From: Verrucomicrobiota bacterium
Lineage (GTDB): Bacteria; Verrucomicrobiota; Verrucomicrobiia; Opitutales; Opitutaceae
Direction of reading: 5' to 3'
DNA length: 64,000 nt
Assembly (NCBI GenBank): GCA_016871755.1
Contig: VHCJ01000012.1
Span: 1-64,000 of the forward strand
This document shows, piece after piece, positions 1 to 64,000 of this stretch. The first letter of the stretch is position 1, and every line of letters starts with the position of its first letter. Below the pieces are notes generated by a model. That model was given only the letters and a program-made list of their open reading frames with translations, was not told the origin of the DNA and ran no database searches. Made by a program: the position numbers and the translations under genes.

Positions 1-1
1 C

Positions 2-187
2 TACCTGCAGACGGTCAGCCCCACCGCCACCTCGGAAATGCACCTCAAGTTGGTCGAGGTCATCGCGCTCGGTAACGGCTCGAAAGCCGAGAAGGCATTC
101 TTCGAGCACGTGGACCACGCCATGAAGGGCTACCTGCGCACCTACGGACTGACCAAGGGCGTCCGTCGTGAATCTGACCCGAGTTGA
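2..187 (+). CDS. C-terminal end of a possible GntR/FCD-family regulator (cut by window edge)
   Basis: An open frame enters from the left edge and stops at TGA 185-187, giving 61 residues. The visible part is amphipathic helix, with a pattern like the last two helices of FCD ligand-binding domains of GntR-type regulators: a stretch of the form 'HLKLVEVIALGNGSKAE' followed by 'FFEHVDHAMKGYL'. The DNA-binding half lies outside the window, so the assignment is tentative. A downstream metF with a palindrome in front is a possible neighbour but not an obvious operon partner, because about 200 bp separate them. Confidence 0.4.
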   Translation, partial: YLQTVSPTATSEMHLKLVEVIALGNGSKAEKAFFEHVDHAMKGYLRTYGLTKGVRRESDPS

Positions 188-353
188 GTTCCATCGAGAT
201 CGCTGAATCGGGACGCAGTCGCGCCCCCCCGGCGGTCCGCATCGACCTGCCTCCGTTCTAGTCCGAACCCGGAGCAGATCATTGCTAGGGGAACGCCCGC
301 CGCTGCTCCCGCAGCGAGGCCAGCCTAACGGATCGACTTTGGGGTTGTCATCA

Positions 354-379
354 TATCAACGCATCTGCATACGTTGATA
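354..379. promoter_or_regulatory. 26-bp palindrome, candidate operator in front of metF
   Basis: Perfect 8-bp arms, TATCAACG at 354-361 and CGTTGATA at 372-379, lie around a 10-nt centre and end six bases before the metF ATG. A TTGTCA hexamer at 345-350 would serve as a -35 box, which would place the palindrome over the -10 and start region. That geometry suits a repressor. Methionine genes in other bacteria are controlled by ArsR-type SAH sensors and by MetJ or MetR; which regulator acts here is not visible. Confidence 0.5.
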
Positions 380-385
380 CGAACT

Positions 386-1261
386 ATGATTGACCGGCCG
401 ATTTCCGAGCTCTTTTCCTCCGGGCGGCCGCTGCGTTCGCTGGAGTTCTTCCCGCCGAAGGACGACGCGGGCGTCGAGCATCTGCGGCAGGCCGCCGCCG
501 CGTTGCGGAAGATTTCTCCGGACTTCGTCTCGGTCACCTACGGGGCCGGCGGCAGCACGCGGGAACGCACCGCGCAGGTCAGCGCCCTGCTCAAGCGCGA
601 GCTGGGTTTCACCGTGATGCCGCACCTGACGTGCGTCGGACACGGCACCGAGGAGTTGCACGCGCTGGCCGATCGCATCCACGGCGAGGGTTTCCGGAAC
701 ATCATGACGCTGCGGGGCGATCCGCCGAAGGGCGTCACGCACTTTGAACCGACCGCAGGAGGCCTGCGCTACGCGAGCGAGTTGGTCGCGCTGCTCAAGC
801 GCCGCCACCCCGACTTCTGTCTCGGCGTCGGCGGCTATCCCGAAAAGCACCCGGAGGCCGCCAGCGCCGCAGCCGATCTCGATACGCTGCGCGCCAAGGT
901 CGATGCGGGCGCGAGCTTCATCACCACCCAGCTCTTCTTCGACAACGCGGTGTACTTCCGCTTCGTCGAGCGCTGCCGCGCCCACGGGATCCACGTCCCG
1001 ATCGTGCCGGGAATCATGCCGGTGCTTTCGCTGCGACAGATCGAGCGTTTCACCGCGCTCTGCGGCGCCTCGCTGCCGGTCACGCTGCGACGTCGGCTGG
1101 AGGCCACGGATGATCAGCCGGAGGTCGTGGAAATGATTGGGCTCGATTGGGCACTCGACCAGATCCGCGACCTCGTCGCCTCCGGCGCACCGGGTTACCA
1201 TCTTTACATCCTGAACCGCGCCCGCAGCGCCCTCGCCCTCGCGGCCGGCCTCGCGGCCTGA
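386..1261 (+). CDS. metF: Methylenetetrahydrofolate reductase
   Basis: Reduces 5,10-methylene-tetrahydrofolate to 5-methyl-tetrahydrofolate, the methyl donor for methionine synthesis; a cytosolic flavin TIM barrel. The 291 residues match the usual bacterial length. Family landmarks are visible in order: LEFFPPK near residue 24 with the catalytic Glu, DFVSVTYGAGGS near 50, TLRGDPP near 110, QLFFDN near 180 and PGIMP near 210. I take the ATG at 386; a TTG four codons upstream lies inside the palindrome and is less likely. No clear Shine-Dalgarno precedes it. The start is overshadowed by the 354-379 palindrome, so repression by a methionine or SAH signal is an inference. Confidence 0.93.
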   Translation: MIDRPISELFSSGRPLRSLEFFPPKDDAGVEHLRQAAAALRKISPDFVSVTYGAGGSTRERTAQVSALLKRELGFTVMPHLTCVGHGTEELHALADRIHGEGFRNIMTLRGDPPKGVTHFEPTAGGLRYASELVALLKRRHPDFCLGVGGYPEKHPEAASAAADLDTLRAKVDAGASFITTQLFFDNAVYFRFVERCRAHGIHVPIVPGIMPVLSLRQIERFTALCGASLPVTLRRRLEATDDQPEVVEMIGLDWALDQIRDLVASGAPGYHLYILNRARSALALAAGLAA

Positions 1262-1347
1262 GCACGCCGGCGCCCGCGCCGGGCCCCGGTGCCGGGGCCG
1301 AAACGGTTTCGGTTGGCCTCGGGTCACGGGAGTGTTTCTCTGACGGC

Positions 1348-2373
1348 ATGCGCTCCCCTCGCTTTGCCCTTCGCCTCGTGGCAGCGGTCCTCGTCGGCCT
1401 CCCCTTCGCCGCCTCGCTCTCCCCGGCGCTCCTCGGTGCCGCCGCCGCCCCCAGCAAGGTGCGCGTCCTGATCATCGACGGGCAGAACAATCACGCCTGG
1501 CGGGTCAACACGCCGCTTCTGGCGAAGATCCTCACCGACACGGGCCGCTTCACGGTCGACATTTCCACGACGCCCCCCGCGCGTCCCGCGCCGCCGCGCG
1601 CGCCGCGCAATCCCACGCCCGAGCAACTCGCCGCGCAAGAGGCCGCGGTCCGCCAGGCCGAGGCCGACGCCAAGATCCACGACGCCAAGGCCCCCGCTCT
1701 CTGGGCCGCCTGGCGCCCGCGGTTCTGGAACTACGATGTCGTGCTCTCCAACTACAACGGCGAGGACTGGCCGGAGGAGGTCCGCACCGCGTTCGTCGCG
1801 TACGTGCGCGGGGGCGGCGGGTTCGTGTCGTATCACGCCGCCAACAACGCCTTCCCGAATTGGCCGGAGTACAACGCGATGATCGGTCTTGGCGGCTGGG
1901 GCGGGCGCACCGAGATGTCCGGTCCCTACCTGCGGCTCCGCGCCAATGGCTGGTTCCGCGACACCACCACTGCGGGTCCGGGTGGCGGCCATGGACCGCA
2001 GCACGAATTCATCATCGAGGCCCGCCAGCCCGATCACCCGATCCTCGCCGGCCTGCCGGCGCGCTGGCGCAATGCCAAGGACGAGCTCTACCACGGGCTG
2101 CGCGGACCGGCCGAGAACGTCACCGTGCTCGCCTCCGCCTACTCGCCCGAGACCAAGGAGCAGGAGCCGATGCTCATGGTGATTCCCTTCGGCAAGGGCC
2201 GCGTGTTCCACACCACCCTCGGGCACGCCGCCGACGCCATCAATGGGCTCAGCTTCCAGGTCACGCTCCAGCGGGGCACCGAGTGGGCCGCCACGGGGAA
2301 GGTCACCTTGCCGGCACCGCCGGCGGGGACCCTGACCGAGGACCGGCCCGCCCTCCGGGTCGTCGCCCCGTAG
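1348..2373 (+). CDS. Secreted ThuA-domain protein (trehalose-utilisation family)
   Basis: A 341-residue protein with an N-terminal signal peptide (hydrophobic stretch at about residues 8-30 ending in a GAAAAP-type cleavage region). The ThuA fold follows: VRVLIIDGQNNHAW, an LSNYNGEDWPEEVR segment, GGGFVSYHAANNAF, and a late PFGKGRVFHTTLGH. ThuA proteins have a glutamine-amidotransferase-like fold and occur in sugar-utilisation clusters of Planctomycetes, Verrucomicrobia and Bacteroidetes; their biochemical role is poorly fixed. A Pro/Ala-rich insertion lies at about residues 75-110. The ATG at 1348 is chosen because it opens the signal peptide. It lies 86 bp after metF but is probably functionally tied to the carbohydrate genes at 6.6-13 kb. 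Confidence 0.82.
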   Translation: MRSPRFALRLVAAVLVGLPFAASLSPALLGAAAAPSKVRVLIIDGQNNHAWRVNTPLLAKILTDTGRFTVDISTTPPARPAPPRAPRNPTPEQLAAQEAAVRQAEADAKIHDAKAPALWAAWRPRFWNYDVVLSNYNGEDWPEEVRTAFVAYVRGGGGFVSYHAANNAFPNWPEYNAMIGLGGWGGRTEMSGPYLRLRANGWFRDTTTAGPGGGHGPQHEFIIEARQPDHPILAGLPARWRNAKDELYHGLRGPAENVTVLASAYSPETKEQEPMLMVIPFGKGRVFHTTLGHAADAINGLSFQVTLQRGTEWAATGKVTLPAPPAGTLTEDRPALRVVAP

Positions 2374-2727
2374 TCCAGGGAAGAGCGCGCGGCGGTCAGG
2401 GAAGTCGTCCGCCGCCTTGCCGCTCCACCCGCCGCGCCGGGGCGGACCTCCGGAGATCGCCCGGCCTTCCGGGATCTGTTCCGCCGCACTCGCGGCCCGC
2501 GCGACGTCGCCCAGCTCTCCATCGGTACCGCAGCGCGTTCCGGGACTCGTTCCGCTGCAGCATCCGCGGAGCTTGGCGGCCAATCCCGCTTGCCCGGACT
2601 TCGTGCCAGGGGTAAGTTTTCCTGTCACACCATTGGGTCGCTCTGGACTGGGATCAACTCGGGTTCTCGGAACACGTCGTTTCCCGACCGACGCGGCCCC
2701 TCTCGCCAACCTAGGAGCGTTGATCCC
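2374..2727. other. Intergenic stretch without a recognisable gene
   Basis: About 350 bp of GC-rich DNA. No open frame in it resembles a protein I know. The only feature is the Shine-Dalgarno AGGAG at 2713-2717, ten bases before the next gene. Confidence 0.5.
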
Positions 2728-4115
2728 ATGAAGCCCTCATCTCCCGCCCGCAAAGCACCCCGCCGCCCGGTCCCCATCACCGGCATCCTTTGCGGCACCG
2801 ACTTCAGCGAAAATGCCCGTGCCGCCGCCGATGTGGGTGCGCAACTGGCCCAAGCTTGGGAACAGCCCCTCACGCTGGCCCATGCCACGCTCGACCTTGA
2901 ACCCACCGCCGCCCGCACCGCCCTGTCCCGCAGGGCGCCCGGCTGCGCAAGTCCTCCTCGGCCGACATCTTGACCCGATTGCTCGAGGGCGAGGCCAGCG
3001 AGGTCCTGGCCGACCGCACCGCCGTGGGCAGCACCCGGCTCGTCGTCGTTTCGTCACTCGGCGAACGCGGACCGGCCCGCTGGTTCCTCGGAAGCGTTGC
3101 GGAGCGGACCGCCGAGCACGCCAAGGTCCCCACCTTGGTCGTCCGGCAGGCCGAGCCGTTCCATGCGTGGTTCCGCGGCGAACGGGCCCTGCGGATCTTC
3201 ATCGCCTTCGACTTCACGCAAACCTCCGACGCCGCGCTGCGTTGGGTGCGCTCGGACTTGCTCCGCACCCGACCCTGCGAACTCGTGCTCGCCCACATCA
3301 ACTGGCCGCCGCAGGAGGGCTCTCGGATCGGCGGGGCCACGCCGATGCAGTTGGAGGGCAACCCGCCGGAAGTCCAGCGGGTGCTGACGCGCGACCTCAA
3401 GGTCCGGGCCAACGAATTGCTCGGCACCGATGACTTCAAGGTGCGGATCGAGCCGAACTGGGGGCGTCCGGACGTACGACTCGCCGACATGGCCACCGAG
3501 GAGTCCGCCGACCTCATCGTCGTCGGTTCCCATCAGAGCCACGGTCTGAAGCGTCTCTGGCACCACTCGATTTCGCGCGGCATCCTCGAACGCGCCACCG
3601 CCAGCGTCGCGGTCGTGCCGACGCCGCCCGCCGCGCGGCATGGCGACGGGATGGTTCCATGGGTCTGGCGGGTTCTCACCGCCACCGATTTTTCGCCCGT
3701 CGGCGACCGTGCCGTGGCCCACGCCTACGCCCAGCTGCCCCAAGGGGGCTCGCTGCGCCTCGTCCACGTGATTCCACCCGGCGCCATGAGCGACTCCCAG
3801 CGTTTCGCCGGACGCCCCACGGACCGTCAGGCCGCTCAGCATCGGGCCTACGTCGCCTCCTGCCAAAAGCGTCTGGAGGCCCTGATCCCGGCCGAGGCCA
3901 AGGAACGCGGGGTGGAGACCGAAGTCGCCGTGCTGACCTCCACCGACGCCACCCGCGAGCTGCGTCAGGAAGCGGAACGGTTCGGTGCCGATGTGATCTG
4001 CCTCGGCACGCACGGACGCACCGGAGCGGCCAAGGCGCTGATGGGGTCGACCGCGCAGGCCGTGCTCGCCTCCTCCGCCCGGCCCGTGCTTCTTGTCAGG
4101 CCTCCCGCGGAGTGA
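2728..4115 (+). pseudogene. Triple universal-stress-protein gene, frameshifted in the first domain
   Basis: The start ATG 2728 is set by AGGAG ten bases upstream. The first frame encodes 81 residues with a UspA beginning (ILCGTDFSENARAAADVG) and stops at 2971-2973. The rest of the same domain (SSSADILTRLLEG, then TRLVVVSSLGERG and VPTLVVRQ) is in the -1 frame and runs on to 4115 through two more Usp domains. Restoring one base at about 2925-2942, where a C/G run sits, rejoins them. Domain 3 has a good nucleotide-binding loop (GTHGRTGAAKALMGSTAQ); domain 2 has the degenerate GSHQSHGL. Usp proteins bind ATP and respond to starvation or oxidative stress. A sequencing error cannot be excluded, since the downstream frame stays fully open. 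Confidence 0.8.
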
Positions 4116-4203
4116 TCCGTCCTCCCGCCGTCGTCCGGACGGCGGAGCCCTTCCCGCCCCTTTCTCGAGGGGCGGACCGGGGGAGAGGTCGGACTCGCAC
4201 GCC

Positions 4204-5199
4204 ATGGCCCTCCCCTCCTCGATGAAACTCCTCCAGCTGGAGGCTCCCGGCCGCGCCGTCTGGCGCGAAGCCCCCGTGCCGCCGCCCGCGGCCGGCGAGG
4301 TGCTCGTCCGGATCCTCGCCGTCGCCACCTGCCCTCACTGGGATCTCCACCTGTTCGCCGGCCAGCCCATGTTCCCAGGGATGGACCTGCGCTACCCGTA
4401 CCTGCCGGGCCAACCCGGCCATGAAGCCGTCGGCGAAGTGGTGGCGCTGGGACCCGACGTGCGGCGGTTGACACCCGGTTGCCGGGTCGCGGTGTGGCGC
4501 GATAGCGGGCGGCGCCCGCAGGGCTGCTACGCGCAATACAATGTGCTGAGGGAGGATGACTTGCTCGAAGTGCCGGCGGACCTGCCTCTGGACCGCGTGG
4601 CCTCGCTGGAATTGGCGATGTGCGTCGAGGTCTCGTTCCAGACCTTGGCCGCCCAGGGAGGAATCGCCGGTCGCCGGATCGGCCTCGCCGGACTCGGGCC
4701 GGCCGGCTTGGTCGCCACCCGGCTGGCGCGCGCCCACGGCGCCACGGATGTCGTCGGCATCGACCCGGTCGCGAGCCGTCGCGAGCTCGCCCTGCGCCTC
4801 GGGGCCCACCGGGTCACCGCGCCGGACGCGGCCGCGTGGCCGGCCAGCCGCGACGACGTCCACGCGTTGGACGACGCCGTGGATCTCACGGGCGTGCCGG
4901 CCTCGATCGAATTCCTCATGGACCGCACCCGCCGCTGCGTGACCCTGTTCGGCGTGCTCCGCGAGGAGGTCCGTTTTGGCCTGCGCCACCTCTTCGGTCC
5001 GGGCTTGGCGCTGGTCGGCTACGCCGACCACAATCGCGTCGCCGCCGAGACGGCGCTCGCCTTCATCGAGGCGGGTCAACTCGACCTCTCCGCGCTCATC
5101 ACGCACCGCCTGCCGTTCAGTCGCTATGCGGAAGCGGTGGACCTGCTGCGACGGAAAGAGGCGATCAAGGTGCTCTTTGATCCTTGGGCGGAGGCCTAA
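4204..5199 (+). CDS. Zinc-dependent medium-chain alcohol dehydrogenase
   Basis: A 331-residue NAD(P)-dependent MDR-family oxidoreductase, cytosolic. Catalytic-zinc ligands are visible as the Cys in ATCPHWDLH (residue about 42) and the GHE in PGQPGHEAVGEV (about 70). The Rossmann loop GLGPAG is near residue 165. The four-cysteine structural-zinc lobe is absent, which occurs in several sorbitol- and threonine-dehydrogenase-like subfamilies. ATG 4204 is preferred over the internal ATG 4222 because a GGGAGAG stretch lies upstream of it. The substrate cannot be read from sequence. It is followed within about 20 bp by a methyltransferase gene and may be co-transcribed. Confidence 0.85.
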   Translation: MALPSSMKLLQLEAPGRAVWREAPVPPPAAGEVLVRILAVATCPHWDLHLFAGQPMFPGMDLRYPYLPGQPGHEAVGEVVALGPDVRRLTPGCRVAVWRDSGRRPQGCYAQYNVLREDDLLEVPADLPLDRVASLELAMCVEVSFQTLAAQGGIAGRRIGLAGLGPAGLVATRLARAHGATDVVGIDPVASRRELALRLGAHRVTAPDAAAWPASRDDVHALDDAVDLTGVPASIEFLMDRTRRCVTLFGVLREEVRFGLRHLFGPGLALVGYADHNRVAAETALAFIEAGQLDLSALITHRLPFSRYAEAVDLLRRKEAIKVLFDPWAEA

Positions 5200-5219
5200 G
5201 TCCGTTGTCTGCCGCGCCT

Positions 5220-5834
5220 GTGACTTCACCCCTCGACAGTCAAACGCCCGCCTTCTGGGAGGAACGTTACCGGACGGAGCGGTTGCCGTGGGACCTGGGC
5301 GGCGCGCCGATCGAGCTCGTCGAGGCTCTCGGCACCGAGCTCCGTCCGCCGGGTCGGGTGTTGATCCCGGGCTGCGGCTCCGGCTACGAGGTGAGCCTTT
5401 TCATCGCGGCCGGTTGGGAGGTCTGCGCGATCGATTTCGCCCCCGCCGCGGTGGCGCGGGCGCAAACGATCCTCGGCGCGGCGGGGCCATGCGTGCGGCT
5501 GGGGGACTTCTTTGCGGAGCCGTTCCCGGAGCCGTTCGACCTGGTGTACGATCGCACCTTCCTGTGTTCGCTCTCGCCGGTCCGTTGGCCGGAGTATGCG
5601 GACCGCGTGGCCTCGCTGCTCCGCCCAGGCGGCTGGCTCGCGGGCATTTTCTTTTACGGCGAGGATCCGGAACCGCCGCCTTATCCTCTCTCCCTCGCCA
5701 AAGCGGATCAGCTCTTCGGCACACGGTTCCGCCGACGCGCCGACCGACCGATCGCGGCGGCGCAGGCGTTGCCGGTCTACGGTGGCGGTGAACGGTGGCA
5801 AATCTGGGAGCGCCTCCCCGCTCCGACGCCATGA
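5220..5834 (+). CDS. SAM-dependent methyltransferase, thiopurine-methyltransferase-like
   Basis: About 204 residues. The N-terminus FWEERYRTERLPWDLGG is the hallmark of the TPMT/halide-methyltransferase group, followed by motif I VLIPGCGSGYEV and a DLVYDRTFLCSL acidic segment. These enzymes methylate small thiols, halides or metalloids. I use GTG 5220; TTG 5205 is an alternative that would begin closer to the preceding stop at 5199. The stop overlaps the next gene's start as ATGA (5831-5834), so the methyltransferase and the TSUP permease are translationally coupled. The pairing hints at handling of a sulfur compound or anion, which is inference. Confidence 0.83.
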   Translation: MTSPLDSQTPAFWEERYRTERLPWDLGGAPIELVEALGTELRPPGRVLIPGCGSGYEVSLFIAAGWEVCAIDFAPAAVARAQTILGAAGPCVRLGDFFAEPFPEPFDLVYDRTFLCSLSPVRWPEYADRVASLLRPGGWLAGIFFYGEDPEPPPYPLSLAKADQLFGTRFRRRADRPIAAAQALPVYGGGERWQIWERLPAPTP

Positions 5835-6595
5835 CCTTTCCGCTCTGGGCCTATCCCCTGCTGTTCCTGACCGGATTCGCGGCGGGCGTCATCGATAGCG
5901 TCGCCGGCGGCGGCGGCATCCTCACGCTCCCCGTCTTGCTCAGCCTCGGCATGCCGCCCGCGGAAGCGATCGCCACCAACAAGCTGCAGGCGAGCTTCGG
6001 AAGCGTCACGGCGGCCTGGAGCTACGTGCGCAGCGGCGTGGTGTCGTTCCGCGCCTGCCTCCCCGGCGCGATCCTGACGTTTGTCGGTTCACTGCTCGGC
6101 GCCGCGACGCTGCAGTGGGTAAAGCCGGAATGGCTGGAGACCCTCGTTCCGTGGCTGCTGGCCGCGATCCTCATCTACACCGTGCTGCGCCCGCGACTGG
6201 GCGAGCAATCGACCCAAGCCCGCCTCTCCGCCCGGGTGTTCTTTCCGATCTTCGGCCTCGCCCTCGGTTTCTACGACGGAATCTTCGGACCGGGCGTGGG
6301 TTCGTTCTGGACGCTGGCGCTGATCGTCGTGCTCGGCCGCGACTTCGTGGCCGCGACCGGCATTACCAAGGTCATGAACGCGGCGAGCAACGTCGCCGCT
6401 CTCCTGCTCTTCCTCGTCCTTGGCAAGGTCCATCTCTCGCTCGGCCTCGTCATGGGCGCCGGCCAGATCGTCGGCGCCCGCGTGGGTGCGCGACTGGTGG
6501 TGACCCGCGGGGCGCGCTTCGTCCGGCCGATCTTCATCACGATGGTCGCCGCCGTGCTCGCCCGTCTGCTCTGGCTCAGTCTTTCGCCGACCTGA
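5831..6595 (+). CDS. TSUP (TauE/SafE) family membrane permease
   Basis: 254 residues, strongly hydrophobic, about seven to eight membrane segments in two pseudo-repeats. The repeat-specific loops are plain: AAGVIDSVAGGGGILTLP near residue 16 and LGFYDGIFGPGVGSFW near 145, plus ATNKLQASFGS and GITKVMNAASN. The family exports or imports sulfite, sulfoacetate or other organosulfur anions across the inner membrane. The start ATG overlaps the stop of the TPMT-like gene by four bases. The substrate is not readable from sequence. Confidence 0.88.
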   Translation: MTFPLWAYPLLFLTGFAAGVIDSVAGGGGILTLPVLLSLGMPPAEAIATNKLQASFGSVTAAWSYVRSGVVSFRACLPGAILTFVGSLLGAATLQWVKPEWLETLVPWLLAAILIYTVLRPRLGEQSTQARLSARVFFPIFGLALGFYDGIFGPGVGSFWTLALIVVLGRDFVAATGITKVMNAASNVAALLLFLVLGKVHLSLGLVMGAGQIVGARVGARLVVTRGARFVRPIFITMVAAVLARLLWLSLSPT

Positions 6596-6652
6596 GCTAC
6601 GTTCGACCCGGAGGGCCGCCACTCGCCGGACGGCGCAGATGCGATTTCCCGC

Positions 6653-9600
6653 TCAGGCGGACGGCCGCAGGAGGTAGGCGAGCAAGTCGTTGAACTCCTG
6701 CTCGGTGAGAGCGGACTCGAACGCGGCCGGCATCGCCGAGGAGGCGAGCACGGTCTGGGAGACAACGTCGGCCTTGGCGACGCGGCGTTCGGTCCCCGTC
6801 ACGGGATCGACGACCCGGACCTCGCCGCCTTCATCCCTCAGGTCCATGCCGCCCACGGTTTCGCCGTTGCGCAGGGTCACGCTCGCCAGCCGGAAGGCCG
6901 GGTCCACGTTGCGGCTGGGATCAAGGATGTCCTCGATGAGCCGGGAAGCCCCGCGCACGCCGATGCCGTCGAGATTGGGTCCGAGATTACCGCCGTTCCC
7001 GCCAAGGCGGTGGCAGGCGGCGCAATTCTGGGCGAAGACCGCCGCGCCGCGGTGCAGGTCCGTGACCGCGATGCTGAAGGCGCCGTTGCGTTTCGCAATC
7101 ATGGCATCCAGCCGGGCGTCCTCCGGCGGCAGGGCCGCGGTCAGGCGCGCCGCCCGTTCCCGCACGGAGGCGTCAAGCGAGGCAAACGCGTTCGCCAAGT
7201 CCCGGTGCCGCAGGAGCAAGGCCGGAGCCTTGCCCGCATCGACCTGCGCCATGAGCAACGCGGCGCCTTCATTCGTCCGGGCCAGCTCCGTCGCGATCGT
7301 CAGGCTCAGGTCCACCGGCGCGCCGGGCAGGGCTGCCGCGAGGTGGGCGCGGGCGGCGGCAATCGTGGGCACGGTGCCGAGCTCGAGCACGGCGATGCGT
7401 CGCATCCGGGCGGCCTCATCGGGGCGTCGCGCGACGCGACCGAGCATCTCCAGCACCGCGGGGTCCGCCGCGGGCAGTCCCCGCATGGCCGCGAGCCGCA
7501 CTCCGTAGTCGAGTTCGATGCGCTCCGCGATCGCCGTCAGGGGAACCACCTTTTCGAGCAGCACCGGCTCGCGCAACGCTTCCGCCGCGCGTCGGGCGAG
7601 CGGTACATCCGATCCGGGAGCGATCGCCAAGAGGGTGTCAACCATCCAACGCCGCACCGTGTCGGGGAGGGGCCGACGGTTCTGCACCAGCGTCGCGGAA
7701 AGCCCCTCCGCCAGCGCGAGGCGCTGGGCCGCCGGGGTCTGCTCCAGCGAGCGGATCATGTCCTGAACCGCCGCTTCGAGACGCTCGGGATCAAGGTGAC
7801 GCACGGCGTGCCGGGCGAATTCCCCCGCGCGTTCCCCCGCAAAGGCCGTTCGTTCCAAATGTCCCAGAAGGAAGGTCGCCGAGGCCGGTGAGGGCACCGC
7901 CACCGAAACGTCCGCCAGTTGCGCGTCCGCGCTCGGCGTCACCGCCCGCCAGGCCGCCAAGTCAGCATCGGAGGCCTGCGCCACCTGGGCCTTCAGGGCG
8001 AGACGCAGCGCGTAAATCAGCTCGGTGTCGGCCGCCGAGACGCGGGGCTGCACCCGGAGGATGAGGTCGGCCTGCCACGACTCCGGGCGACGGACGAAGA
8101 GATCGGCCATCGCACGGGTCGCGTGCCCGATCGGGGCCTCGTTCGCGACGCGCGCCACCCACGCGCGTTCCCGCGCATCGAGGGAGCCGCGCTCCGCCAA
8201 CACCCGGAGGGTGCGCAGGCTCGCGGCCACATCCGATACGTCCGCCGGTAGGTCCACCGGCGCCTGCGGCGCCACGCGGGCGAGGGCCAGCGCCGCCGGC
8301 AGTGCTTCGATGCCACCGACGGCGGTGACCTGCGCGAAGGCCGCCCGGGCGACATCACCACCGAGGCGGTCAGCGAGTTCATTCGCCGCCAGCGCCCGCA
8401 GGACCAGATTCGGGGCCTGCAACGCGCGGGTGAGCGTGGCCACGTCTGCATCGGCGAGGCGCGGCAATGCCGGCACCTCGGCCCGGCCATCAAGGCCGCG
8501 CCAGACCACCCGCCAGATGCGACCGCGGCTACGGTCGCGCGCGGGGTGAGTCAGGGGCACTTCATAATGGCCGATGATGGGATTGTAGAAGTCCGCGATC
8601 CACAGCGCCCCATCCGGCCCCAGCTTCACCTGCACGGGCCGGAACTGCGGATCGTCGCTGGTCAGGAAGTCCCCCACCCGCACCGCCTTCGGAGTCGAGC
8701 CCGTCCAATCCAGTCGGGCCCGATTCACGCGGCGGGTCACCGGATTGCCGTTGAAGAGGTTGCCGCGGAATTCCGCGGGGTACGTGTCGGCCGCGTAGGC
8801 CGCGATGCCCGCGATCGCGGACGAGCCGTGATTGTCCTGCGTGATCGCCGGCGCGAAACCGAGGCCGTCGTGCTGCTTGCCAATGCCCTCGTAGAAGCCA
8901 CCCGAGACGAGGAGGTACACGGGCTTCGAATGGGAATCCGCCGTGTAGAGGTCACCGCGTTCGTCGAACGCGAGGCCGAAGGGATTGGTCTGGCCGCGGG
9001 TCCAGACTTCGAAGCGCGAGCCGTCCGGCCGGAAGCGGTAGGTGTTGCCGCTCTCGAGGAGCGTGATCCGGCCGGAGCCGTCCCGGATTTCGCTGCGATT
9101 GGCGAAGCCGTGGGTCCCGTAGATTCAACCGTCCGGCCAGTAGGTGAAACTCGACGCCATGCCGTGCGTGTCCTTGAACCCAAAATCGCCGAAGAGGCGC
9201 TCGCGGCGGTCCGCCCGACCGTCGCCATCGACGTCCTCCATCCGCCAGATCGCCGGGATCGAGTGGACGATTACGGTGTCGCCCTTCGCCCCCGGACGGC
9301 GCGGCAGAGGCTGCACCCCGATCGGGATGTTCAGGCCGTCGGCAAAGACCTCGATCTTGCGCGCCCGGCCATCCGGACCGAAGTCCGAGAGCACACGCAC
9401 CGTGTCGCGCGCCGCCACCTCGGGCGCCGGGGGAGCTGACGTGGCGCGGAAGGCGAGGCCGTTGTCGTTCCACTCGCGGTCGAAGATCGCGATCGGCTGA
9501 CCCACCGCATCCGTGCGCCCGGGCCAGGGGTACATCGTCGTCCCGGTCACCCAGAGGCGTCCCGCCAAGTCGAAGTTCAGGTTGAGCGGTTTCTGAATCT

Positions 9601-9799
9601 CCGGCTCCGCCGCGACGAGTTGCACCTCAAAGCCCGGCGGCACGTGAAAGAGCGCACGCTGCTCCTGCGGCGACAACGCCGGAGCTGCGGGTCGGTCTCC
9701 CCGCGGGTCCGCCGGGGCGGCCAGCGCGAGCGAGCAGGACCATGAAACGAACGCCAGCGGAACGGCGAGACGGGTAAGGCGGCGGCAGGCGGGAATCAC
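6653..9799 (-). pseudogene. PVC-type secreted dehydrogenase with haem-c domain, interrupted by an in-frame TGA
   Basis: A single frame of about 1,050 codons is broken only by TGA (plus-strand tca 9125-9127, codon about 225). Reading through gives DG-stop-IYGTHGFANRSEI, where this family has Trp after DG, so one G-to-A change explains it. Order: signal peptide; membrane-bound dehydrogenase beta-propeller (PPGFEVQLVAAEPEIQKP onward); HEAT-like helical region (about 400-880); C-terminal haem domain with CAACH near residue 923 and the closing ESALTEQEFNDLLAYLL. Such proteins are abundant in Planctomycetes and Verrucomicrobia and are thought to oxidise sugars extracellularly. GTG 9799 is the likely start; a TTG at 9850 is possible. 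Other genes here use TGA as stop, so recoding is unlikely. Confidence 0.85.
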
Positions 9800-9946
9800 C
9801 CCTCCACGACACGCGTCCAGCGATCCAAGGCAAGCCACAGACGCAGGCAAAGGCTCGAAGAGGATCAGGGTGTCGCGGCGCTCCGTCCCCCGAGGGACGA
9901 GGCGGCGCCACCCGCCGCCGTCGGCGGTCCGGGAACGGGTCGTCGC

Positions 9947-11296
9947 TTACGCGAAATCGATCGTGCGCTTCTTCGCGTTGTAGACCGTGCGGCCGCCCTT
10001 CTCGTACGAGAGCATCGCCATCAAGCAGGCCACGCCGTGCTGGTAGCCCGCCTCGATCGAGGCGTGCGGCGTCGCGCCGGTGCGCAGGCACTGGAGCCAG
10101 TCGAGAAAGTGGTCGGGGCGCTCGATCGGCGTCACCGTGACCTCGCCGCGGATGGAACCATCGCGCTTCGGGCCGCCCTGGGCGCTGTAGGTCGGGACGT
10201 TCCAGTTGTCGACCTTGAGGACACCCTTTTCGCCGAAGAACTTTCGCGTATTGCCGAAACCATTACCGAAATTATTCGAGCTCGTGAGCAGGAATCCCTC
10301 CGGATAGATCCACGTTGCCTGGATGCAATCCGGCACCGTGAAGCGGTGCTTGTCCTTCCACGTGAAGATGCCGCCGGCGCAGACGCAGGATTCGGGGATG
10401 GAGGCGCCCGTGATGTAGTGCGCCATGTCGAGGAAGTGCGCGCCCCACTGCGGGATCGGCCCCTGGCAGAATTCGTAGTGGCCGTACCAGGCGGCGTAGA
10501 CCTCGGGGTCGAACGGGCGCATCGGGCGGTCGCCGAGAAATTCCTTCCAGTCGACGTCCTCCTGCTTCACCTCGCGGCCGAGGTACTGGTACCAGTACGG
10601 CTTCTCGTCGTTGCGGCATTCCTCGACGCGGGAGAGCTTGCCGATCTTGCCGGACTGGACGACCTCGCGGGCGCCGACCACGCCGGGCAGGCTGCGGAGC
10701 TGGGTGCCCACCTGCACGACGGTGCCGGCGGCCTTCACGGCGTCGTAGGCACGGACCAGCTTGTCCATCTCGGTGGCGAGCGGCTTCTCCACGTAGATGT
10801 GCTTCCCGGCGCGCGCGGCGGCCTCCAGGTGCGTGGTGTGGTGGTGATCGGGAGAGGCGATCATCACCGCGTCGATGTTGGGAAGATCGAGCAATTCCTT
10901 GTACGAGGTGCACGGTTGGGCGTCGCGGCCGAACCACTCGCGCACCTTGGCGTTGGAGCGCTCGCGCGCGACGCGCCACGGATCGCACAGGGCGACGATC
11001 TCGAAATTGGTCGCGGCGACGTGCTTGTAGATGCCCTCCATGTGGGCGCCGCGGCCGCGTTCACCGCAACCGATGATGCCGATGCGGATGCGGTCATTGG
11101 CGCCGATGGAGCGCCGCGCGGTGGCGGCGGACAGCGGCGAGTAGCCGGCGACGGCCGCGCCGGCGGCCAGCGTGGCCGACGTCTTCAGGAAGCCGCGTCG
11201 CGGCATCGACACGCTGGCCGCATCGGTGGCGGCCGCGTCCAGCGACGCGGAAACGTTCGGGGAAATCGGGGCAGTCGGGGAGGCAGGGGCTTTCAT
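9947..11296 (-). CDS. Tat-exported Gfo/Idh/MocA-family oxidoreductase
   Basis: 449 residues from ATG 11296, or 419 from ATG 11206, which opens directly on the twin-arginine signal MPRRGFLKTSATLAAG. The dinucleotide-binding motif IRIGIIGCGERGRGA follows, then VMIASPDHHHTTH and the family-defining EKPLATEMD with the conserved Lys-Pro. The C-terminal alpha/beta domain contains a WGAHFLDMAHYITGA motif. These enzymes oxidise or isomerise sugars with NAD(P). The start of the next upstream gene's product lies about 115 bp away. It belongs with the isomerase and DUF1080 genes in a leftward block. A run of nine G at about 11352-11360 precedes it. Confidence 0.88.
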   Translation of the reverse strand: MKAPASPTAPISPNVSASLDAAATDAASVSMPRRGFLKTSATLAAGAAVAGYSPLSAATARRSIGANDRIRIGIIGCGERGRGAHMEGIYKHVAATNFEIVALCDPWRVARERSNAKVREWFGRDAQPCTSYKELLDLPNIDAVMIASPDHHHTTHLEAAARAGKHIYVEKPLATEMDKLVRAYDAVKAAGTVVQVGTQLRSLPGVVGAREVVQSGKIGKLSRVEECRNDEKPYWYQYLGREVKQEDVDWKEFLGDRPMRPFDPEVYAAWYGHYEFCQGPIPQWGAHFLDMAHYITGASIPESCVCAGGIFTWKDKHRFTVPDCIQATWIYPEGFLLTSSNNFGNGFGNTRKFFGEKGVLKVDNWNVPTYSAQGGPKRDGSIRGEVTVTPIERPDHFLDWLQCLRTGATPHASIEAGYQHGVACLMAMLSYEKGGRTVYNAKKRTIDFA

Positions 11297-11411
11297 GGAA
11301 GGGACGGAATGGGATGAGATTCGGAGGAACGGCCCAGCGGAGTCACGCCCCGGGGGGGGGAAGGAACCGGATTGGACAAGGGTGGATGCAGCCGCGGAAA
11401 ACGATGCGAAC

Positions 11412-12356
11412 TCAGCTCGCAATCACGCGATCCATCAACTCGGAGAGGCGGCGCAGCGACGCGGCCTCGTCGGGGTTCGGGGCGCGCCATTGCTCGGCGA
11501 TGATCCAGCCGGAATAGCCCACCTCATCCAGCGCCGCCATCGTTTGCGGCCAGTCGCTGTCGCCTTGGAGCAACTCGACGTTGAAGCCGGCAAAGGGCCC
11601 CTTCTCGTCACGCAGTTTCCGGCTGTACTCCTTCACGTGCACCTGGACGATCCGGGAACCGAGGACCCTGATCCACTGCTCCGGCCACGCCTGCGTCACG
11701 ATGTTGCCCACGTCGAAGTGCCAGCGGACGAACGGCGACTGGAAGGCATCGACGTAGGCGGCCGCCTCGAGCGGACTGAGCAGGAACCGGTTCCAGACGT
11801 TCTCAATCGCGATGATGACGCCGAGGGACTCCGCGAGCGGCAGCGCCTTGCGGATCTCGGCCACGGAGCGATCGAAGGCCTCGCGGTAGCCGACGTCCTT
11901 CGTGACCACGGCAGGCACGAGGAGCACCGACCGTGCGCCATAAGCCTTGGCGTCGCGCAGGCCTTGCTCGAGACCGGCGAGACCGGCCGCGCGGACCGCC
12001 GGGTTGGCGTCGGACAACGGCTTGGCCCAGTGGGTCGCAACCACGACGCTCGGAATCTCCAGCCCAAGCGCATCCCGCGCCGCCAGCACCTCGGCTTGGT
12101 CGAGGGCACTGGGCACCTCGACGCCGTCGAATCCGGCGTCCCGCAGCAGCTGGAAGCGCTCGCGAACCGCCAGCTTGCGCGCAGCCTCGCTGTTGAACAT
12201 CCCATACATGAAGCCCTTGCGCAGTCGGCGCGCAGGACGGGCCGCCCCGGCGGCCGCCGGCGCGGGCGAAGCCGCGGCGGCAAAGCCGGGGGTGGAAGCC
12301 AGCGGGAGCGCGGCGCCGAGCGCGGTCGCGGAGCGAAGAAAGGAGCGACGGTTCAT
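11412..12356 (-). CDS. Secreted sugar phosphate isomerase/epimerase-like TIM barrel
   Basis: 314 residues beginning MNRRSFLRSATALGAALP, a Tat signal. The AP-endonuclease-2/xylose-isomerase-like barrel follows: DAGFDGVEVPS, GVIIAIENVWNRFLLSP near residue 180, WHFDVGNI, VQVHVKEYS and a terminal SGWIIAEQW. The Glu, Asp and His residues at these strand ends are the metal-site positions of the family. The ATG overlaps the stop of the upstream DUF1080 gene by one base (TGATG), so the pair is coupled. In comparable clusters such proteins act on keto-sugar intermediates; the substrate here is inferred, not seen. Confidence 0.86.
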   Translation of the reverse strand: MNRRSFLRSATALGAALPLASTPGFAAAASPAPAAAGAARPARRLRKGFMYGMFNSEAARKLAVRERFQLLRDAGFDGVEVPSALDQAEVLAARDALGLEIPSVVVATHWAKPLSDANPAVRAAGLAGLEQGLRDAKAYGARSVLLVPAVVTKDVGYREAFDRSVAEIRKALPLAESLGVIIAIENVWNRFLLSPLEAAAYVDAFQSPFVRWHFDVGNIVTQAWPEQWIRVLGSRIVQVHVKEYSRKLRDEKGPFAGFNVELLQGDSDWPQTMAALDEVGYSGWIIAEQWRAPNPDEAASLRRLSELMDRVIAS

Positions 12357-13123
12357 CAGGAGGACGGGAGTTCGCGGATGAAGATGTTCCGCCACGTGGT
12401 CGCGCCCCCGTGGGTCTGGAGTTGGATCGGCCCGCGCGCCGGCACCGGGCGCCGCTTCTCCGGGGTCAACGACTTGTTCGCCTTGTCGTAGTAGTTCTCC
12501 AGCACGACGTCCTCCACCACGAGTTGGTCGTTGAGCCAGACGCTCACCCAGCTGCCGGTCATCACCACCCGCAGGGTGTTCCATTCGCCGATCGGGCGGT
12601 CCGCCCGGACCTTGGGATCACGACCCGGCGTGCCCTTGGTGTTGTTCCAGAGGCCACCCGAGCCAAAGGCATAGCCATGGCCCTTTGGGTCCGGCATGGT
12701 GGGATCCCAGATCTGGACTTGCGGCACGCCGCGGAGGTAGACGCCGGAATCGGCACCCGGTGCGAGCTTGAACTCAAGCCGCAGCTCGAAGTCCCCGTAG
12801 TCCCGCTCCGTCGTCGCATAGCCCCCGAAGCCGTCGTTGAACAATTCGCCCGCCTCCACCCGCCAGTGCGGCTTTCCGTCCTTCAGCTCCGTGAGGCTGC
12901 GCGTCCACTCCGCGATCAGCGCCGCACGCTCCGCCGCCGGCAGCTTCAAAAGCTGGCGGTGGTCGTAGGTCGTACCCCCGCGCCAACCCGAAAGATCGCG
13001 GCCGTTGAACAGCGAGACGAAACCCGGCGGAGGTGCCGACGGGGCGGCAATCGCGGGAAGAGCAGCGACGACGGCAAGGAAGAGCGAAGCTAGGAGGGCC
13101 AGGGAACGACGGGGCAGGATCAT
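12356..13123 (-). CDS. DUF1080 (3-keto-glycoside hydrolase/lyase-like) secreted protein
   Basis: 255 residues with a signal peptide (MILPRRSLALLASLFLAVVAALP), then the DUF1080 beta-sandwich: GFVSLFNGRDLSGWRG near residue 38, ELFNDGFGGYATTERDYGDFELRLEFK, DSGVYLRG, VQIWDP and a late GPIQLQTHGG. Characterised DUF1080 proteins from Bacteroidetes act on 3-keto-glycosides made by Gfo/Idh/MocA enzymes, which matches the neighbours. The ATG at 13123 is chosen for the signal peptide. It is the first gene of a leftward unit whose second gene starts inside its stop codon. Confidence 0.88.
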   Translation of the reverse strand: MILPRRSLALLASLFLAVVAALPAIAAPSAPPPGFVSLFNGRDLSGWRGGTTYDHRQLLKLPAAERAALIAEWTRSLTELKDGKPHWRVEAGELFNDGFGGYATTERDYGDFELRLEFKLAPGADSGVYLRGVPQVQIWDPTMPDPKGHGYAFGSGGLWNNTKGTPGRDPKVRADRPIGEWNTLRVVMTGSWVSVWLNDQLVVEDVVLENYYDKANKSLTPEKRRPVPARGPIQLQTHGGATTWRNIFIRELPSS

Positions 13124-13266
13124 GGAGTCGGGGATGACGGGGCGACGACGCACGATCTGAGACGACCCAGCCGGAGTCCGCAAACCCAAATCCCCGCGCG
13201 GCGGCGAACGCGTGCACCCGCCGCCAGAATATTCGCCCTCGTTTCTGGGAAGAACGCCGATCCCCA

Positions 13267-13351
13267 CGCCGCGCCCGCGCGGACCCGGCAATGGGTGAAA
13301 CCTCATTCCCTATCCGGGCGGTCCTTCCGCCGCGCCCGCGCGGACCCGGCA
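13267..13351. repeat. 24-bp direct repeat in the divergent promoter region
   Basis: Two exact copies of a 24-base GC-rich unit (beginning CGCCGCGCCCG, ending GACCCGGCA) at 13267-13290 and 13328-13351, 61 bp apart, between the DUF1080 gene and the rfaE2-like gene. Purpose unknown; it may be a site for a regulator or a small replication-slippage duplication. Confidence 0.7.
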
Positions 13352-13402
13352 CCGCAGCCGAGGCTCGCCACCCCGCCTGCATCGGCCAAGCTCCCTGCCA
13401 CC

Positions 13403-13903
13403 ATGCATCCGCTGGAGAATCCCAAGCTTCTCAGCCTGCCCGGGGCCGTGGCCGCGCGCCAGGTCCTCCGCCGGGCCGGCAAGCGTCTCGTCCTGACCAA
13501 CGGCGTCTTCGACCTGCTGCACACGGGGCACCTGTACTCCCTCCAGCAGGCGCGTCTCCGGGGCGATGCGCTCTTCGTGGCCTTGAACGCCGACACCAGC
13601 GTCCGCGCCCTCAAGGGACCGACCCGGCCGATTCAGAACGAACAGGAGCGCGCCTACGCCCTCGCCGCGCTTTCCTGCATCGACGGGGTGGTGATCTTCC
13701 GGGAACCCCGCCTCACCGGGGAGATCCGCGCGCTGCGCCCGGATGTCTACGTGAAGGCCGGTGACTACACGCTCGAGAAACTCGACGCCGGCGAGCGGGC
13801 CGCGCTCGAGGAAGCGGGGGCCCGGATCGAATTCCTGCCGTTCCTCCCCGGCTTCAGCACCACGGCACTCATCGCCCGGATCAAGGCCGCCGGGGAGGTT
13901 TGA
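13403..13903 (+). CDS. rfaE2: Cytidylyltransferase, HldE C-terminal-domain type
   Basis: 166 residues with the nucleotidyltransferase signature LTNGVFDLLHTGHLYSL (HxGH) near residue 35, then LNADTSVRALKGPTRPI and a GDYTLEKLDAGE stretch. It matches stand-alone RfaE domain II proteins, which add a nucleotide to heptose-1-phosphate during ADP-heptose synthesis for lipopolysaccharide. The 'VKAGDYT' and 'FLPGFSTTALI' segments are typical. No kinase domain is fused, so the kinase partner should be elsewhere. Thirty-two bases separate it from purN, and the two are probably co-transcribed. Confidence 0.85.
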   Translation: MHPLENPKLLSLPGAVAARQVLRRAGKRLVLTNGVFDLLHTGHLYSLQQARLRGDALFVALNADTSVRALKGPTRPIQNEQERAYALAALSCIDGVVIFREPRLTGEIRALRPDVYVKAGDYTLEKLDAGERAALEEAGARIEFLPFLPGFSTTALIARIKAAGEV

Positions 13904-13935
13904 CGCCGTCGGTCCCGCCACCGCATCCTCTCCCG

Positions 13936-14508
13936 ATGCGTGTCGTCATCCTCGGTTCAGGTCGGGGTTCCAACGCCGAGGCCATCCTCGCCGCCGAGCA
14001 GGCCGGCCGGCTCGGCCGAGCCCGCGTCGTCGCCCTGTTCACCGACCGCGCCGATGCCCCGATGCTCGCGCTCGGGCCGCGTTTCGGCGTGCCCGCTTCG
14101 TTCATCGATCCCGCTCCGTTCAAGACCAAGCTGGAGGGCGAGGGCGAGGCCCGCTTCATCGCCGCCGTCACCGCCGCCACCCCCGACCTCGTGGTGCTCG
14201 CCGGGTTCATGCGCGTGCTCAAGCCCGGCTTCCTCAACGCCTTCGCCGGTCGCATCATCAATCTCCACCCCAGCCTGCTGCCCAGCTTCCAGGGACTCGA
14301 CGGCATCGGCCAGGCGTTCCGTCGCGGCGTCAAGATCACCGGCTGCACCGTCCATGGCGTCACCGCCGAGGTCGATGGGGGTCCCGTCATCGATCAGGCC
14401 GCCGTCCGGATCGAGGCCGGCGACACGCTCGAGGCCGTCGCCGCCAAGGTCCACGCCGCCGAGCACACCCTGCTCCCCGCCACCATCGCCCGGCTCAGTG
14501 AGCGCTGA
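13936..14508 (+). CDS. purN: Phosphoribosylglycinamide formyltransferase
   Basis: 190 residues, the expected size. Transfers the formyl group of 10-formyl-tetrahydrofolate to GAR in purine synthesis. Motifs in order: VVILGSGRGSNAEAI near the N-terminus, LVVLAGFMRVL, IINLHPSLLPSFQG with the catalytic Asn-His pair, GCTVHGVTAEVDGGPVI with the catalytic Asp, and DTLEAVAAKVHAAEH. ATG 13936 is the first start before the Rossmann strand. It is cytosolic and depends on the folate pool that metF also draws on. Confidence 0.93.
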   Translation: MRVVILGSGRGSNAEAILAAEQAGRLGRARVVALFTDRADAPMLALGPRFGVPASFIDPAPFKTKLEGEGEARFIAAVTAATPDLVVLAGFMRVLKPGFLNAFAGRIINLHPSLLPSFQGLDGIGQAFRRGVKITGCTVHGVTAEVDGGPVIDQAAVRIEAGDTLEAVAAKVHAAEHTLLPATIARLSER

Positions 14509-14577
14509 GCCGCAGCGTCCGCCAGCCCGGCAGTCGGGGGATAGATTCGCCGCCGCCGACCGAACCCTCCCTCCACG

Positions 14578-14829
14578 TCAGCGGCGGGGCGTGTCCGATT
14601 CGCGCGAGCAGGGGCTGCAGAAACAGACCAAGGCCGCCAAGACCAGCGGGCCGATTCCAATCAGCAAACCCGTCCGACCGTCGCCGCTCATCGCCGCGAG
14701 GCCGCCAACAATCGCCGCGAGCACCACCACACAGGCCGCGATCACGCGCCAGCGGGTAGCCTTGCGACCGGGAGCAGCAGAGGGGGTGACTGCCGGAGTA
14801 TCCAAGGGACCGACACGCTGAAAAATCAT
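14578..14829 (-). CDS. Small membrane protein, unknown
   Basis: 83 residues from ATG 14829. Two hydrophobic segments (about residues 28-47, VIAACVVVLAAIVGGLAAM, and 53-69, LLIGIGPLVLAALVCF) are joined by a short polar turn and followed by CSPCSRESDTPRR at the C-terminus. No family is recognised. It diverges from deoC and converges on purN. Confidence 0.5.
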   Translation of the reverse strand: MIFQRVGPLDTPAVTPSAAPGRKATRWRVIAACVVVLAAIVGGLAAMSGDGRTGLLIGIGPLVLAALVCFCSPCSRESDTPRR

Positions 14830-14974
14830 CCGGGGGGCGTTCAAGTCCGAAGTGGCAGTTGGGGCCGACAAATAAGTTTGAACGAAATCAGCCCTTCAGG
14901 CGTCCCGGCGCGCGCCCACCCGGTGTTTTGCCGTTGTTTTCGCCGGGGTCGAACGGCACCGTCCCTTCACACTC

Positions 14975-15925
14975 ATGAGCGCGGTCCGGACCCTCGCCTT
15001 CCGTCGTTTCCTGCAAGCGGTCGGCCCCGTCGACACGGTGGGCGTCGAGGAGCGCGTCGCCAAGTATGGCACGCGTTCGATCAAGCGTCAGGCCAAGGTC
15101 TTCGGTCTGAAGCTGGCGGTGTCGATGGTCGACCAGACCACCCTTGAGGGCAAGGACACGACGGGCAAGGTCGCCGCCCTCTGCGCCAAGGCCGTGCGGC
15201 CCGATGACCGCGACGAAGACGGTCTGGGCTGCCCGCCGGTCGCCGCGGTCTGCGTCTACCCGTCGATGGTCGCCGCCGCCCGCCGCGCCCTCGGGCCCGA
15301 TTCACCGGTCCGCATCGCCTCCGTCGCCACCGCCTTCCCGTCCGGTCAGGCTCCGCTCACCACGCGGCTCGCCGAGGTCCGCGCCGCCGTGGGCGCCGGG
15401 GCCGACGAGATCGACATGGTGATCAACCGGGGCGCGTTCCTTGCCGGGGATTTCACGCGGGTCGGCGACGAGATCAGCGCCGTCCGCGATGCCTGCGGTC
15501 GCGCCGCCCTCAAGGTCATCCTCGAAACCAGCGAGCTCGAGACTTACGACGCCATCCGCACCGCGTCGTTTCTCGCCCTCCGCCGGCTGCGGCCGGGGGA
15601 CTTCATCAAGACGAGCACGGGCAAGACGTCGGCCAACGCCACGCTGGGCAACAATCAGGTGATGCTCGATGCGATCCGCGACCACTACCTCGCCTCGGGG
15701 GTCGCCATCGGCATGAAGCCCGCCGGAGGGATCCGCACCGCCAAGCAGGCCCTCACGTTCCTCATCGCCGTGAAGGAAACGCTGGGGGACGCGTGGCTCA
15801 CCAACACCCGCTACCGTTTCGGCGCCTCCTCGCTCCTCAACGATCTGCTCCGCCAGTTGGAGAAGGAGCGCACCGGCGCCTACCAAGCCCCGTACCGCTT
15901 CAGCGAGGCCACGGAGAGCTACTGA
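14975..15925 (+). CDS. deoC: Deoxyribose-phosphate aldolase
   Basis: 316 residues, somewhat long because of an N-terminal extension of about 50 residues. Cleaves 2-deoxyribose-5-phosphate to glyceraldehyde-3-phosphate and acetaldehyde. Landmarks: the first Lys-Asp region SMVDQTTLEGKDT (the usual D/E-HT-L of the class), EIDMVINRGAFLAGD, ALKVILETSEL, the Schiff-base Lys in FIKTSTGKTS and the substrate-phosphate loop MKPAGGIRT. It heads a rightward run with two aldehyde dehydrogenases, so the acetaldehyde formed has an immediate oxidiser. deoA at 21.7 kb supplies the upstream step. Confidence 0.92.
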   Translation: MSAVRTLAFRRFLQAVGPVDTVGVEERVAKYGTRSIKRQAKVFGLKLAVSMVDQTTLEGKDTTGKVAALCAKAVRPDDRDEDGLGCPPVAAVCVYPSMVAAARRALGPDSPVRIASVATAFPSGQAPLTTRLAEVRAAVGAGADEIDMVINRGAFLAGDFTRVGDEISAVRDACGRAALKVILETSELETYDAIRTASFLALRRLRPGDFIKTSTGKTSANATLGNNQVMLDAIRDHYLASGVAIGMKPAGGIRTAKQALTFLIAVKETLGDAWLTNTRYRFGASSLLNDLLRQLEKERTGAYQAPYRFSEATESY

Positions 15926-16100
15926 GCCCCGGCCCGACCGCGCCGCATCGCCTCCCGCCACGCTGCCTTCTCGTCAAGGCCGGACCCCGCCCGCCGCACC
16001 GCCGCCCGCCACCCGAGCACTCCGCCGCACCGTCCCCTCCGCTGAACCGTTCCCCCCGCCGCTCGCCACCACCGCCGCACCCCGCCCTCTTCTCGACGTC

Positions 16101-17603
16101 ATGCCCTCCGCCCCCGCCCGCTCCGCCCGTCGCCGCCGCACCCCGACCGCCCCGGAGCTGATCTTCGGCAATCTCTGGGAATTCGACCCGTCGCCGGAAA
16201 CCGCCGATCCGAAGCTGAAGGCGCAGTACGATCTGTTCATCGACGGACAATTCGTCCCGGCCCGCCGCGGCGCGCGGTTCACGTCGATCAATCCCGCCAA
16301 CGAAAAGGCCCTCGCCGAGGTGGCATTGGCCGACGAATCGGATGTCGCCGATGCCTACGCCGCCGCCGCCCGCGCCTTCCCGCGCTGGTCGCGCCTGCCG
16401 GGCGCGGAGCGCGGCAAGTACCTCTTCCGCCTCGCGCGGCTCCTGCAGGACCGCGCCCGCGAATTCGCCGTCGCCGAGACCCTCGATGGCGGGAAACCGA
16501 TCCGGGAGTCGCGCGACTTCGATGTGCCAATGGCCGCCGCGCACTTCTTCTATCACGCCGGTTGGGCCGACAAACTGAACTACGCCTTCCCGGGCGCGCG
16601 CGTCGTGCGGCCCCTCGGCGTGGTCGGGCAGGTGATTCCCTGGAACTTCCCGCTGCTCATGCTGGCGTGGAAGCTCGCCCCCGCCCTCGCCACGGGCAAC
16701 ACCGTTGTCCTCAAGCCCGCCGAGACCACGTCCCTCACCGCCCTGAAGTTCGCGGAAATTCTCCAGGAGGCCGAGTTGCCCCCGGGCGTGGTCAACGTCG
16801 TCACCGGCGCCGGCGTGACCGGGGCCGCCGTGGTCGCCCACCCGCAGGCCGCCAAGATCGCCTTCACCGGCTCAACCGAGGTCGGCCGCCAGATTATGCG
16901 CGCCACCGCCGGCACCGGCAAGCGGCTCACCCTCGAACTCGGCGGCAAGGCCGCCAACATCCTCTTCGACGACGCCCCGCTCGACCAAGCGGTCGAGGGC
17001 GTGATCAACGGGATCTTCTTCAACCAGGGCCATGTCTGCTGCGCCGGTTCCCGCCTGCTCGTACAGGAGAGCGTGGTCGATGAGGTGGTCGCGCGGCTCA
17101 CCCTTCGCCTGCGGTCGCTGCGCGTCGGCGATCCGCTCGACAAGAACACCGACGTCGGCGCGATCAACTCCGGCGAGCAGTTGGCGCGGATCAAGCGTCT
17201 GGTCGCCGTCGGCGTGCGCGAGGGCGCCACGCTGTACCAGCCGCCCTGCGCGCTGCCGCCGAAGGGGTTCTATTTCCCGCCGACCCTCTTCACCGGCGTG
17301 CAGCAGAGCCATCGCATCGCCCGCGAGGAAATCTTCGGGCCGGTGCTCTCGATCCTCACGTTCCGCACGGTCGACGAGGCGATCGAAAAGGCCAACAACA
17401 CCGCGTACGGGTTGAGCGCCGGGGTCTGGACCGACAAGGGTTCGCGGATCCTGAAGCTGAGCACCGAGCTCAAGGCCGGCGTCGTCTGGGCGAACACGTA
17501 CAACAAGTTCGATCCGGCCTCCCCATTCGGCGGCTACAAGGAATCCGGCTTCGGTCGCGAGGGCGGCCGCCACGGTCTCGCCGACTACGTCACGCTCTCC
17601 TGA
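16101..17603 (+). CDS. Aldehyde dehydrogenase (catalytically complete)
   Basis: 500 residues, the standard length of NAD(P)-dependent non-acylating ALDHs. Seen: IPWNFPLLMLAWKLAPALATGN near residue 180, FTGSTEVGRQIM, the general-base Glu in LELGGKAANILF, the nucleophile Cys in FFNQGHVCCAGSR (the second Cys of CC aligns with the catalytic position), and EEIFGPVLSILTF. Following deoC, its natural substrate is probably acetaldehyde, oxidised to acetate. It ends 11 bp before the half-length paralogue. The N-terminus is Arg/Pro-rich and could be a few codons shorter. Confidence 0.92.
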   Translation: MPSAPARSARRRRTPTAPELIFGNLWEFDPSPETADPKLKAQYDLFIDGQFVPARRGARFTSINPANEKALAEVALADESDVADAYAAAARAFPRWSRLPGAERGKYLFRLARLLQDRAREFAVAETLDGGKPIRESRDFDVPMAAAHFFYHAGWADKLNYAFPGARVVRPLGVVGQVIPWNFPLLMLAWKLAPALATGNTVVLKPAETTSLTALKFAEILQEAELPPGVVNVVTGAGVTGAAVVAHPQAAKIAFTGSTEVGRQIMRATAGTGKRLTLELGGKAANILFDDAPLDQAVEGVINGIFFNQGHVCCAGSRLLVQESVVDEVVARLTLRLRSLRVGDPLDKNTDVGAINSGEQLARIKRLVAVGVREGATLYQPPCALPPKGFYFPPTLFTGVQQSHRIAREEIFGPVLSILTFRTVDEAIEKANNTAYGLSAGVWTDKGSRILKLSTELKAGVVWANTYNKFDPASPFGGYKESGFGREGGRHGLADYVTLS

Positions 17604-17614
17604 AAGGCCCCGCC

Positions 17615-18475
17615 ATGCCTCGTCTTCCCATCGCCAAGACTCCCAAGGTTTACGTCGGCGGCGCCTTCATCCGCTCCGAAAGCGGCCGCACGTTTCCCCT
17701 GCGCGACGCCCGCGGCCGGCTCATCGGCCACGTGCCGCAGTGCACGCGCAAGGACCTGCGCAACGCCGTCGAGGCCGCCGCCAAGGCCGGCCCGGGCTGG
17801 GCCCGCCGCACCGCCTACAACCGCGGGCAGATCCTGTACCGGCTCGCCGAGATGATCGAGGCGCGCACCGCCGAGCTTTCCCGCGCCCTCGCTCCCGCGA
17901 CCAACCGCGCCGCCGCGCGCGAGGTCGCCGCGAGCGTCGATCGTCTCATCCACTACGCGGGCTGGGCCGACAAGTGCGAGCAGGCGCTCGGGAGCGTCAA
18001 CGCGGTCGCCGGGCCGTTCTTCAACTTCACCACCAGCGAGCCCATGGGGGTGATCGGCGTCATCGCCCCCGCCGAATGCCCGCTGCTCGCCCTCGTCTCC
18101 CTCATCGCCCCCGCGATCGTGAGCGGAAACACCGTGGTCGCCCTCGCGTCCGAGCCGCGCCCGTACGCCGCGATCGTCCTCGGCGAAATGCTCGCCACCA
18201 GCGACCTGCCCGGAGGCGTGGTCAATCTGCTCACCGGACTCCGCCGCGAATTGCTGCCGACGTTCGCCTCCCACGCCCACCTGCGCGCCCTTTCCGGCGT
18301 GGCCAACGGCGAGGAGCGCACCGCACTGGAACGCGGCTCGGCCGACTCCATCCGGCGCGTCCGGCTGCTCGCCGCCGAGGAACCGCGCGACTGGTTCGCC
18401 GACTCCGCGCAGGGGCTGCCGATGATTCGCGAGCTCGTCGAATTCAAGACCACCTGGCACCCGGTCGGCGCCTAG
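17615..18475 (+). CDS. Half-length aldehyde dehydrogenase paralogue without the catalytic domain
   Basis: 286 residues covering the NAD-binding part of the ALDH fold: KVYVGGAFIRSESGRTFPLRD, GVIGVIAPAECPLLALVSLIAPAIVSGN near residue 150 and DLPGGVVNLLTG. After about residue 230 similarity ends in a short unique tail; the Glu general base and the Cys nucleophile are both absent. ALDH16-type enzymes carry an inactive second ALDH domain fused to an active one; here the same arrangement may exist as two genes 11 bp apart. A scaffolding or dimer-partner role is an inference. The frame is clean, with no sign of recent decay. Confidence 0.83.
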   Translation: MPRLPIAKTPKVYVGGAFIRSESGRTFPLRDARGRLIGHVPQCTRKDLRNAVEAAAKAGPGWARRTAYNRGQILYRLAEMIEARTAELSRALAPATNRAAAREVAASVDRLIHYAGWADKCEQALGSVNAVAGPFFNFTTSEPMGVIGVIAPAECPLLALVSLIAPAIVSGNTVVALASEPRPYAAIVLGEMLATSDLPGGVVNLLTGLRRELLPTFASHAHLRALSGVANGEERTALERGSADSIRRVRLLAAEEPRDWFADSAQGLPMIRELVEFKTTWHPVGA

Positions 18476-18487
18476 CCGGCCACCGGC

Positions 18488-19537
18488 TCAGTTCGCGCCG
18501 CCACGCCTCCGGGAGGCGGCAATGTTCCGCGCGCGGCGCGGACTCCGGGAACGGCTGGTCCGGGGCGCACCCGCTGCGGGCGGGCCGAACTCGGTCGTCT
18601 TGAGGAATGCGGCAACCTCGCGCTCCGAGGGCATGGAGGGTGCGGTGCCGGGCTTGGTCACCGAAAGGGCGGCCACGGCGTTGCCGTGCGCCGCCGCGGC
18701 GACCACATCGCCGCCGCTCCGCACCCAGCCTGCCGCAAAGCCACCCACGAAGGCGTCGCCCGCCCCGGTCGTGTCCACCACCTCCACCCGGTGCGCCGGA
18801 ATCAACTCCGCGCCTCCCACCCGCGAGACGAGGCACCCGCGCTGACCGAGGGTCACGATGACCGTCTCCACGCCAAGCCCGCGGCAGAGTCGCTGCACTT
18901 CGGCGGGGATGAGCGCCGCGAGCTCGGCCTCGGTGAAGTCCGTCCGTCCATCAACCTTCAGCCGGTTCACCAACGCCACGAATTCCGTCTCGTTGGGGAC
19001 GAGGATGTCGACGTGCCGCAGGATCCGGACGTCGAAGTCGCGCCGCATCGGGGCCGGGTTGAGCAGCGTCGTGACTCCCGCCTCCCTCGCAACGCAGAGG
19101 GCCGCCGCCGTCGTGGCGAGGTTCGACTCCAGCTGCACCACGAGGAGCTTCGCACCGGCGATGGCTCTGCGGTCGAGGTCCGCACGGGCCAGCGCCGCGT
19201 TGGCGCCGAGGGCGACGATGATCTCGTTCTGGCCGGACGCGGAAACGAGGATGCCGGCCGTGCCGGTGGCGCGGTCCGGTTTTACGATCCAGCGCGCCGC
19301 GATGCCGTTCTCCGCGTAAAAGCGCTTCGCCTCGCCCGCGAACGCATCGCGGCCCACCGCCCCGATGAACAGGGTCCGGGCCCCCGCGCGGCCCGCCGCC
19401 ACCGCCTGGTTCGAGCCCTTGCCGCCAGGCCCGGTGCGGAAGGTGCCGATCACCGTCTCGCCCGGCTGCGGGAACGCCGCGCAGTCCCACGTCAGATCCT
19501 GAACATAGCTGCCCACCACCACGACGTCGGGTTTCAT
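18488..19537 (-). CDS. rbsK: Ribokinase-family carbohydrate kinase
   Basis: 349 residues of the PfkB fold: VVVGSYVQDLTWDC start, FRTGPGGKGSNQAVAAGRAGA (substrate lid region), LNPAPMRRDFD, ILVPNETEF and the catalytic VVDTTGAGDAFVGGFAAG. The last 25 residues are Arg/Ser-rich and beyond the usual fold. ATP-dependent 5-phosphorylation of ribose or 2-deoxyribose is expected. Its position beside deoC and deoA makes deoxyribose a credible substrate, but ribose specificity cannot be excluded. It converges on the half-ALDH gene, with stops 12 bp apart. Confidence 0.88.
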   Translation of the reverse strand: MKPDVVVVGSYVQDLTWDCAAFPQPGETVIGTFRTGPGGKGSNQAVAAGRAGARTLFIGAVGRDAFAGEAKRFYAENGIAARWIVKPDRATGTAGILVSASGQNEIIVALGANAALARADLDRRAIAGAKLLVVQLESNLATTAAALCVAREAGVTTLLNPAPMRRDFDVRILRHVDILVPNETEFVALVNRLKVDGRTDFTEAELAALIPAEVQRLCRGLGVETVIVTLGQRGCLVSRVGGAELIPAHRVEVVDTTGAGDAFVGGFAAGWVRSGGDVVAAAAHGNAVAALSVTKPGTAPSMPSEREVAAFLKTTEFGPPAAGAPRTSRSRSPRRARNIAASRRRGGAN

Positions 19538-19665
19538 GCGCCGTACCCTGATGGAATTTTGGGAAGGGGTGAAGCGCGAAGCCGTGCCCGCTGCGCGACG
19601 TCCCCGGAACCGCAGTCCGTGCCCGGCTGGACTCATCGCCCGAAGTGTGTATTCGGAGTCCCACG

Positions 19666-20415
19666 ATGATCTCCGTCCACTCGCTGACCAAGGTCTTCCA
19701 AGACCGAAAGCGCGGGCCGATCCGAGCCGTCGACGCGGTCTCCTTCACCTGTCAGCCCGGCCGGATCTACGGACTCCTCGGGGCCAACGGTGCCGGCAAG
19801 ACCACCGTCATGCGACTCCTCGCCACGCTGCTGCGCCCCACCGCCGGCTCCGCCACCGTCGCCGGGTACTCGGTGACCGATTCGCCTGACGCCGTGCGCG
19901 CACACGTCGGCTTCCTCGCCGCCTCGACCGCCCTCTACGCCCGCCTGACCGCGCGGGAGACGCTGGCGTACTTCGGCACCCTGCAGGGAATGGACGCGGG
20001 CGCGATCGCCGCCCGCACCGACACTCTGGCGCGGGAACTCGGGATGACGGATTTCCTCGACCGGCGCGTCGGGACGTTCTCGACCGGCATGAAGCAAAAG
20101 ATCTCGATCGCGCGCACCCTCATTCACGATCCGTCGGTCATCATCCTCGATGAACCCACGCTTGGCCTCGACGTCATGGCTGCGCGCGCGATCCTGCGCT
20201 TCGTCCGCGACTGCCGCGACCGCGGCAAGACCGTCATCTACTCCACCCATGTCATGCCGGAGGTCGAACGCCTCTGTGACCGGGTCGGCATCATCCACGG
20301 CGGCCGCCTGCTCGCGGAGGGCACCCTGGCCGAGCTGCGGGACCGCACCGGCAAGGCGGATCTTGAGGATGCGTTCGTCTCCGTGATCGGCGCCGAGGAG
20401 GAGGAAGCCGCATGA
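19666..20415 (+). CDS. natA: ABC transporter ATP-binding protein, NatA type
   Basis: 249 residues. Walker A is GANGAGKTT near residue 40, the signature motif is FSTGMKQKISIARTL near 140, Walker B is VIILDEPTLGLD, and the switch His is in YSTHVMPEVERLCD. Together with the overlapping permease gene it matches NatAB-type exporters (sodium extrusion in Bacillus) and related ABC-2 systems; the cargo is not readable. Its stop overlaps the permease start in ATGA. Confidence 0.88.
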   Translation: MISVHSLTKVFQDRKRGPIRAVDAVSFTCQPGRIYGLLGANGAGKTTVMRLLATLLRPTAGSATVAGYSVTDSPDAVRAHVGFLAASTALYARLTARETLAYFGTLQGMDAGAIAARTDTLARELGMTDFLDRRVGTFSTGMKQKISIARTLIHDPSVIILDEPTLGLDVMAARAILRFVRDCRDRGKTVIYSTHVMPEVERLCDRVGIIHGGRLLAEGTLAELRDRTGKADLEDAFVSVIGAEEEEAA

Positions 20416-21653
20416 GCCCGTTCCTCCGCCATACGCTAACCGTCTACACGAAGGAACTGCGGGAGACGCTGCGCGACCGCCGCACCCTCGTGTCGATGTT
20501 CGTCATTCCGACCGTCGCGATCCCGCTCCTCATGCTGGGCTTCACGGTGGTGACGGTGAAGCTGGTGACGCAGGCGAAGTCCGAGACTTCGTCGGTCATG
20601 ATCCTCGGCGCCGCCCAGTCTCCGGCGGTGAAGGCCGCCCTTGCCGCGAACCCCAAGCTGCGGATCGTGCCGACGGATCCCGGCTACCGGACCGCGATTT
20701 CCGGCAAGAGCCTGCGCGCAGCGGTCGAGCTGGCGGACGACTTCGACCAAGCGCTGACGGAGAGCCGTCGGTCCGATGTGCGCATCTACCACTACGACGG
20801 CGACCTGAAGAGCGGCATCGCGGCAAGTGAGCTCGATCGCTTCTTCCGCGACTACCGCGAGAAGGCGGTGCAGGCCACGCTGTCCGCCCGCGGCCTGCCC
20901 GCAGCGCTGGCCCGGCCCTACGACATCGCCCGCCAGAACGTCGCCCCCCCCGAGAAGGTCGGCGGCGCGATGTTCGGGGGCATCATCCCCTACATCATCG
21001 TGCTGCTCTGCTTCACGGGCGCGATGTACCCGGCCATGGACCTGACCGCCGGCGAAAAGGAACGCGGCACCCTCGAGACCCTGCTCGCGAGTCCGGTCCC
21101 GCGGTCCGCCATCGTCTACGGCAAGTTCTTCGTCGTGCTGACCTCCGCGCTCAGCACCGTCATCCTCGCCGGCCTCTCGACGCTGGTTTCACTGCCGCTT
21201 TCCGGCTGGCTGATCGGCGGGATGGTCAAGGGCGCCGCTGCCACGGCTGGCGCCGGGGCCGCCGCCACCGGCGTGATGCCGCAGATCAATCCGCTCGGCT
21301 TCCTCGTGTCGCTCGGCATGGTCGTGCCGGTCGCGATCCTCTTCGCCGCCGTCCTGCTCGCGGTCTCGGTCTTCGCCCGCACCTACAAGGAGGCCCAGAG
21401 CTACGCCGGGCCGATGATCATGGTCGTCATCATGCCCACCGTCGCCGCCATGCTCCCGGGCGTCGAACTCAACCTCGGGCTGTCCCTCATCCCGATCCTC
21501 AACGTCTCGCTGGTGTCGAAGGAACTCGTCTCCGGCACGTTCAACCCCGTCCATCTCGCCGTGATCTTCGGCTCGTCCTGCGTCTACGCCGCGGCGGCCC
21601 TCGCGTTCGCGACCCAGCTGTTCAAGCGGGAGAGCGTGCTCTTCCGGACTTGA
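20412..21653 (+). CDS. natB: ABC-2 type permease, NatB type
   Basis: 413 residues. One N-terminal membrane segment (about 28-50) is followed by a periplasmic domain of about 150 residues and a block of five to six membrane segments from about 190. The conserved signature GEKERGTLETLLASPV lies after the second segment. Such topology is typical of NatB/ABC-2 exporters. It is translationally coupled to natA through ATGA. The deoA start is 34 bp downstream, so the exporter sits inside the nucleoside run, perhaps by chance. Confidence 0.88.
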   Translation: MSPFLRHTLTVYTKELRETLRDRRTLVSMFVIPTVAIPLLMLGFTVVTVKLVTQAKSETSSVMILGAAQSPAVKAALAANPKLRIVPTDPGYRTAISGKSLRAAVELADDFDQALTESRRSDVRIYHYDGDLKSGIAASELDRFFRDYREKAVQATLSARGLPAALARPYDIARQNVAPPEKVGGAMFGGIIPYIIVLLCFTGAMYPAMDLTAGEKERGTLETLLASPVPRSAIVYGKFFVVLTSALSTVILAGLSTLVSLPLSGWLIGGMVKGAAATAGAGAAATGVMPQINPLGFLVSLGMVVPVAILFAAVLLAVSVFARTYKEAQSYAGPMIMVVIMPTVAAMLPGVELNLGLSLIPILNVSLVSKELVSGTFNPVHLAVIFGSSCVYAAAALAFATQLFKRESVLFRT

Positions 21654-21687
21654 GACCGCGGGCCGCCGGGGTCTGCATGGGGTCCGG

Positions 21688-23010
21688 ATGAGCGCCCCGT
21701 CCCTGTTTCCCCAGCACATCATCGCCCGCAAGCGCGACGGCCACCGGCTGACGCGCGCGGAGGTGGACGCGTTCGTGCGCGGCGCCGTCGACCAGTCGTG
21801 GGCCGACTACCAGCTCTCCGCGCTGCTCATGGCCATCTTTCTCCGCGGCATGACCCCGGAGGAAACCGCCGACCTCACCGACGCGATGATGCGCTCGGGC
21901 ACCGTCGCCGATCTCCGCGACATCCCGGGCATCAAGGTCGACAAGCACTCAACCGGCGGCGTCGGCGACAAGGTCTCCCTGCTCCTCGCCCCTCTCGTCG
22001 CCGCCTGCGGCGTGCCGGTCCCGATGATCAGCGGCCGCGGCCTTGGGCATTCCGGCGGGACGCTCGACAAGCTGGAGTCGATCCCGGGTTTCCGCACCGA
22101 CCTGTCCCTCGCGCGCTACCACGACCTCGTGCGCGACCTCGGCTGCGCCCTCATCGGCCAGACGCGCGACCTCGCGCCGGCTGATCGCGTGCTCTATTCG
22201 CTGCGCGACGTGACTGCGACGGTGGAGTGCATTCCGCTGATCTGCTCGTCGATCCTTTCCAAGAAGCTCGCCGAAGGCATCGATGCCCTGGTGCTCGATG
22301 TGAAGTTCGGGCGCGGGGCGTTCATGAAGACCCGTGACGACGCGCGCCGGCTCGCCGAGGCGCTCGTCCGCGTCGGCCGCGCCGGCGGCAAGCAGGTCCG
22401 CGCGTTGCTCACGGCGATGGACGTGCCGCTCGGTCGCGCGGTGGGCAACGCCGTGGAGGTCGCGGAGGCCGTCGCCGGCCTGCGCGGCCAGGGCCCCGCC
22501 GATCTCATGGAGGTGACGTTTCGCCTCGGCGAGCACATGCTCGTGCTTGGCGGCGTCGCTTCCGATCTCACCGCCGCGCGCCGGAAACTGGAGGCCGCAA
22601 TCGCTGACGGTTCCGCGCTCGCCCGGTTCCGCGCCATCGTGGCCGCGCAGGGCGGCGATCCGCGGACGATCGATGATCCGGGTCGGCTTCCGCAGGCCCG
22701 GCTGCAGCAGAGTGTTCCTGCGCCGCGGTCCGGCGTGGTCGTCGATGTCGATGCGATGGAGGTCGCCCTCGCCGCCCTGCGCCTCGGCGCCGGCCGCGCC
22801 CGCGCCAGCGATTCCGTCGATCGCGCCGTGGGGATCTCCGGGCTGGTCCAACCGGGTGAGCGCGTGCAATCCGGCGATGCCCTGTGTCTCGTGCACGCGA
22901 ACGACGAAGCCGCGCTGCGCGACGCCCAGGAGCGACTCCTCGCCGCGATCACGCTCGGCGAGGCGGCCCCCGCGCCGCAGCCACTCGTCGCCGACGTCCT
23001 CGTCGCGTAG
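21688..23010 (+). CDS. deoA: Thymidine (pyrimidine-nucleoside) phosphorylase
   Basis: 440 residues, full length. Phosphorolyses thymidine and deoxyuridine to the base and 2-deoxyribose-1-phosphate. Motifs: the pyrimidine phosphorylase signature SGRGLGHSGGTLDKLESIPGF near residue 115, the phosphate loop KVDKHSTGGVGDKVSLLLAP near 85, ALVLDVKFGRGAFMK near 205 and a C-terminal barrel-sandwich lobe. Its product would feed deoC after mutase action; no phosphopentomutase gene is in the window. ATG 21688 opens a normal N-terminal helical lobe (ARKRDGHRLTRAEVDAFVRG). Confidence 0.93.
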   Translation: MSAPSLFPQHIIARKRDGHRLTRAEVDAFVRGAVDQSWADYQLSALLMAIFLRGMTPEETADLTDAMMRSGTVADLRDIPGIKVDKHSTGGVGDKVSLLLAPLVAACGVPVPMISGRGLGHSGGTLDKLESIPGFRTDLSLARYHDLVRDLGCALIGQTRDLAPADRVLYSLRDVTATVECIPLICSSILSKKLAEGIDALVLDVKFGRGAFMKTRDDARRLAEALVRVGRAGGKQVRALLTAMDVPLGRAVGNAVEVAEAVAGLRGQGPADLMEVTFRLGEHMLVLGGVASDLTAARRKLEAAIADGSALARFRAIVAAQGGDPRTIDDPGRLPQARLQQSVPAPRSGVVVDVDAMEVALAALRLGAGRARASDSVDRAVGISGLVQPGERVQSGDALCLVHANDEAALRDAQERLLAAITLGEAAPAPQPLVADVLVA

Positions 23011-23262
23011 CGCCGCTCATCCGCGGCAGTGGGGCGGGCCCTGACGGACGGTCTCAGCCGCCGGCAAGCGTCCTCCGCATGCGTCACCTCCTCCTCGCCA
23101 GCGTGGGTGGCGGTCGCTTCGGATCCGATCCGGGACGTTTGGAATCGCCCTCAGGAACTTGACGGGCGCAAAAAGCCGAGTCCTCGCGCTCCCTGGCCCC
23201 GGCCCCGGCATTCGGAAACGCGTGTTGGCTTACCTGCGCTCCCTCACCCTCGCGTGCGCTGA

Positions 23263-24324
23263 CTAGGCAATCAGTCCGGTCCCCGCTTCCAGCGCGGAGA
23301 ATACACGCGGCTCGAGGCCATGATCGGACAACGCGCGCGCAAGGGCGTGCACCGGCTCGTCGCGACCTTCGTCCGTAAGTTGGAAGGTGCCCCAGTGCAT
23401 GCCGATGCTGCGGCGCGCGCCGAGCACGCGATGCACCGTCACGGCCTCGGCCGGATTGCAGTGCTGGCCCGCCATGAACCAGCGCGGTTCGTACGCACCG
23501 ATCGGGATCGCCGCGAGGTCCGGCTCGCCGGCCCGCGAACGGATTTCCGAAAAGAGCGCGTCATTCGCCGCCGTGTCACCCGCGAAGAAGAACGACCGGG
23601 CGCCCGATCGCACCATGAACCCACCCCAGAGGCGGCCGTTGCGCACGCCCGTCGCCCGGTTGCTCCAGTGCTGCGCGGGCGTTACCGTGACCTCCACGGC
23701 GCCGGGCAGCGTGGTCGACTGCCACCAATCAAGCTCCACGATCGCTTCGCGCGGGAAACCCGCCTCACGCAGCAAGTCGCCATTCGCGAGCGGCGTGATC
23801 ACACGGGACACCCCTCCGGCCGCGAGGCGCGCCAGCGTCGGCAGGTCGCAATGGTCGTAATGGTCATGGCTGAGCAGGATCGCATCAATCCGCGGCAGCC
23901 GTGCAAAGCTCACGCCCGGCGCCTGCACCCGCTTCGGGCCGTACCAGCTGACCGGACTCACGCGGTCGCTCCAGACCGGATCGGTCAGGAGCACGGTTCC
24001 GCCAAGATCTACCACGAACGACGCATGCCCCACCGCCGTCACCGCCAGTGGCCCGCGCAGCGGATCCGCCGGCGTCACCGGCACGGTCTCCGGCCAGGGC
24101 GTCGGCTTCGCTTGCAGCTTCCAGCGCAGCACGTCACCCCACGAGCGGTTGACGTGCTGGCGGGGGTTGCGGAAGACCCGCCCGTCAAAGTGGTCGGAAG
24201 GGGGAAAGGGCGGATTCATCGTCACGGTCGGATCGGTCGTCGCGCAGCCGGCGAGCCGGGGTGCGGTCGAAACCAACGCACCGACGGCCAAGGCGCGAAG
24301 AAAATCCCTCCGTCCTGTCTTCAC
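23263..24324 (-). CDS. Metallo-beta-lactamase-fold hydrolase, NAPE-PLD/UlaG-like, exported lipoprotein
   Basis: 353 residues from GTG 24324. The signal is both Tat-like (RRDFLRALAVG) and lipoprotein-like (LAGC, residues about 24-27). The metal site is clear: LSHDHYDHCD near residue 150, AQHWSNR, FFAGDTA near 230 and a late GMHWGTFQLTDE. The WYGPKRVQAPGVSF and HPLP-type spacing fit the N-acyl-phosphatidylethanolamine phospholipase D-like group, so a membrane lipid is a possible substrate. It is followed 12 bp upstream by the DUF6268-like outer-membrane gene on the same strand. Confidence 0.85.
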   Translation of the reverse strand: MKTGRRDFLRALAVGALVSTAPRLAGCATTDPTVTMNPPFPPSDHFDGRVFRNPRQHVNRSWGDVLRWKLQAKPTPWPETVPVTPADPLRGPLAVTAVGHASFVVDLGGTVLLTDPVWSDRVSPVSWYGPKRVQAPGVSFARLPRIDAILLSHDHYDHCDLPTLARLAAGGVSRVITPLANGDLLREAGFPREAIVELDWWQSTTLPGAVEVTVTPAQHWSNRATGVRNGRLWGGFMVRSGARSFFFAGDTAANDALFSEIRSRAGEPDLAAIPIGAYEPRWFMAGQHCNPAEAVTVHRVLGARRSIGMHWGTFQLTDEGRDEPVHALARALSDHGLEPRVFSALEAGTGLIA

Positions 24325-24336
24325 GGCCGCACGTCG

Positions 24337-25257
24337 TCAGAAGCGCGTCGTGAGGCCGACGTGCCAGAAGGAGGCGCCGTCGGTCTTCACCTCCAGCGAG
24401 CGTTCGTAGTAGTCGAAGCGCCGGTCGACGACCCAGCCGCCTTCGAGTTCGAGGGAGAGGGCCTTGCCGAGGGCCCAGCGCAGACCGCCGCCGGCCCGGA
24501 TTTCGCGGTAGTCGACGTAGGTGTCGCGCAGCGAAATCGTCCCGCTGGAACGAAGCTGCGGGTCGTCGATCGCGAAGCCACCGCCCTGGAAGGAGCCTCC
24601 GCCGAAGACCTCGATGCCCTCGCGGATCTTGTACACCGCTTCGGTGCGCGGCGCGCCCAGCGACACGGTCCACTCGGGCGTCGGCTGCCAGCGGAAGCCG
24701 GCGATCGGCAGGACCGAATTATCCGAAAAGGCGTCGAAGCGCAGGCCCACCGCGACCGAGAAGGTCGGGCTGATCTTGCGCGTGCCGAGGAGCAGTCCCG
24801 GCGCGTTGAACCCGTCCGTGCCCGGCGACGACCCGGCCGCGTAGAAGCCCGGCGAGACGGTCAGCGACAGCATCCAGTCGGCGTCGAGCGCCATCGCAAC
24901 GGCGAGGTTCAGCGCCGCACCCTGCAGTTTCTTCGGAACAGGCAGCGCGGAGGACGCGTCGACCTCGTAGCGCTCCCACGTGCCGCCCGCCGAGGCGAAG
25001 ACGCCGGGACGGAGCATGCGGGCGGTCTTGCCGGAGACGCTCCACGCATCGACAGCGAGTTTGCCGGCGGCGGGGCGGCCGGGGAGGTCGGCGTCGGACT
25101 TGGCCGAGTGGGAGAAGGCGAACTCCAGCGAGGAGGCCGGTCCGCGTCCGCCGGGCTGCGCCGAGGCCGGGGCGGCGCAGACGGCAACCAGACACGCCAC
25201 GACGGAGCTGCGGCGGATGAGGGAGCGGAGGGAGGAACGGAAAACGGGAGAGACCAT
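24337..25257 (-). CDS. Outer-membrane beta-barrel protein, DUF6268-like
   Basis: 306 residues from ATG 25257, with a signal peptide ending CAAPASAQ. The rest alternates polar and hydrophobic residues in barrel-strand style, with many Gly-aromatic turns (GTWERYEVD, LRFDAFSDN, IRAGGGLRWALG), and ends LTTRF; a terminal Phe is the usual insertion signal for outer-membrane barrels. DUF6268-type proteins are widespread in Verrucomicrobia and uncharacterised. It lies just upstream of, and probably co-transcribed with, the exported NAPE-PLD-like enzyme. Confidence 0.75.
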   Translation of the reverse strand: MVSPVFRSSLRSLIRRSSVVACLVAVCAAPASAQPGGRGPASSLEFAFSHSAKSDADLPGRPAAGKLAVDAWSVSGKTARMLRPGVFASAGGTWERYEVDASSALPVPKKLQGAALNLAVAMALDADWMLSLTVSPGFYAAGSSPGTDGFNAPGLLLGTRKISPTFSVAVGLRFDAFSDNSVLPIAGFRWQPTPEWTVSLGAPRTEAVYKIREGIEVFGGGSFQGGGFAIDDPQLRSSGTISLRDTYVDYREIRAGGGLRWALGKALSLELEGGWVVDRRFDYYERSLEVKTDGASFWHVGLTTRF

Positions 25258-25586
25258 GGTGGCCCAGACGGTATGCAAGAGGGCGGCGGACGCTAGGGGG
25301 AGGCGCAGGAAATTCGGGCGGGCAGGTTATGCATCGCCGCGCGTTCCGGAGCCAGCCGGGAAGGACGAGGCGTCGTTTCGCCCGCTTGAGCGGTGAAACG
25401 GGCGGCCAGACGGCGGACACGCCGACGCCGCGTGGAAGCCACGACGCCCCGGAATCCGGCGGACCGGACTCCGCGGCACGCCCATCCCATGGATTGCCTT
25501 TGGCGACGGGTGCCACAGGTTTTCCGGATGGCCGTCACCCTGAACTCTTCGTCCCCGCCGGTGCCGTTCGCGGCCGGGGGAGCGTC

Positions 25587-26177
25587 ATGAGGATCAGCAG
25601 CGGCACCGCCCGGGGCATCCCGCTGTCGGTTCCGGCCGGCGACGCGGTGAGGCCGGCGACGGACGGGTTGCGTCAGGCGCTCTTTTCCAGCCTCGCGCCG
25701 CGCCTCGCGGGAGCCCGCTTCGTGGACCTCTTCGCTGGCAGCGGGGCCTACGGCCTCGAAGCGCTGAGCCGGGGGGCGGAGTCCGGCGTCTTCGTCGAGC
25801 GTCATGCCCGCACCGCTGGGTTGATCCGGCAGAACCTCGCCGCCGTGGCCCGCAGCCTCCGCCGCGAACCCCGCGAGCTCGGCGAGATCGTGACCGCCGA
25901 CGCGGTGACGTGGACCCCGCGTCCGGGGACGGCGCCCGCCGACCTCGTCTTCATTGATCCGCCTTACGAGGTGATCCCCGAACTCGCGCCGCGCCTCTTC
26001 GCGTCGGTCGCCGGCTGGCTGCCACCCGGTGGGGATCCGCTCCTCGTGTTTGAGACGCCGGGAGAACTCGCGCTCACGGATCCCCGCTGGGTCGCGGTGA
26101 AACGCATCGGCGGCACCGGGGCGCGCCAGCCCGGCGTGACGATCTTCCGGCGTGCGCCTGGCTTAAGCGAAGCCTGA
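25587..26177 (+). CDS. rsmD: 16S rRNA guanine-966 N2-methyltransferase
   Basis: 196 residues. Starts MRISSGTARG, has VRPATDGLRQALFSSL, SAM motif FVDLFAGSGAYGLEALSRGA near residue 45 and the catalytic FIDPPYE near 130, all diagnostic of RsmD. Methylates G966 in 16S rRNA (E. coli numbering). ATG 25587 gives the canonical N-terminus. The 3' end overlaps the convergent rsmE by 15 bp, so two rRNA methyltransferases meet tail to tail. Confidence 0.92.
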   Translation: MRISSGTARGIPLSVPAGDAVRPATDGLRQALFSSLAPRLAGARFVDLFAGSGAYGLEALSRGAESGVFVERHARTAGLIRQNLAAVARSLRREPRELGEIVTADAVTWTPRPGTAPADLVFIDPPYEVIPELAPRLFASVAGWLPPGGDPLLVFETPGELALTDPRWVAVKRIGGTGARQPGVTIFRRAPGLSEA

Positions 26178-27065
26178 ATCGGCGCGCAGGATCGCGAGCG
26201 CCGCGACCACTGTGGTCTCGCTGCGCAGCACGCGCGGCCCGAGATGCGCCAAGGCAAAGCCCGCCGCCCGCAAAGCGTCGCGATCGCGCGGCCCCCACCC
26301 CCGCTCGGGTCCGATCGCAAGCACGCACGCCTCGCCCGATGCCAAGCGCCACGCCCCGAGCGGCGCGGTGGCTTCGTAATTGTCGAGGGCCAGGCGGCGG
26401 ATTCCGCCCTCCACCGACGGCGCCGCCGCTGCGACCGCTGAGCTCGAGCCGCCCGGAAGCTTCGCGGCGCCCGCAAGTCCCGCGCGGTCCGTCGGCGGCG
26501 CGGAACCCTTTGACCAGACGGATCGGTGCGACTCGGCGGGTTCGCTCACTCCACTGGGGCCCGCGGATTCATCGCTCCCACACGCCCCGGCCCACCCTGC
26601 CGCGAGATGAGCGGACAACTCCGTGTCCCACGTCACGCGCGGCAACTGTGTGGTGAACGCCTGTGCAGCGCCGGCGCAGAGATGGTCGCGCCATTCCCCG
26701 GAGGACCACAAACTGCTCTGGGCGTACTGCGGCTCGGAACGCTCGGTCCGCACGAAGTGCAACGCCGCCACGCCCAGCGTCGTCGCCTCCTGGAGAATCT
26801 TGCGGGCGGTCTGGGGTCGGGCGAGACCCACGAGCAACGTGAGCGGCGGCAGCGGTGGCGGAGGCGGACCCCACGTGAACTCCAGGTGCAGACCGGCGGA
26901 GTCGACCGCCCGTACGGCGGCCTTGCCCCGCGGCCCATCGACCAACCCGACATCGAACGTCTCGCCCGGCACCCGCCGCAGCACGGTCAAGACATGGACC
27001 GCGCGCGGGTCGTCGGCCGGCAGCGGCCGACTGAGTTCATGGCGTTCGAGAAGGACGAGATTCAC
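26163..27065 (-). CDS. rsmE: 16S rRNA uridine-1498 N3-methyltransferase
   Basis: 300 residues from GTG 27065. A PUA-like N-domain (HVLTVLRRVPGETFDVG) precedes a SPOUT domain with LLVGLARPQTARKILQEATTLGVAALHF, LAIGPERGWGPRDRDALRAAGF and LGPRVLRSETT, which are RsmE signatures. The family is usually about 240 residues; the extra length is a Gly/Ser/Pro-rich insert at about residues 158-215 that does not look structured. It methylates U1498 of 16S rRNA. Confidence 0.9.
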   Translation of the reverse strand: MNLVLLERHELSRPLPADDPRAVHVLTVLRRVPGETFDVGLVDGPRGKAAVRAVDSAGLHLEFTWGPPPPPLPPLTLLVGLARPQTARKILQEATTLGVAALHFVRTERSEPQYAQSSLWSSGEWRDHLCAGAAQAFTTQLPRVTWDTELSAHLAAGWAGACGSDESAGPSGVSEPAESHRSVWSKGSAPPTDRAGLAGAAKLPGGSSSAVAAAAPSVEGGIRRLALDNYEATAPLGAWRLASGEACVLAIGPERGWGPRDRDALRAAGFALAHLGPRVLRSETTVVAALAILRADSGFA

Positions 27066-27602
27066 GGAGACGCGCGGGAGCGTTGACGATCCCCGCCCCG
27101 CTGTCGCGCCGGATCTGCGGAAGGCGGGATCGCTCGCCGCACCGCGTGGGCTGGTGAGACCTCCATGCCACGGGGCCACCACCTCGCGGACTAATTAGCG
27201 AAGCCGCGACAAAGGGTGCCTTGTCCGTTGCGGGCAAGGGGGTCTTGAGCCTTTTGACCGATGCCGCTGCGGAGGGACGTGCTCCCTGAATCCGGACCGC
27301 CGCTCTGTCAGACCTCCGGCGTGGGCGACCCCCGGCCCGAGTGCACCCATGCCAAGGACTAGATCGAACCGGCCTCGATCAACCGCGTTTTGGCACCGCT
27401 CGTGGCGGCGGCGATCGCCGCTGCAGTGCCGGCACACCGGCTTCCGACCACGGCGACGCCGCATTCCGCAGGATGAAGTTTCGGCGCCACGTTTGCTCCC
27501 TAAATGCCCCCTCCCGGCCGGATCCCCCGCAAAATCCAGCTTACTAGCACCAAACGCATCCGAGCTTGCGTTTAGTCGCGCGAAACGTCATCGGAATGGC
27601 GT
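27066..27602. other. Intergenic stretch with an inverted repeat before the DUF4143 gene
   Basis: About 540 bp with no recognisable gene. An inverted repeat AAACGCA (27552-27558) / TGCGTTT (27567-27573) lies 30 bp before the ATPase start and could be an operator. The sequence at 27530-27600 is less GC-rich than its surroundings. Confidence 0.45.
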
Positions 27603-28751
27603 ATGGTGAACCGTCGTTTTTGGCTCGACCGCATTGAGCGCCAGTGGCCCCGCCGACCCGTCCTCTGGTTGCGGGGGGTGCGGCGCGTCGGCAAGACCTC
27701 GCTCGCCCACTCTCTCGCCGGCATCGAGTACTTTGACTGTGAGCTGCCGCGCGTCCGGCGGTCCATGGAGGACCCGGAGGCGTTCCTGCAAAGCCTCCGC
27801 GGCCGGCGTGTGGTACTCGATGAGGTCCACCGCCTGCCCAACCCCTCGGAGTTGCTCAAGATCGCGGCCGATCACTTTCCGACCACGCGTGTTCTGGCCA
27901 CCGGCTCCTCAACCCTGGGGGCCAGCCGCCGGTTCCGCGACACCCTCACCGGCCGCAAGACGGAACTGTGGCTCACCCCGATGATCGAGGCTGACCTGGA
28001 GGACTTCGGCCAACGCGACCTTCCGCACCGACTCCTGCAGGGCGGCCTGCCTCCCTTTTTTCTCTCGTCGGCGCCGCCCGAGCGCGAGTTCCAGGAATGG
28101 ATGGACGCCTACTGGGCGAAGGACATTCAGGAACTCTTCCGGCTCGAGCGGCGGGTGTCGTTCCAGCGGTTCGTCGAACTCCTGCTCGCCCAGAGCGGCG
28201 GCATCTTCGAGGCCACTCGATTCGCGAGTCCCTGCGAGGTCAGCCGGACGACCATTGCCAACTACCTCGCCGTGCTTGAGGCCACGTCCGTCGCCATTGT
28301 CCTCCGGCCCTTCAGCTCGCGCCGCGCGAATGAGATCGTCGCCGCGCCCAAGGTCTACGGCTTCGACACCGGATTTGTCTGCGCGCACCGTGGCTGGACG
28401 CACCTGCGGCCCGAGGACCGCGGCCACCTCTGGGAGCATTACGTGCTCAATGAACTCACCGCTCGGCTCCAGACGACCGCGATGCTCCGCTACTGGCGCG
28501 ACAAACAGGGTCACGAGGTCGATTTCATCTGGACGCCGCGGGGCCGGCCGCCGTTCGCCATCGAGTGCAAGTGGTCGGCCCGCGACTTCGATCCTGGCAA
28601 CCTCGCCGTCTTCGCCCGAGCCTACCCAAAGGCGGAACTGCGCGTCGTGGCCCAGGATGCGCAGCCCGCCTTCACGCGGCAGCACGGGCAGATGAAGATC
28701 CGCTTCGTCTCGCTCTCAACGCTGGCCGACGAGGTCGCGCCGCCGGCCTGA
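27603..28751 (+). CDS. AAA ATPase of the DUF4143 family (first copy)
   Basis: 382 residues. Walker A GVRRVGKTS near residue 28, Walker B RRVVLDEVH near 70, sensor-like LATGSSTLGASRRFRD. The DUF4143 C-domain ends with a PD-(D/E)xK-like core (HEVDFIW then PFAIECKW near 310-330). The family is common, often horizontally mobile and of unknown function; defence or stress roles have been suggested for relatives. A second, divergent member lies at 38475-39710, so the two copies bracket the accessory mosaic. The start is ATG 27603; no clear ribosome site is visible. Confidence 0.85.
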   Translation: MVNRRFWLDRIERQWPRRPVLWLRGVRRVGKTSLAHSLAGIEYFDCELPRVRRSMEDPEAFLQSLRGRRVVLDEVHRLPNPSELLKIAADHFPTTRVLATGSSTLGASRRFRDTLTGRKTELWLTPMIEADLEDFGQRDLPHRLLQGGLPPFFLSSAPPEREFQEWMDAYWAKDIQELFRLERRVSFQRFVELLLAQSGGIFEATRFASPCEVSRTTIANYLAVLEATSVAIVLRPFSSRRANEIVAAPKVYGFDTGFVCAHRGWTHLRPEDRGHLWEHYVLNELTARLQTTAMLRYWRDKQGHEVDFIWTPRGRPPFAIECKWSARDFDPGNLAVFARAYPKAELRVVAQDAQPAFTRQHGQMKIRFVSLSTLADEVAPPA

Positions 28752-29240
28752 GCCGGGCGCCGAGGGGCAGTCCGAGGACGATCCCGAAGTACGCTCCGCG
28801 TTCCGCTGCTGCGGGCGCCCGCCGGGTGTCGAAGAACCTGCGGTCTTGCGCGCGAGCTTTACGGGTGCGGGGCCCGGTCGCGCAGCGCAACCAGTGGAAC
28901 AGCTGCGCCAAGCACGAATTGGCTGTTGCGGCCTCCACGTGAAAGGTGGTCAAGCGTCGCAGTAACGCCATTGAACCCGAGGACGGCGCGGGAGAACCCG
29001 TGCTCCAGCTGGTCCTCACTCGATTCCGACGCGATGGCAGCACGGCGTATGTCCGTCTCACCATCACCCGGCCTCGCCACGCGACCCTCAAGACCTACAT
29101 CGGCCAAGTCGTCCTCAACGCCGAAATCAAGAGCGCTCGGTGGCGTTCCAACTCAAGGCCTTGGTGAACCAGCCAAACGCGAACCGACGTGCCGCCGAGG
29201 CTTGACCTCGCCGGCGTGCTGCAAACACTCTGGCCATTCC
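28752..29240. other. Intergenic stretch; one doubtful small frame
   Basis: About 490 bp upstream of tRNA-Gly. A frame from GTG 28946 to 29167 (73 residues: VLQLVLTRFRRDGSTAYVRL and similar) has a GAAAGG-like ribosome site just before it but no known relative. I leave it unannotated. Nothing else is seen. Confidence 0.4.
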
Positions 29241-29314
29241 GCGGCTGTAGTTTAGTGGTAAAACTCCTCTCTTCCAAAGAGGTATCGTCGGTTCGATTCC
29301 GTCCAGCCGCTCCA
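29241..29314 (+). tRNA. tRNA-Gly (anticodon TCC), CCA encoded
   Basis: A full cloverleaf: acceptor GCGGCTG/CAGCCGC, D stem GTTT/AAAC, anticodon stem CCTCT/AGAGG with loop CTTCCAA (anticodon TCC, reads GGA), T loop TTCGATT, discriminator T and genomic CCA at 29312-29314. The T stem has one U-U mismatch at 50/64. The accessory mosaic begins immediately downstream, which is typical of a tRNA used as an integration site, but I see no copy of the tRNA 3' end at the far border. Confidence 0.93.
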
Positions 29315-29376
29315 TGCTTTCCCAACTCAATGATGAGCGCGGACTTACAAAGCAGGAGGAGACGAAGAGCCGGCCT

Positions 29377-29413
29377 TACTTACTAACAAAAAGGGGCCTA
29401 CTTACTAACAAAA
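29377..29413. repeat. Two 15-bp direct repeats just after the tRNA
   Basis: TACTTACTAACAAAA occurs at 29377-29391 and 29399-29413, 22 bp apart start to start. They are AT-rich within GC-rich DNA and lie about 60 bp beyond tRNA-Gly, at the left border of the mosaic. They could be arm-type integrase sites or a simple duplication. Confidence 0.7.
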
Positions 29414-29451
29414 CGCCAGTCTCCGCCAGCGCTTGCGGATGACGCGGAAGG
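29414..29451. repeat. Dispersed 38-bp repeat, left copy
   Basis: Begins CGCCAGTCTCCGCCAGCG and ends GACGCGGAAGG. A copy differing at three bases and one inserted G lies at 37118-37156. Contains the motif CGCCAG twice. The two copies bracket the mosaic region in the same orientation. A 7-bp inverted repeat (GCATCGG/CCGATGC, 29451-29469) follows directly. Confidence 0.65.
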
Positions 29452-29610
29452 CATCGGACGGGCCGATGCGAGCCCGCCTACGGCATTCGCCAGACCTGAG
29501 GATCGCGCAAGAGTCGACGCCGCACCGTCGCAGCTTCGGAGCTTAGAGCGGCCGATATAGGCCCGGAAGTCTCTTGGCTCCGCCTCCGCGATCCGCCAAA
29601 AACAAGATCG

Positions 29611-30378
29611 GTGAAAGCTCACACTCTCATCCTCCTTACGCTGGCCGTCCTTGCCGCCAGCATTTTGATCGGCCTCGACGTTTCAAGGCAGCAGGTCGCG
29701 GCCGCCGCTCCGCCGATTACCGAAACTCACACCATCACGAATGCGAGTCAGGAGACCGCTTGGTTCATACTTGGTCAGGCCTACCGAGACGGCGATGGCG
29801 TAGCGAAGGACGAGGCAGAGGCGGTCAAGTGGTTCCGCAAGGCTGCGGAACAGGGAAATGCCCCTGCCCAAAACAGCCTCGGCGTAATGTACGACAAAGG
29901 CACCGGCGTTACGAAGGACGAGGCAGAGGCCGCGAAGTGGTACCGCAAAGCGGCGGAACAGGGACTCAGTAAAGCGCAGGTCAACCTCGGTGAGTGCTAC
30001 TACTACGGCACCGGCGTTACGAAGGACGAGGCAGAGGCGGTCAAGTGGTTCCGCAAGGCGGCGGAACAGGGGGTCGCGAGTGCCCAGTTCAACCTCGGCG
30101 TAATGTACGCCAACAGCCAAGGCGTCGCTAAGGACGGAGTCGAGGCGGTCAAGTGGTTCCGCAAGGCGGCGGAACAGGGTAACGCGAGTGCCCAGTTCAA
30201 CCTCGGCTTTATGTACGCCAACGGCCAAGGCGTTGCTAAGGACCAAGTCGAGGCGGTAAAGTGGTACCGCAAGGCGGCGGAACAGGGGGTCGCGAGTGCC
30301 CAGTTCAACCTCGGCTTTATGTACGCCAACAGCCAAGGCGTCGCTAAGGACGGAGTCGAGGCGGTCAAGTGGTACTGA
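29611..30378 (+). pseudogene. Sel1-repeat protein gene, cut off in a repeat by the 103-bp palindrome
   Basis: 255 residues from GTG 29611. A membrane anchor or signal (LILLTLAVLAASILIGL) is followed by six 36-residue Sel1 repeats of the form 'AxxxLGxMYxxGxGVxKDxxEAVKWYRKAAEQG'. Units at 30071 and 30287 are nearly identical over most of a 216-bp period, so recent amplification is likely. The last repeat stops at VKWY because the palindrome's first three bases are TGA. Sel1 proteins are periplasmic or surface scaffolds for protein contacts. The missing continuation may be the scrap at 32559-32776, which begins one residue past the break. Confidence 0.8.
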
Positions 30379-30478
30379 CCTGACCCCGAAATTTTGAGCC
30401 GCCTTGGGTGTTAGTCTGGGCCACAAGAGAGGACCCAGACTAACACCCAAGGCGGCTCAAAATTTCGGGGTCAGGTCA
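30376..30478. repeat. 103-bp perfect inverted-repeat element (MITE-like)
   Basis: Two 45-bp arms match without error (30376-30420 and 30434-30478) around a 13-nt loop (CCACAAGAGAGGA). The outer ends read TGACCTGACCCC and GGGGTCAGGTCA, like terminal repeats of IS3-family elements. There is no room for an ORF, so it is probably a miniature non-autonomous element or a joined pair of IS ends. TGA at each tip ends the Sel1 frame on the plus strand and the small membrane-protein frame on the minus strand. In RNA it would form a very stable hairpin from either side. Confidence 0.85.
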
Positions 30479-30805
30479 AACCAACAGGCCGAGCAGAATC
30501 GTGAGGGATGCGCCGATCCCGACCAGGGCCGAGATGATGGTGCCTAGGATGGCGAAACTCTTGTTCCGGTTCGCCTGAAAGAGTCCGGCGATCCCCAACG
30601 CGAAGGACACGACGCACGAAGCGAGGGAGAGAATGAGAAGCAGGCCGATGGTGATGGCAGCAGGCGACTCCTCGTCGATGCCGCCGGGCGTGGCCGACTC
30701 AAGAATGCTCGCCACCCCGAAGAGGCCTGCGGTGACCAACGCAGTCACGAGGCTGAGGATGAATGCCGTGATTCCGAGACCGCTGTGTTTGGGAGTTTCG
30801 CTCAT
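30476..30805 (-). CDS. Small membrane protein, DUF4190-like
   Basis: 109 residues with three hydrophobic segments: ITAFILSLVTALVTAGLFGV, AITIGLLLILSLASCVVSFALGIAGLF and FAILGTIISALVGIGASLTILLGLLV. The order 'LGI.AFILSL' near the start and 'N-KS-AILG' before the last segment resembles DUF4190 proteins. The stop codon is the outer TGA of the palindrome's right arm, so the original C-terminus may have been longer. Confidence 0.65.
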   Translation of the reverse strand: MSETPKHSGLGITAFILSLVTALVTAGLFGVASILESATPGGIDEESPAAITIGLLLILSLASCVVSFALGIAGLFQANRNKSFAILGTIISALVGIGASLTILLGLLV

Positions 30806-30976
30806 CGCTTGGCTCCACTCATCATGGACGATTCAGACCACGGGTAAAGCGCAAGTGTGGGCGACCTGCCCGCGGTGCGCATCAACGTCACCGGCGACGC
30901 GTCCGAACCGATCAGGGTTATTGCAGGTGCGGCACTTTACGGAAGGTGATCAGCGGGGCTGCGACAGCCGCGCTCG

Positions 30977-31411
30977 ATGAGTCGCCTGTTAGCGATAGGG
31001 CTACTGCTGATAACATCACTCCTAGCCGGATGCGTCACCGCCCACGTCACACCCGAGCAGCTTGCTTCAGCTAACTATGGGCCCGAGCCGACCGACTACG
31101 CCGATCGCGTTAAGGCCTACATGGAGACGCGCTTGAAGGATCCCATGTCGGCTGTCTACAAGTTCAACCCGGTCCTTAGGCGCGCGGCATTGATGGAAGT
31201 CGTTAACTTCGAGAAGCGACGGGCGATGGGCAAGGACGGTGTTGCATTCGAAAATGTCTATGGCTGGACGGTTGAGGTCGCAATCAACGCGAAAAACTCA
31301 CTTGGCGGGTACACCGGAGCCGTGCAGTACTACTTCATGCTTCCGACGGACCGAGAGATCATCGACATTACCGCTAGCCTTCAGACAAAAAGAGCCGCTT
31401 TTGTGGATTAA
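30977..31411 (+). CDS. Hypothetical lipoprotein
   Basis: 144 residues, MSRLLAIGLLLITSLLAGCVT with a lipobox LAGC at residues 16-19. The mature part (DYADRVKAYMETRLKDPMSAVYKF, then GWTVEVAINAKNSLGGYTG) has a compact alpha/beta pattern seen in small secreted proteins of unknown role. ATG 30977 starts the signal peptide. No family is recognised. It lies between the palindrome and the IS3 remnant. Confidence 0.65.
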   Translation: MSRLLAIGLLLITSLLAGCVTAHVTPEQLASANYGPEPTDYADRVKAYMETRLKDPMSAVYKFNPVLRRAALMEVVNFEKRRAMGKDGVAFENVYGWTVEVAINAKNSLGGYTGAVQYYFMLPTDREIIDITASLQTKRAAFVD

Positions 31412-31447
31412 CTTTCTGCGATGATGTGGAATGGGAACAATACTTCA

Positions 31448-31545
31448 ATGGACCATAGAGCATTCGCCATCACTGTCGCCGCCACACTCATGGTAAGCGG
31501 CTGCGATTCGCGGAGCGACCGCTACCAGATTCATGCCAGCGATAA
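31448..31545 (+). pseudogene. 5' scrap of a second lipoprotein gene, broken by the IS3 remnant
   Basis: Starts MDHRAFAITVAATLMVSGCDSRSDRYQIHAS, with lipobox VSGC. At about 31545 the frame passes into the antisense of IS3 orfB and loses meaning. The scrap lies 36 bp after the preceding lipoprotein gene. The exact boundary is uncertain by about 15 bp. Confidence 0.6.
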
Positions 31546-31549
31546 GGGA

Positions 31550-31927
31550 GGCGGCAATCGGTTGCGCGTGGCGACTGTCCGTGGTGCGGGGGCGCCGGCA
31601 GTGCTTCTTTTTGCCGCGCAGTCCTTCGGCCTGCATCAGCCGAGCGCACCGACGCTTGCTTGTGCGCGTGCCCGCCGCCCGGAGATCCTCGACGATCCGC
31701 GGCACCCCATAGGTCCCCCGGCTGGCCCGATGGGCGGCGGTAATCTGCGCGGTGAGGGCCGCATCCTCCCGCTGCCGGGGACCGGGCTGCTGCTGGCGGC
31801 TGCGATAATAGCCACTGGGCGATACGCCCAGCAGATCACACAGCATCCGGATCGGGTGCTCGCCTTTCATCGTCTCGATCTGGGCATACCGCTCTCGGGC
31901 GTTTCGGAGAGGATGCCCAGCGATTTT
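31550..31927 (-). pseudogene. IS3-family transposase OrfB, 3'-truncated
   Basis: In the -1 frame relative to orfA: ERYAQIETMKGEHPIRMLCDLLG, GVSPSGYYRSR, then the HTH_21 segment GTYGVPRIVEDLRAAGTRTSKRR and RPRTTDSRHAQPIA. The catalytic DDE integrase core that should follow is absent. Expression would need a -1 shift at the A7 run. Confidence 0.75.
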
Positions 31928-32214
31928 TTTAGGACGCTCTCCCGCTCGCGCATGCGGATCACCTCCGCCCGCAGGCGCTCATTCTCCTTCACCGCGTCCT
32001 CCAAGGTTTGGGGTGGCGGCCCTCCGTCGCCCGGGCGGGGCGCATACAGCTTGCGCCACTCGTAGAGCTGCCAGGCGGGCAGCCCCAATTCCTTCGCCAC
32101 AGTCTTCACCGTGCGATCCCCGTGCAGCGTCAGCTCCACGGCATGGCGTTTATACGTTTCGTCGAACTTGCGCCGGGGCGTGGCCCCGGACCCATTCCGG
32201 TCTTTCTGGTTCAT
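31867..32214 (-). CDS. IS3-family transposase OrfA
   Basis: 115 residues: RRKFDETYKRHAVELTLHGD, the helix-turn-helix KTVAKELGLPAWQLYEWRKLY at about residues 35-55, and a leucine-zipper-like segment ENERLRAEVIRMRERESVLKKSLGILSETP. This is the standard OrfA layout that binds the element's ends. The A7 run codes for the KK in VLKKSLG. Intact in itself, but inactive without OrfB. Confidence 0.8.
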   Translation of the reverse strand: MNQKDRNGSGATPRRKFDETYKRHAVELTLHGDRTVKTVAKELGLPAWQLYEWRKLYAPRPGDGGPPPQTLEDAVKENERLRAEVIRMRERESVLKKSLGILSETPESGMPRSRR

Positions 32215-32257
32215 GTTTTTCCTTCTGGCGCCCGAACCAGCCGACTCCGTGTCCTCC

Positions 32258-32319
32258 GCTGTTTGGTCGCTTCCTGCGGCAAGCTCTTCGGCTCCTGTCC
32301 TCGGAAGCGACCAAACAGC
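32258..32319. repeat. 17-bp inverted repeat in the IS debris
   Basis: Perfect arms GCTGTTTGGTCGCTTCC (32258-32274) and its complement (32303-32319), 28-nt loop. It lies 44 bp before the orfA start and between two IS3 scraps. It may be a leftover of an element end or a transcription-blocking hairpin. Confidence 0.6.
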
Positions 32320-32349
32320 TACCCGTCAACGCGGATGTCTGTGTCCACT

Positions 32350-32421
32350 AAATCGAGGCAATCTCAGCCGCACAGCTCGCTCGGCTACGAATCGCCGCAA
32401 CGCTTCGCGGCGAAAAACACT
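32350..32421 (+). pseudogene. C-terminal scrap of an IS3-type OrfB on the opposite strand
   Basis: The frame reads KSRQSQPHSSLGYESPQRFAA, the usual end of the IS3 integrase core (RPHSSLGY.TP..FA). It is on the plus strand, opposite to the orfA/orfB remnant, so it either comes from a second element or was inverted. The borders are approximate. Confidence 0.65.
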
Positions 32422-32558
32422 TTACCAATCCGAGGCTCCGGGCCGGACCGCCAAGCCGGTCCGTCCCTCCGCCTGGGATTGCCAACCAACATCGAACCCA
32501 CCACATCTACCCACGTCTCCGACTGACATCAAAGGTGGAGCAGTTCCGGCGTCCCTCT

Positions 32559-32776
32559 CAGTTCCGCAAGGCAGCAGAACAGGGGCACGCCCGAGCCCAA
32601 GGTGCCCTTGGTGTTTGCTACAGCAACGGCACCGGCGTCGAGAAAGACGAGGTCGAGGCCGTAAAGTGGTACCGCAAGTCGGCAGAACAAGGGCTCGCCG
32701 AAGCCCAACTTGCGCTTGGCAGCATGTACAGGTACGACACCGGTGTTCCGAAAGACGAGGTAGAGGCGGTCAAGCG
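32559..32776 (+). pseudogene. Second Sel1-repeat scrap
   Basis: Two Sel1 units: FRKAAEQGHARAQGALGVCY, then AVKWYRKSAEQGLAEAQLALG and VPKDEVEAVK. The sequence then switches without a break, at about 32776, into the antisense of a Tat signal-peptide gene. The scrap resumes almost exactly where the Sel1 gene at 29611-30378 was cut, so the two may be parts of one ancestral gene separated by about 2.2 kb of inserted material. Confidence 0.65.
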
Positions 32777-32888
32777 GCCCGGGCGTCTCGGCGGGGCCGT
32801 CCGCCGCCGCCGCGCCGGCCAGCGGCCACATCAGCCCGGCGGCGGCCAGGGCCTGCGGGAAATCGCGGCGGGGCAAGGGACGGGTCAT
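32777..32888 (-). pseudogene. Severed Tat signal-peptide end of a secreted protein gene
   Basis: Reads MTRPLPRRDFPQALAAAGL and then MWPLAGAAAADGPAETPG before running into antisense Sel1 sequence. The RRDF...AAAG pattern resembles the signal of the next gene (SRRDFLHVLTAAG), so this is probably the 5' stub of a tandem paralogue of the secreted hydrolase. Everything after about 37 codons is gone. Confidence 0.65.
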
Positions 32889-32923
32889 GACGCTGGGGAA
32901 TGGCCGCGCGTGCGGCGGTGGAC

Positions 32924-34465
32924 TCAGTCGGGCTGGCCGGACAGGGGGGCAAACCGGAAGGAGAACAGGTCGGCGTCGTGGAGCACGAAGCGCAGGCGGA
33001 CCGCCCGGCCGGCGAGCGCGGTGAGGTCGGCGCCGTGCCGCCAGCGCACGAGGCGCCCGGTTTCATCGCCGATGAGCTCGGCGCAGTCCTCGGCGGAGAA
33101 GCCCGACAGCGGCACGCCGGCGGCATCGAGGAGTTCCACGCGCACGCCACCCGCGGCGCTGGTCGAGAAATTCAGCCGGAGTGTCTCGCCGGATACCCGG
33201 ACCGGCTTGGTGAGCAGCGTGCCGCCCGCATGCGGGGCGCACGCGGAGGCAAAGCCGTCGACGCGCAGGAGCAATCGCTCGATGTGCCATGAGTCCTGGA
33301 GATAGTTGCGGGTGACGAAGAACATCATGCCGTCAGGACCGGCCGGGAAGAGCCCGGTGAGCGGGTAGTTCGTGCGCGAAACCCAGTTGCCCGCCCCGGG
33401 GCCCGGGCGCACCAGCGCCTCCGGGAAGGTGCGGTCGTACGTCTCCGTGCCGGCGCGGGTCGTGAGCAGGACGCCGTCGGAGCAGTCTAGGTTGTAGCGG
33501 CCTCCGCGCGGCGACCTGAGCCCGATGGCCGCGGCCTGCTCGTCCGTGATCGCGCTCCGGCCCTCCATGAAGCGGGCCGCAAGGGCGATGTAGAAATGCG
33601 GGGCGCGGAAGTACGGACCCGTGTTGTTGACGTAGAACTGCTCGGCCGGCCCGTCCCCGTAGGTCATGGGCGCGGGCGCGCCCCATTGCCGGAGATCCGG
33701 CGAGGTCGTGCGTGCCATGGCCCGTTGCCGGCCTTCCGTCATGATCCGGTAATAAAAGACATATCGCTGCTCGACCTCGCTCCAGAAGAGGGTGTTGCCG
33801 CCGTCGAAGCTGTTGGGGAGATCGCTGACGAAGGTCGGCTGGCGCTCCGCCGGCAGCTTGCGGAAGACCAGACCGTCGCCCGAGGCCCACAGCTCGATGC
33901 GCTTGGGGCCCTTGGGGTCCCGGAAGGCGGTGTGCGCCTCGCCGCTGAGCGCCACGCCGCGCACGGCCTTGACGCGCTCGTCGTCCGGCACTCCCGGGCG
34001 CGTGTCGAGCCACACGGTGCCGCCGAGCGGCTGGCCGGTCTCGTCGAGGACGAAGTTTGCGTCGTCGCGGCCCGAGGCGGGATCGCGGGCCAGGGCGGGC
34101 TTGGTCCAAGTGACGCCGTCCGCGCTCACGGCGACGCAGGTGCGCCCGGAGGCGTCGTCCGGGTGCATCGTCATGGCGCGGTAATAGAGCAGGAACCGGT
34201 CCCGATGCCGGATGACCACGTTGCCGAAGTTGAGCGGTCCCTCCCAGGGCCGGTCGATCTTGATTGCGACGCCCGCGCGCACCGGCTCGTGCAGGCGCAG
34301 GGTGACGTGGTCGAGCCGCTCGATCAAGGCGCGGTCGACGAACAGTTCGCGGCGGTGGCCCAGGTCCACCGCGGCCGGCAGGGCCTGGGCTGTCCCGCCG
34401 ACGGTGCCGGCCAGCCACAGGGCGCCGGCGGCGGTCAGGACATGCAGGAAATCGCGGCGGGACAT
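32924..34465 (-). CDS. Tat-secreted glycosidase-like protein (five-bladed beta-propeller)
   Basis: 513 residues: Tat signal MSRRDFLHVLTAAGALWLAG, then VDLGHRRELFVDRALIERL, a propeller with repeated Asp-rich blades (GVTWTKPALARDP, FDGGNTLFWSE, YVFYYRIMTEGRQR), and a C-terminal beta-sandwich with GVRVELLDAAG, VRWRHGADL and LHDADLFSFRF. The architecture resembles GH43/GH32-like proteins of Verrucomicrobia and Planctomycetes; the catalytic acids cannot be assigned safely. It is the only complete member of a local tandem family (stub at 32777, headless copy at 34791). Probably acts on plant or algal polysaccharide outside the cell. Confidence 0.75.
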   Translation of the reverse strand: MSRRDFLHVLTAAGALWLAGTVGGTAQALPAAVDLGHRRELFVDRALIERLDHVTLRLHEPVRAGVAIKIDRPWEGPLNFGNVVIRHRDRFLLYYRAMTMHPDDASGRTCVAVSADGVTWTKPALARDPASGRDDANFVLDETGQPLGGTVWLDTRPGVPDDERVKAVRGVALSGEAHTAFRDPKGPKRIELWASGDGLVFRKLPAERQPTFVSDLPNSFDGGNTLFWSEVEQRYVFYYRIMTEGRQRAMARTTSPDLRQWGAPAPMTYGDGPAEQFYVNNTGPYFRAPHFYIALAARFMEGRSAITDEQAAAIGLRSPRGGRYNLDCSDGVLLTTRAGTETYDRTFPEALVRPGPGAGNWVSRTNYPLTGLFPAGPDGMMFFVTRNYLQDSWHIERLLLRVDGFASACAPHAGGTLLTKPVRVSGETLRLNFSTSAAGGVRVELLDAAGVPLSGFSAEDCAELIGDETGRLVRWRHGADLTALAGRAVRLRFVLHDADLFSFRFAPLSGQPD

Positions 34466-34523
34466 GGAGTGGGAAACGGGGGGGAAAGGGGAAGGCGGGC
34501 CGTGGGCGGGCGTGGCAGGCGGG

Positions 34524-34668
34524 TCAGGACCAGGACTCAGCCGCGCGCAACACGACCGGACCGAGGAGGCCGGAGGGCAGCTGCCGGCCGTCGAAGGTGT
34601 TCGCCATGGAGTTTGTCACGCGGACCTCGAGGCGGTTCACCCCCTGGAAGGAAACCGGATTTTGCTGG
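34524..34668 (-). pseudogene. C-terminal scrap of a GH2-like glycoside hydrolase
   Basis: An unlisted short frame ends at TGA 34524-34526 and reads NPVSFQGVNRLEVRVTNSMAN followed by a GRQLPSGLLGP segment and VVLRAAES. This is the closing beta-sandwich typical of GH2 or rhamnosidase-type proteins ('VTNxxAN...SGLLGPV'). Upstream of about 34668 the frame no longer resembles such proteins. No start is present. Confidence 0.55.
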
Positions 34669-34790
34669 GGTTGGGTCGGGTGGGGGTTACCGGAGGCATG
34701 GATCGGGTCCGGATTTTCGAGCCACCGCTAGGTTCGGTCTGGGTGATTGGGTGAGGTTGATGTCACTGACGTTGGTTGTCGATCCGGATA

Positions 34791-35783
34791 TCATTGGGAC
34801 CGGATTCTAAGGGCGTAGACGGTCGCCTTATTCAGGTGGATTCGGACGTGATAATCACCCGCGGGCAGATTCGCGGGGCGGCCTTTCCACCTGACTTCGT
34901 GCCGCAATGAATCACCTTTGATCTCAACCGCGTCGTCGGCGGTGTATCCCTCGATCCGCCGGGCCGACGCATCCAGGAGTTCCACGCGAATGCCGTTCAC
35001 CGCATTGGCATTGAGCACGAGGGATTCGGATCCGGAGAAGTGCAGGGGCTTGAGCGTGAGCTGCCCGATGTCGTCGAGCGGCTTCCGCAGATTCGGTCCA
35101 GCACTGTGAGCCACGGATTGGACGCCCGCAAAGCGATCACGCGGCAGGGTCGCCATGCCCAGCCCGGTGGTCAGCACCATGTCATCCGCACCCGTCGCTC
35201 CCTGGGAATACGCGCCGTAATAAAGCCGGATCTCATCGTCGAGCACCACAGGCTGCGGGCTGAGGAAGATCGAGCCGCTGTCGAACTGATGCCCCGGACT
35301 CCGCGCGAGCCAGAAGGGCTTGCGGTAATCGCGCCGCCAGGTCTCGCCGTCTCGACTCGTCGCGAGCTCGATGTCGATCACACCGCCCCCGGTCGCGCGG
35401 TCCAGGATCTGCAGCGGGGAAAAGTAGATGCTCTGGTAAATAAAAACCGGGGTCGTGTGGTACTCGACCCACACCGGGTCCACGTCGTCCGGACTTAGAA
35501 TCAGCTGTGGCGTGGACCAATGAATGAAGTCCTTGCTCTCCGTCCGGCCCATGGCGTGTTTCCAGTACATCCCGCCATCCGGCCCATCGATCCACATTTT
35601 GCCGTAGATTGCATAGACGCCTTTCGACTCGTCCCAGAGTGCATCGAGCGCGTCCGACATCACGAGCGGGTTGGCCCAAGGCATCGCGTTGGAATTCCGC
35701 ATCGGCACCGGCGTCCCTAAATTGCCGTAGGACGCGCGCAGCAGCGGCCCACTGGCACCTCCAATTACGAAACCCGCGATCAA
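34791..35783 (-). pseudogene. Headless copy of the secreted glycosidase-like family
   Basis: About 315 residues correspond to the propeller and C-terminal sandwich of the neighbouring protein: WIDGPDGGMYWKHAMGRTESK, FDSGSIFLSPQPVVLDDEIRL, GIRVELLDASARRIEG, VRWKGRPANLPAG, ATVYALRIRSQ. The N-terminal signal and first blade are missing; in their place the frame continues upstream into an unrelated domain scrap (LIAGFVIGG). No credible native start exists (the open frame begins at TTG 35783). It is a decayed or chimeric paralogue. Confidence 0.7.
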
Positions 35784-35828
35784 AATATCACCGCCAGCGC
35801 CGACGCGATTACGAGCAGAGACATTAAG
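35745..35828 (-). pseudogene. Scrap of a Verrucomicrobia surface-protein domain fused to the hydrolase remnant
   Basis: In the hydrolase remnant's frame, codons from 35825 read NVSARNRVGAGGDILIAGFV and then IGGASGPLLRAS. That pattern (N-S-R-x-VGTG...LIAGFVIGG...LLIRA) is a recurrent extracellular repeat in Verrucomicrobia proteins. It joins the hydrolase at about 35745 with no stop. A TAG at 35835-35837 closes the frame upstream. Confidence 0.55.
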
Positions 35829-36247
35829 TAGTCGCTACCCTTTTCGTAGAACGCTGGCGCTAGCGTACGCACCGGCTCGCGCACCAGCCTACCCCCAGGC
35901 CCATCGAGCACGGCTTGGGGCGCATTCACGCGCTCAAGCCAGTCCCCAACCGACAACCCTTGCGGCCACCGAATCAAACGGTGTTCGGCCTCAATCTCCC
36001 CAAAGTCCGCGCCATCCGGCAGTTGAAGCTCTTCTTGATTCAGCCGCGGCACCGCCACCTCCTGCCGCACCAGAACCAGCTGGCGGACTTGCCCGTTGAC
36101 GATGAACGCCAGCTCCCGCGAATCGTTCAACTCACGCGCCGCCTGGGCGGCGGATGGGCGCTCGGACATGGCCCCGCAGGCCACTGCCGCTGTACAAAGC
36201 AGGGCAACCAGAACGCGTAGGACTTCAAACGGGGAGCTTGGGGACAT
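35780..36247 (-). CDS. Hypothetical secreted or anchored protein
   Basis: 155 residues from ATG 36247. N-terminal signal with possible lipobox (LVALLCTAAVACGAM), then RELNDSRELAFIVNGQVRQLVLVRQEVAVP and LPDGADFGEIEAEHRLIRWPQGLSVGDWLERV, ending in a membrane segment (LMSLLVIASALAVIF). The last 15 codons lie over the domain scrap in another frame, so the C-terminus may be accidental read-through. No family recognised. Confidence 0.45.
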   Translation of the reverse strand: MSPSSPFEVLRVLVALLCTAAVACGAMSERPSAAQAARELNDSRELAFIVNGQVRQLVLVRQEVAVPRLNQEELQLPDGADFGEIEAEHRLIRWPQGLSVGDWLERVNAPQAVLDGPGGRLVREPVRTLAPAFYEKGSDYLMSLLVIASALAVIF

Positions 36248-36464
36248 TGTGAATGGGTCGTCCGATGGTCGGCGCCGTCCGCACCCACCCACTGAACCTT
36301 GTGCGTGTAGCCCGTGCGGGAAGACTTCCTTGATCCGATAGATTTTGACGCTCACACCCTGATCACGGATCACTACCGGGAACTTTGCGATTCGGGCTGC
36401 GGAAAAAATTGCCCAAAATCGACCACGGAAGTCAACGTTTCGGTACTTTTGAGTACGTAACTCC

Positions 36465-36815
36465 GCCGGTTTCACCCGGAGAAGACCCGCCTGGTCGATC
36501 TGGCTGAGCCGGGAGGCTTCGACTTCCTCGGCTACCACTTCGAACGGGGCCGACGCTGGCCGCGCCGCAAGGCGATGAACCAGCTGCGGGAGAAGGTCCG
36601 CACGCTGACCCCGCGCACCAGCGGGGTCGCGCTGGAGGAGACCGTCGCACGCCTCAACCCGGTGCTGCGGGGTTGGTTCGGTTACTTCCAGCATGGGCAC
36701 CGTCTGGTGTTCCCATCGGTGGACGGTTACGTCCGGGGTCGGCTCCGGGCCATCCTGCGCCGACGCGCAGGACGGGCCGGACGGGCCTGCGGCCGGGACC
36801 ACCAACGACGGCCAC
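36465..36815 (+). pseudogene. ltrA: C-terminal tail of a group II intron reverse transcriptase/maturase
   Basis: Reads FHPEKTRLVDLAEPGGFDFL then GYHFERGRRWPRRKAMNQLR, LEETVARLNPVLRGWFGYFQHGH, YVRGRLRAILRRRAGR and GRDHQRRPH. This is the X (maturase) domain at the end of LtrA-type proteins. All of the reverse-transcriptase palm and fingers and the intron RNA are missing, and the last few residues are lost too. A dead remnant. Confidence 0.8.
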
Positions 36816-36998
36816 ATGGATGAGCCTAGGTTTCCCACCGGTGAGGAACTGCTGGCCGACGCTAAGCGGGGCTTCCCCCAGTACTATCTCCTTGGGGAAG
36901 AGGAGGAGATCTGCGCGCTAAACGCCCTCGTACTGGCGCAGGTGGCGTTTGTCATGGCGGTGAATGCCGTGCGACCCAAGAGCGACAGGGAGGCGTGA
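36816..36998 (+). CDS. Small hypothetical protein
   Basis: 60 residues: MDEPRFPTGEELLADAKRGF then PQYYLLGEEEEICALNALVLAQVAFVMAV. One amphipathic, partly hydrophobic helix. No ribosome site and no family. It starts exactly at the broken end of the maturase tail, so it may be a chance frame. Confidence 0.3.
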   Translation: MDEPRFPTGEELLADAKRGFPQYYLLGEEEEICALNALVLAQVAFVMAVNAVRPKSDREA

Positions 36999-37117
36999 AG
37001 ACTACGTTTGGCGGCGGAATGTAAGGTGTAGCGGATTCTGGGATCCAACAAGGGTGTCGAGTGCTGGAGCTACTGAGACAGAAATTATAGTACACCTTTC
37101 GAGGAGGTGGTTAAGAG

Positions 37118-37156
37118 CGCCAGCCTCCGCCAGCGTTTGCGGGTGACGCGGGAAGG
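37118..37156. repeat. Dispersed 38-bp repeat, right copy
   Basis: Begins CGCCAGCCTCCGCCAGCG and ends GACGCGGGAAGG. Differs from the copy at 29414-29451 by three substitutions and one extra G. It marks the right edge of the mosaic; beyond it the sequence is ordinary coding DNA (SDR gene at 37258). Confidence 0.65.
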
Positions 37157-37257
37157 TCCCGCAGGAAAGCAGAGTACAAGGCCCAGCCTGACCCTCTCGG
37201 ACTCTCGCCCAGCGCCGGAAACTCCCCCACTCCGACACTTCCACGCCACCACCCGCC

Positions 37258-38214
37258 ATGCCCAAGCCCCTTCTCTGCGACCCATCGCTCCTTGCGACTG
37301 ACCTGACCGGGAAAACCTACGTCGTCACCGGCGGAAACTCGGGGATTGGCTTCACCACCGTCGAACAGCTGGCGAAGCAGGGCGCTACGGTCGTCCTTGC
37401 CTGCCGTCGCCCCGCCGATAGCGAGCGCGCGACGTCCGACATCCTCGCGCGGGGCGTGCGCGGCACGATCACCGTGGAGGGGCTCGACCTCGCGGACCTC
37501 GGATCCGTCCGGGCCTTCGCCGCCAGGGTGTTGGCGCGTCATCCCGCGATTCACGGTCTGGTCAACAACGCGGGTGTCATGAACACGCCCAAGGGCCGCA
37601 CGAAGGACGGTTTCGAAACCCAGTTCGGCACGAATCACCTCGGGCACTTCCTGCTGACGGAACTCCTGCTCGAACGGCTCAAGGCCAGCGCGCCTTCGCG
37701 GATCGTCATCCTTTCAAGCTGCTATCACGACATCGCCGTCGGCCGGAAGGGCGTGATCGATTTCGACGACCTGCAGTTCGATCGCCGCCCCTACGACAGC
37801 TGGGCCGCCTATGCACAGTCCAAGCTGGCGAACCTGCTGCAGGCCAAGGAACTGGCCGCACGGCTCGCGGGGACCGGCGTCACCGCCGTCAGCGTGCATC
37901 CGGGCTGGGTGCGAACGCGGCTGCTGCGTTCGTCGATGCCGCTGTGGGCGCAGGACACGCTCCTGCGTCCCATCCTCCGGATGGCGGGCATGCTGGAACC
38001 GTGGGAAGGCGCGCAAAGCACGCTCCACGCCCTGCTTTCGCCGGAGGTTCCGGAGCACAGCGGCGCCTTCTTCAGCCAGATCGGCTGGTACCGCGACAAG
38101 CGCGCCAATCGCGGCGGATGGCCCCTACGGTCGCCCAACCCTCAGGCCCACGAGCCGGGCGTCGAGGTCAGGCTCGCGGAGGTCTCGCGACGGCTCGTCG
38201 GCCTGCCGGGCTGA
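37258..38214 (+). CDS. Short-chain dehydrogenase/reductase, retinol-dehydrogenase-like
   Basis: 318 residues. Cofactor motif YVVTGGNSGIGF near residue 22, LVNNAGVM near 100, the catalytic Ser in VILSSCYH and YAQSK near 180, then VSVHPGWVRT. The WWA/RDH-type spacing and the C-terminal AFFSQIGWYRDKRANRGG segment put it near retinol-dehydrogenase/oxidoreductase SDRs. NAD(P)-dependent and cytosolic; substrate unknown. It is the first ordinary gene after the mosaic. Confidence 0.88.
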   Translation: MPKPLLCDPSLLATDLTGKTYVVTGGNSGIGFTTVEQLAKQGATVVLACRRPADSERATSDILARGVRGTITVEGLDLADLGSVRAFAARVLARHPAIHGLVNNAGVMNTPKGRTKDGFETQFGTNHLGHFLLTELLLERLKASAPSRIVILSSCYHDIAVGRKGVIDFDDLQFDRRPYDSWAAYAQSKLANLLQAKELAARLAGTGVTAVSVHPGWVRTRLLRSSMPLWAQDTLLRPILRMAGMLEPWEGAQSTLHALLSPEVPEHSGAFFSQIGWYRDKRANRGGWPLRSPNPQAHEPGVEVRLAEVSRRLVGLPG

Positions 38215-38474
38215 GCGATCGCCGTGTCAGCCTGAAGCGATCCTGCGGGCACGCGCACCTCGTCGGTCAGCCAGAAGCGGAACGCGCAGCCGGTCACCTC
38301 ATACCATCCGTCCCGGGCATCGAAGCGACAAGCGGTCCAGCCTCCGCCGTCGCGTCGGACGCTCGCGCGACGGCCTTCATCCGCCTTCGAATCCCCGGAG
38401 GCTGGTGATCCATGCAGGCGCGGGGCCTAGGCAGACCGGACCGCTTCGGCTGGCCCCGCGAACGCCACCAGCCC

Positions 38475-39710
38475 TCACAGGCAGTGCCAGGGCAGGGCGA
38501 CGACGCGGTCGTCGAGTTGCTCGGGACGGGGGCAACGGCAGATGACGTACCCCATCGGCGCCACCTTGCCCTGCTCCTCGAGGAACGGGATCACGTGGCG
38601 GGCGTCGTCACGACGAGGACGCTCGGTCCATTTCACCTCGATCGGGATCAGTTTCCGATCGATCTCGACCACGAAGTCGATCTCCGCCCCATCTTTGGTG
38701 CGAAAGTGGTGGAGCCGTCCCCGGCCCAGGTAGCCGAGTCGCTTCCAGAGTTCCGCGCCGACCCACTGCTCCAGCGCGCGTCCGGGGTCGGCATTGACCG
38801 CATCGGCCCCCGGAGTCAGTCCCGCGGCCGCATGCCGCACCCCGAGGTCAAAGAAGTGAAACCGCGGCGTGGAGGTGAGGTTCTTCCGCGGACTGCGGGA
38901 GAATCCCTGAATGCTGAAGCCGATGAACATGTCCTCCAGCAAATGGTAGTGACCCTTGACGGTCACCGGCGAAATGCCGACCTCCTTGGCGATCTTGGCG
39001 AAGTTGACGACTTGTCCCGACTCGATCGCGGCGAGTTGCAGGAAGCGCAGGAACGCCCCCCAGTCCCTGACAAGGGCCTCCCGACGAATCTCCTCCTCCA
39101 GGTGAGCCAGAGCGTAGGCGCGCAGCAGGTCCGGGCGGTCCGCGGCATCCGCGAGGACGATCCCCGGCAGGTCACCGTAAGCCAAGCGGTCCTGCAGGCT
39201 GGCGGAGGGGAAGGGCGTGGCCAAAGGCACCACCGGCACGGGCAAGGGCGAAGCGATGTCGCGGGCGCGGGGCTCCGAGGCCGGGCGCTCGGCGAGAAGG
39301 AGCGGAAAGAGACGGTGCTGCAGACTTCGACCCGGAAGCAGATTGGCCCCGGTTTGCCGCAGCTTGCGGGCGGAACTGCCGCACAGGACGAAACGCCAGC
39401 GCCCCTTGTCAGCGTCGTAGAGCGATTGCACCGCATCAAAGACCGCCGGCACCGTCTGAGCCTCGTCGACCACCACGAAGTGAGGCGCGCTCCGGCGCGG
39501 AAGCGCCTGACACGCCCGGGTGAAGGCCCCGGGATCAACGAGCAACCGGGAGCGTTCCACGGGATCCGACAGATTGAAGAACAGCGAGGGCTCCGGCAGC
39601 AGGCGCCGCAGCAAAGTCGTCTTGCCCGTCTGACGTGCTCCAAACAGCACATGCACGTAGGGCTTGGCCAAAGACCCCGGCAACGACGACTCGATCCATC
39701 GCGAGTACAT
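38475..39710 (-). CDS. AAA ATPase of the DUF4143 family (second copy)
   Basis: 411 residues. Walker A FGARQTGKTT near residue 24, Walker B HFVVVDEAQ near 75, a winged-helix-like segment NFAKIAKEVGISPVTVKGHY (about 215-235) and a PD-(D/E)xK-like end (DGAEIDFVVEIDRKLIPIEVKWTE). The start ATG 39710 follows an AT-rich promoter with TTGACA and a palindrome. Distantly related to 27603-28751 but with a longer N-terminus. Family function unknown; often mobile. Confidence 0.85.
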   Translation of the reverse strand: MYSRWIESSLPGSLAKPYVHVLFGARQTGKTTLLRRLLPEPSLFFNLSDPVERSRLLVDPGAFTRACQALPRRSAPHFVVVDEAQTVPAVFDAVQSLYDADKGRWRFVLCGSSARKLRQTGANLLPGRSLQHRLFPLLLAERPASEPRARDIASPLPVPVVPLATPFPSASLQDRLAYGDLPGIVLADAADRPDLLRAYALAHLEEEIRREALVRDWGAFLRFLQLAAIESGQVVNFAKIAKEVGISPVTVKGHYHLLEDMFIGFSIQGFSRSPRKNLTSTPRFHFFDLGVRHAAAGLTPGADAVNADPGRALEQWVGAELWKRLGYLGRGRLHHFRTKDGAEIDFVVEIDRKLIPIEVKWTERPRRDDARHVIPFLEEQGKVAPMGYVICRCPRPEQLDDRVVALPWHCL

Positions 39711-39718
39711 GTCACTTC

Positions 39719-39745
39719 ATTTATATCGTATATAACGTCTGTCAA
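39719..39745 (-). promoter_or_regulatory. AT-rich promoter with overlapping palindrome, DUF4143 gene 2
   Basis: On the minus strand TTGACA (39740-39745) and TATAAA (39720-39725) are 14 bp apart, a short spacing. Between and across them is the palindrome TTATAT-CGT-ATATAA (39721-39735). The stretch is strikingly AT-rich compared with its surroundings. An autoregulatory site is plausible. Confidence 0.5.
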
Positions 39746-39886
39746 GTAAACGACTGCGCGGTGGGGCGGCGTGGCAAAGTCGGAAGCGGGGCCGCTCCGG
39801 GGACTGCGGACGGACGGCCCACCCATTCGCGGATCGCAATCACGCAGCCATCCCGCCAGAGTCTCGCTCCGTCGTCCGGTCCCGAC

Positions 39887-40855
39887 ATGCACCCGCGCAC
39901 GCTGTTCACGTTGTTCTGTCTTGTCGCCGCATCTGCGCTCTCCGCCGAGTCTGCGGCATCCCGGCAGGTTCAGTCGCTCCGGATCACCCTCCTCTCCACG
40001 ATGCTGGCCGACGGCAATGGCATCGGTGAGTGGGGGTTCGCGGCTCTGGTCGAGGCCGATGGCCACCGGCTCCTGTTCGACACGGGAAACTATCCACATG
40101 TCGTCCTCCGCAATGCCGAGGCACTGCAAATCGATCTGACCACCGTGCCTGACGTGGTCCTCAGCCACTCGCACTCGGATCACACCGGCGGGTTTCTCGC
40201 CGTGCGACGGGCTGCGGCCAGCCAGAACCCCTCTGCCCTTGCCCGCACGTTTGTGGGGGAGGGGATTTTCGAGGTGCGCGCGGATTCGAGGAACGCGCCG
40301 CAACAGACATTGATGCTCGATGCGAAGCGCGACTACGAAGCCAGTGGCGGCAGGTTCGAGGTGTGCACCGGCCCGCGCGAGATTTTCCCCGGCGTGTGGC
40401 TGACCGGTCCCGTGCCGCGCACGTATGCCGAGCGCAACTGGAGCGGACAGGGCGTGATCGTCACGCCCGCCGGCCGCATCGAGGACACGCTGCCCGAGGA
40501 CATGGCGCTCGTCTGCGACACCGCGCAGGGCCTCGTCATCCTGACCGGCTGCGGCCACGCGGGCGTCGTGAACATCATCGAGCATGCCCGCACCGTCGTG
40601 CGCGCCGCCCCGGTGCACGCCCTCATCGGCGGCATCCACCTCTTCCGGGCCTCGGAACCGACGCTGGACCAGACCGCGGGCAAGCTCCGCGAGTTCGGCG
40701 TCGCGCATTTCATCGGCGCGCATTGCACCGGCCTCGAGGTCGTCTACCGCTTCCGCCGCGACCTCGCGCTCGACCGCGCCCAGGCGGTCGTCGGCGCCGT
40801 CGGGGCAAGCTTCGTCCTCGGCGAGGGCATCAAGCCGGGCGACCTCGCGAAGTGA
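39887..40855 (+). CDS. Secreted metallo-beta-lactamase-fold hydrolase
   Basis: 322 residues. A signal peptide (TLFTLFCLVAASALSAES) precedes an MBL domain: LLSTMLADGN, WGFAALVEADGHRLLFDTG near residue 60, LSHSHSDHTGG near 95, LILTGCGHAGVVNII near 225 and IGGIHLF near 250. The layout matches the 7,8-dihydropterin-methyl-transferase-like/MBL group also seen in archaea, but here it is exported. The metal-binding HxHxDH is intact. Divergent from the DUF4143 gene; the start is ATG 39887. Confidence 0.83.
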   Translation: MHPRTLFTLFCLVAASALSAESAASRQVQSLRITLLSTMLADGNGIGEWGFAALVEADGHRLLFDTGNYPHVVLRNAEALQIDLTTVPDVVLSHSHSDHTGGFLAVRRAAASQNPSALARTFVGEGIFEVRADSRNAPQQTLMLDAKRDYEASGGRFEVCTGPREIFPGVWLTGPVPRTYAERNWSGQGVIVTPAGRIEDTLPEDMALVCDTAQGLVILTGCGHAGVVNIIEHARTVVRAAPVHALIGGIHLFRASEPTLDQTAGKLREFGVAHFIGAHCTGLEVVYRFRRDLALDRAQAVVGAVGASFVLGEGIKPGDLAK

Positions 40856-40984
40856 CTGGGCCGGGCCTGCCGGGTCGTCGCCACGACGCTCGCCGAAGGT
40901 CCGAAATCCCGATCCACGATCGCGTCGCCGCAGCCACTTGGAGAGGCCGCGGAGAGGAACGTCGGCGTCGTGGCGGACCAGCTA

Positions 40985-41041
40985 GGACTCAATCCGTTCG
41001 GGGCCTCCTTGAGTCCGAGGACTACGGTGGGAATTTCCCAC
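40985..41041. promoter_or_regulatory. Two inverted repeats upstream of the toxin-antitoxin pair
   Basis: GGACTCAA (40985-40992) / TTGAGTCC (41009-41016), and the near-perfect palindrome GTGGGAA-T-TTCCCAC (41027-41041). The second ends 40 bp before the antitoxin start. Type II modules are usually autoregulated by the antitoxin, alone or with toxin, at such sites. Confidence 0.5.
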
Positions 41042-41080
41042 TTGCGTACGTGTGGGCAGACTACTTTCTTGAGGATTACC

Positions 41081-41377
41081 GTGCGCTCCGTGGTCAAAGA
41101 TTCCCGCTTCGAGTTGGTCACCGAAATCCTCAAGCCTGACGCCAAGAAGCGTCTCACGTTGGGTCAGGTGCTGCAGGAGGAGGGCGTGGCGTACAACGTC
41201 TACCGCAACCGACTCGGGCAGATCATGCTCGATCCGGTCAAAGCGGTGCCGGTCTCCGAGACGTGGCTTTACGACAACCCGCCGGCGCTCGCTGCCGTCA
41301 AGCGCGGCCTGGCCGACTCGGCCGCCGGGCGCACCCGCAAGCGCGGTTCTTTCGCCGCCTACGCGAAAGAGGAGTGA
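41081..41377 (+). CDS. Putative type II antitoxin
   Basis: 98 residues from GTG 41081, with a GAGG ribosome site six bases before it. The N-terminal region (LVTEILKPDAKKRLTLGQVLQ) could form a dimerising DNA-binding fold; the acidic C-terminus (LADSAAGRTRKRGSFAAYAKEE) is the kind of flexible tail that wraps a toxin. A DNA-binding family cannot be named confidently. Three bases separate it from the RelE-like toxin gene, the usual antitoxin-first order. Confidence 0.65.
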   Translation: MRSVVKDSRFELVTEILKPDAKKRLTLGQVLQEEGVAYNVYRNRLGQIMLDPVKAVPVSETWLYDNPPALAAVKRGLADSAAGRTRKRGSFAAYAKEE

Positions 41378-41380
41378 TTC

Positions 41381-41698
41381 ATGCAACGGGTGCTGCGGTT
41401 CACCCACGAGGCCGACGAACAGCTGACCTCTCTTGAGCGCGATCCCGCGAAGCGAGGAGTCCTGAAGCAGGTCCGCAAGACCCTCGGATTGCTGGAAACG
41501 AACGTCCGGCACCCAAGCCTCAACACGCACGAGTACGAATCGCTCGTTGGAGCGAAGGGCGAACGCGTCTGGGAAGCTTATGCCCAGAACGATACGCCCG
41601 GTGCCTACCGGGTCTTCTTTCACTATGGTCCAGATGAAGACACGGGCCGGAAGCGCACGCCGGCTCTGACAATCGTGGCCATCACGCCCGATCCCTGA
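41381..41698 (+). CDS. RelE/ParE-like toxin
   Basis: 105 residues. Pattern FTHEADEQLTSLERDPAKRGVLKQVRKTLGLLE, NTHEYESLVGAKGERVWEAYAQND, AYRVFFHYGPDEDTG and LTIVAITPDP: the small beta-sheet fold of RelE-superfamily toxins with the central Arg/His-rich strand. These cleave mRNA on the ribosome or inhibit gyrase. It follows the antitoxin gene after three bases, so co-translation is likely. Confidence 0.72.
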   Translation: MQRVLRFTHEADEQLTSLERDPAKRGVLKQVRKTLGLLETNVRHPSLNTHEYESLVGAKGERVWEAYAQNDTPGAYRVFFHYGPDEDTGRKRTPALTIVAITPDP

Positions 41699-42165
41699 TC
41701 ACCCGCTTCGGGCGGGTGCGCCATGTGAAGCCAAGTCGGAATGCCTCCCGCCGGGTCTCCGTGGAGGCGATCTCGATCCGGCAACTCCACGGGGAGACGA
41801 AGCGCCGGGTACTCCTGGCGCAGGAGGTCGGTGAACGTGACGTCACGGAAACGGGGTTGGATCGAGGCGAAGAGCGTGCCGGCCGCCAGGCCGCCGCCAC
41901 CGCCGTGCTTCGCGCGGCGCACCCTGTTGCTGTCCTTCCGCGTGGCGAAGCGGGCCGACGGCGCGCTTCACGGGGTGATCGCCTCCGTCAGGGGTCTGAC
42001 GGCAGCGTATCCCCACGATCCCGTTTCGTCGCCGCCGCCGGGCGCTTCGGCCCGAGGGGCGTCAAGGTCGCGGCGGAGTCCTGAACCCGCGCTCGACGGT
42101 GCCCGGGGCGGCGGATTTCGCGGATTGCCTTCCCCGCACCGGTGCCGCCATGGATTGTCCTGCCT
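41699..42165. other. Intergenic stretch with a weak coding-like signal on the minus strand
   Basis: About 470 bp. On the minus strand two adjoining frames read FASIQPRFRDVTFTDLLRQEY (41830-41890) and RIEIASTETRREAFRLGFTW (41725-41790), which look protein-like but need a frame change to be joined. They may be the frameshifted end of a lost gene. No family named. Confidence 0.35.
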
Positions 42166-42828
42166 ATGAGCCAAGAAACGTGGACGGCGGTGGATCGGTA
42201 CTTCGAACGGACCTTGCTCGGGAGCGACGCCGCCCTCGAAGCCGTCCTCGAGCGTTGCCGGAAGGCCGGGCTGCCCGACATCAACGTCAGCCCTTGCCAA
42301 GGCCAACTCCTCGCGCTCCTCGTCAAGCTCTCCGGCGCGAAGCGCGTCCTCGAACTGGGCACCCTCGGGGGCTACAGCGCCATCTGGCTCACGCGCGCCC
42401 TCCCCAAGGACGGTTCACTCCTCACCGTCGAGGTCAAGGAGGCGTACGCGGCGCTGGCGCGCGAGAATCTTGCGCTCGCCGGCGTGAGCGACCGCGCGAC
42501 CGTGCGCTGCGGCGACGGTCAGGCGGTGTTGCAGGGCCTGATCGCGGACGGGGTCCCGCCCTTCGACCTCATCTTCATTGACGCCGACAAGCCGTCCTAC
42601 CCGGCCTACCTCGCGCTCGCGCGAAAGCTGTCGCGGCCGGGAACCGTCATCCTCAGCGACAACGTGGTCCGCAAGGGCGCCATCGTGGACCAGCAATCGG
42701 AGGATCCGCGGGTGCTCGGGGTCCGTCAGTATTGCGAGGACCTCAAGGCCCTCGGCTGGGAAAGCACGGTGATCCAGACGGTCGGCCTCAAGGGCTACGA
42801 CGGCTTTACGATGTCCCGCGTACCGTAA
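42166..42828 (+). CDS. O-methyltransferase, class I (Methyltransf_3, catechol-type)
   Basis: 220 residues. Motif I LELGTLGGYSAIWLTRAL near residue 65, ENLALAGVSDRA, the metal ligand region LIFIDADKPSYPAYL near 140, and ILSDNVVRKGAIVDQ (Asp-Asn metal ligands). Uses SAM and a divalent cation to methylate vicinal hydroxyls of small molecules. ATG 42166 follows the usual helical N-terminus. It precedes a secreted esterase by 31 bp, possibly in one transcript. Confidence 0.9.
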   Translation: MSQETWTAVDRYFERTLLGSDAALEAVLERCRKAGLPDINVSPCQGQLLALLVKLSGAKRVLELGTLGGYSAIWLTRALPKDGSLLTVEVKEAYAALARENLALAGVSDRATVRCGDGQAVLQGLIADGVPPFDLIFIDADKPSYPAYLALARKLSRPGTVILSDNVVRKGAIVDQQSEDPRVLGVRQYCEDLKALGWESTVIQTVGLKGYDGFTMSRVP

Positions 42829-42859
42829 GCGGAGCCGGTCACCCCACCCCCTTCGCGCC

Positions 42860-43714
42860 ATGACGCTTGCCGCCCTCGCGCTTCTGCCCCTCGCCACCGC
42901 CATGCCCGCCGCCCTCACCGTCACCCGCGATGTCCCCTACGCGCCCGACGCCCATCCGCGCCACACGCTCGACATCTCCGCGCCGGCGGGAGCCAAGGGA
43001 CTGCCGGTCGTGTTCTGGATTCATGGGGGCGGCTGGACGAGCGGAAGCAAGGCCGAGGTCGACCTCAAGTCGGCGTGTTTCACGGCCCACGGCTGTGTCT
43101 TCGTCTCGACCAACTACCGGCTCCTACCGGAGGTCGACATGGGCACCTTGGTCGGCGACGTGGCCCGCGCGCTGGGCTGGGTGCACCGCTCGATCGCCGC
43201 GCACGGCGGCGATCCCGACCGAATCTTCGTGATGGGCTACTCGGCCGGGGCGCAGCTCGCGGCGTTGCTCTGCACCGATGATCGCCTCCTGCGAGCCGAA
43301 GGCGTGCCCTTCTCCGCGCTCAAGGGCTGCGTGCCAGTCGATGGCGACACCTTCGACCTGCCCGCGATCATCGCCACCGCCGAGACCCGCCGGCGCGTCC
43401 ACGGCCAGCCGGAGCCGAAGGCGACCCACCGCGCGAAGTTCGGCACCGAGGCGCAGCACCGGGAATTCTCGGCCGTGACCCACGTCGCGCGCGGGAAGGG
43501 AATACCTCCCTTTCTCATTCTTCACATCGAGGCGAACCCCGACACGACGATTCAGGCCCGTCGCCTCGGCGAGGCGCTCGTGTCCGCCGGCATCCCGGCC
43601 CGCGTGCTCGGCGATCCCGAGGCGACGCACCGCAGCATCGACCGTCGCCTCGGCGAGTCCGGCCACCCCAACACCGAGGCGGTGCTGGCGTTTCTCGCGG
43701 CGCAGTTGAAGTGA
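42860..43714 (+). CDS. Secreted alpha/beta-hydrolase, esterase/lipase type
   Basis: 284 residues with a short signal (LAALALLPLATAMPAAL). Oxyanion motif FWIHGGGWTSGSK near residue 55, nucleophile elbow VMGYSAGAQLAALL near 125, and a late His in GDPEATHRSIDRRLGE. The order HGGG...GYSAG...H fits hormone-sensitive-lipase-like carboxylesterases. Likely periplasmic. Confidence 0.85.
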   Translation: MTLAALALLPLATAMPAALTVTRDVPYAPDAHPRHTLDISAPAGAKGLPVVFWIHGGGWTSGSKAEVDLKSACFTAHGCVFVSTNYRLLPEVDMGTLVGDVARALGWVHRSIAAHGGDPDRIFVMGYSAGAQLAALLCTDDRLLRAEGVPFSALKGCVPVDGDTFDLPAIIATAETRRRVHGQPEPKATHRAKFGTEAQHREFSAVTHVARGKGIPPFLILHIEANPDTTIQARRLGEALVSAGIPARVLGDPEATHRSIDRRLGESGHPNTEAVLAFLAAQLK

Positions 43715-43872
43715 ACGCCGGGCCGCTGACCCGCAGCGCTCGCCGGCTCCGGCCCCCTCCGTGCTCGCGCGCTCGCCCCGCGATCGGACTCCCGCCCGGC
43801 CGGGTGGCTCGGTCACGAGCGGCCTCTGCCTTTACTCGCATCCCGAATCCCGGTCCCCGATCACGCGCCGCG

Positions 43873-44781
43873 TCACCGATGGCCACCACGCTCCGCCCCG
43901 ACGCTCCGCGGCACGAGGAAGAGGAGGTAGAATCCGAGAATCGTCCACTGGAAGAGCTGGATGTTCAGCGTCCACTCCAGCCCCAGGTGAAACGCCAAGC
44001 CCACCAGCAGCACGGGCACGCGGAGCCGCGAGAACCAGATCAGAAGGGGAAACCCGAGTTCCACCGCGAGGGTGGAATAGCTCATGACCTGCGACGCGAG
44101 CGGGGTCATGAGAAAATCCGGAATCGGGAACCGCTGGAGCTCCCCGAGTTGCAGGACGGTGCCGACGGCATTCCCTTCCTGCCATGCCCGGCCCGAGGCC
44201 TTCACGACGCCGGTCACGAAGTAGGTCACGCACACCTGAAGCTGCAGGATCCGCTGGGGCCACGCCGGCACGGGTTCCAGCGACGCCGGCAACGCCGAGG
44301 GATCCGCCCGCCGGGCCCTCCAGTCTCGGATCCACACCGGAAGCGCGAAGGCCCGCCCCGACTGGGCGAAGATCAGGAAGAACGACCCGATCCGCAGCAG
44401 GTTGTCCCCCGAGTGCAGGATGTACATGTTCCGCCACGCAAAGCTGCTCACCGCGAGCCACGACAACAGCGCCCCCACCCGCGGATAGACCCCGAGCAGC
44501 AGACTCAGGCCGCCCACCACGCCACACGCACGGATGAGAGTGATCGCATGGTCCGTGTAGCCCGTGAACGCATAGAGCGTCAGCCTCCTTCCCCCTAGAG
44601 TCGAGGCGTGCACCGCCGGCGGCAGCACGCCCTCGTTGCCCAGCCAGAGGGGCATGTCCGGCCACAGCAGCGCCAGATTGGCGAGGCACACCAACCCCAA
44701 CCAAGCCCGGAACCACGCGATCGGCCGGGGATCCGTGGGCGTCTCAATCCACGCAAAAACGCCTCCGGCCAGGCGTCGCAC
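43873..44781 (-). CDS. HTTM-domain membrane protein (vitamin K-dependent carboxylase-like)
   Basis: 302 residues from GTG 44781, about seven hydrophobic segments. The pattern DPRPIAWFRAWLGLVCLANL at the start, FAWRNMYILHSGDNLLRIGSFFLIFA in the middle and VELGFPLLIWF is typical of HTTM proteins, which share the membrane core of gamma-glutamyl carboxylases. The bacterial function is unknown. It is downstream of, and co-oriented with, a soluble-domain partner (44866-45399). Confidence 0.83.
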   Translation of the reverse strand: MRRLAGGVFAWIETPTDPRPIAWFRAWLGLVCLANLALLWPDMPLWLGNEGVLPPAVHASTLGGRRLTLYAFTGYTDHAITLIRACGVVGGLSLLLGVYPRVGALLSWLAVSSFAWRNMYILHSGDNLLRIGSFFLIFAQSGRAFALPVWIRDWRARRADPSALPASLEPVPAWPQRILQLQVCVTYFVTGVVKASGRAWQEGNAVGTVLQLGELQRFPIPDFLMTPLASQVMSYSTLAVELGFPLLIWFSRLRVPVLLVGLAFHLGLEWTLNIQLFQWTILGFYLLFLVPRSVGAERGGHR

Positions 44782-44865
44782 GCCCTCGCCGCAAGCGCGC
44801 AGGGCGGTTCATATCTCCCTCCAATTGTGCACCTTGACTGACGATGACCGCGGCATGGGTAAGGA

Positions 44866-45399
44866 TCAGGGAGCGGGGGCGCCCGGGTTCTTCCAGGTGT
44901 GGAAGGTGACGTGATTCCAGCCTTCGGTCCGTTGATCAGCCCGCAGTCCTCGCGCCACCGGAACGATGGCCGGACGCCACCAGCGGATCAGTTCGACGGT
45001 CTCCGGAACCACCCCACGCCGGGCCTCCTCCCGTCGCACATAGTCCACGTAAGGCTGCCAGAGGTGCGACTTGGCATCCATGCGCAGGTGCTCGTTGAAG
45101 AACTTGCGCCACCGCTCCTTCTGGTACCGCTCTAGGTAGGGTAACTCAATCATCCGGGACACCGCCCGCTCGTGCTTCTGGCCGGCCGCATCCGTCACCG
45201 TCATCTGCACCCAGATATCGTCCCAGAGTGGCTCGGGCCCGAACATGCCCCACGCCTGCGAGAGATTGAAGAAGAACAACGGCTTGGAAATGATGGGATC
45301 GAGCGTCGCCTTGAACGGAAAGTACCCGCTTGGAAGCGTCCAACACAGCGCGGCAAGCGTGTAGCCGAGCGTAAGAGCCTTGCGCCAGTGCTTGAACAT
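44866..45399 (-). CDS. Partner protein of the HTTM gene, membrane-anchored
   Basis: 177 residues from ATG 45399. One membrane segment (LTLGYTLAALCWTLPSG) precedes a soluble part with KPLFFFNLSQAWGMFGPEPLWDDIWVQMTVT, HERAVSRMIELPYLERYQKERW and a Trp-rich end. Small proteins of this kind accompany HTTM proteins in other Bacteroidetes and Verrucomicrobia; the 'WxMFxPxP' motif recurs. Its start is only 17 bp from that of the divergent NtrC-like gene. Confidence 0.65.
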   Translation of the reverse strand: MFKHWRKALTLGYTLAALCWTLPSGYFPFKATLDPIISKPLFFFNLSQAWGMFGPEPLWDDIWVQMTVTDAAGQKHERAVSRMIELPYLERYQKERWRKFFNEHLRMDAKSHLWQPYVDYVRREEARRGVVPETVELIRWWRPAIVPVARGLRADQRTEGWNHVTFHTWKNPGAPAP

Positions 45400-45416
45400 C
45401 GTCTCGCCCCGCAATT

Positions 45417-46178
45417 GTGAGCATCGTCGGCCAGGGCAAACCCGGCACGGGCCGCAACACGGTCGCCGAACTGCTCCACGAGGCGAGCGTGGGGGCCAAC
45501 GCTCCTCTTATCCGGATCGACTGCTCCCTCAGTTCGGAAGCCCACTTCCGCACCGGCCTGCTCGGCGAGAACGGCCTCGGCGGGAATTGGGTGACCTCCG
45601 CCCGCGGGGGCACGCTCCTGCTGAAGGAGATCCACGAGCTGCCGGTGCCGCTGCAGAAGGAGTTGGTCTCGGTCCTGCGCAACACCGCCCACGGATTCCG
45701 CCTGATGTGCACGACCACCGTGGACCTCGAAAAACGCGTCGAGGAGGGCCGCTTCCACGATGAGCTTTTCTACCGCGTCGCCTCGCTGCCCATCACGCGG
45801 CCACCCGTCCGCGAACGCTAGGAGGACATCCCGGAGCTGATCCGCCACTTCACGCAGTCGTCCACCAATCCGCAATTCGAGGCCGCCGCCATCGCCTTCG
45901 CGGCCGACGCCTTGGAGGCACTGCAGGCCTACGGTTGGCCGGGCAATCTCACGGAGTTGCAGCAGGTCGTGACGGGCATCGCCACCACGACCACCCGCCG
46001 CCTGATCACCGCCGATCAACTGCCCCCGCGGCTGCGCGGTTCCCCAAACTGGGCGCCGCTCACCGAGTTCCTCGCCACCCAGGAAAGGCAGTACATCGAA
46101 CGGGTCCTGAACTCCGTCAGCGGAGACCGCGAAGCGGCCGCCCGGATCCTGAAGATCGACGCCGCGCGGCTCGCCTGA
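45417..46178 (+). pseudogene. NtrC-like AAA+ ATPase, broken by TAG and lacking the sigma-54 loop
   Basis: The frame from GTG 45417 begins directly at the Walker A region (VGQGKPGTGRN, degenerate), then RIDCSLSSEAHF, ARGGTLLLKEIHELPVPLQKEL, FRLMCTTTVDLEKRV and FHDELFYRVASLPI. It stops at TAG 45819-45821 exactly where relatives have RER(K/R)EDIPEL; the same frame then continues EDIPELIRHF, YGWPGNLTELQQVV and a Fis-like end SGDREAAARILKI. One base change would restore it. The GAFTGA loop needed for sigma-54 contact is absent, and no receiver domain or promoter space exists upstream (17 bp). Confidence 0.78.
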
Positions 46179-46250
46179 GCGCGCCCAACTCGGCCGAAAC
46201 CAACCGGGTCGGTCGAACGCTCACGGCGCACCGACACCGCGCCCGCGGAT

Positions 46251-46904
46251 TCAGCCGCCCGACGCCGCCACGCGCGCCCGAACCGCGCGCCACACGTCCA
46301 CGAGCGCCGCAAAGTCCTCGTCCCGGCTCCGGCTCTCGATCCGGTAATCGAAGGAGCCCGCCTCCGCCAGCTCGCGCTCGGCCGTGCCGAGCCGCCGCTC
46401 GATCTCCACCGCACTGTCCTGCCCGCGCTGGACGAGACGCTCCCGCAACTCGCCGAGCGGGACGTTGATGAAGACCGTGGCGAGATGTCGCCGCAGGAGC
46501 GGACTCGCCGCCGCCGCCCGCCGGAAGTTGCCGACGCCCTGGACGTCCACGTTGATGACGAGGCTGCGACCCGCCGCCAGCGGTTCGAGCACCGACGACG
46601 CGAGCGTGCCATAGCGATGCCGTTGGTGCACCCATGCCCACTCCAGAAAGGCGCCCGCCGCCACGCGCTCATCGAACTGCGCCGGACTCAGGAAGTGATA
46701 ATGCACGCCATCCACCTCGCCGGGACGCGGGGGCCGCGTCGTCGTCGTGATCACCCGCGAAAATCCAGGGATCTCGCGCACCATCCGCTCACACAACGTG
46801 GTCTTGCCCGAACCCGCCGGTCCGGCGAGGACCAGCAGCACCGGGGCTTCACCCGCAGCGGGGTCCGAGGAGGCGGGAAACGGGGAGCGCATCAAGCCAG
46901 TCAT
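46251..46904 (-). CDS. gmk: Guanylate kinase
   Basis: 217 residues. P-loop LVLAGPAGSGKTTLCERMV near residue 25, the GMP-binding ITTTTRPPRPGEVDGVHYHFLS near 55, FLEWAWVHQRHRYGT, and VINVDVQGVGNFR. Phosphorylates GMP to GDP with ATP. It is slightly longer than usual at the N-terminus. It lies next to an unrelated membrane-protein gene and miaB on the same strand. Confidence 0.92.
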   Translation of the reverse strand: MTGLMRSPFPASSDPAAGEAPVLLVLAGPAGSGKTTLCERMVREIPGFSRVITTTTRPPRPGEVDGVHYHFLSPAQFDERVAAGAFLEWAWVHQRHRYGTLASSVLEPLAAGRSLVINVDVQGVGNFRRAAAASPLLRRHLATVFINVPLGELRERLVQRGQDSAVEIERRLGTAERELAEAGSFDYRIESRSRDEDFAALVDVWRAVRARVAASGG

Positions 46905-46913
46905 CCCTCCGCC

Positions 46914-47453
46914 TCAGTACGTGAACGCCACCACGCCGAGGGTCGCGCCGTACACCGCCAGCACCGCTCCGATCAGCCGCGGCCGCTCCGCCGTCGCAAA
47001 GAGCCAGTCGAAGAAGTCGCGGAGCCGGAACGGCACCGCCCCCAGATAGATCGCCAGCGCAATCCCGACATACACCGCGGAGACCATGAACAGCCGCTGG
47101 GGGTGGTGATACTCCATGTACGCGGCATCCAGCAACGGCGTCGCCGCGAGCAGCATGAGCGCCGCCAGTCCCCGCACCGCGAGGAAGTCCGGCACCTGCG
47201 AGAAGGCCAGCACCGCCAGCAGCGCGAAGAAGATCAGCAGCGCGGTCCGGTACTCGCCGAAATCCGCCATCGAGAGGTTCCAGATCCGCGTCAGGAACCA
47301 CACCGCCGCCCCGCCGAAGAAGACCAGCGTGGCCGCCCGCGAGCGCGGCATCGCCTTGCAGGCCGACACCACCAGCGAACTGCGCGAAACGAGCAGCGCT
47401 CCGGCAAGGAACAGGACGACTCCAGCAACCAGCGTCGCAAGGGTGAGGCTCAT
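46914..47453 (-). CDS. Membrane protein of unknown function
   Basis: 179 residues with six likely membrane segments (for example LATLVAGVVLFLAGALLV, TLVFFGGAAVWFLTRIW, TALLIFFALLAVLAFSQV, LAALMLLAATPLLDAAY). No family recognised; the conserved HPQRLFMVSAVY and RPRLIGAVLAVYG loops recur in Opitutaceae-type genomes as I recall. It lies 9 bp upstream of gmk, so a common transcript is likely. Confidence 0.75.
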   Translation of the reverse strand: MSLTLATLVAGVVLFLAGALLVSRSSLVVSACKAMPRSRAATLVFFGGAAVWFLTRIWNLSMADFGEYRTALLIFFALLAVLAFSQVPDFLAVRGLAALMLLAATPLLDAAYMEYHHPQRLFMVSAVYVGIALAIYLGAVPFRLRDFFDWLFATAERPRLIGAVLAVYGATLGVVAFTY

Positions 47454-47499
47454 GGGAAAGGAGGTTGAGGGGGAACGTCCGCCACGCCGCGCCGCCCGG

Positions 47500-48876
47500 T
47501 CAGGCCGGCACCCCCGCCAGGACCAGTTCGCCGTAGAGCGTGCTCACCGATGCGCGCTCGATCCGCAAGGGGACCACCTCACCGACCAAGCGGGGATCGG
47601 CGGCGAACACCGCGACGCGGTTGCCCTCGGTGCGTCCCGTGAACCGCTGTCCGGTCTTGTCCGGTCCCTCCACGAGCACCTCCTCGACCGTGCCGAGGAG
47701 GGCGGCGTTGCGGCGGAGCGAGTTCTGGCGGAGGATTTCGAGCAACTCCTGGTTCCGCGCCTCCTTCACCTCGTCGGGCACTTGGTCACCCATGTCCGCC
47801 GCCGGCGTGCCGGAGCGCACGGAGTACTTGAAGATGTAGGCCATGTCGTAGTTGCAGTCCGCGAAGAGCTCTCGCGTCTGCGCAAAGTCCTCCTCGGTCT
47901 CGCCCGGGAAGCCCACGATCACGTCGGTCGAGAAATACATGTCGGGCCGGACCGCCCGCAGGGACGCCACGATCTCCCGGTAGCGCTCCCGGGTGTAGGG
48001 CCGGTTCATCGCCCGCAGGATCCGGTCACTCCCGCTCTGCATCGGCAGGTGGGCGTAGCCGCAGAGCTTGGGCAGGCGGGCGTAGGCCTGCACAAGGTCG
48101 TGCTTGAAGCCACGCGGGTGCGGCGACGTGAAGCGGATCCGTGCGATCCCGTCGATCGCGTGCACGCGCTCAAGCAGTTGCACGAACGGGGTGATCCCGC
48201 CGGTGTGCGCGTAGTCGCGCCGGCCGTAGCTGGTCACGATCTGACCGAGGAGCGTGATCTCGCGCACGCCGCGCTCCGCCAGTTCGGCACATTCCCGGAC
48301 GATGTCGTCCATCGGCCGCGAACGCTCGTCCCCGCGCGTCTTGGGCACGATGCAGAAGGCGCAATCCATGTTGCACCCCTGCTGGATGGAAACGAAGGCG
48401 CTGACCTGCCGCGGGGCCGCCGCGTCCTCCGGCACGAGGTGATCCTTGATCGCGTTCTGCGAACCCGCCTCCTCCGCGATGTCGACGATCGTCTCGCCGA
48501 CCGGCAGCCCGGCCGAACGGGCGGCGCGGAGGTTGTCGAGGTAGCCCGGGACCTGGTGAAACTTCTGCGTGCCGATGATCAGGTCGACATCCGGCAACTG
48601 CTCAAGGAGCGACGCCCCGCGGTTCTGGGCCATGCAGCCAAGGATCCCGAGCACGAAGTCGGGTTGACGACGCTTGCGGGCGGAAAGGTACCCCGCCTTG
48701 CCGATCGCCTTCTGCTCGGCGGCGTCGCGGACCGAGCACGTGTTCAGCAGCAGGATGTCGCACTCGTCCTCGGACGGGACGATTCGGTAGCCCCGGGCGC
48801 GCAGCATCGAGGCGACGGCCTCGCTGTCGCGCTCGTTCATCTGGCACCCGTAGGTCTTGATGTGCACCCGGTTCAT
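47500..48876 (-). CDS. miaB: tRNA-2-methylthio-N6-dimethylallyladenosine synthase
   Basis: 458 residues. The N-terminal [4Fe-4S] domain has VHIKTYGCQMNERDSE, LLNTCSVRDAAEQKA and GILGCMAQ; the radical-SAM cluster is QQGCNMDCAFCIVPKTRG; then FTSPHPRGF, LPMQSGSDRIL and a TRAM domain near the end (GQRFTGRTEGNRVAVF). All six cluster cysteines are visible. Adds 2-methylthio to i6A37 in tRNAs reading UNN codons. Confidence 0.95.
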   Translation of the reverse strand: MNRVHIKTYGCQMNERDSEAVASMLRARGYRIVPSEDECDILLLNTCSVRDAAEQKAIGKAGYLSARKRRQPDFVLGILGCMAQNRGASLLEQLPDVDLIIGTQKFHQVPGYLDNLRAARSAGLPVGETIVDIAEEAGSQNAIKDHLVPEDAAAPRQVSAFVSIQQGCNMDCAFCIVPKTRGDERSRPMDDIVRECAELAERGVREITLLGQIVTSYGRRDYAHTGGITPFVQLLERVHAIDGIARIRFTSPHPRGFKHDLVQAYARLPKLCGYAHLPMQSGSDRILRAMNRPYTRERYREIVASLRAVRPDMYFSTDVIVGFPGETEEDFAQTRELFADCNYDMAYIFKYSVRSGTPAADMGDQVPDEVKEARNQELLEILRQNSLRRNAALLGTVEEVLVEGPDKTGQRFTGRTEGNRVAVFAADPRLVGEVVPLRIERASVSTLYGELVLAGVPA

Positions 48877-49084
48877 CCGTCGGAGAGGGTCACGCTAGGC
48901 GGCCCCTCCCCCCGGTCAACGCGGGAGTGACCCTACGGTCGGCCACCGCTGCGGCAGTCGAGGAGCAGGCGGGGCGACACCCTCTTCGACCGCTTCGTCA
49001 CCTGCGAACCTGGGGAGTCACCCCCGGGCGTCCCGAGCCACCCGGCGGCGCCCGCCTTCGCGATCGGGAGAGGATTCCCCGACG

Positions 49085-49744
49085 TCAGGGTTCCTCGACG
49101 TAGCCGTGCTTGATCGCGTAGCGGACCAAACCCGCGGGCTCGTACTCGCCCAGCTTGTCCCGCAACCGGGCGAGCGAGTTCTGGACGGTCTTGGGGCTGA
49201 CCTTGAGCCGGGAAGCGATGACCTTGATGTTCTCGCCCCGCGCAAAACCCCGCAGCACTTCGCGCTCGCGGTCGCTGAGATTGCCCGCCACCGCCGTGGC
49301 TTCGCTGCGCAGACTCTCGACAAGGAGCCGGGCACTGTCCGGACAGTAGAACGTGTTCCCGCGCAGCACCTCGAGCACCGCGTGCCGCAGGGTGGCGACA
49401 TCGGACCGCTTCAGCACGAACCCGTGCACGCCGAGCGAGATCGCCTCGCGGACAAGGTGCTCCTGCTCGTTTCCCGAAACGAAGAGCCAGCGCGTCCGCG
49501 GCAGGAACGGCCCCACCCGGCGGACGAGGTCGAAACCGCGCCCGTCCGGCAGCATCCAGTCCACGACCACAAGATCCGGTTTCTCCCGCAGGCACGCCAC
49601 CACCCCCTCGGCCACCGTCCGACAGTCGGCGACCAGCCCCAGCCTCAGGTCATCCCTGACCAAGGCGGCCATCAATTGGCGGACCAGCGTGTGGTCCTCG
49701 ACAAGCACAACACGAGAGGGGGGGGAAGGTTTCGTCTCAGCCAT
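49085..49744 (-). CDS. Response regulator, NarL/LuxR type
   Basis: 219 residues. Receiver domain with acidic pair VVLVEDHTLVR, phospho-acceptor VVVDWMLPDG (Asp about residue 58), SGNEQEH and FVLKRSD. The C-terminal LuxR helix-turn-helix is LSDREREVLRGFARGENIKVIASRLKVSPKTVQNSL. Phosphorylation by an unlinked sensor kinase is expected. It diverges from the PLP-fold pseudoenzyme gene; the 208-bp gap could hold both promoters. Confidence 0.92.
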   Translation of the reverse strand: MAETKPSPPSRVVLVEDHTLVRQLMAALVRDDLRLGLVADCRTVAEGVVACLREKPDLVVVDWMLPDGRGFDLVRRVGPFLPRTRWLFVSGNEQEHLVREAISLGVHGFVLKRSDVATLRHAVLEVLRGNTFYCPDSARLLVESLRSEATAVAGNLSDREREVLRGFARGENIKVIASRLKVSPKTVQNSLARLRDKLGEYEPAGLVRYAIKHGYVEEP

Positions 49745-49952
49745 AATCCGGGCGGAATACTACCAGATTCGGAGCCGCAATGTTCGGGAAAATCGGAAAG
49801 TGGTCGGGAAATCTTCCCGCTGAAATGACGCTTCGTCCCGGGACGCCCGACCCCGATTTGGGGTAGGCTGGGGTCTCCGGGAGCGGTCTGTCCGCGAACC
49901 GGGAGGGGTCGGGGCCGTCACCGGGCCTGACCCACCAACCATTCCCCACTCC

Positions 49953-51254
49953 ATGACACCCTATCCCGATCCCCACACTCGCAGGCCCTCGCTGCTCTCC
50001 CCTGGCTCTGGCGCAACGCTGCCCGCCCGGGTGGCGGGGTTGGCGGCGTGGCTCCGGGGGCGGGACGCGTCGGGCCTCGCCCTGCCAGAGGCGCGTCTGG
50101 CGAGCCGGGTGGAGGCCTGGATGGAAGTCCATGAGCCGGATGGCCGGGTCCGGGAGGGCCTGAACTTCACCTCCTGCGATCACCTCGGGCTGTGCAGTCA
50201 CCGGGAAGTGCGGGCGGCGGCGGCGGACGCGCTGGCGCGGTTCGGTCCGCACAGCGCGGGTCCGGCGGCGGCGGGTGGACAGCACGTTCTCGCGGAGCCG
50301 CTCTGCGCGGGGTTGGCGGACCTGACCGGGTTGGCGCACGTGACGGCGATGCCGAGCGGGTGGGCTGCGGGCTACGGGGCGATGCGCGCCCTCGTGGGCC
50401 GCGACGACGTCGTGCTGCTTGATGCGCAGGCGGGTGGCGCACTGCGCGAGGGTGCGCGCGCCGCGGGGGCGGCGGTCCACGCGTTCCGGCACACCGATCT
50501 CTCGCACCTGCAGCAGCGCCTCGTCCGTCTCCGGGCGGCCCGGCCGCGCTCCCTCATCGTCGTCGCCACACCCGCGCTGTTTCCGCATGATGGAGCGACG
50601 CCGGATCTTCCCGCGCTGCGACGCCTGACCCGCGACCACGCGGCCCTGCTCATGGTCGATGTCGGTCAGGATCTCGGCTGCACGGGTCCGGGCGGGCGCG
50701 GCGAACTGGGGCTGCAGGGCGTGGAGGATGCACCCGACCTCCTCGTCGGCAGTCTCGCGCGCACCTTCGCGAGCAACGGCGGCTTCGTCGCCGCCGAGTC
50801 GGCGGAACTTCTGCGCTACGTGCAGCACTACTCGCCGGCGTACGGCGGGAGCTCGGCGCTTTCTCCGCCGCAGTTGGCCGCCGCCACCCGCGCGCTCGGC
50901 ATCGTTCGCTCCGCGGAGGGCGCCGCCCGCCGGGCGGCCCTGCAACGCGCGGCGATCACGCTGCGCACCGCCCTCGCCCGCGCGTGGCTGCGACCCGAGA
51001 GTCCGGGGCCGATCCTCGCCCTCACGTTCGCCCACGAGGCCGTCGCCCCCGTCGCCGCCGCTCGCTGCGGCGAGGAGGGCGTCGTCGCCACGCCCCTCGA
51101 GCCTCCCACCACCGCCCGCGGCACGTCCGTACTTCGCCTCCACCTCATGGCCACGCACGAGCCCGCCCTGCTCACCGGGGTCGCACGCATCCTGACGCGC
51201 AGCATCGAGTCCGGTCTTCAACACGCCAACTGCCTCGCCCTCGCGCGCGACTGA
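49953..51254 (+). CDS. PLP-fold protein of the alpha-oxoamine synthase group without the PLP lysine
   Basis: 433 residues with the clear shape of 8-amino-7-oxononanoate synthase/KBL enzymes: LNFTSCDHLGLCSHREV near residue 72, HSAGPAAAGGQHVLAEPL, SGWAAGYGAMRALVG, then GPGGRGELGLQG and FASNGGFVA. Cofactor residues are replaced: the family DxAH is D-V-G-Q (residues 236-239), the stacking His region is DAQAGG, and the Schiff-base Lys is Arg (R270, in GSLARTFASNGG). It therefore probably cannot form the internal aldimine. The frame is intact. A binding or regulatory role is inference. Confidence 0.75.
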   Translation: MTPYPDPHTRRPSLLSPGSGATLPARVAGLAAWLRGRDASGLALPEARLASRVEAWMEVHEPDGRVREGLNFTSCDHLGLCSHREVRAAAADALARFGPHSAGPAAAGGQHVLAEPLCAGLADLTGLAHVTAMPSGWAAGYGAMRALVGRDDVVLLDAQAGGALREGARAAGAAVHAFRHTDLSHLQQRLVRLRAARPRSLIVVATPALFPHDGATPDLPALRRLTRDHAALLMVDVGQDLGCTGPGGRGELGLQGVEDAPDLLVGSLARTFASNGGFVAAESAELLRYVQHYSPAYGGSSALSPPQLAAATRALGIVRSAEGAARRAALQRAAITLRTALARAWLRPESPGPILALTFAHEAVAPVAAARCGEEGVVATPLEPPTTARGTSVLRLHLMATHEPALLTGVARILTRSIESGLQHANCLALARD

Positions 51255-51792
51255 CGCCCGGAGAAAATCAGCGGCACCGAAGTCAGCGTCTCCGGCGCGC
51301 CCACCGTCACTCCCGCTCTCGCGGGCGAAGGACACCGCGGTTCACGGTCACACGGGAGTTCGCCCGTTCTCTCACCCGCACGCGCGCTGGTCGCGCTCGG
51401 TACACGGCGTTCGGCGCGGCGATTCACCCGCGACAGACCACGACTGCGCTGCGCACCGCAGACGAGGCGCAGTCAGCTCATCGCAGTCCACGCGTTCGCC
51501 GCGAGCCAGGCGATCCGCGCACCCAAAACGGTTCCCCGCGCGCGACGCGATCATCGCATCGCGCACGCTCACTTCAGCGCCCGCGCTCGCCGCAACGTCG
51601 GCGATCATCACTACGTCGCGATGATCCCGACCCCGCGATCATCCACCTCCACGCGCTCCGCACGATCGGTCCGCGGCTGGTGGCGCGCCGCGAGCACGCG
51701 CACGCACGCACGGGGGGAATTCACCAAAACGTGAAATTCCCCTCGCGTTTGCGTCACGTTCGTTTCAATGATGGAACCGCATTCAGATTTAA
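51255..51792. other. Non-coding stretch with short repeated GCGATCATC units
   Basis: About 540 bp between the pseudoenzyme gene and the peptide gene. The 9-mer GCGATCATC occurs at 51547, 51601 and 51635, with the related inverted form GCGATGATC at 51618. No protein is recognised in any frame. The last 70 bp (51720-51790) are AT-richer and may hold the promoter of the peptide gene. Confidence 0.45.
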
Positions 51793-51816
51793 CCGGCCGA
51801 CACTTAAGTCGGCCGG
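51793..51816. repeat. 9-bp hairpin in the leader of the peptide gene
   Basis: CCGGCCGAC / GTCGGCCGG around ACTTAA, followed by an eight-A run and ending 32 bp before the ATG at 51849. The A-run is on the wrong side for a plus-strand terminator. It may be a leader structure that affects translation or stability. Confidence 0.5.
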
Positions 51817-51848
51817 CCACAAAAAAAACCCGAACACACACGATCCCC

Positions 51849-51917
51849 ATGGCCAAGAAAGCCGCATCCAAAGCCAAGAAACCCGCCGCCAAGAAGAAGG
51901 CTGCGAAGAAGAAGTAA
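51849..51917 (+). CDS. 22-residue Lys/Ala-rich peptide, histone-H1-tail-like
   Basis: ATG 51849 to TAA 51915-51917 encodes MAKKAASKAKKPAAKKKAA plus KKK: 12 Lys, 8 Ala, one Ser, one Pro and the initiator Met, charge about +12. The composition equals the tail of bacterial H1-like proteins (chlamydial Hc1/Hc2, PhaF-like AAKP repeats). It is flanked by a leader hairpin and a strong hairpin after the stop, which suits a real short gene. DNA or RNA binding is the natural guess. Alternatively it is a leftover 3' end of a longer histone-like gene, but the upstream frame shows no continuing repeats. Confidence 0.5.
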   Translation: MAKKAASKAKKPAAKKKAAKKK

Positions 51918-51932
51918 TCACTTCGCCGGGAG

Positions 51933-51959
51933 GGCGGCGGAGTGTTCTGCTCCGCCGCC
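51933..51959 (+). terminator. Strong hairpin after the peptide gene
   Basis: GGCGGCGGAG (51933-51942) pairs with CTCCGCCGCC (51950-51959) around a 7-nt loop, 16 bp after the TAA. There is no U-tract, so termination would be of the GC-hairpin kind. The following 290 bp to 52251 hold nothing recognisable. Confidence 0.5.
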
Positions 51960-52251
51960 TCTTCCCGGTCGGATCAGTTGGCGCGAGATTCGGTGAGGGA
52001 GCACGATTCCCCGCGATACCTCTCCCGCCCCGCGGTCGGCCCCCCCTCACCTTCCCGATCCTTCGGGAACCAAGGCCACCCACAACGGCCCCCGTCCGCC
52101 GCCCTCCCGCGGCGGAATTTTTGTGCCTCTCCCGGAGTGCCTTGCGCCGCCGCGTGACGGCGCGAGCGGTGCCGGGAGGAATCTTTCCACGAAACGGGGC
52201 CGGCGCTGACTTCGGTTTTGCCACCCGCGCGCCCGACGCTTCCTTCGTCCC

Positions 52252-53796
52252 ATGGGCTTCTTCGATCGTTTTCGCTCCCGCAGGACGGAGCCAACCCCGG
52301 CCAACCCGTCGTCCCCGACTCCCTCCGAGAAAGCACCCGGCACCGCACCGAGTCCCGCGCCAGGCACCCGGCCCGACGCCGCGCTCTCTGCCGCCCCCGG
52401 CTTGACGGCGGCTGCGACATCCGGTCCGACGCCAGCCGCGGTGCCCAGCCCGGCATCCGCACCTGCACCCGCACCCAACACCGCGCCGCAGTCCCCGACC
52501 GGCGCATCGGTCGCCGGCACCCTGCTCGCCGCGCGTGAACGCCTGGACGCCCGCGACCTCGCGGGAGCCCTCGCGCTCTACGAGCCGCTGCTCGCCTCCG
52601 CCGGCGAACGCGCCGATGTGCTCGTCACCATCTCCGGCGATCTGGGTTCCACCGGCCACGTCGCCACCATCATCGAGCTCATCGCGCCGCGCTACGACGC
52701 AGAGCGCCACGGCCCCGCCACCGGGCTGAACCTGCTGCAGGCGTACCTCGCGACGCGCAATCCCACCGCCGCACGGCACCTGCTGGACATCCTCTTTGGC
52801 CTGGGGCGCCCGGAACTCGAGGAGCGTCTGCACGGATTCTCCAATGCCCTCGCGGATCTGATCGAGGCCGAGAGTCCGGGAATGATCCCGTCAAGCGCTC
52901 CCACCGACGCGGGAGGTCCGGGCGGCGCGGCCGCACCCGCACCGTCGGCGGGCACGCACATCAACCTCGTCACGATCAGCCAACCCATCTGGTTCTACGG
53001 GCTGGAGCCGATCAGCGAACGCATCCTCCCGGCGAAGGGTGACCGGATCCGCCGTGTCGCCTTCGCTCAACTCGCCCTGCCCGGCATCACCGACGCCGCG
53101 GAGCGCGCCCGCGCCCCCGAGGACGAACTCGGTCGGCTCTGCCGCGCCCTGCCGCTGTGGCTGGCCGAGACTTTCAGCTTCTCGCCGCTGTACGCTCCGA
53201 TCGGCACGCTTGGCGTGGTCGACGGCGCCCAGCACTACGCGGTGTTCCCGGCGGAGTGGTCGACCGACAATCTCCGCCAACTCGTCGAAACTCACAGCCA
53301 GCCGCTCGACTACATCGTCACCGGCGCACTCCGCCGTGTCACCGGCGACACCGAGGTCATCCTGCGCGTGTGGGAGGTGCGGAAATTCAGGGAGCGAAAG
53401 CAATTCATGGCGCGGTGGAACCCAGCCACCGCCGACACCGCCCTCGCCGGCCTCCACGAGCAGATCCGCCTGTTCATGGAGTGGCGCGGCTTCCCCGAGG
53501 GTCAGGGGGTTGCCTACACGCCTCCTCCTTCCCCGAGCGCGTGGCTCGAGGTGCTGGCGGCGTCCGCCACGTGCTTCCTCGGCGACAAGGGCCTGCTCCG
53601 GCCCGATCACGTGGCCGCGGTCGCCCCGCTGTTCTCCACCGCCGCCCAGACCGCGCTGGGCTCCGAGTCCGCCTCCCTCGCCTGGCTCACGCTGCAGGAC
53701 CGCGCGCGGCGGCTGAGTTTGGACGGGGCCGACTCCGGCGGCGCCCTGCTCGTGGACAGTCCGGTGGTCGGTGCCGCCCGCGCCCTCCTCGGTTGA
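52252..53796 (+). CDS. Unknown protein with a Pro/Ala-rich linker and helical core
   Basis: 514 residues. Begins MGFFDRFRSRR, then about 75 residues of Pro/Ala/Ser linker. TPR-like helices follow (LAARERLDARDLAGALALYEPLLASAG; LNLLQAYLATRNPTAARHLLDILFGLG). The C-terminal half (HINLVTISQPIWFYGLEPI, YAPIGTLGVVDGAQHYAVFP, LDYIVTGALRRVTGDTEVILRVWEVRKFRERKQF) looks like a compact alpha/beta domain. No family is recognised. It is cytosolic by absence of a signal. It converges on rlmN. Confidence 0.75.
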   Translation: MGFFDRFRSRRTEPTPANPSSPTPSEKAPGTAPSPAPGTRPDAALSAAPGLTAAATSGPTPAAVPSPASAPAPAPNTAPQSPTGASVAGTLLAARERLDARDLAGALALYEPLLASAGERADVLVTISGDLGSTGHVATIIELIAPRYDAERHGPATGLNLLQAYLATRNPTAARHLLDILFGLGRPELEERLHGFSNALADLIEAESPGMIPSSAPTDAGGPGGAAAPAPSAGTHINLVTISQPIWFYGLEPISERILPAKGDRIRRVAFAQLALPGITDAAERARAPEDELGRLCRALPLWLAETFSFSPLYAPIGTLGVVDGAQHYAVFPAEWSTDNLRQLVETHSQPLDYIVTGALRRVTGDTEVILRVWEVRKFRERKQFMARWNPATADTALAGLHEQIRLFMEWRGFPEGQGVAYTPPPSPSAWLEVLAASATCFLGDKGLLRPDHVAAVAPLFSTAAQTALGSESASLAWLTLQDRARRLSLDGADSGGALLVDSPVVGAARALLG

Positions 53797-53852
53797 GGTC
53801 TTGACCTCCCGTCAGCGGCCCGCGGGCGCCGCTCCCGCGCGCCGCCAGCGGG

Positions 53853-54914
53853 CTACCTCGTCACCGGCGCGCTCGCCAGCTGGCCGCAACCCGCCGCGAT
53901 ATCGATGCCGCGGCGCTGGCGCACCGTGCTGGGCAACCGATACTCCTCCGCAAGAACGGCCTGAAAGGCCTTGGCCGCCTCGCCCCGACCCGGCCGCCCG
54001 TCGTAGCCGCAGGTGGGGTTCAGCGGGATGAGATTCACCTGCGCCGGCAGACCGCGCAGGAGCCGCCCCACGGCGTGCGCGTGCTCGGCGGAGTCGTTCT
54101 TCCCCGCGATCAGGGTCCACTCGTAGAAGATCCTCCGCCCGGTCAACCGGCTGTAGGCCGCGCAGGCATCCATGAGTTCATCCAGCGGCCACGCCTTCGC
54201 CGCCGGCACCAGCGCCGCCCGCTCCTCCTGCGTGGCGGCATGCAGCGACACCGCGAGGCTGACCGGCTGGTTCTCGGCGGCCAGTCGCCGGATGCCCGGT
54301 ACCACGCCCACCGTGCTCAAGGTGATGCGGTCCGCCCCCAGCGAAAGTCCCGCCGAGTCCCGCACGATCCCGACCGCGCGCAGGGTCGCATCGTAATTGT
54401 GCAGCGGCTCACCCATGCCCATCAGCACGATGTTGCGCAGCCGGGGTTCGCCCGCCCGGCGCAGGGCGCGGGCGACGTGCACGACCTGCGCCACGATCTC
54501 GCCGGCCGTGAGGTGCCGCGTGAAACCCATCTGGCCGGTCGCACAGAAGACGCAGCCCATCGCACAGCCCGCCTGGGTGCTGATGCACGCCGTCGCTCGA
54601 CCCGTGAATCGCATCCGCACGGTCTCAATCGTCCGCCCGTCCGGCAGGGCGAGCAGGAACTTTCGGGTGAATCCATCCGACGAATCCGTCGAAAGGGCGG
54701 GCGGCAGCACCCCGAGGCGCGACTCGGCCTCCAGCCGGCGCCGGACTTTCGCCGGAAGCTCGGTCATCGCCCCGAAGTCATCCACCAGTTCCCAGTACAG
54801 GTAGTTCCAGAGACGCGCCGCGTGGACCGGAGAAAGCTCCCACTGCCGGAGTTGCTCCTCGAGCTCGGCGCGGGTCAGGCCGTAAAGATCCCACGGTGTC
54901 GCACCGGTCGTCAT
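53853..54914 (-). CDS. rlmN: Dual-specificity 23S rRNA (A2503)/tRNA (A37) methyltransferase
   Basis: 353 residues. Motifs: ISTQAGCAMGCVFCATGQMGF (radical-SAM CxxxCxxC near residue 108), VLMGMGEPLHNYDAT, LSLHAATQEER, GKNDSAEHA, LNPTCGYDG, and the second catalytic Cys in GIDIAAGCGQL near the C-terminus. Start ATG 54914 overlaps the stop of the PHP-phosphatase gene (ATGA), so translation is coupled. Confidence 0.94.
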   Translation of the reverse strand: MTTGATPWDLYGLTRAELEEQLRQWELSPVHAARLWNYLYWELVDDFGAMTELPAKVRRRLEAESRLGVLPPALSTDSSDGFTRKFLLALPDGRTIETVRMRFTGRATACISTQAGCAMGCVFCATGQMGFTRHLTAGEIVAQVVHVARALRRAGEPRLRNIVLMGMGEPLHNYDATLRAVGIVRDSAGLSLGADRITLSTVGVVPGIRRLAAENQPVSLAVSLHAATQEERAALVPAAKAWPLDELMDACAAYSRLTGRRIFYEWTLIAGKNDSAEHAHAVGRLLRGLPAQVNLIPLNPTCGYDGRPGRGEAAKAFQAVLAEEYRLPSTVRQRRGIDIAAGCGQLASAPVTR

Positions 54915-55765
54915 CGCGAAACCGGCTCCGCGGGCTCGGCGGCCCGCAGCGAGGCGCGGGCGGCCGCGAGGGGGACGGACTGCCGACGGCGATCGAGGAA
55001 AAAGGAGACCTCCCGGAAACCGGCCGCCTCCAGCATCCACAGGGCTTCCTCAAAGCGGTCCGCCACCCGCTCCGCCCGGTGGGCATCGGCGCCCAGCACG
55101 ACGGGAATGCCACGCTCCGCCATCAGGCGGAGCATGTCGCGGCCGGGATTCATTTCCGGGAACGCCTTGTTGAGTCCGCTGGTGTTCAGCTCCATCGCCA
55201 CGCCGGTGCGGGCGATCCGGTCGAGCGCCCGCTCCACATCCGGCCGGATCCGGACGAAGTCCCATTTGTCGGGCGCTTCATTCTTCACGAGGTCGGGGTG
55301 CGACAGGGTGTCGAAGAGGCCGCTCTCCGCCGCCTGCGCGAGGTGCTGGAAGTAGGTCTTCTGGTAGTCCCAGGCATCGCCGCGGTAGTACGCCGCGCGA
55401 TAAGGTGCCGTCTGCGTGTGCACGGACCCGAGCACATGGTGCAGCGGGGCGTGGGCGTGCAGCCGTTCCAGCCACGGCTCGATGCCGGGGAAATAGTCGC
55501 TCTCCAGCCCCAGCCGCACATCCACCCGGCCCTGCAGGCGCTCCCGCGCGCCGGCGATCAGGGCGACGTAGTGGTCGAACTGCTCCGGATCCATGCGCCA
55601 CTGCCGCGAGTGGCCGTCGGGCAGGGGGCAGTGGCAGGTGAACACGATGCCCCGCAGCCCGCGGGCCTCCGCCCGGAGGGCGTAGTCCTCGGGCGCACCC
55701 GTCGCATGCTTGCACAGCGGCGTGTGCGCATGGGACTCGTAGAGCAAGGGAGCAGTCGTAAACAT
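54911..55765 (-). CDS. PHP-family histidinol-phosphatase-like protein
   Basis: 284 residues. Metal-site motifs: YESHAHTPLCKHATG near residue 9, FTCHCPLPDG near 45, GLESDYFPG near 90, LGSVHT near 115, DTLSHPDLVK and VVLGADAHRAERVADRF near 225. Matches HisK-type phosphatases that dephosphorylate L-histidinol phosphate; other PHP activities are possible, since no his genes lie nearby. ATG 55765 is used; TTG 55768 precedes it. Coupled to rlmN. Confidence 0.83.
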   Translation of the reverse strand: MFTTAPLLYESHAHTPLCKHATGAPEDYALRAEARGLRGIVFTCHCPLPDGHSRQWRMDPEQFDHYVALIAGARERLQGRVDVRLGLESDYFPGIEPWLERLHAHAPLHHVLGSVHTQTAPYRAAYYRGDAWDYQKTYFQHLAQAAESGLFDTLSHPDLVKNEAPDKWDFVRIRPDVERALDRIARTGVAMELNTSGLNKAFPEMNPGRDMLRLMAERGIPVVLGADAHRAERVADRFEEALWMLEAAGFREVSFFLDRRRQSVPLAAARASLRAAEPAEPVSR

Positions 55766-55818
55766 CAACCGCTCAGCCTACGCCGATTCCGCAGCGCCGC
55801 AATCCTGCGCACGCCCGC

Positions 55819-57231
55819 TCAGAAGAACGTCAGGTAACGTCCCTCGGCCAAGCGACGGATGAGCAGCGCGAGCTCCATCGTGTGGTAGTCGCCCCACATC
55901 GACGACTCGCCGCACGGCACCTTGCGGCCCTTCGGCACGTAGTCCCAGCCGTTCGGGCGGTGGTAGACGCTGTGCAGGAGGAGGCCTTGGTGGCGCGGGT
56001 CAACCGACAGGTACGGCTCGTCGAAGAGGGTGTTGGCCACCGTGAGCCCGGCCTGCAGGTAACGCGCACCGGCGGCCTTTTGCCCATGGTTCTGCAGCCA
56101 GCGGCCCAGACGGAGGAAACCCTGCGCCGTGATCGCGGCCGCGGAGCTGTCGACGGGCTCATGGTCATTGAACGGATCCGCCGCCCGCGCCGTGAAGTCA
56201 CCCAGGCGGTGGGTGTTCAACGCGCAGCTGTCCCAGTAGGGCACGCCATCGCGGGAGGAGTAGCCGTCGATGTAGTAATCGCTGGTGGCCTGCGCCGTCT
56301 CACGGAAGAGCTCCGTCACGGCCGCGCGCCCGCCGACGCCCTCGAGCGCCGCGTCCGGCACGGAGTCGAGGAATTCGAGCTGCTCGGCGTAACCGCAGAT
56401 GATCCAAGCCGCCCCGCGCGTCCAGGTGGTGAACGGCGAGTAGCCCTGCTGGGAGCTTGGGCAGCGGAACTGGCCGTCGTTGCGGTTGAAGACCGACTCA
56501 TGCGCCACGCGGCCGCGCACGTCGTAGCTGTCGCGGCCCTGGCCGAAGAAGACGTTGAACCGGGCGGTCGTCGCCGCGTGCTCGATCGCGCGATGGAGCA
56601 GGTTGATCGGCTTGTCACCCTCGCCCATCAGCGCATGGCCGAGTTGGTGCGCCACGACCAGCGAGCGCATGGAGCGGATGGTGTCGGCGAAGAGGGACTG
56701 CGGCCCGTTGAAGGAGTAGACGTAGCCACCCGGAACCACGCCCGGGGCGCCGGCGACCGGGGACCACGGTGCCTTCACCGAGGTCGTGGCGTAGCGGGCC
56801 GCCTGCACGGCGCCGGAGACCTTCAGCGCGAGCTCACAGAAGTTCATCTCGTCGGCGTTCGCCGGAATGCGGCCCTCGCGCTGGAGGCGGCGGAGGTTGC
56901 CGTAGGTGGACACGTTGTTGAAGCCGTGGTCGTGCACGCCGACGTGGGAGACGTGCGACGCCATGAGCGCGATCGTCTTGCGGCGGCCGAGCTCGAGGAA
57001 GTCGGCCTCGCCGGTGGCGTCGTACTGCAGGAACGCCATGCCGAATTGAAAGCCCTGCGTCCACTCGGTCCAGCCGCGCGAGGTGTAGCGGCCCTTCACG
57101 GTGAAGACCGGGGTGCCTTTCGCGGGATCCCACGCGGCATCGATCGCGCGGATCTTGCGGCCGGCGAGTTCGAAGACGCGGTCGGTCTTCCGCTGCAGTT
57201 TCTGGGGCGTGAGCTTGAGATCGATTTTCAT
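55819..57231 (-). CDS. GH88/GH105-type unsaturated glucuronyl hydrolase-like enzyme
   Basis: 470 residues; no signal peptide, so probably cytosolic. Alpha/alpha barrel features: RGWTEWTQGFQFGMAFLQY, VGVHDHGFNNVSTYGNLRRL with the conserved Asp of the HD-GF motif near residue 97, YSPFTTWTRGAAWIICGYA with the family W-x-RG-x-AW, and DSCALNTH followed by DSSAAAITAQGFLRLG. These hydrolyse unsaturated glucuronyl or galacturonyl oligosaccharides left by polysaccharide lyases. Single gene, divergent from pdxH. Confidence 0.78.
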   Translation of the reverse strand: MKIDLKLTPQKLQRKTDRVFELAGRKIRAIDAAWDPAKGTPVFTVKGRYTSRGWTEWTQGFQFGMAFLQYDATGEADFLELGRRKTIALMASHVSHVGVHDHGFNNVSTYGNLRRLQREGRIPANADEMNFCELALKVSGAVQAARYATTSVKAPWSPVAGAPGVVPGGYVYSFNGPQSLFADTIRSMRSLVVAHQLGHALMGEGDKPINLLHRAIEHAATTARFNVFFGQGRDSYDVRGRVAHESVFNRNDGQFRCPSSQQGYSPFTTWTRGAAWIICGYAEQLEFLDSVPDAALEGVGGRAAVTELFRETAQATSDYYIDGYSSRDGVPYWDSCALNTHRLGDFTARAADPFNDHEPVDSSAAAITAQGFLRLGRWLQNHGQKAAGARYLQAGLTVANTLFDEPYLSVDPRHQGLLLHSVYHRPNGWDYVPKGRKVPCGESSMWGDYHTMELALLIRRLAEGRYLTFF

Positions 57232-57463
57232 GACGAAGGGTCGGGGGAAAAAGCGGTGGCCGGAGACGGCCGCGGTCCCTGCAGCCTGCCCGGCGGCCGG
57301 GACGAAACAAGGCCGAATCCGGCCGCGAGCGGTTTCGTGCTAATCCGGATCGGATTTGTCGCCCCGCCCGGGCGCGGCCGCGCCGGTGGAGCCTCGCCCA
57401 CCTCCCGGCGACGAAGGCATTTTCGCCGTGCTTCGGCGTCCGAAGTCGCTAGCGTTCGCAATC

Positions 57464-58105
57464 ATGGCCCTCGCCGATCTCCGCCGCGATTACAGCCTCG
57501 CCGGGCTGCAGGAGAAGGATCTCGCCCGCGATCCGTTCCGCCAGTTTGAGACGTGGTTCCAGGAAGCCACGGCGGCGAAAGTGCCGGAGCCGAACGCGAT
57601 GGTCCTCAGCACCGCGACGCGCGAAGGACGGCCCTCGGCGCGCACCGTCCTGCTCAAGGGCATGGACGGGCGCGGCTTCATGTTCTTCACGAACTACGAG
57701 AGCCGGAAGGGCCGGGAGATCGAGGCCAATCCCTTCGCCACGCTGGTCTTCCCGTGGATCGCGCTGGAGCGGCAGGTCATCATCGAAGGCGCGCTCACCC
57801 GGCTCGCCCGGGAGGAAAGCACTGCTTACTTCCACTCGCGGCCCCGCGCGAGCCAGCTTGCCGCCTGGGTGTCACGGCAGAGCAGCGTGGTGCCCGACCG
57901 CTCCGCGCTGGAGAGCGGCATGAAGGCCGTCGAACAGAAGCACGCGGGGGGAGAGGTGCCGGTGCCGCCGTTCTGGGGCGGGTACCTGCTCACGCCCGCA
58001 TCGGTCGAATTCTGGCAGGGACGCAGGAGCCGGCTCCATGATCGCCTGCGCTACCGCCGCGAGCAGGCGGGCGGGCCGTGGATCGTCGAGCGGCTTTCGC
58101 CCTGA
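57464..58105 (+). CDS. pdxH: Pyridoxamine/pyridoxine 5'-phosphate oxidase
   Basis: 213 residues, standard length. Seen: LRRDYSLAGLQEKDLARDPF, AMVLSTATREGRPSARTVLLKG (FMN phosphate), FFTNYESRKGREI, YFHSRPRASQLAAWVSRQS, FWGGYLLTPASVEFWQGRRSRLHDR and the closing IVERLSP. FMN enzyme producing PLP. ATG 57464 is the first start after a TAATCC-type upstream stretch. Confidence 0.94.
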   Translation: MALADLRRDYSLAGLQEKDLARDPFRQFETWFQEATAAKVPEPNAMVLSTATREGRPSARTVLLKGMDGRGFMFFTNYESRKGREIEANPFATLVFPWIALERQVIIEGALTRLAREESTAYFHSRPRASQLAAWVSRQSSVVPDRSALESGMKAVEQKHAGGEVPVPPFWGGYLLTPASVEFWQGRRSRLHDRLRYRREQAGGPWIVERLSP

Positions 58106-58143
58106 ACCCGCTGGCGCGCTGCGGCGCGCCGGGCTCGTCGGAC

Positions 58144-58656
58144 ATGCTCTACCTCGTTCGCCACGCGCACGCCGTTCCGGAGGAAGAGGATCCGGAGCGA
58201 CCGCTCAACCTCCAGGGCGCCACGGAGTGCACGCAGTTGATCCGTTTCTTCCGCAGCAACGGCGCCCTGCCGGGGCTCCAGTTCTGGCACAGCCCGCTCG
58301 CCCGCTCCCGGCAGACGGCGGATCGCCTCGCCGCCGCGCTCGCCCCCGACGCCGTGCGTCTCGAAACGCCCGGACTCCTGCCTGAGGACGATCCGGAGCC
58401 GATGTCCCGGCGTCTCGACACCCTCGGCACCGAGGCCGCGATCGTGATCGTGGGGCACGAGCCTCACCTCGCCCATCTGGCGTCGTTGCTCCTGACCGAC
58501 CGCGCCAAGCCGGCCGTGATCGATCTCCCCAAGGGCGGCGTCCTGGCCCTGCGCCGCAAGAAGATGCCGCACCGCAAGACCGCCCACCCGCGCTGGCAGC
58601 TCTGCTGGATGGTCGTGCCCTCCCTCCTCGCCGACACGCCGGCACCGGGAGGCTGA
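58144..58656 (+). CDS. sixA: SixA-like phosphohistidine phosphatase
   Basis: 170 residues. RHG-type nucleophile motif MLYLVRHAHAV at the N-terminus, HSPLARSRQTADRLAAAL near 60, and the second His in IVIVGHEPHLAHLASLLL near 105. Typical length and layout of SixA. Removes phosphate from phosphohistidine, for example on phosphotransfer proteins. It follows pdxH by 38 bp and may share its transcript. Confidence 0.86.
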   Translation: MLYLVRHAHAVPEEEDPERPLNLQGATECTQLIRFFRSNGALPGLQFWHSPLARSRQTADRLAAALAPDAVRLETPGLLPEDDPEPMSRRLDTLGTEAAIVIVGHEPHLAHLASLLLTDRAKPAVIDLPKGGVLALRRKKMPHRKTAHPRWQLCWMVVPSLLADTPAPGG

Positions 58657-58933
58657 GCCAGCGGATGACGGCGATCCGGCCGCGGGGCCATCCCCGCAGC
58701 GGTCCGAGGGGGGCCTGCCGCCGTCGCGACCGGAACCGCCTCGGCGGGCCATGCGACGGCGTCGGGGCCGGAGACTCGGGATCGGACCGCTCCGAGACGA
58801 CGACGCGGGCAGGGCTCTGCTGAACGTTGAGTCAATTCCTTCGCCGGACAGCGGCTCTCCGGCTTGAAGACTGGCCGATCCGTCGCAGTTTGCTGCGCGT
58901 TCCCCCACCCCCAAGCGACGAGTCTCCCCACCC

Positions 58934-60589
58934 ATGCCCTCCCCCGAAAGTCCCTCCCCTGATTCGGCCCTGCTTCGTTCCGTCGAGGGTCAATCCCTCT
59001 CCCAGCGTCTGCCCGTCTACCTGAAGCTATCCGGACCGGGTTGGCTCCAAAGCGCGATCACGCTCGGGGGTGGATCCCTCTCCGGCAGTCTCTACCTTGG
59101 GGTGCTCGGCGGCTTTGGTCTGCTCTGGCTCCAGCCTCTGGCCATGATCATGGGCATCGTGATGCTCATGGCCATCGGCTACGTCGTGATGCACACCGGT
59201 CGCCGTCCTCTCGGAGCCATCGCGGAGCACGTGAATCCGGTGCTCGCGTTCGGGTGGGCCGCGGCCTCGCTCGTCGCGAGCATGGTCTGGGCGATGCCCC
59301 AGTACTCCCTCGCGATCGGCGTGCTGCAGCAGAACCTGCTCCCCGGATGGCTGGGTGCGACCGGACCCTTCGGCGAGTTCGGCGGCCGGCTGCTTCCCAC
59401 CGCCGTCGTGCTCGCCTTCTCCACGTACATCACGTGGAACTACACGAAGGGCGGGCGGGGCGTGAAGATCTACGAGGGCATCCTCAAGGTCATGGTCGGC
59501 GTGATCGTCGCCTGCTTCGCGGGCGTCATCCTGCGCCTGACGTTCTCGCCGGGCGGCCTCGATTGGGGTGCGACGTTCGCCGGGTTTGTCCCCGACTTCA
59601 CCCTGCTCGGCCGTCCTGCGGATGCCTTCCTGCCGCTCATCGAAGCGACGGACGCGGCCCACCGGGCCTTTTGGACGAGCGTGATCGTTGACAATCAGCG
59701 CGACGTGATCGTGGCCGCCGCCGCGACCGCCGTCGGCATCAACATGACGTTTCTCTTTCCGTACTCCATCCTGCGGCGCGGCTGGGGGAAGGAGTTCGTC
59801 GGCCTTTGTCGCTTCGATCTCGCGACGGGCATGTTCATTCCCTTTGTCCTCGCGACCAGCTTCGTCGTGATGGCTGCGGCCTCCCAGTTCCACGCCGCGC
59901 CGCAGCCGGGCCTGCTCAACGCCGCCGGCGAGGTGCAGTACTCGGGCGCGGCTTCGGCCCGCCAGGTGCGTGAATTCGAAACCCTCCTCGCGAAGGTGCC
60001 GACTGCCGCCGAGGCTCCGGTCTCGAACGCCGACCGCACCCTTGCCGCGATGCTGGTGACGCGGGATGCGTCGCACTTGGCCGCCGCGCTCGAACCGCTC
60101 ACCGGGCCGTTCATCGGGCGCATCATCTTCGGCCTCGGCGTCTTGGGCATGACCCTGTCCACCATCACGCTCCTGATGCTGATCTCCGGCATGGTGGTCT
60201 GCGAATTCTTCAACCGGCCGCTGACGGGCTGGACGTTCCGCCTCGGCAGTCTTCTGGCCGCCTCCGGCGCGCTGGGGCCGTTCCTGTGGAGCAAGGCGTC
60301 ATTCTGGCTGGCGGTGCCGACGTCGGTCTTCGCCTTCATCCTCATGCCGATCGCCTACCTGACGTTCTTCCTGATGATGAACCAGCGCTCCCTGCTCGGC
60401 GACGCGATGCCCCGTGGCGCCGCTCGCTGGCGGTGGAATGTGCTGATGGGCGCCTGCCTCGCCGTCGTCGGCGGCGCGAGTGCGTTCATGCTCTGGAAGA
60501 AAGGCGGCGTCTGGGGCCTCAGCGCCGCGGGCGTTTTCCTGGCGGCCGCCTTGGTCGTCGACCTGCGACGCCGCGCCGCGCGGAGCTGA
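58934..60589 (+). CDS. Nramp-like divalent-metal transporter family protein
   Basis: 551 residues, about 11 membrane segments. The Nramp segment-1 region appears as LKLSGPGWLQSAITLGGGSLSGSL; the canonical DPGN metal ligands are not seen there, so substrate or mechanism may differ from true Nramp. Segment 6 region is ATAVGINMTFLFPYSIL. A loop of about 100 residues with ADRTLAAMLVTRD is inserted between segments 7 and 8. I found no manganese riboswitch signature in the 277 bp before it. Confidence 0.75.
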   Translation: MPSPESPSPDSALLRSVEGQSLSQRLPVYLKLSGPGWLQSAITLGGGSLSGSLYLGVLGGFGLLWLQPLAMIMGIVMLMAIGYVVMHTGRRPLGAIAEHVNPVLAFGWAAASLVASMVWAMPQYSLAIGVLQQNLLPGWLGATGPFGEFGGRLLPTAVVLAFSTYITWNYTKGGRGVKIYEGILKVMVGVIVACFAGVILRLTFSPGGLDWGATFAGFVPDFTLLGRPADAFLPLIEATDAAHRAFWTSVIVDNQRDVIVAAAATAVGINMTFLFPYSILRRGWGKEFVGLCRFDLATGMFIPFVLATSFVVMAAASQFHAAPQPGLLNAAGEVQYSGAASARQVREFETLLAKVPTAAEAPVSNADRTLAAMLVTRDASHLAAALEPLTGPFIGRIIFGLGVLGMTLSTITLLMLISGMVVCEFFNRPLTGWTFRLGSLLAASGALGPFLWSKASFWLAVPTSVFAFILMPIAYLTFFLMMNQRSLLGDAMPRGAARWRWNVLMGACLAVVGGASAFMLWKKGGVWGLSAAGVFLAAALVVDLRRRAARS

Positions 60590-60607
60590 GCGGCGGAGGC
60601 GTCAGCG

Positions 60608-61762
60608 TCAGCCGCGTTTGAGCCGGAGCAGGCGCTCGCCGGCGGCATGCAGGGTGGCGGGGCGCTTGGCGAAGTTCAGCCGGACGAAGCGGTTCTCCGG
60701 CTCGGGGAAGAAGCTTGAGCCCGGCACCGGCGCCACACCGATCTCCCGCGCCATCCAACGCGAAAACTCCACGTCGTTCGCCTGTCCAAAGGGCGAAATG
60801 TCGAGCATCACGAAATAGGCGCCCTCCGGCCGGGTGTAGGCGAGTCCGGTCCGATCCAAGTATCCGCAAAGGATGTCGCGCTGCGCCGCGTACTCCGCCG
60901 CCAGCTGCGCATAATACTCCGGGCCATACCCGAGCGCCGTCACCACCGCATGCTGCAGGGGCGCGGCCGCACCGACGGTCAGGAAGTCGTGGACCTTCCG
61001 CGCCTGCGCGATGATCTCCGCCGGGGCGTGGACGTAGCCGAGGCGCCAACCGGTGATCGAGAAGGTCTTCGAGAGCGAGGAGCAGGTCAGGGTCCGCTTC
61101 GCCATCCCGGGCAGGGTCGCAAACGCGATGTGCTTCCGACCGTCAAACACGATGTGTTCGTACACTTCGTCCGTAATGACGAAGGTATCGAACTCCTCGG
61201 CCAACGCCGCGATCTGCCCGAGTTCCTCGCGGGTGAAGACCCGGCCGGTGGGGTTCGAGGGATTGCAGAGCACGAAGGCCTTCAGGCCACGGGCAAACGC
61301 CGCGCGGAGTTGCGCCGGATCGAAGCCGTAACCCAGCGGCTGCAGGGGCACGTGCACCGGCGTGGCCCCGGTCAGGATGGCGTCCGCATTGTAGTTTTCG
61401 TAGAAGGGCGAGAAGAGACCGACCCGGTCCCCGGGGTCGCAGACGGTCATCATCGCCACCATCATCGCCTCGGTCGCGCCGCAGGTGACGACGAGTTCAC
61501 GCTGCGGATCCACCGGCAGGCCGCTGAAGTGCGTCAGCTTGGCCGCCAACGCATTCCGCAGCTCCGGTGAGCCCCACGTGATGGCGTACTGATGCCGGCC
61601 GGCGTCCATCGCCGCCTTGGCTGCGGCGACCAGCGACGCCGGGGGATCGCTGTCCGGAAAGCCTTGGGCGAGGTTGATCGCCCCGTGCTCCTGGGCCACG
61701 CGGGTCATCTCCCGGATCAGGGACTCGGTGAAGGAGGAAGTGCGGCGCGAGGTCGCGGGCAT
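60608..61762 (-). CDS. Class I/II PLP aminotransferase
   Basis: 384 residues. Motifs: INLAQGFPDSDPPASLV, VTCGATEAMMVAMMTVC, the PLP-binding Asn in VLCNPSNPTGRVFTREEL, DEVYEHIVFDG, and the Schiff-base Lys in CSSLSKTFSITGWRLGY. Close to the methionine/kynurenine-type aminotransferases (YbdL-like). ATG 61762 gives a normal N-terminus. Converges on the Nramp-like gene and diverges from the nifJ remnant. Confidence 0.88.
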   Translation of the reverse strand: MPATSRRTSSFTESLIREMTRVAQEHGAINLAQGFPDSDPPASLVAAAKAAMDAGRHQYAITWGSPELRNALAAKLTHFSGLPVDPQRELVVTCGATEAMMVAMMTVCDPGDRVGLFSPFYENYNADAILTGATPVHVPLQPLGYGFDPAQLRAAFARGLKAFVLCNPSNPTGRVFTREELGQIAALAEEFDTFVITDEVYEHIVFDGRKHIAFATLPGMAKRTLTCSSLSKTFSITGWRLGYVHAPAEIIAQARKVHDFLTVGAAAPLQHAVVTALGYGPEYYAQLAAEYAAQRDILCGYLDRTGLAYTRPEGAYFVMLDISPFGQANDVEFSRWMAREIGVAPVPGSSFFPEPENRFVRLNFAKRPATLHAAGERLLRLKRG

Positions 61763-61981
61763 GGCGGGGACGTTCGCACCGGCACCGCCGGCGGCGAGCA
61801 AAAAGCGTTCACCGCGGGGGAGTTCCCGAACCAGGACCCGGCGTGGTCCCGGGGGGTGGCCGCCCCGCTCGCAAGATTTGCACCGCCAAAGCCAACCCCT
61901 GCGGAGCGGGCCCCGGCACCCAACTGCCATGATGGTCCAACCGCATCGGTCGTCGATCGGCCGCCCCGCGCGCCCCCACCC

Positions 61982-63016
61982 ATGAACCCGCCCGGCCCCT
62001 CCCCCACCGCCCTGCCCGCTCTCTCCGGCTCTTCCGCCGCGTCCGCCCCTGCCGTGCCACCGTCCCGCGCCGCCACCTTCGCCACCCTTGATGCCAATGA
62101 GGCCGTCGCCAGCGTCGCCTACCGGCTGAGTGAGCTGATCGCGATCTACCCGATCACGCCGTCCTCCGCCATGGCGGAGTCCTGCGACGAGTGGTCCGCC
62201 GGCGGGCGCCGCAATCTCTGGGGCGAGGTGCCCCGCGTCACGCAGCTTCAATCCGAGGGCGGTGTCGCCGGTGCCGTCCACGGCGGGCTCATCGGCGGCG
62301 CGCTGACTACGTCGTTCACCGCCTCGCAGGGACTCCTGCTGATGATCCCCAATCTCTACAAGATCGCCGGCGAACTGTTGCCGTTCGCGCTGCACGTCAG
62401 CGCGCGCGCCATCGCCGCGCAGGGGCTGTCGATCTTCGGCGACCATCAGGACGTCATGGCCTGCCGCGCCACGGGGTGCGTGCTGCTCTGCTCCAACAAT
62501 GGTCAGGAGGCCCAGGACCTCGCCCTCGTCGCCCACGCCGCCACGCTGCGCGCACGGCTGCCGTTCATCCACTTCTTTGACGGTTTCCGCACCTCCCACG
62601 AGGTCTCCAAGCTCGAGTTGGTCGACGACGACCAGCTCCGGGCCGTGATCGATGAAGCCGACCTCGCCGCCTTTCGCGCCCGCGGGTTGAGCCCCGATCG
62701 ACCCTCGCTGCGGGGCACCGCCCAGAATCCCGACGTCTACTTTCAGGGGCGCGAATCGGTCAATCGGTTCTACGACGCCCTGCCCGACATCGTGCAGTCG
62801 ACCATGGACCGCCTCGCCGCCGCCTGCGGCCGGCAGTATCACTTGGTTGAATACTCCGGCCATCCGGAGGCCGAGCGGGTGGTCGTGGCGATGGGCAGCG
62901 CGGTCGACACGCTGGGCGAGACATCGCGCTGGCTGCAGGAGCACCAAAGCGAAAAGGTGGGCGTGATCGCGGTGCGGCTCGCGCATCCGTTCCTGTACGG
63001 GCGCGACCAGCCTTGA
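61982..63016 (+). pseudogene. nifJ: Pyruvate:flavodoxin/ferredoxin oxidoreductase, 5' part only
   Basis: 344 residues match the start of NifJ (about 1,190 residues): ATLDANEAVASVAYRLSE, IYPITPSSAMAESCDEW, EVPRVTQLQSEGGVAGAVHG, TTSFTASQGLLLMIPN and VMACRATGCVLLCSNN. It ends in domain II at VIAVRLAHPFLYGRDQP and a TGA, where relatives have VRLYRPF and about 840 more residues with the Fe-S and TPP domains. The rest is not found downstream. A Pro/Ser/Ala-rich N-terminal extension is present. Probably a 3'-deleted gene. Confidence 0.82.
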
Positions 63017-63100
63017 GGCCGCCCCGACGGCGAAGCCCCGACGAGGGCGGGGCACTTTCGGCGTTTGCTTTCGCCGGGGACGCGTCAGGCTTCGCAGCGC

Positions 63101-63826
63101 ATGACGCTGCATGTGCTTCCCTTCCGACTGGCGGGCGCCGCCGAGAACATGGCGATCGATTTCCTGCTGCTCCAGCGGTACCCGGGGGACGATGCACCTC
63201 GTTTCCGCGCCTACGGTTGGCACCGGCCCGCAGTGACCTTCGGCTACAGCCAGAAACGGGCGTTCATCGAGGCGCAGTTGAACCCCGACGAACCGGTCGA
63301 ACGGGTGCGTCGGTTCACCGGCGGCGGCTTGGTCGACCACCGCGACGACTGGACCTATGCGCTCGTCATCCCGCGGGGCCATGACCTCGAGGCGGTGCGG
63401 GCCAGCGAGAGCTATCGGGTCGTGCACGAAGCCCTCGCCGCAGCGCTGGGGGAACTTGGCCAACCGGCGCAGGTGGTGCAGGAGTGTCCGGTGCCCGATC
63501 CGGCGAACCCCGACAGTTGCGGGCCGGCGGGCGTCTGCTTCACGCGCGCGGAGCGCTTCGACGTCGTGAACCCGGATACCGGAGCGAAGATCGCCGGCGC
63601 GGCGCAGAAACGCACGAAGCACGGACTCATCCTGCAAGGCTCGCTCTGGCGCCCGGCGGCGCCGCAGGTGCGGGATTGGGACGAACTTACGCCCGTCTTC
63701 ACGCGGCATCTCGGCGCACGACTGGCGGCAGAGCCGACGCCGACCCCTTGGCCGGAATTCCACGAAGAGGAGGTCGAGCAACTCACCGAGCAGTACCGGT
63801 CGCCGGAGTGGCTGGAGCAGCGGTGA
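63101..63826 (+). CDS. Lipoate-protein ligase A-family (lipoyl/biotinyl transferase) protein
   Basis: 241 residues: AENMAIDFLLLQRYPG, WHRPAVTFGYSQK near residue 42, RRFTGGGLVDHRDDWTYALVIP near 75, CFTRAERFDVVNPDTGAKIAGAAQKRTKHGLILQGSL with the conserved Lys. This is the LplA/LipB/BPL catalytic fold. The GAG..Q and GGG..H signatures fit lipoate ligase/octanoyltransferase types. ATG 63101; a small GC hairpin lies at 63035-63053 between the nifJ remnant and this gene. Confidence 0.83.
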   Translation: MTLHVLPFRLAGAAENMAIDFLLLQRYPGDDAPRFRAYGWHRPAVTFGYSQKRAFIEAQLNPDEPVERVRRFTGGGLVDHRDDWTYALVIPRGHDLEAVRASESYRVVHEALAAALGELGQPAQVVQECPVPDPANPDSCGPAGVCFTRAERFDVVNPDTGAKIAGAAQKRTKHGLILQGSLWRPAAPQVRDWDELTPVFTRHLGARLAAEPTPTPWPEFHEEEVEQLTEQYRSPEWLEQR

Positions 63827-64000
63827 GCCGCACCCGCCCGGCGGCAGCCCCCCGGCCCGGTCGGCGGGCGAAGGTTCCGACCCGGAGACAGCGGACAGCC
63901 GCGCCACGTGGGGTACCCCTTGACGCATTTGCTACGGTGGAGCGGTGCCCCTGCTCCGGGGCGGTTTGACCACCGCCGAGACCCGGATTGAGTACTGGCA
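63827..64000. other. End of window; possible start of another gene
   Basis: No complete gene. A frame from TTG 63966 (LTTAETRIEYW) runs off the window and could be the start of the next gene. A TTGACG hexamer at about 63919 might be a -35 element. Too little to call. Confidence 0.3.

Follow-up and report, generated by a model that had tools for sequence, protein, structure and literature searches.

The palindrome and its flanking genes

Near the middle of the window (the whole stretch of DNA that was analysed, 64,000 nucleotides), two convergent reading frames end on a perfect inverted repeat at positions 30376-30478. The first, on the forward strand, is the 5' part of a Sel1-repeat gene (29611..30378; Pfam Sel1, E 2.8e-71), which is cut by the element and takes its TGA stop from the element's first three bases. 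The second, on the reverse strand, is the gene of a 109-aa protein (30476..30805) that is membrane-like by eye, reached no family above its cut-off in Pfam or NCBIfam, and likewise has its stop supplied by the element. The closure of both frames on a tip TGA agrees with the original prediction. Further to the right lie a 144-aa ORF (30977-31408; lipoprotein-like by eye, no Pfam or NCBIfam match) and, on the reverse strand, separate IS3-type transposase fragments (31445..32214; HTH_21 and HTH_Tnp_1). They are followed on the forward strand by the remnant of an orfB 3' end from another IS3-family element, IS_C (32359..32523), whose right tip ends at 32560. Right after this tip (..CTCTCA|GTTCCGCAAG), Sel1 repeats, recognised as homologous by eye, resume on the forward strand (32561..32774). 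The rightward gene at 32924-34465 has many paralogues, so a search with it was uninformative on synteny.

The inverted repeat is 103 nt long, with arms of 45 nt each (30376-30420 and 30434-30478) that are 100% complementary and separated by 13 nt; a repeat search confirmed this geometry as originally claimed. Given the base composition, such an arm pair is expected by chance about 2e-18 times per 64 kb. A scan for perfect arms of at least 20 bases, no more than 3 kb apart, covered 442,364 bases, made up of the window and 41 contigs from its genome, and returned seven repeats. Where the loop was below 1 kb, the arms of the palindrome were the longest, the next being 43, 39 and 36, and a single pair in the same scan had longer arms (97 bp, 1.2 kb apart). 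The RNA fold of the palindrome was computed at -97.8 kcal/mol, compared with a shuffle mean of -31.0.

At its left side, the palindrome breaks the Sel1 gene mid-repeat. The two Sel1 parts (29611-30375 and 32561-32774) are 2185 bp apart, and a 4-bp overlap between them (GTAC/GTTC), noted by eye, preserves the repeat phase. This suggests that one larger insertion, with a left tip of IS_A and a right tip of IS_C, may once have split the Sel1 gene; IS_A is our label for the resident IS3-family element whose left end matches the palindrome. At the right side, the membrane gene was searched for in 57 genomes and matched in four, among them the host genome and one more distant relative. By eye, the gene of two congeners is one residue (Ser) longer and ends on its own TAA, so that the copy in the window lacks this final codon together with a stop of its own. 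Homology to these congeners starts no more than 4 bp from the right edge of the palindrome and spans about 480 bp. An ancestral adjacency of the Sel1 and membrane genes was not seen in the two congeners, where the membrane gene lies on other contigs with no Sel1 gene beside it.

The wider region was compared with related genomes. Positions 1-27133 and 29183-29465 of the window are largely collinear with the congener G005 (rows of at least 120 bp), in which the left side lies on contig C9, pieces of 41762-42093 on C1 and 45441-51114 on C3. In the congener G003, one contig of 4105 bp carries window positions 26594-27127 and 29191-29314 and then, about 460 bp further on, pieces of 41204-42070 (75-79% identity). 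Positions 29315-41203 form an island of about 11.9 kb that holds the palindrome and is absent from G003, where the island sides are neighbours about 460 bp apart; collinearity across the island is apparent from G003 alone. Relative to the same genome, the window has an additional insertion (27128-29190, about 2 kb), which carries a gene for an AAA_14/DUF4143 ATPase. A scan for viral contigs found nothing. The two flanks of the palindrome seem to be drawn from different loci, because the homology on the right starts at the edge of the element, the Sel1 gene breaks mid-repeat, and in G003 the island sides adjoin without the membrane gene.

The arms as left ends of a resident insertion sequence

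Nucleotides 1-65 of the palindrome (30376..30440, forward strand) match the left end of IS_A at 15 further places in the host genome (3.67 Mb in 144 contigs), all no more than 242 bp from a contig end. The match is 100% in 4 of these copies and 95-98% in 11. The left arm (30376..30420, forward strand) corresponds to the outer 45 bp of this end (IRL), which are identical in all 15 of the other left ends; differences between copies occur only further inward. At the 15 copies, CCCAGAC (TCCAGAC in two of them) runs into CATGAAAGGCAAACG..., with which an IS3-type orfA begins, and beyond the shared 65 nt the true IS copies continue with CATGAAAGG (orfA start). The perfection of the arms had been taken as a sign of recent origin or active maintenance; it requires neither, because the IS_A family is homogeneous and the 45 bp are shared by 15 of 15 other left ends. 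A 38-bp fragment of the left end was also found on contig C98, beginning 115 bp from the contig end, and two weaker matches on C58 (78-83% over 24-37 nt) are part of other repeats.

The orfA of IS_A matches HTH_Tnp_1 (PF01527) with 48.9 bits (cut-off 24.1), and the orfB that a sister element carries on contig C87 matches the NCBIfam IS3 model NF033516 with 219 bits (cut-off 160). A whole IS_A, or a whole IS_A orfB, was not found among the contigs of this genome. With its predicted IS3-type transposase and its IS3-like ends, the parent element is assignable to the IS3 family. The nearest named records with these ends belong to Lacunisphaera and Opitutus MAGs and to an uncultured Opitutae bacterium. 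The proposed derivation from an IS3-family element with these ends is therefore borne out by the presence of such an element in the host genome and in relatives: the search with the 103 nt led to the 15 further left ends in the former, and full-length related IS were found in the latter. The earlier description as IS3-like at the tips named the right family but was too weak, as the entire left 65 nt constitute an IS3-family left end.

The right end of IS_A was sought by comparing 111 contig ends (100 from contigs and 11 from added loci, most of the latter with a left end). It was found at nine places, 99-127 bp from the contig edge, and a 30-bp fragment was found at a tenth. Aligned with the left end, it gives 35 identities, 8 mismatches and 3 gaps. 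The right arm of the palindrome (30434..30478, reverse strand) equals the reversed left end at 45 of 45 positions, in the opposite orientation, and does not match the right end, from which it is set apart by the same 8 mismatches and 3 gap positions. Because of this exact agreement with one end and the divergence of the other, the palindrome runs from left end to left end, not from left to right.

An Opitutus MAG (CAMAXB010000269.1) contains an element of 1273 bp that unites both ends, with 98% identity over 48 nt at the left and 96% over 55 nt at the right. Four further full-length relatives measure 1279-1280 bp, and in all five (L198, L203, L223, L224 and L068) the two ends are unlike, with 31-37 identities over 45 nt. 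Left out as not full length were L070 (3105 bp between the ends, interrupted), L072 (929 bp) and the host's own copy of a related element, IS_B (L025; 1120 bp), the ends of which align with 35 identities, 6 mismatches and 8 gaps. A mini-element in a relative (L066; SIBQ01000012.1, approximately 2190-2297, reverse strand) consists of an IS_A-like left end, a short stretch and an unlike right end; the latter resembles the ends of IS_C and IS_D, and the mini-element is possibly a hybrid.

The palindrome is flanked by TAC and AAC and has no target-site duplication, and neither has any of the five full-length relatives, which is unusual for the IS3 family. A comparison of 18 left flanks (from the 15 copies at contig ends, both sides of the palindrome and the C98 fragment) against 10 right flanks gave two agreements, one of 3 bp and one of 4 bp, which is about the chance level; neither was at the palindrome. 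With duplications lacking in all five full-length relatives, their absence from the palindrome carries no weight for or against any origin.

Directly 5' of the orfA start, the left end of IS_A contains the sequence GTCTGGG-13 nt-CCCAGAC, a potential leader hairpin whose loop includes a Shine-Dalgarno-like sequence. In the palindrome, the 5' half of this hairpin lies at 30414..30420, the loop, CCACAAGAGAGGA, at 30421..30433 and the 3' half at 30434..30440, all on the forward strand; the loop is in sense orientation and identical in 4 of the 15 IS_A copies. The leader hairpin alone folds at -15.1 kcal/mol. Over 11 leaders from the host genome and relatives, 97.3% of cells pair, compared with 0-59% when one side is slid. 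A covariation count on these 11 leaders found a compensatory change in 0 of 7 pairs, and shuffles reached the same values in 500 of 500 cases. For these reasons, the hairpin is conserved at the level of the alignment, and as a selected structure it is not proved.

Origin of the palindrome

Based on the results of our analysis, the palindrome is probably the scar of a deletion by which two opposed IS_A left ends were brought together. Both arms are left ends of a homogeneous family, and the junction between them is exact: the palindrome leaves the IS sequence precisely at CCCAGAC, a 7-bp microhomology joining the two ends, so that CCCAGAC|TAACACC stands here versus CCCAGAC|CATG in real copies (TCCAGAC in two of 15). 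Under this reading, two opposed IS_A copies would have been present with their left ends outermost, one within the Sel1 gene and the other at the 3' end of the membrane gene. Because the leader hairpin is self-complementary, such copies would offer CCCAGAC as a direct repeat. Replication slippage or break repair between the 7-bp repeats could then have led to the loss of both IS bodies and everything between them. The expected remnant would begin with 58 nt from one left end, pass through the common CCCAGAC and finish with 38 nt from the opposing one, with no further change needed to arrive at 103 nt.

The apparent derivation of the flanks from two sites fits the loss of DNA between two IS copies. 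The model presupposes an earlier rearrangement that placed the membrane gene beside the Sel1 gene, and the single larger insertion that seems to have split the Sel1 gene (30376-32560) is a feature that it leaves unexplained. No second copy of the palindrome was found in the host genome, and among 200 family genomes it is present in one, the host genome itself. An exact-pattern search was extended to 252 family genomes, one per species; the pattern read backwards also fits any normal left end, and the loops were sorted by eye. Among the 65 matches listed of 66 (the remaining one is in G144), 61 were ordinary left ends read backwards, one was the other strand of the palindrome, two (in G164 and G001) were chance-like, and one, in the window, was a sense-loop junction with a reversed arm. 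An opposed IS_A pair in its state before deletion was not found by exact pattern in these 252 genomes.

The alternative that survives best is an assembly artefact, in which the short-read assembly would have reduced either real IS_A copies in opposed orientation or a chimeric fold-back read to a hairpin. We consider this unlikely, although it retains some weight: IS_A copies break contigs in the 144-contig draft, and the palindrome is the sole match to the IS_A left end that lies away from a contig end (the 15 others are no more than 242 bp from one, and the C98 fragment starts at 115 bp). It also occurs in no other genome searched (200 or 252 family genomes), and a second same-end palindrome, on contig C40, is likewise found only 126 bp from a contig end. 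However, the letters of the junction occur nowhere else in the genome, and real reads or chimeras must therefore have supplied it; moreover, crossing a 65-nt repeat common to 15 other copies should, we infer, need longer support. A random mis-join is also unlikely, as the sides of the island are neighbours in G003, whereas a local collapse would keep the sides together.

A snap-back template switch at one IS_A, with the nascent strand folding on CCCAGAC/GTCTGGG and copying the left end back, could readily be primed by the leader hairpin, and it is exactly at this hairpin that the junction is located. A simple fold-back, however, would run on into the left flank, whereas the right arm stops precisely at the IS tip, where the end of an unrelated gene adjoins it. 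This route would call for a second event that terminated precisely at the tip, and flanks seemingly drawn from two sites speak against a fold-back at one site, which makes it rather improbable.

We regard it as very improbable that the palindrome is an ordinary MITE, as first proposed, produced by internal deletion of one IS_A with its left and right ends kept: a left-plus-right mini-element does exist in the relative L066, but both arms are left ends here (45 of 45 positions in the right arm, from which the IS_A right end differs), and a single copy was found, with no second one in the genome. A bidirectional stop-and-terminator cassette selected for the two convergent genes is hardly credible either, for although both ORFs end on the tips of the palindrome and the hairpin is very strong, the IS_A tip carries stops in all three frames anyway (at nt 1, 6 and 20), the Sel1 gene is broken mid-repeat, the membrane gene is left without its own stop, and no terminator-like site was found on either strand. 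A scan of 30200-30700, which takes loops of 3-8 only, detected 0 U-tract terminators on either strand, and by eye no T-run follows either tip. The original prediction of a stop-and-hairpin element had also raised the prospect of copies lying preferentially at gene ends; the searches revealed no further copy in such a position. The stop codons that end the two genes are a by-product of the IS tips. Any effect on the host would be passive, consisting of these stops and a long hairpin in the converging transcripts, and a 45-bp cruciform or RNA hairpin could hinder polymerases.

Other inverted structures were observed on further contigs. On C40 (L107, 14613-14830), two right ends of IS_B form 43-bp perfect arms around a 132-nt middle of rearranged orfB tail. 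On C87 (L124, 2353-2566), right ends of two different IS3-type elements, IS_D and IS_C, face each other, with a joint that by eye lies near a short inverted repeat of the orfB tail (GGACCG...CGGTCC). On C42 (L109, 12784-13067), 39-bp inverted arms belong to another repeat family (CCCGGATCCGATCCCCCTGAAAATCCAGTTTCCTTTCAG), and related sequence occurs at seven further contig ends. The IS_B palindrome on C40 is a hint that the formation of same-end palindromes recurs. The broader idea, that the hairpin at the left-end boundary of IS3-type elements in this bacterial family is a built-in deletion and fold-back site, repeatedly making perfect same-end palindromes out of opposed copies that the transposase might still recognise, is rather improbable at present.

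Overall, the palindrome is real as a sequence and of IS origin, and it is most likely an essentially ordinary genome scar. A striking perfect palindrome can thus come from ordinary IS traffic, without selection on the palindrome, and an IS leader hairpin can double as a deletion joint. Perfect inverted repeats at gene ends should not be read as regulatory cassettes until the parent IS is known at both of its ends.

Comparison with known systems

The palindrome shares with IS3-family elements its left 65 nt, which match a resident IS3-type left end, and differs from them in having neither transposase genes nor a right end. It resembles IS-derived MITEs in being short and non-coding with long inverted repeats that match a resident IS; unlike them, it has two identical left ends and is present in a single copy. 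It is also unlike an intrinsic bidirectional terminator, in which a T-run would follow a G+C-rich hairpin on each strand. A limited word search of titles and abstract starts found no published account of such a same-end scar.

With regard to the joint, occlusion of the ribosome-binding site by a leader hairpin has been described for IS200 (PMC3196728) and for ISPpu9 (PMC8450116). IS_A is similar in that a conserved hairpin, the loop of which contains a Shine-Dalgarno-like sequence, immediately precedes its start codon. It differs in that its hairpin is deduced from sequence alone, without covariation, and in that the 3' half of the hairpin became the joint of the palindrome.

The closest parallel we can offer is Tn10. 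Nearly precise excision of Tn10 is a deletion between short repeats inside opposed IS10 ends. It has been treated as recombination between short direct repeats (PMC12524634) and involves internal inverted repeats (PMC5991714). The palindrome differs in belonging to another IS family, in showing no sign of a composite transposon, in having flanks that seemingly come from different loci and in the lack of a target-site duplication; on our side, the comparison is drawn from one static sequence. In both cases, the IS copies are opposed (in ours, the former copies are putative), and recombination would take place at short sequences repeated in inverted orientation inside one IS end. As expected of an excision scar, the remnant consists of the outer ends of what would have been two opposed copies of one IS, and the joint lies at a short repeat internal to these ends (CCCAGAC). 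In Tn10 as at this locus, the outer ends persist as a short palindromic remnant.
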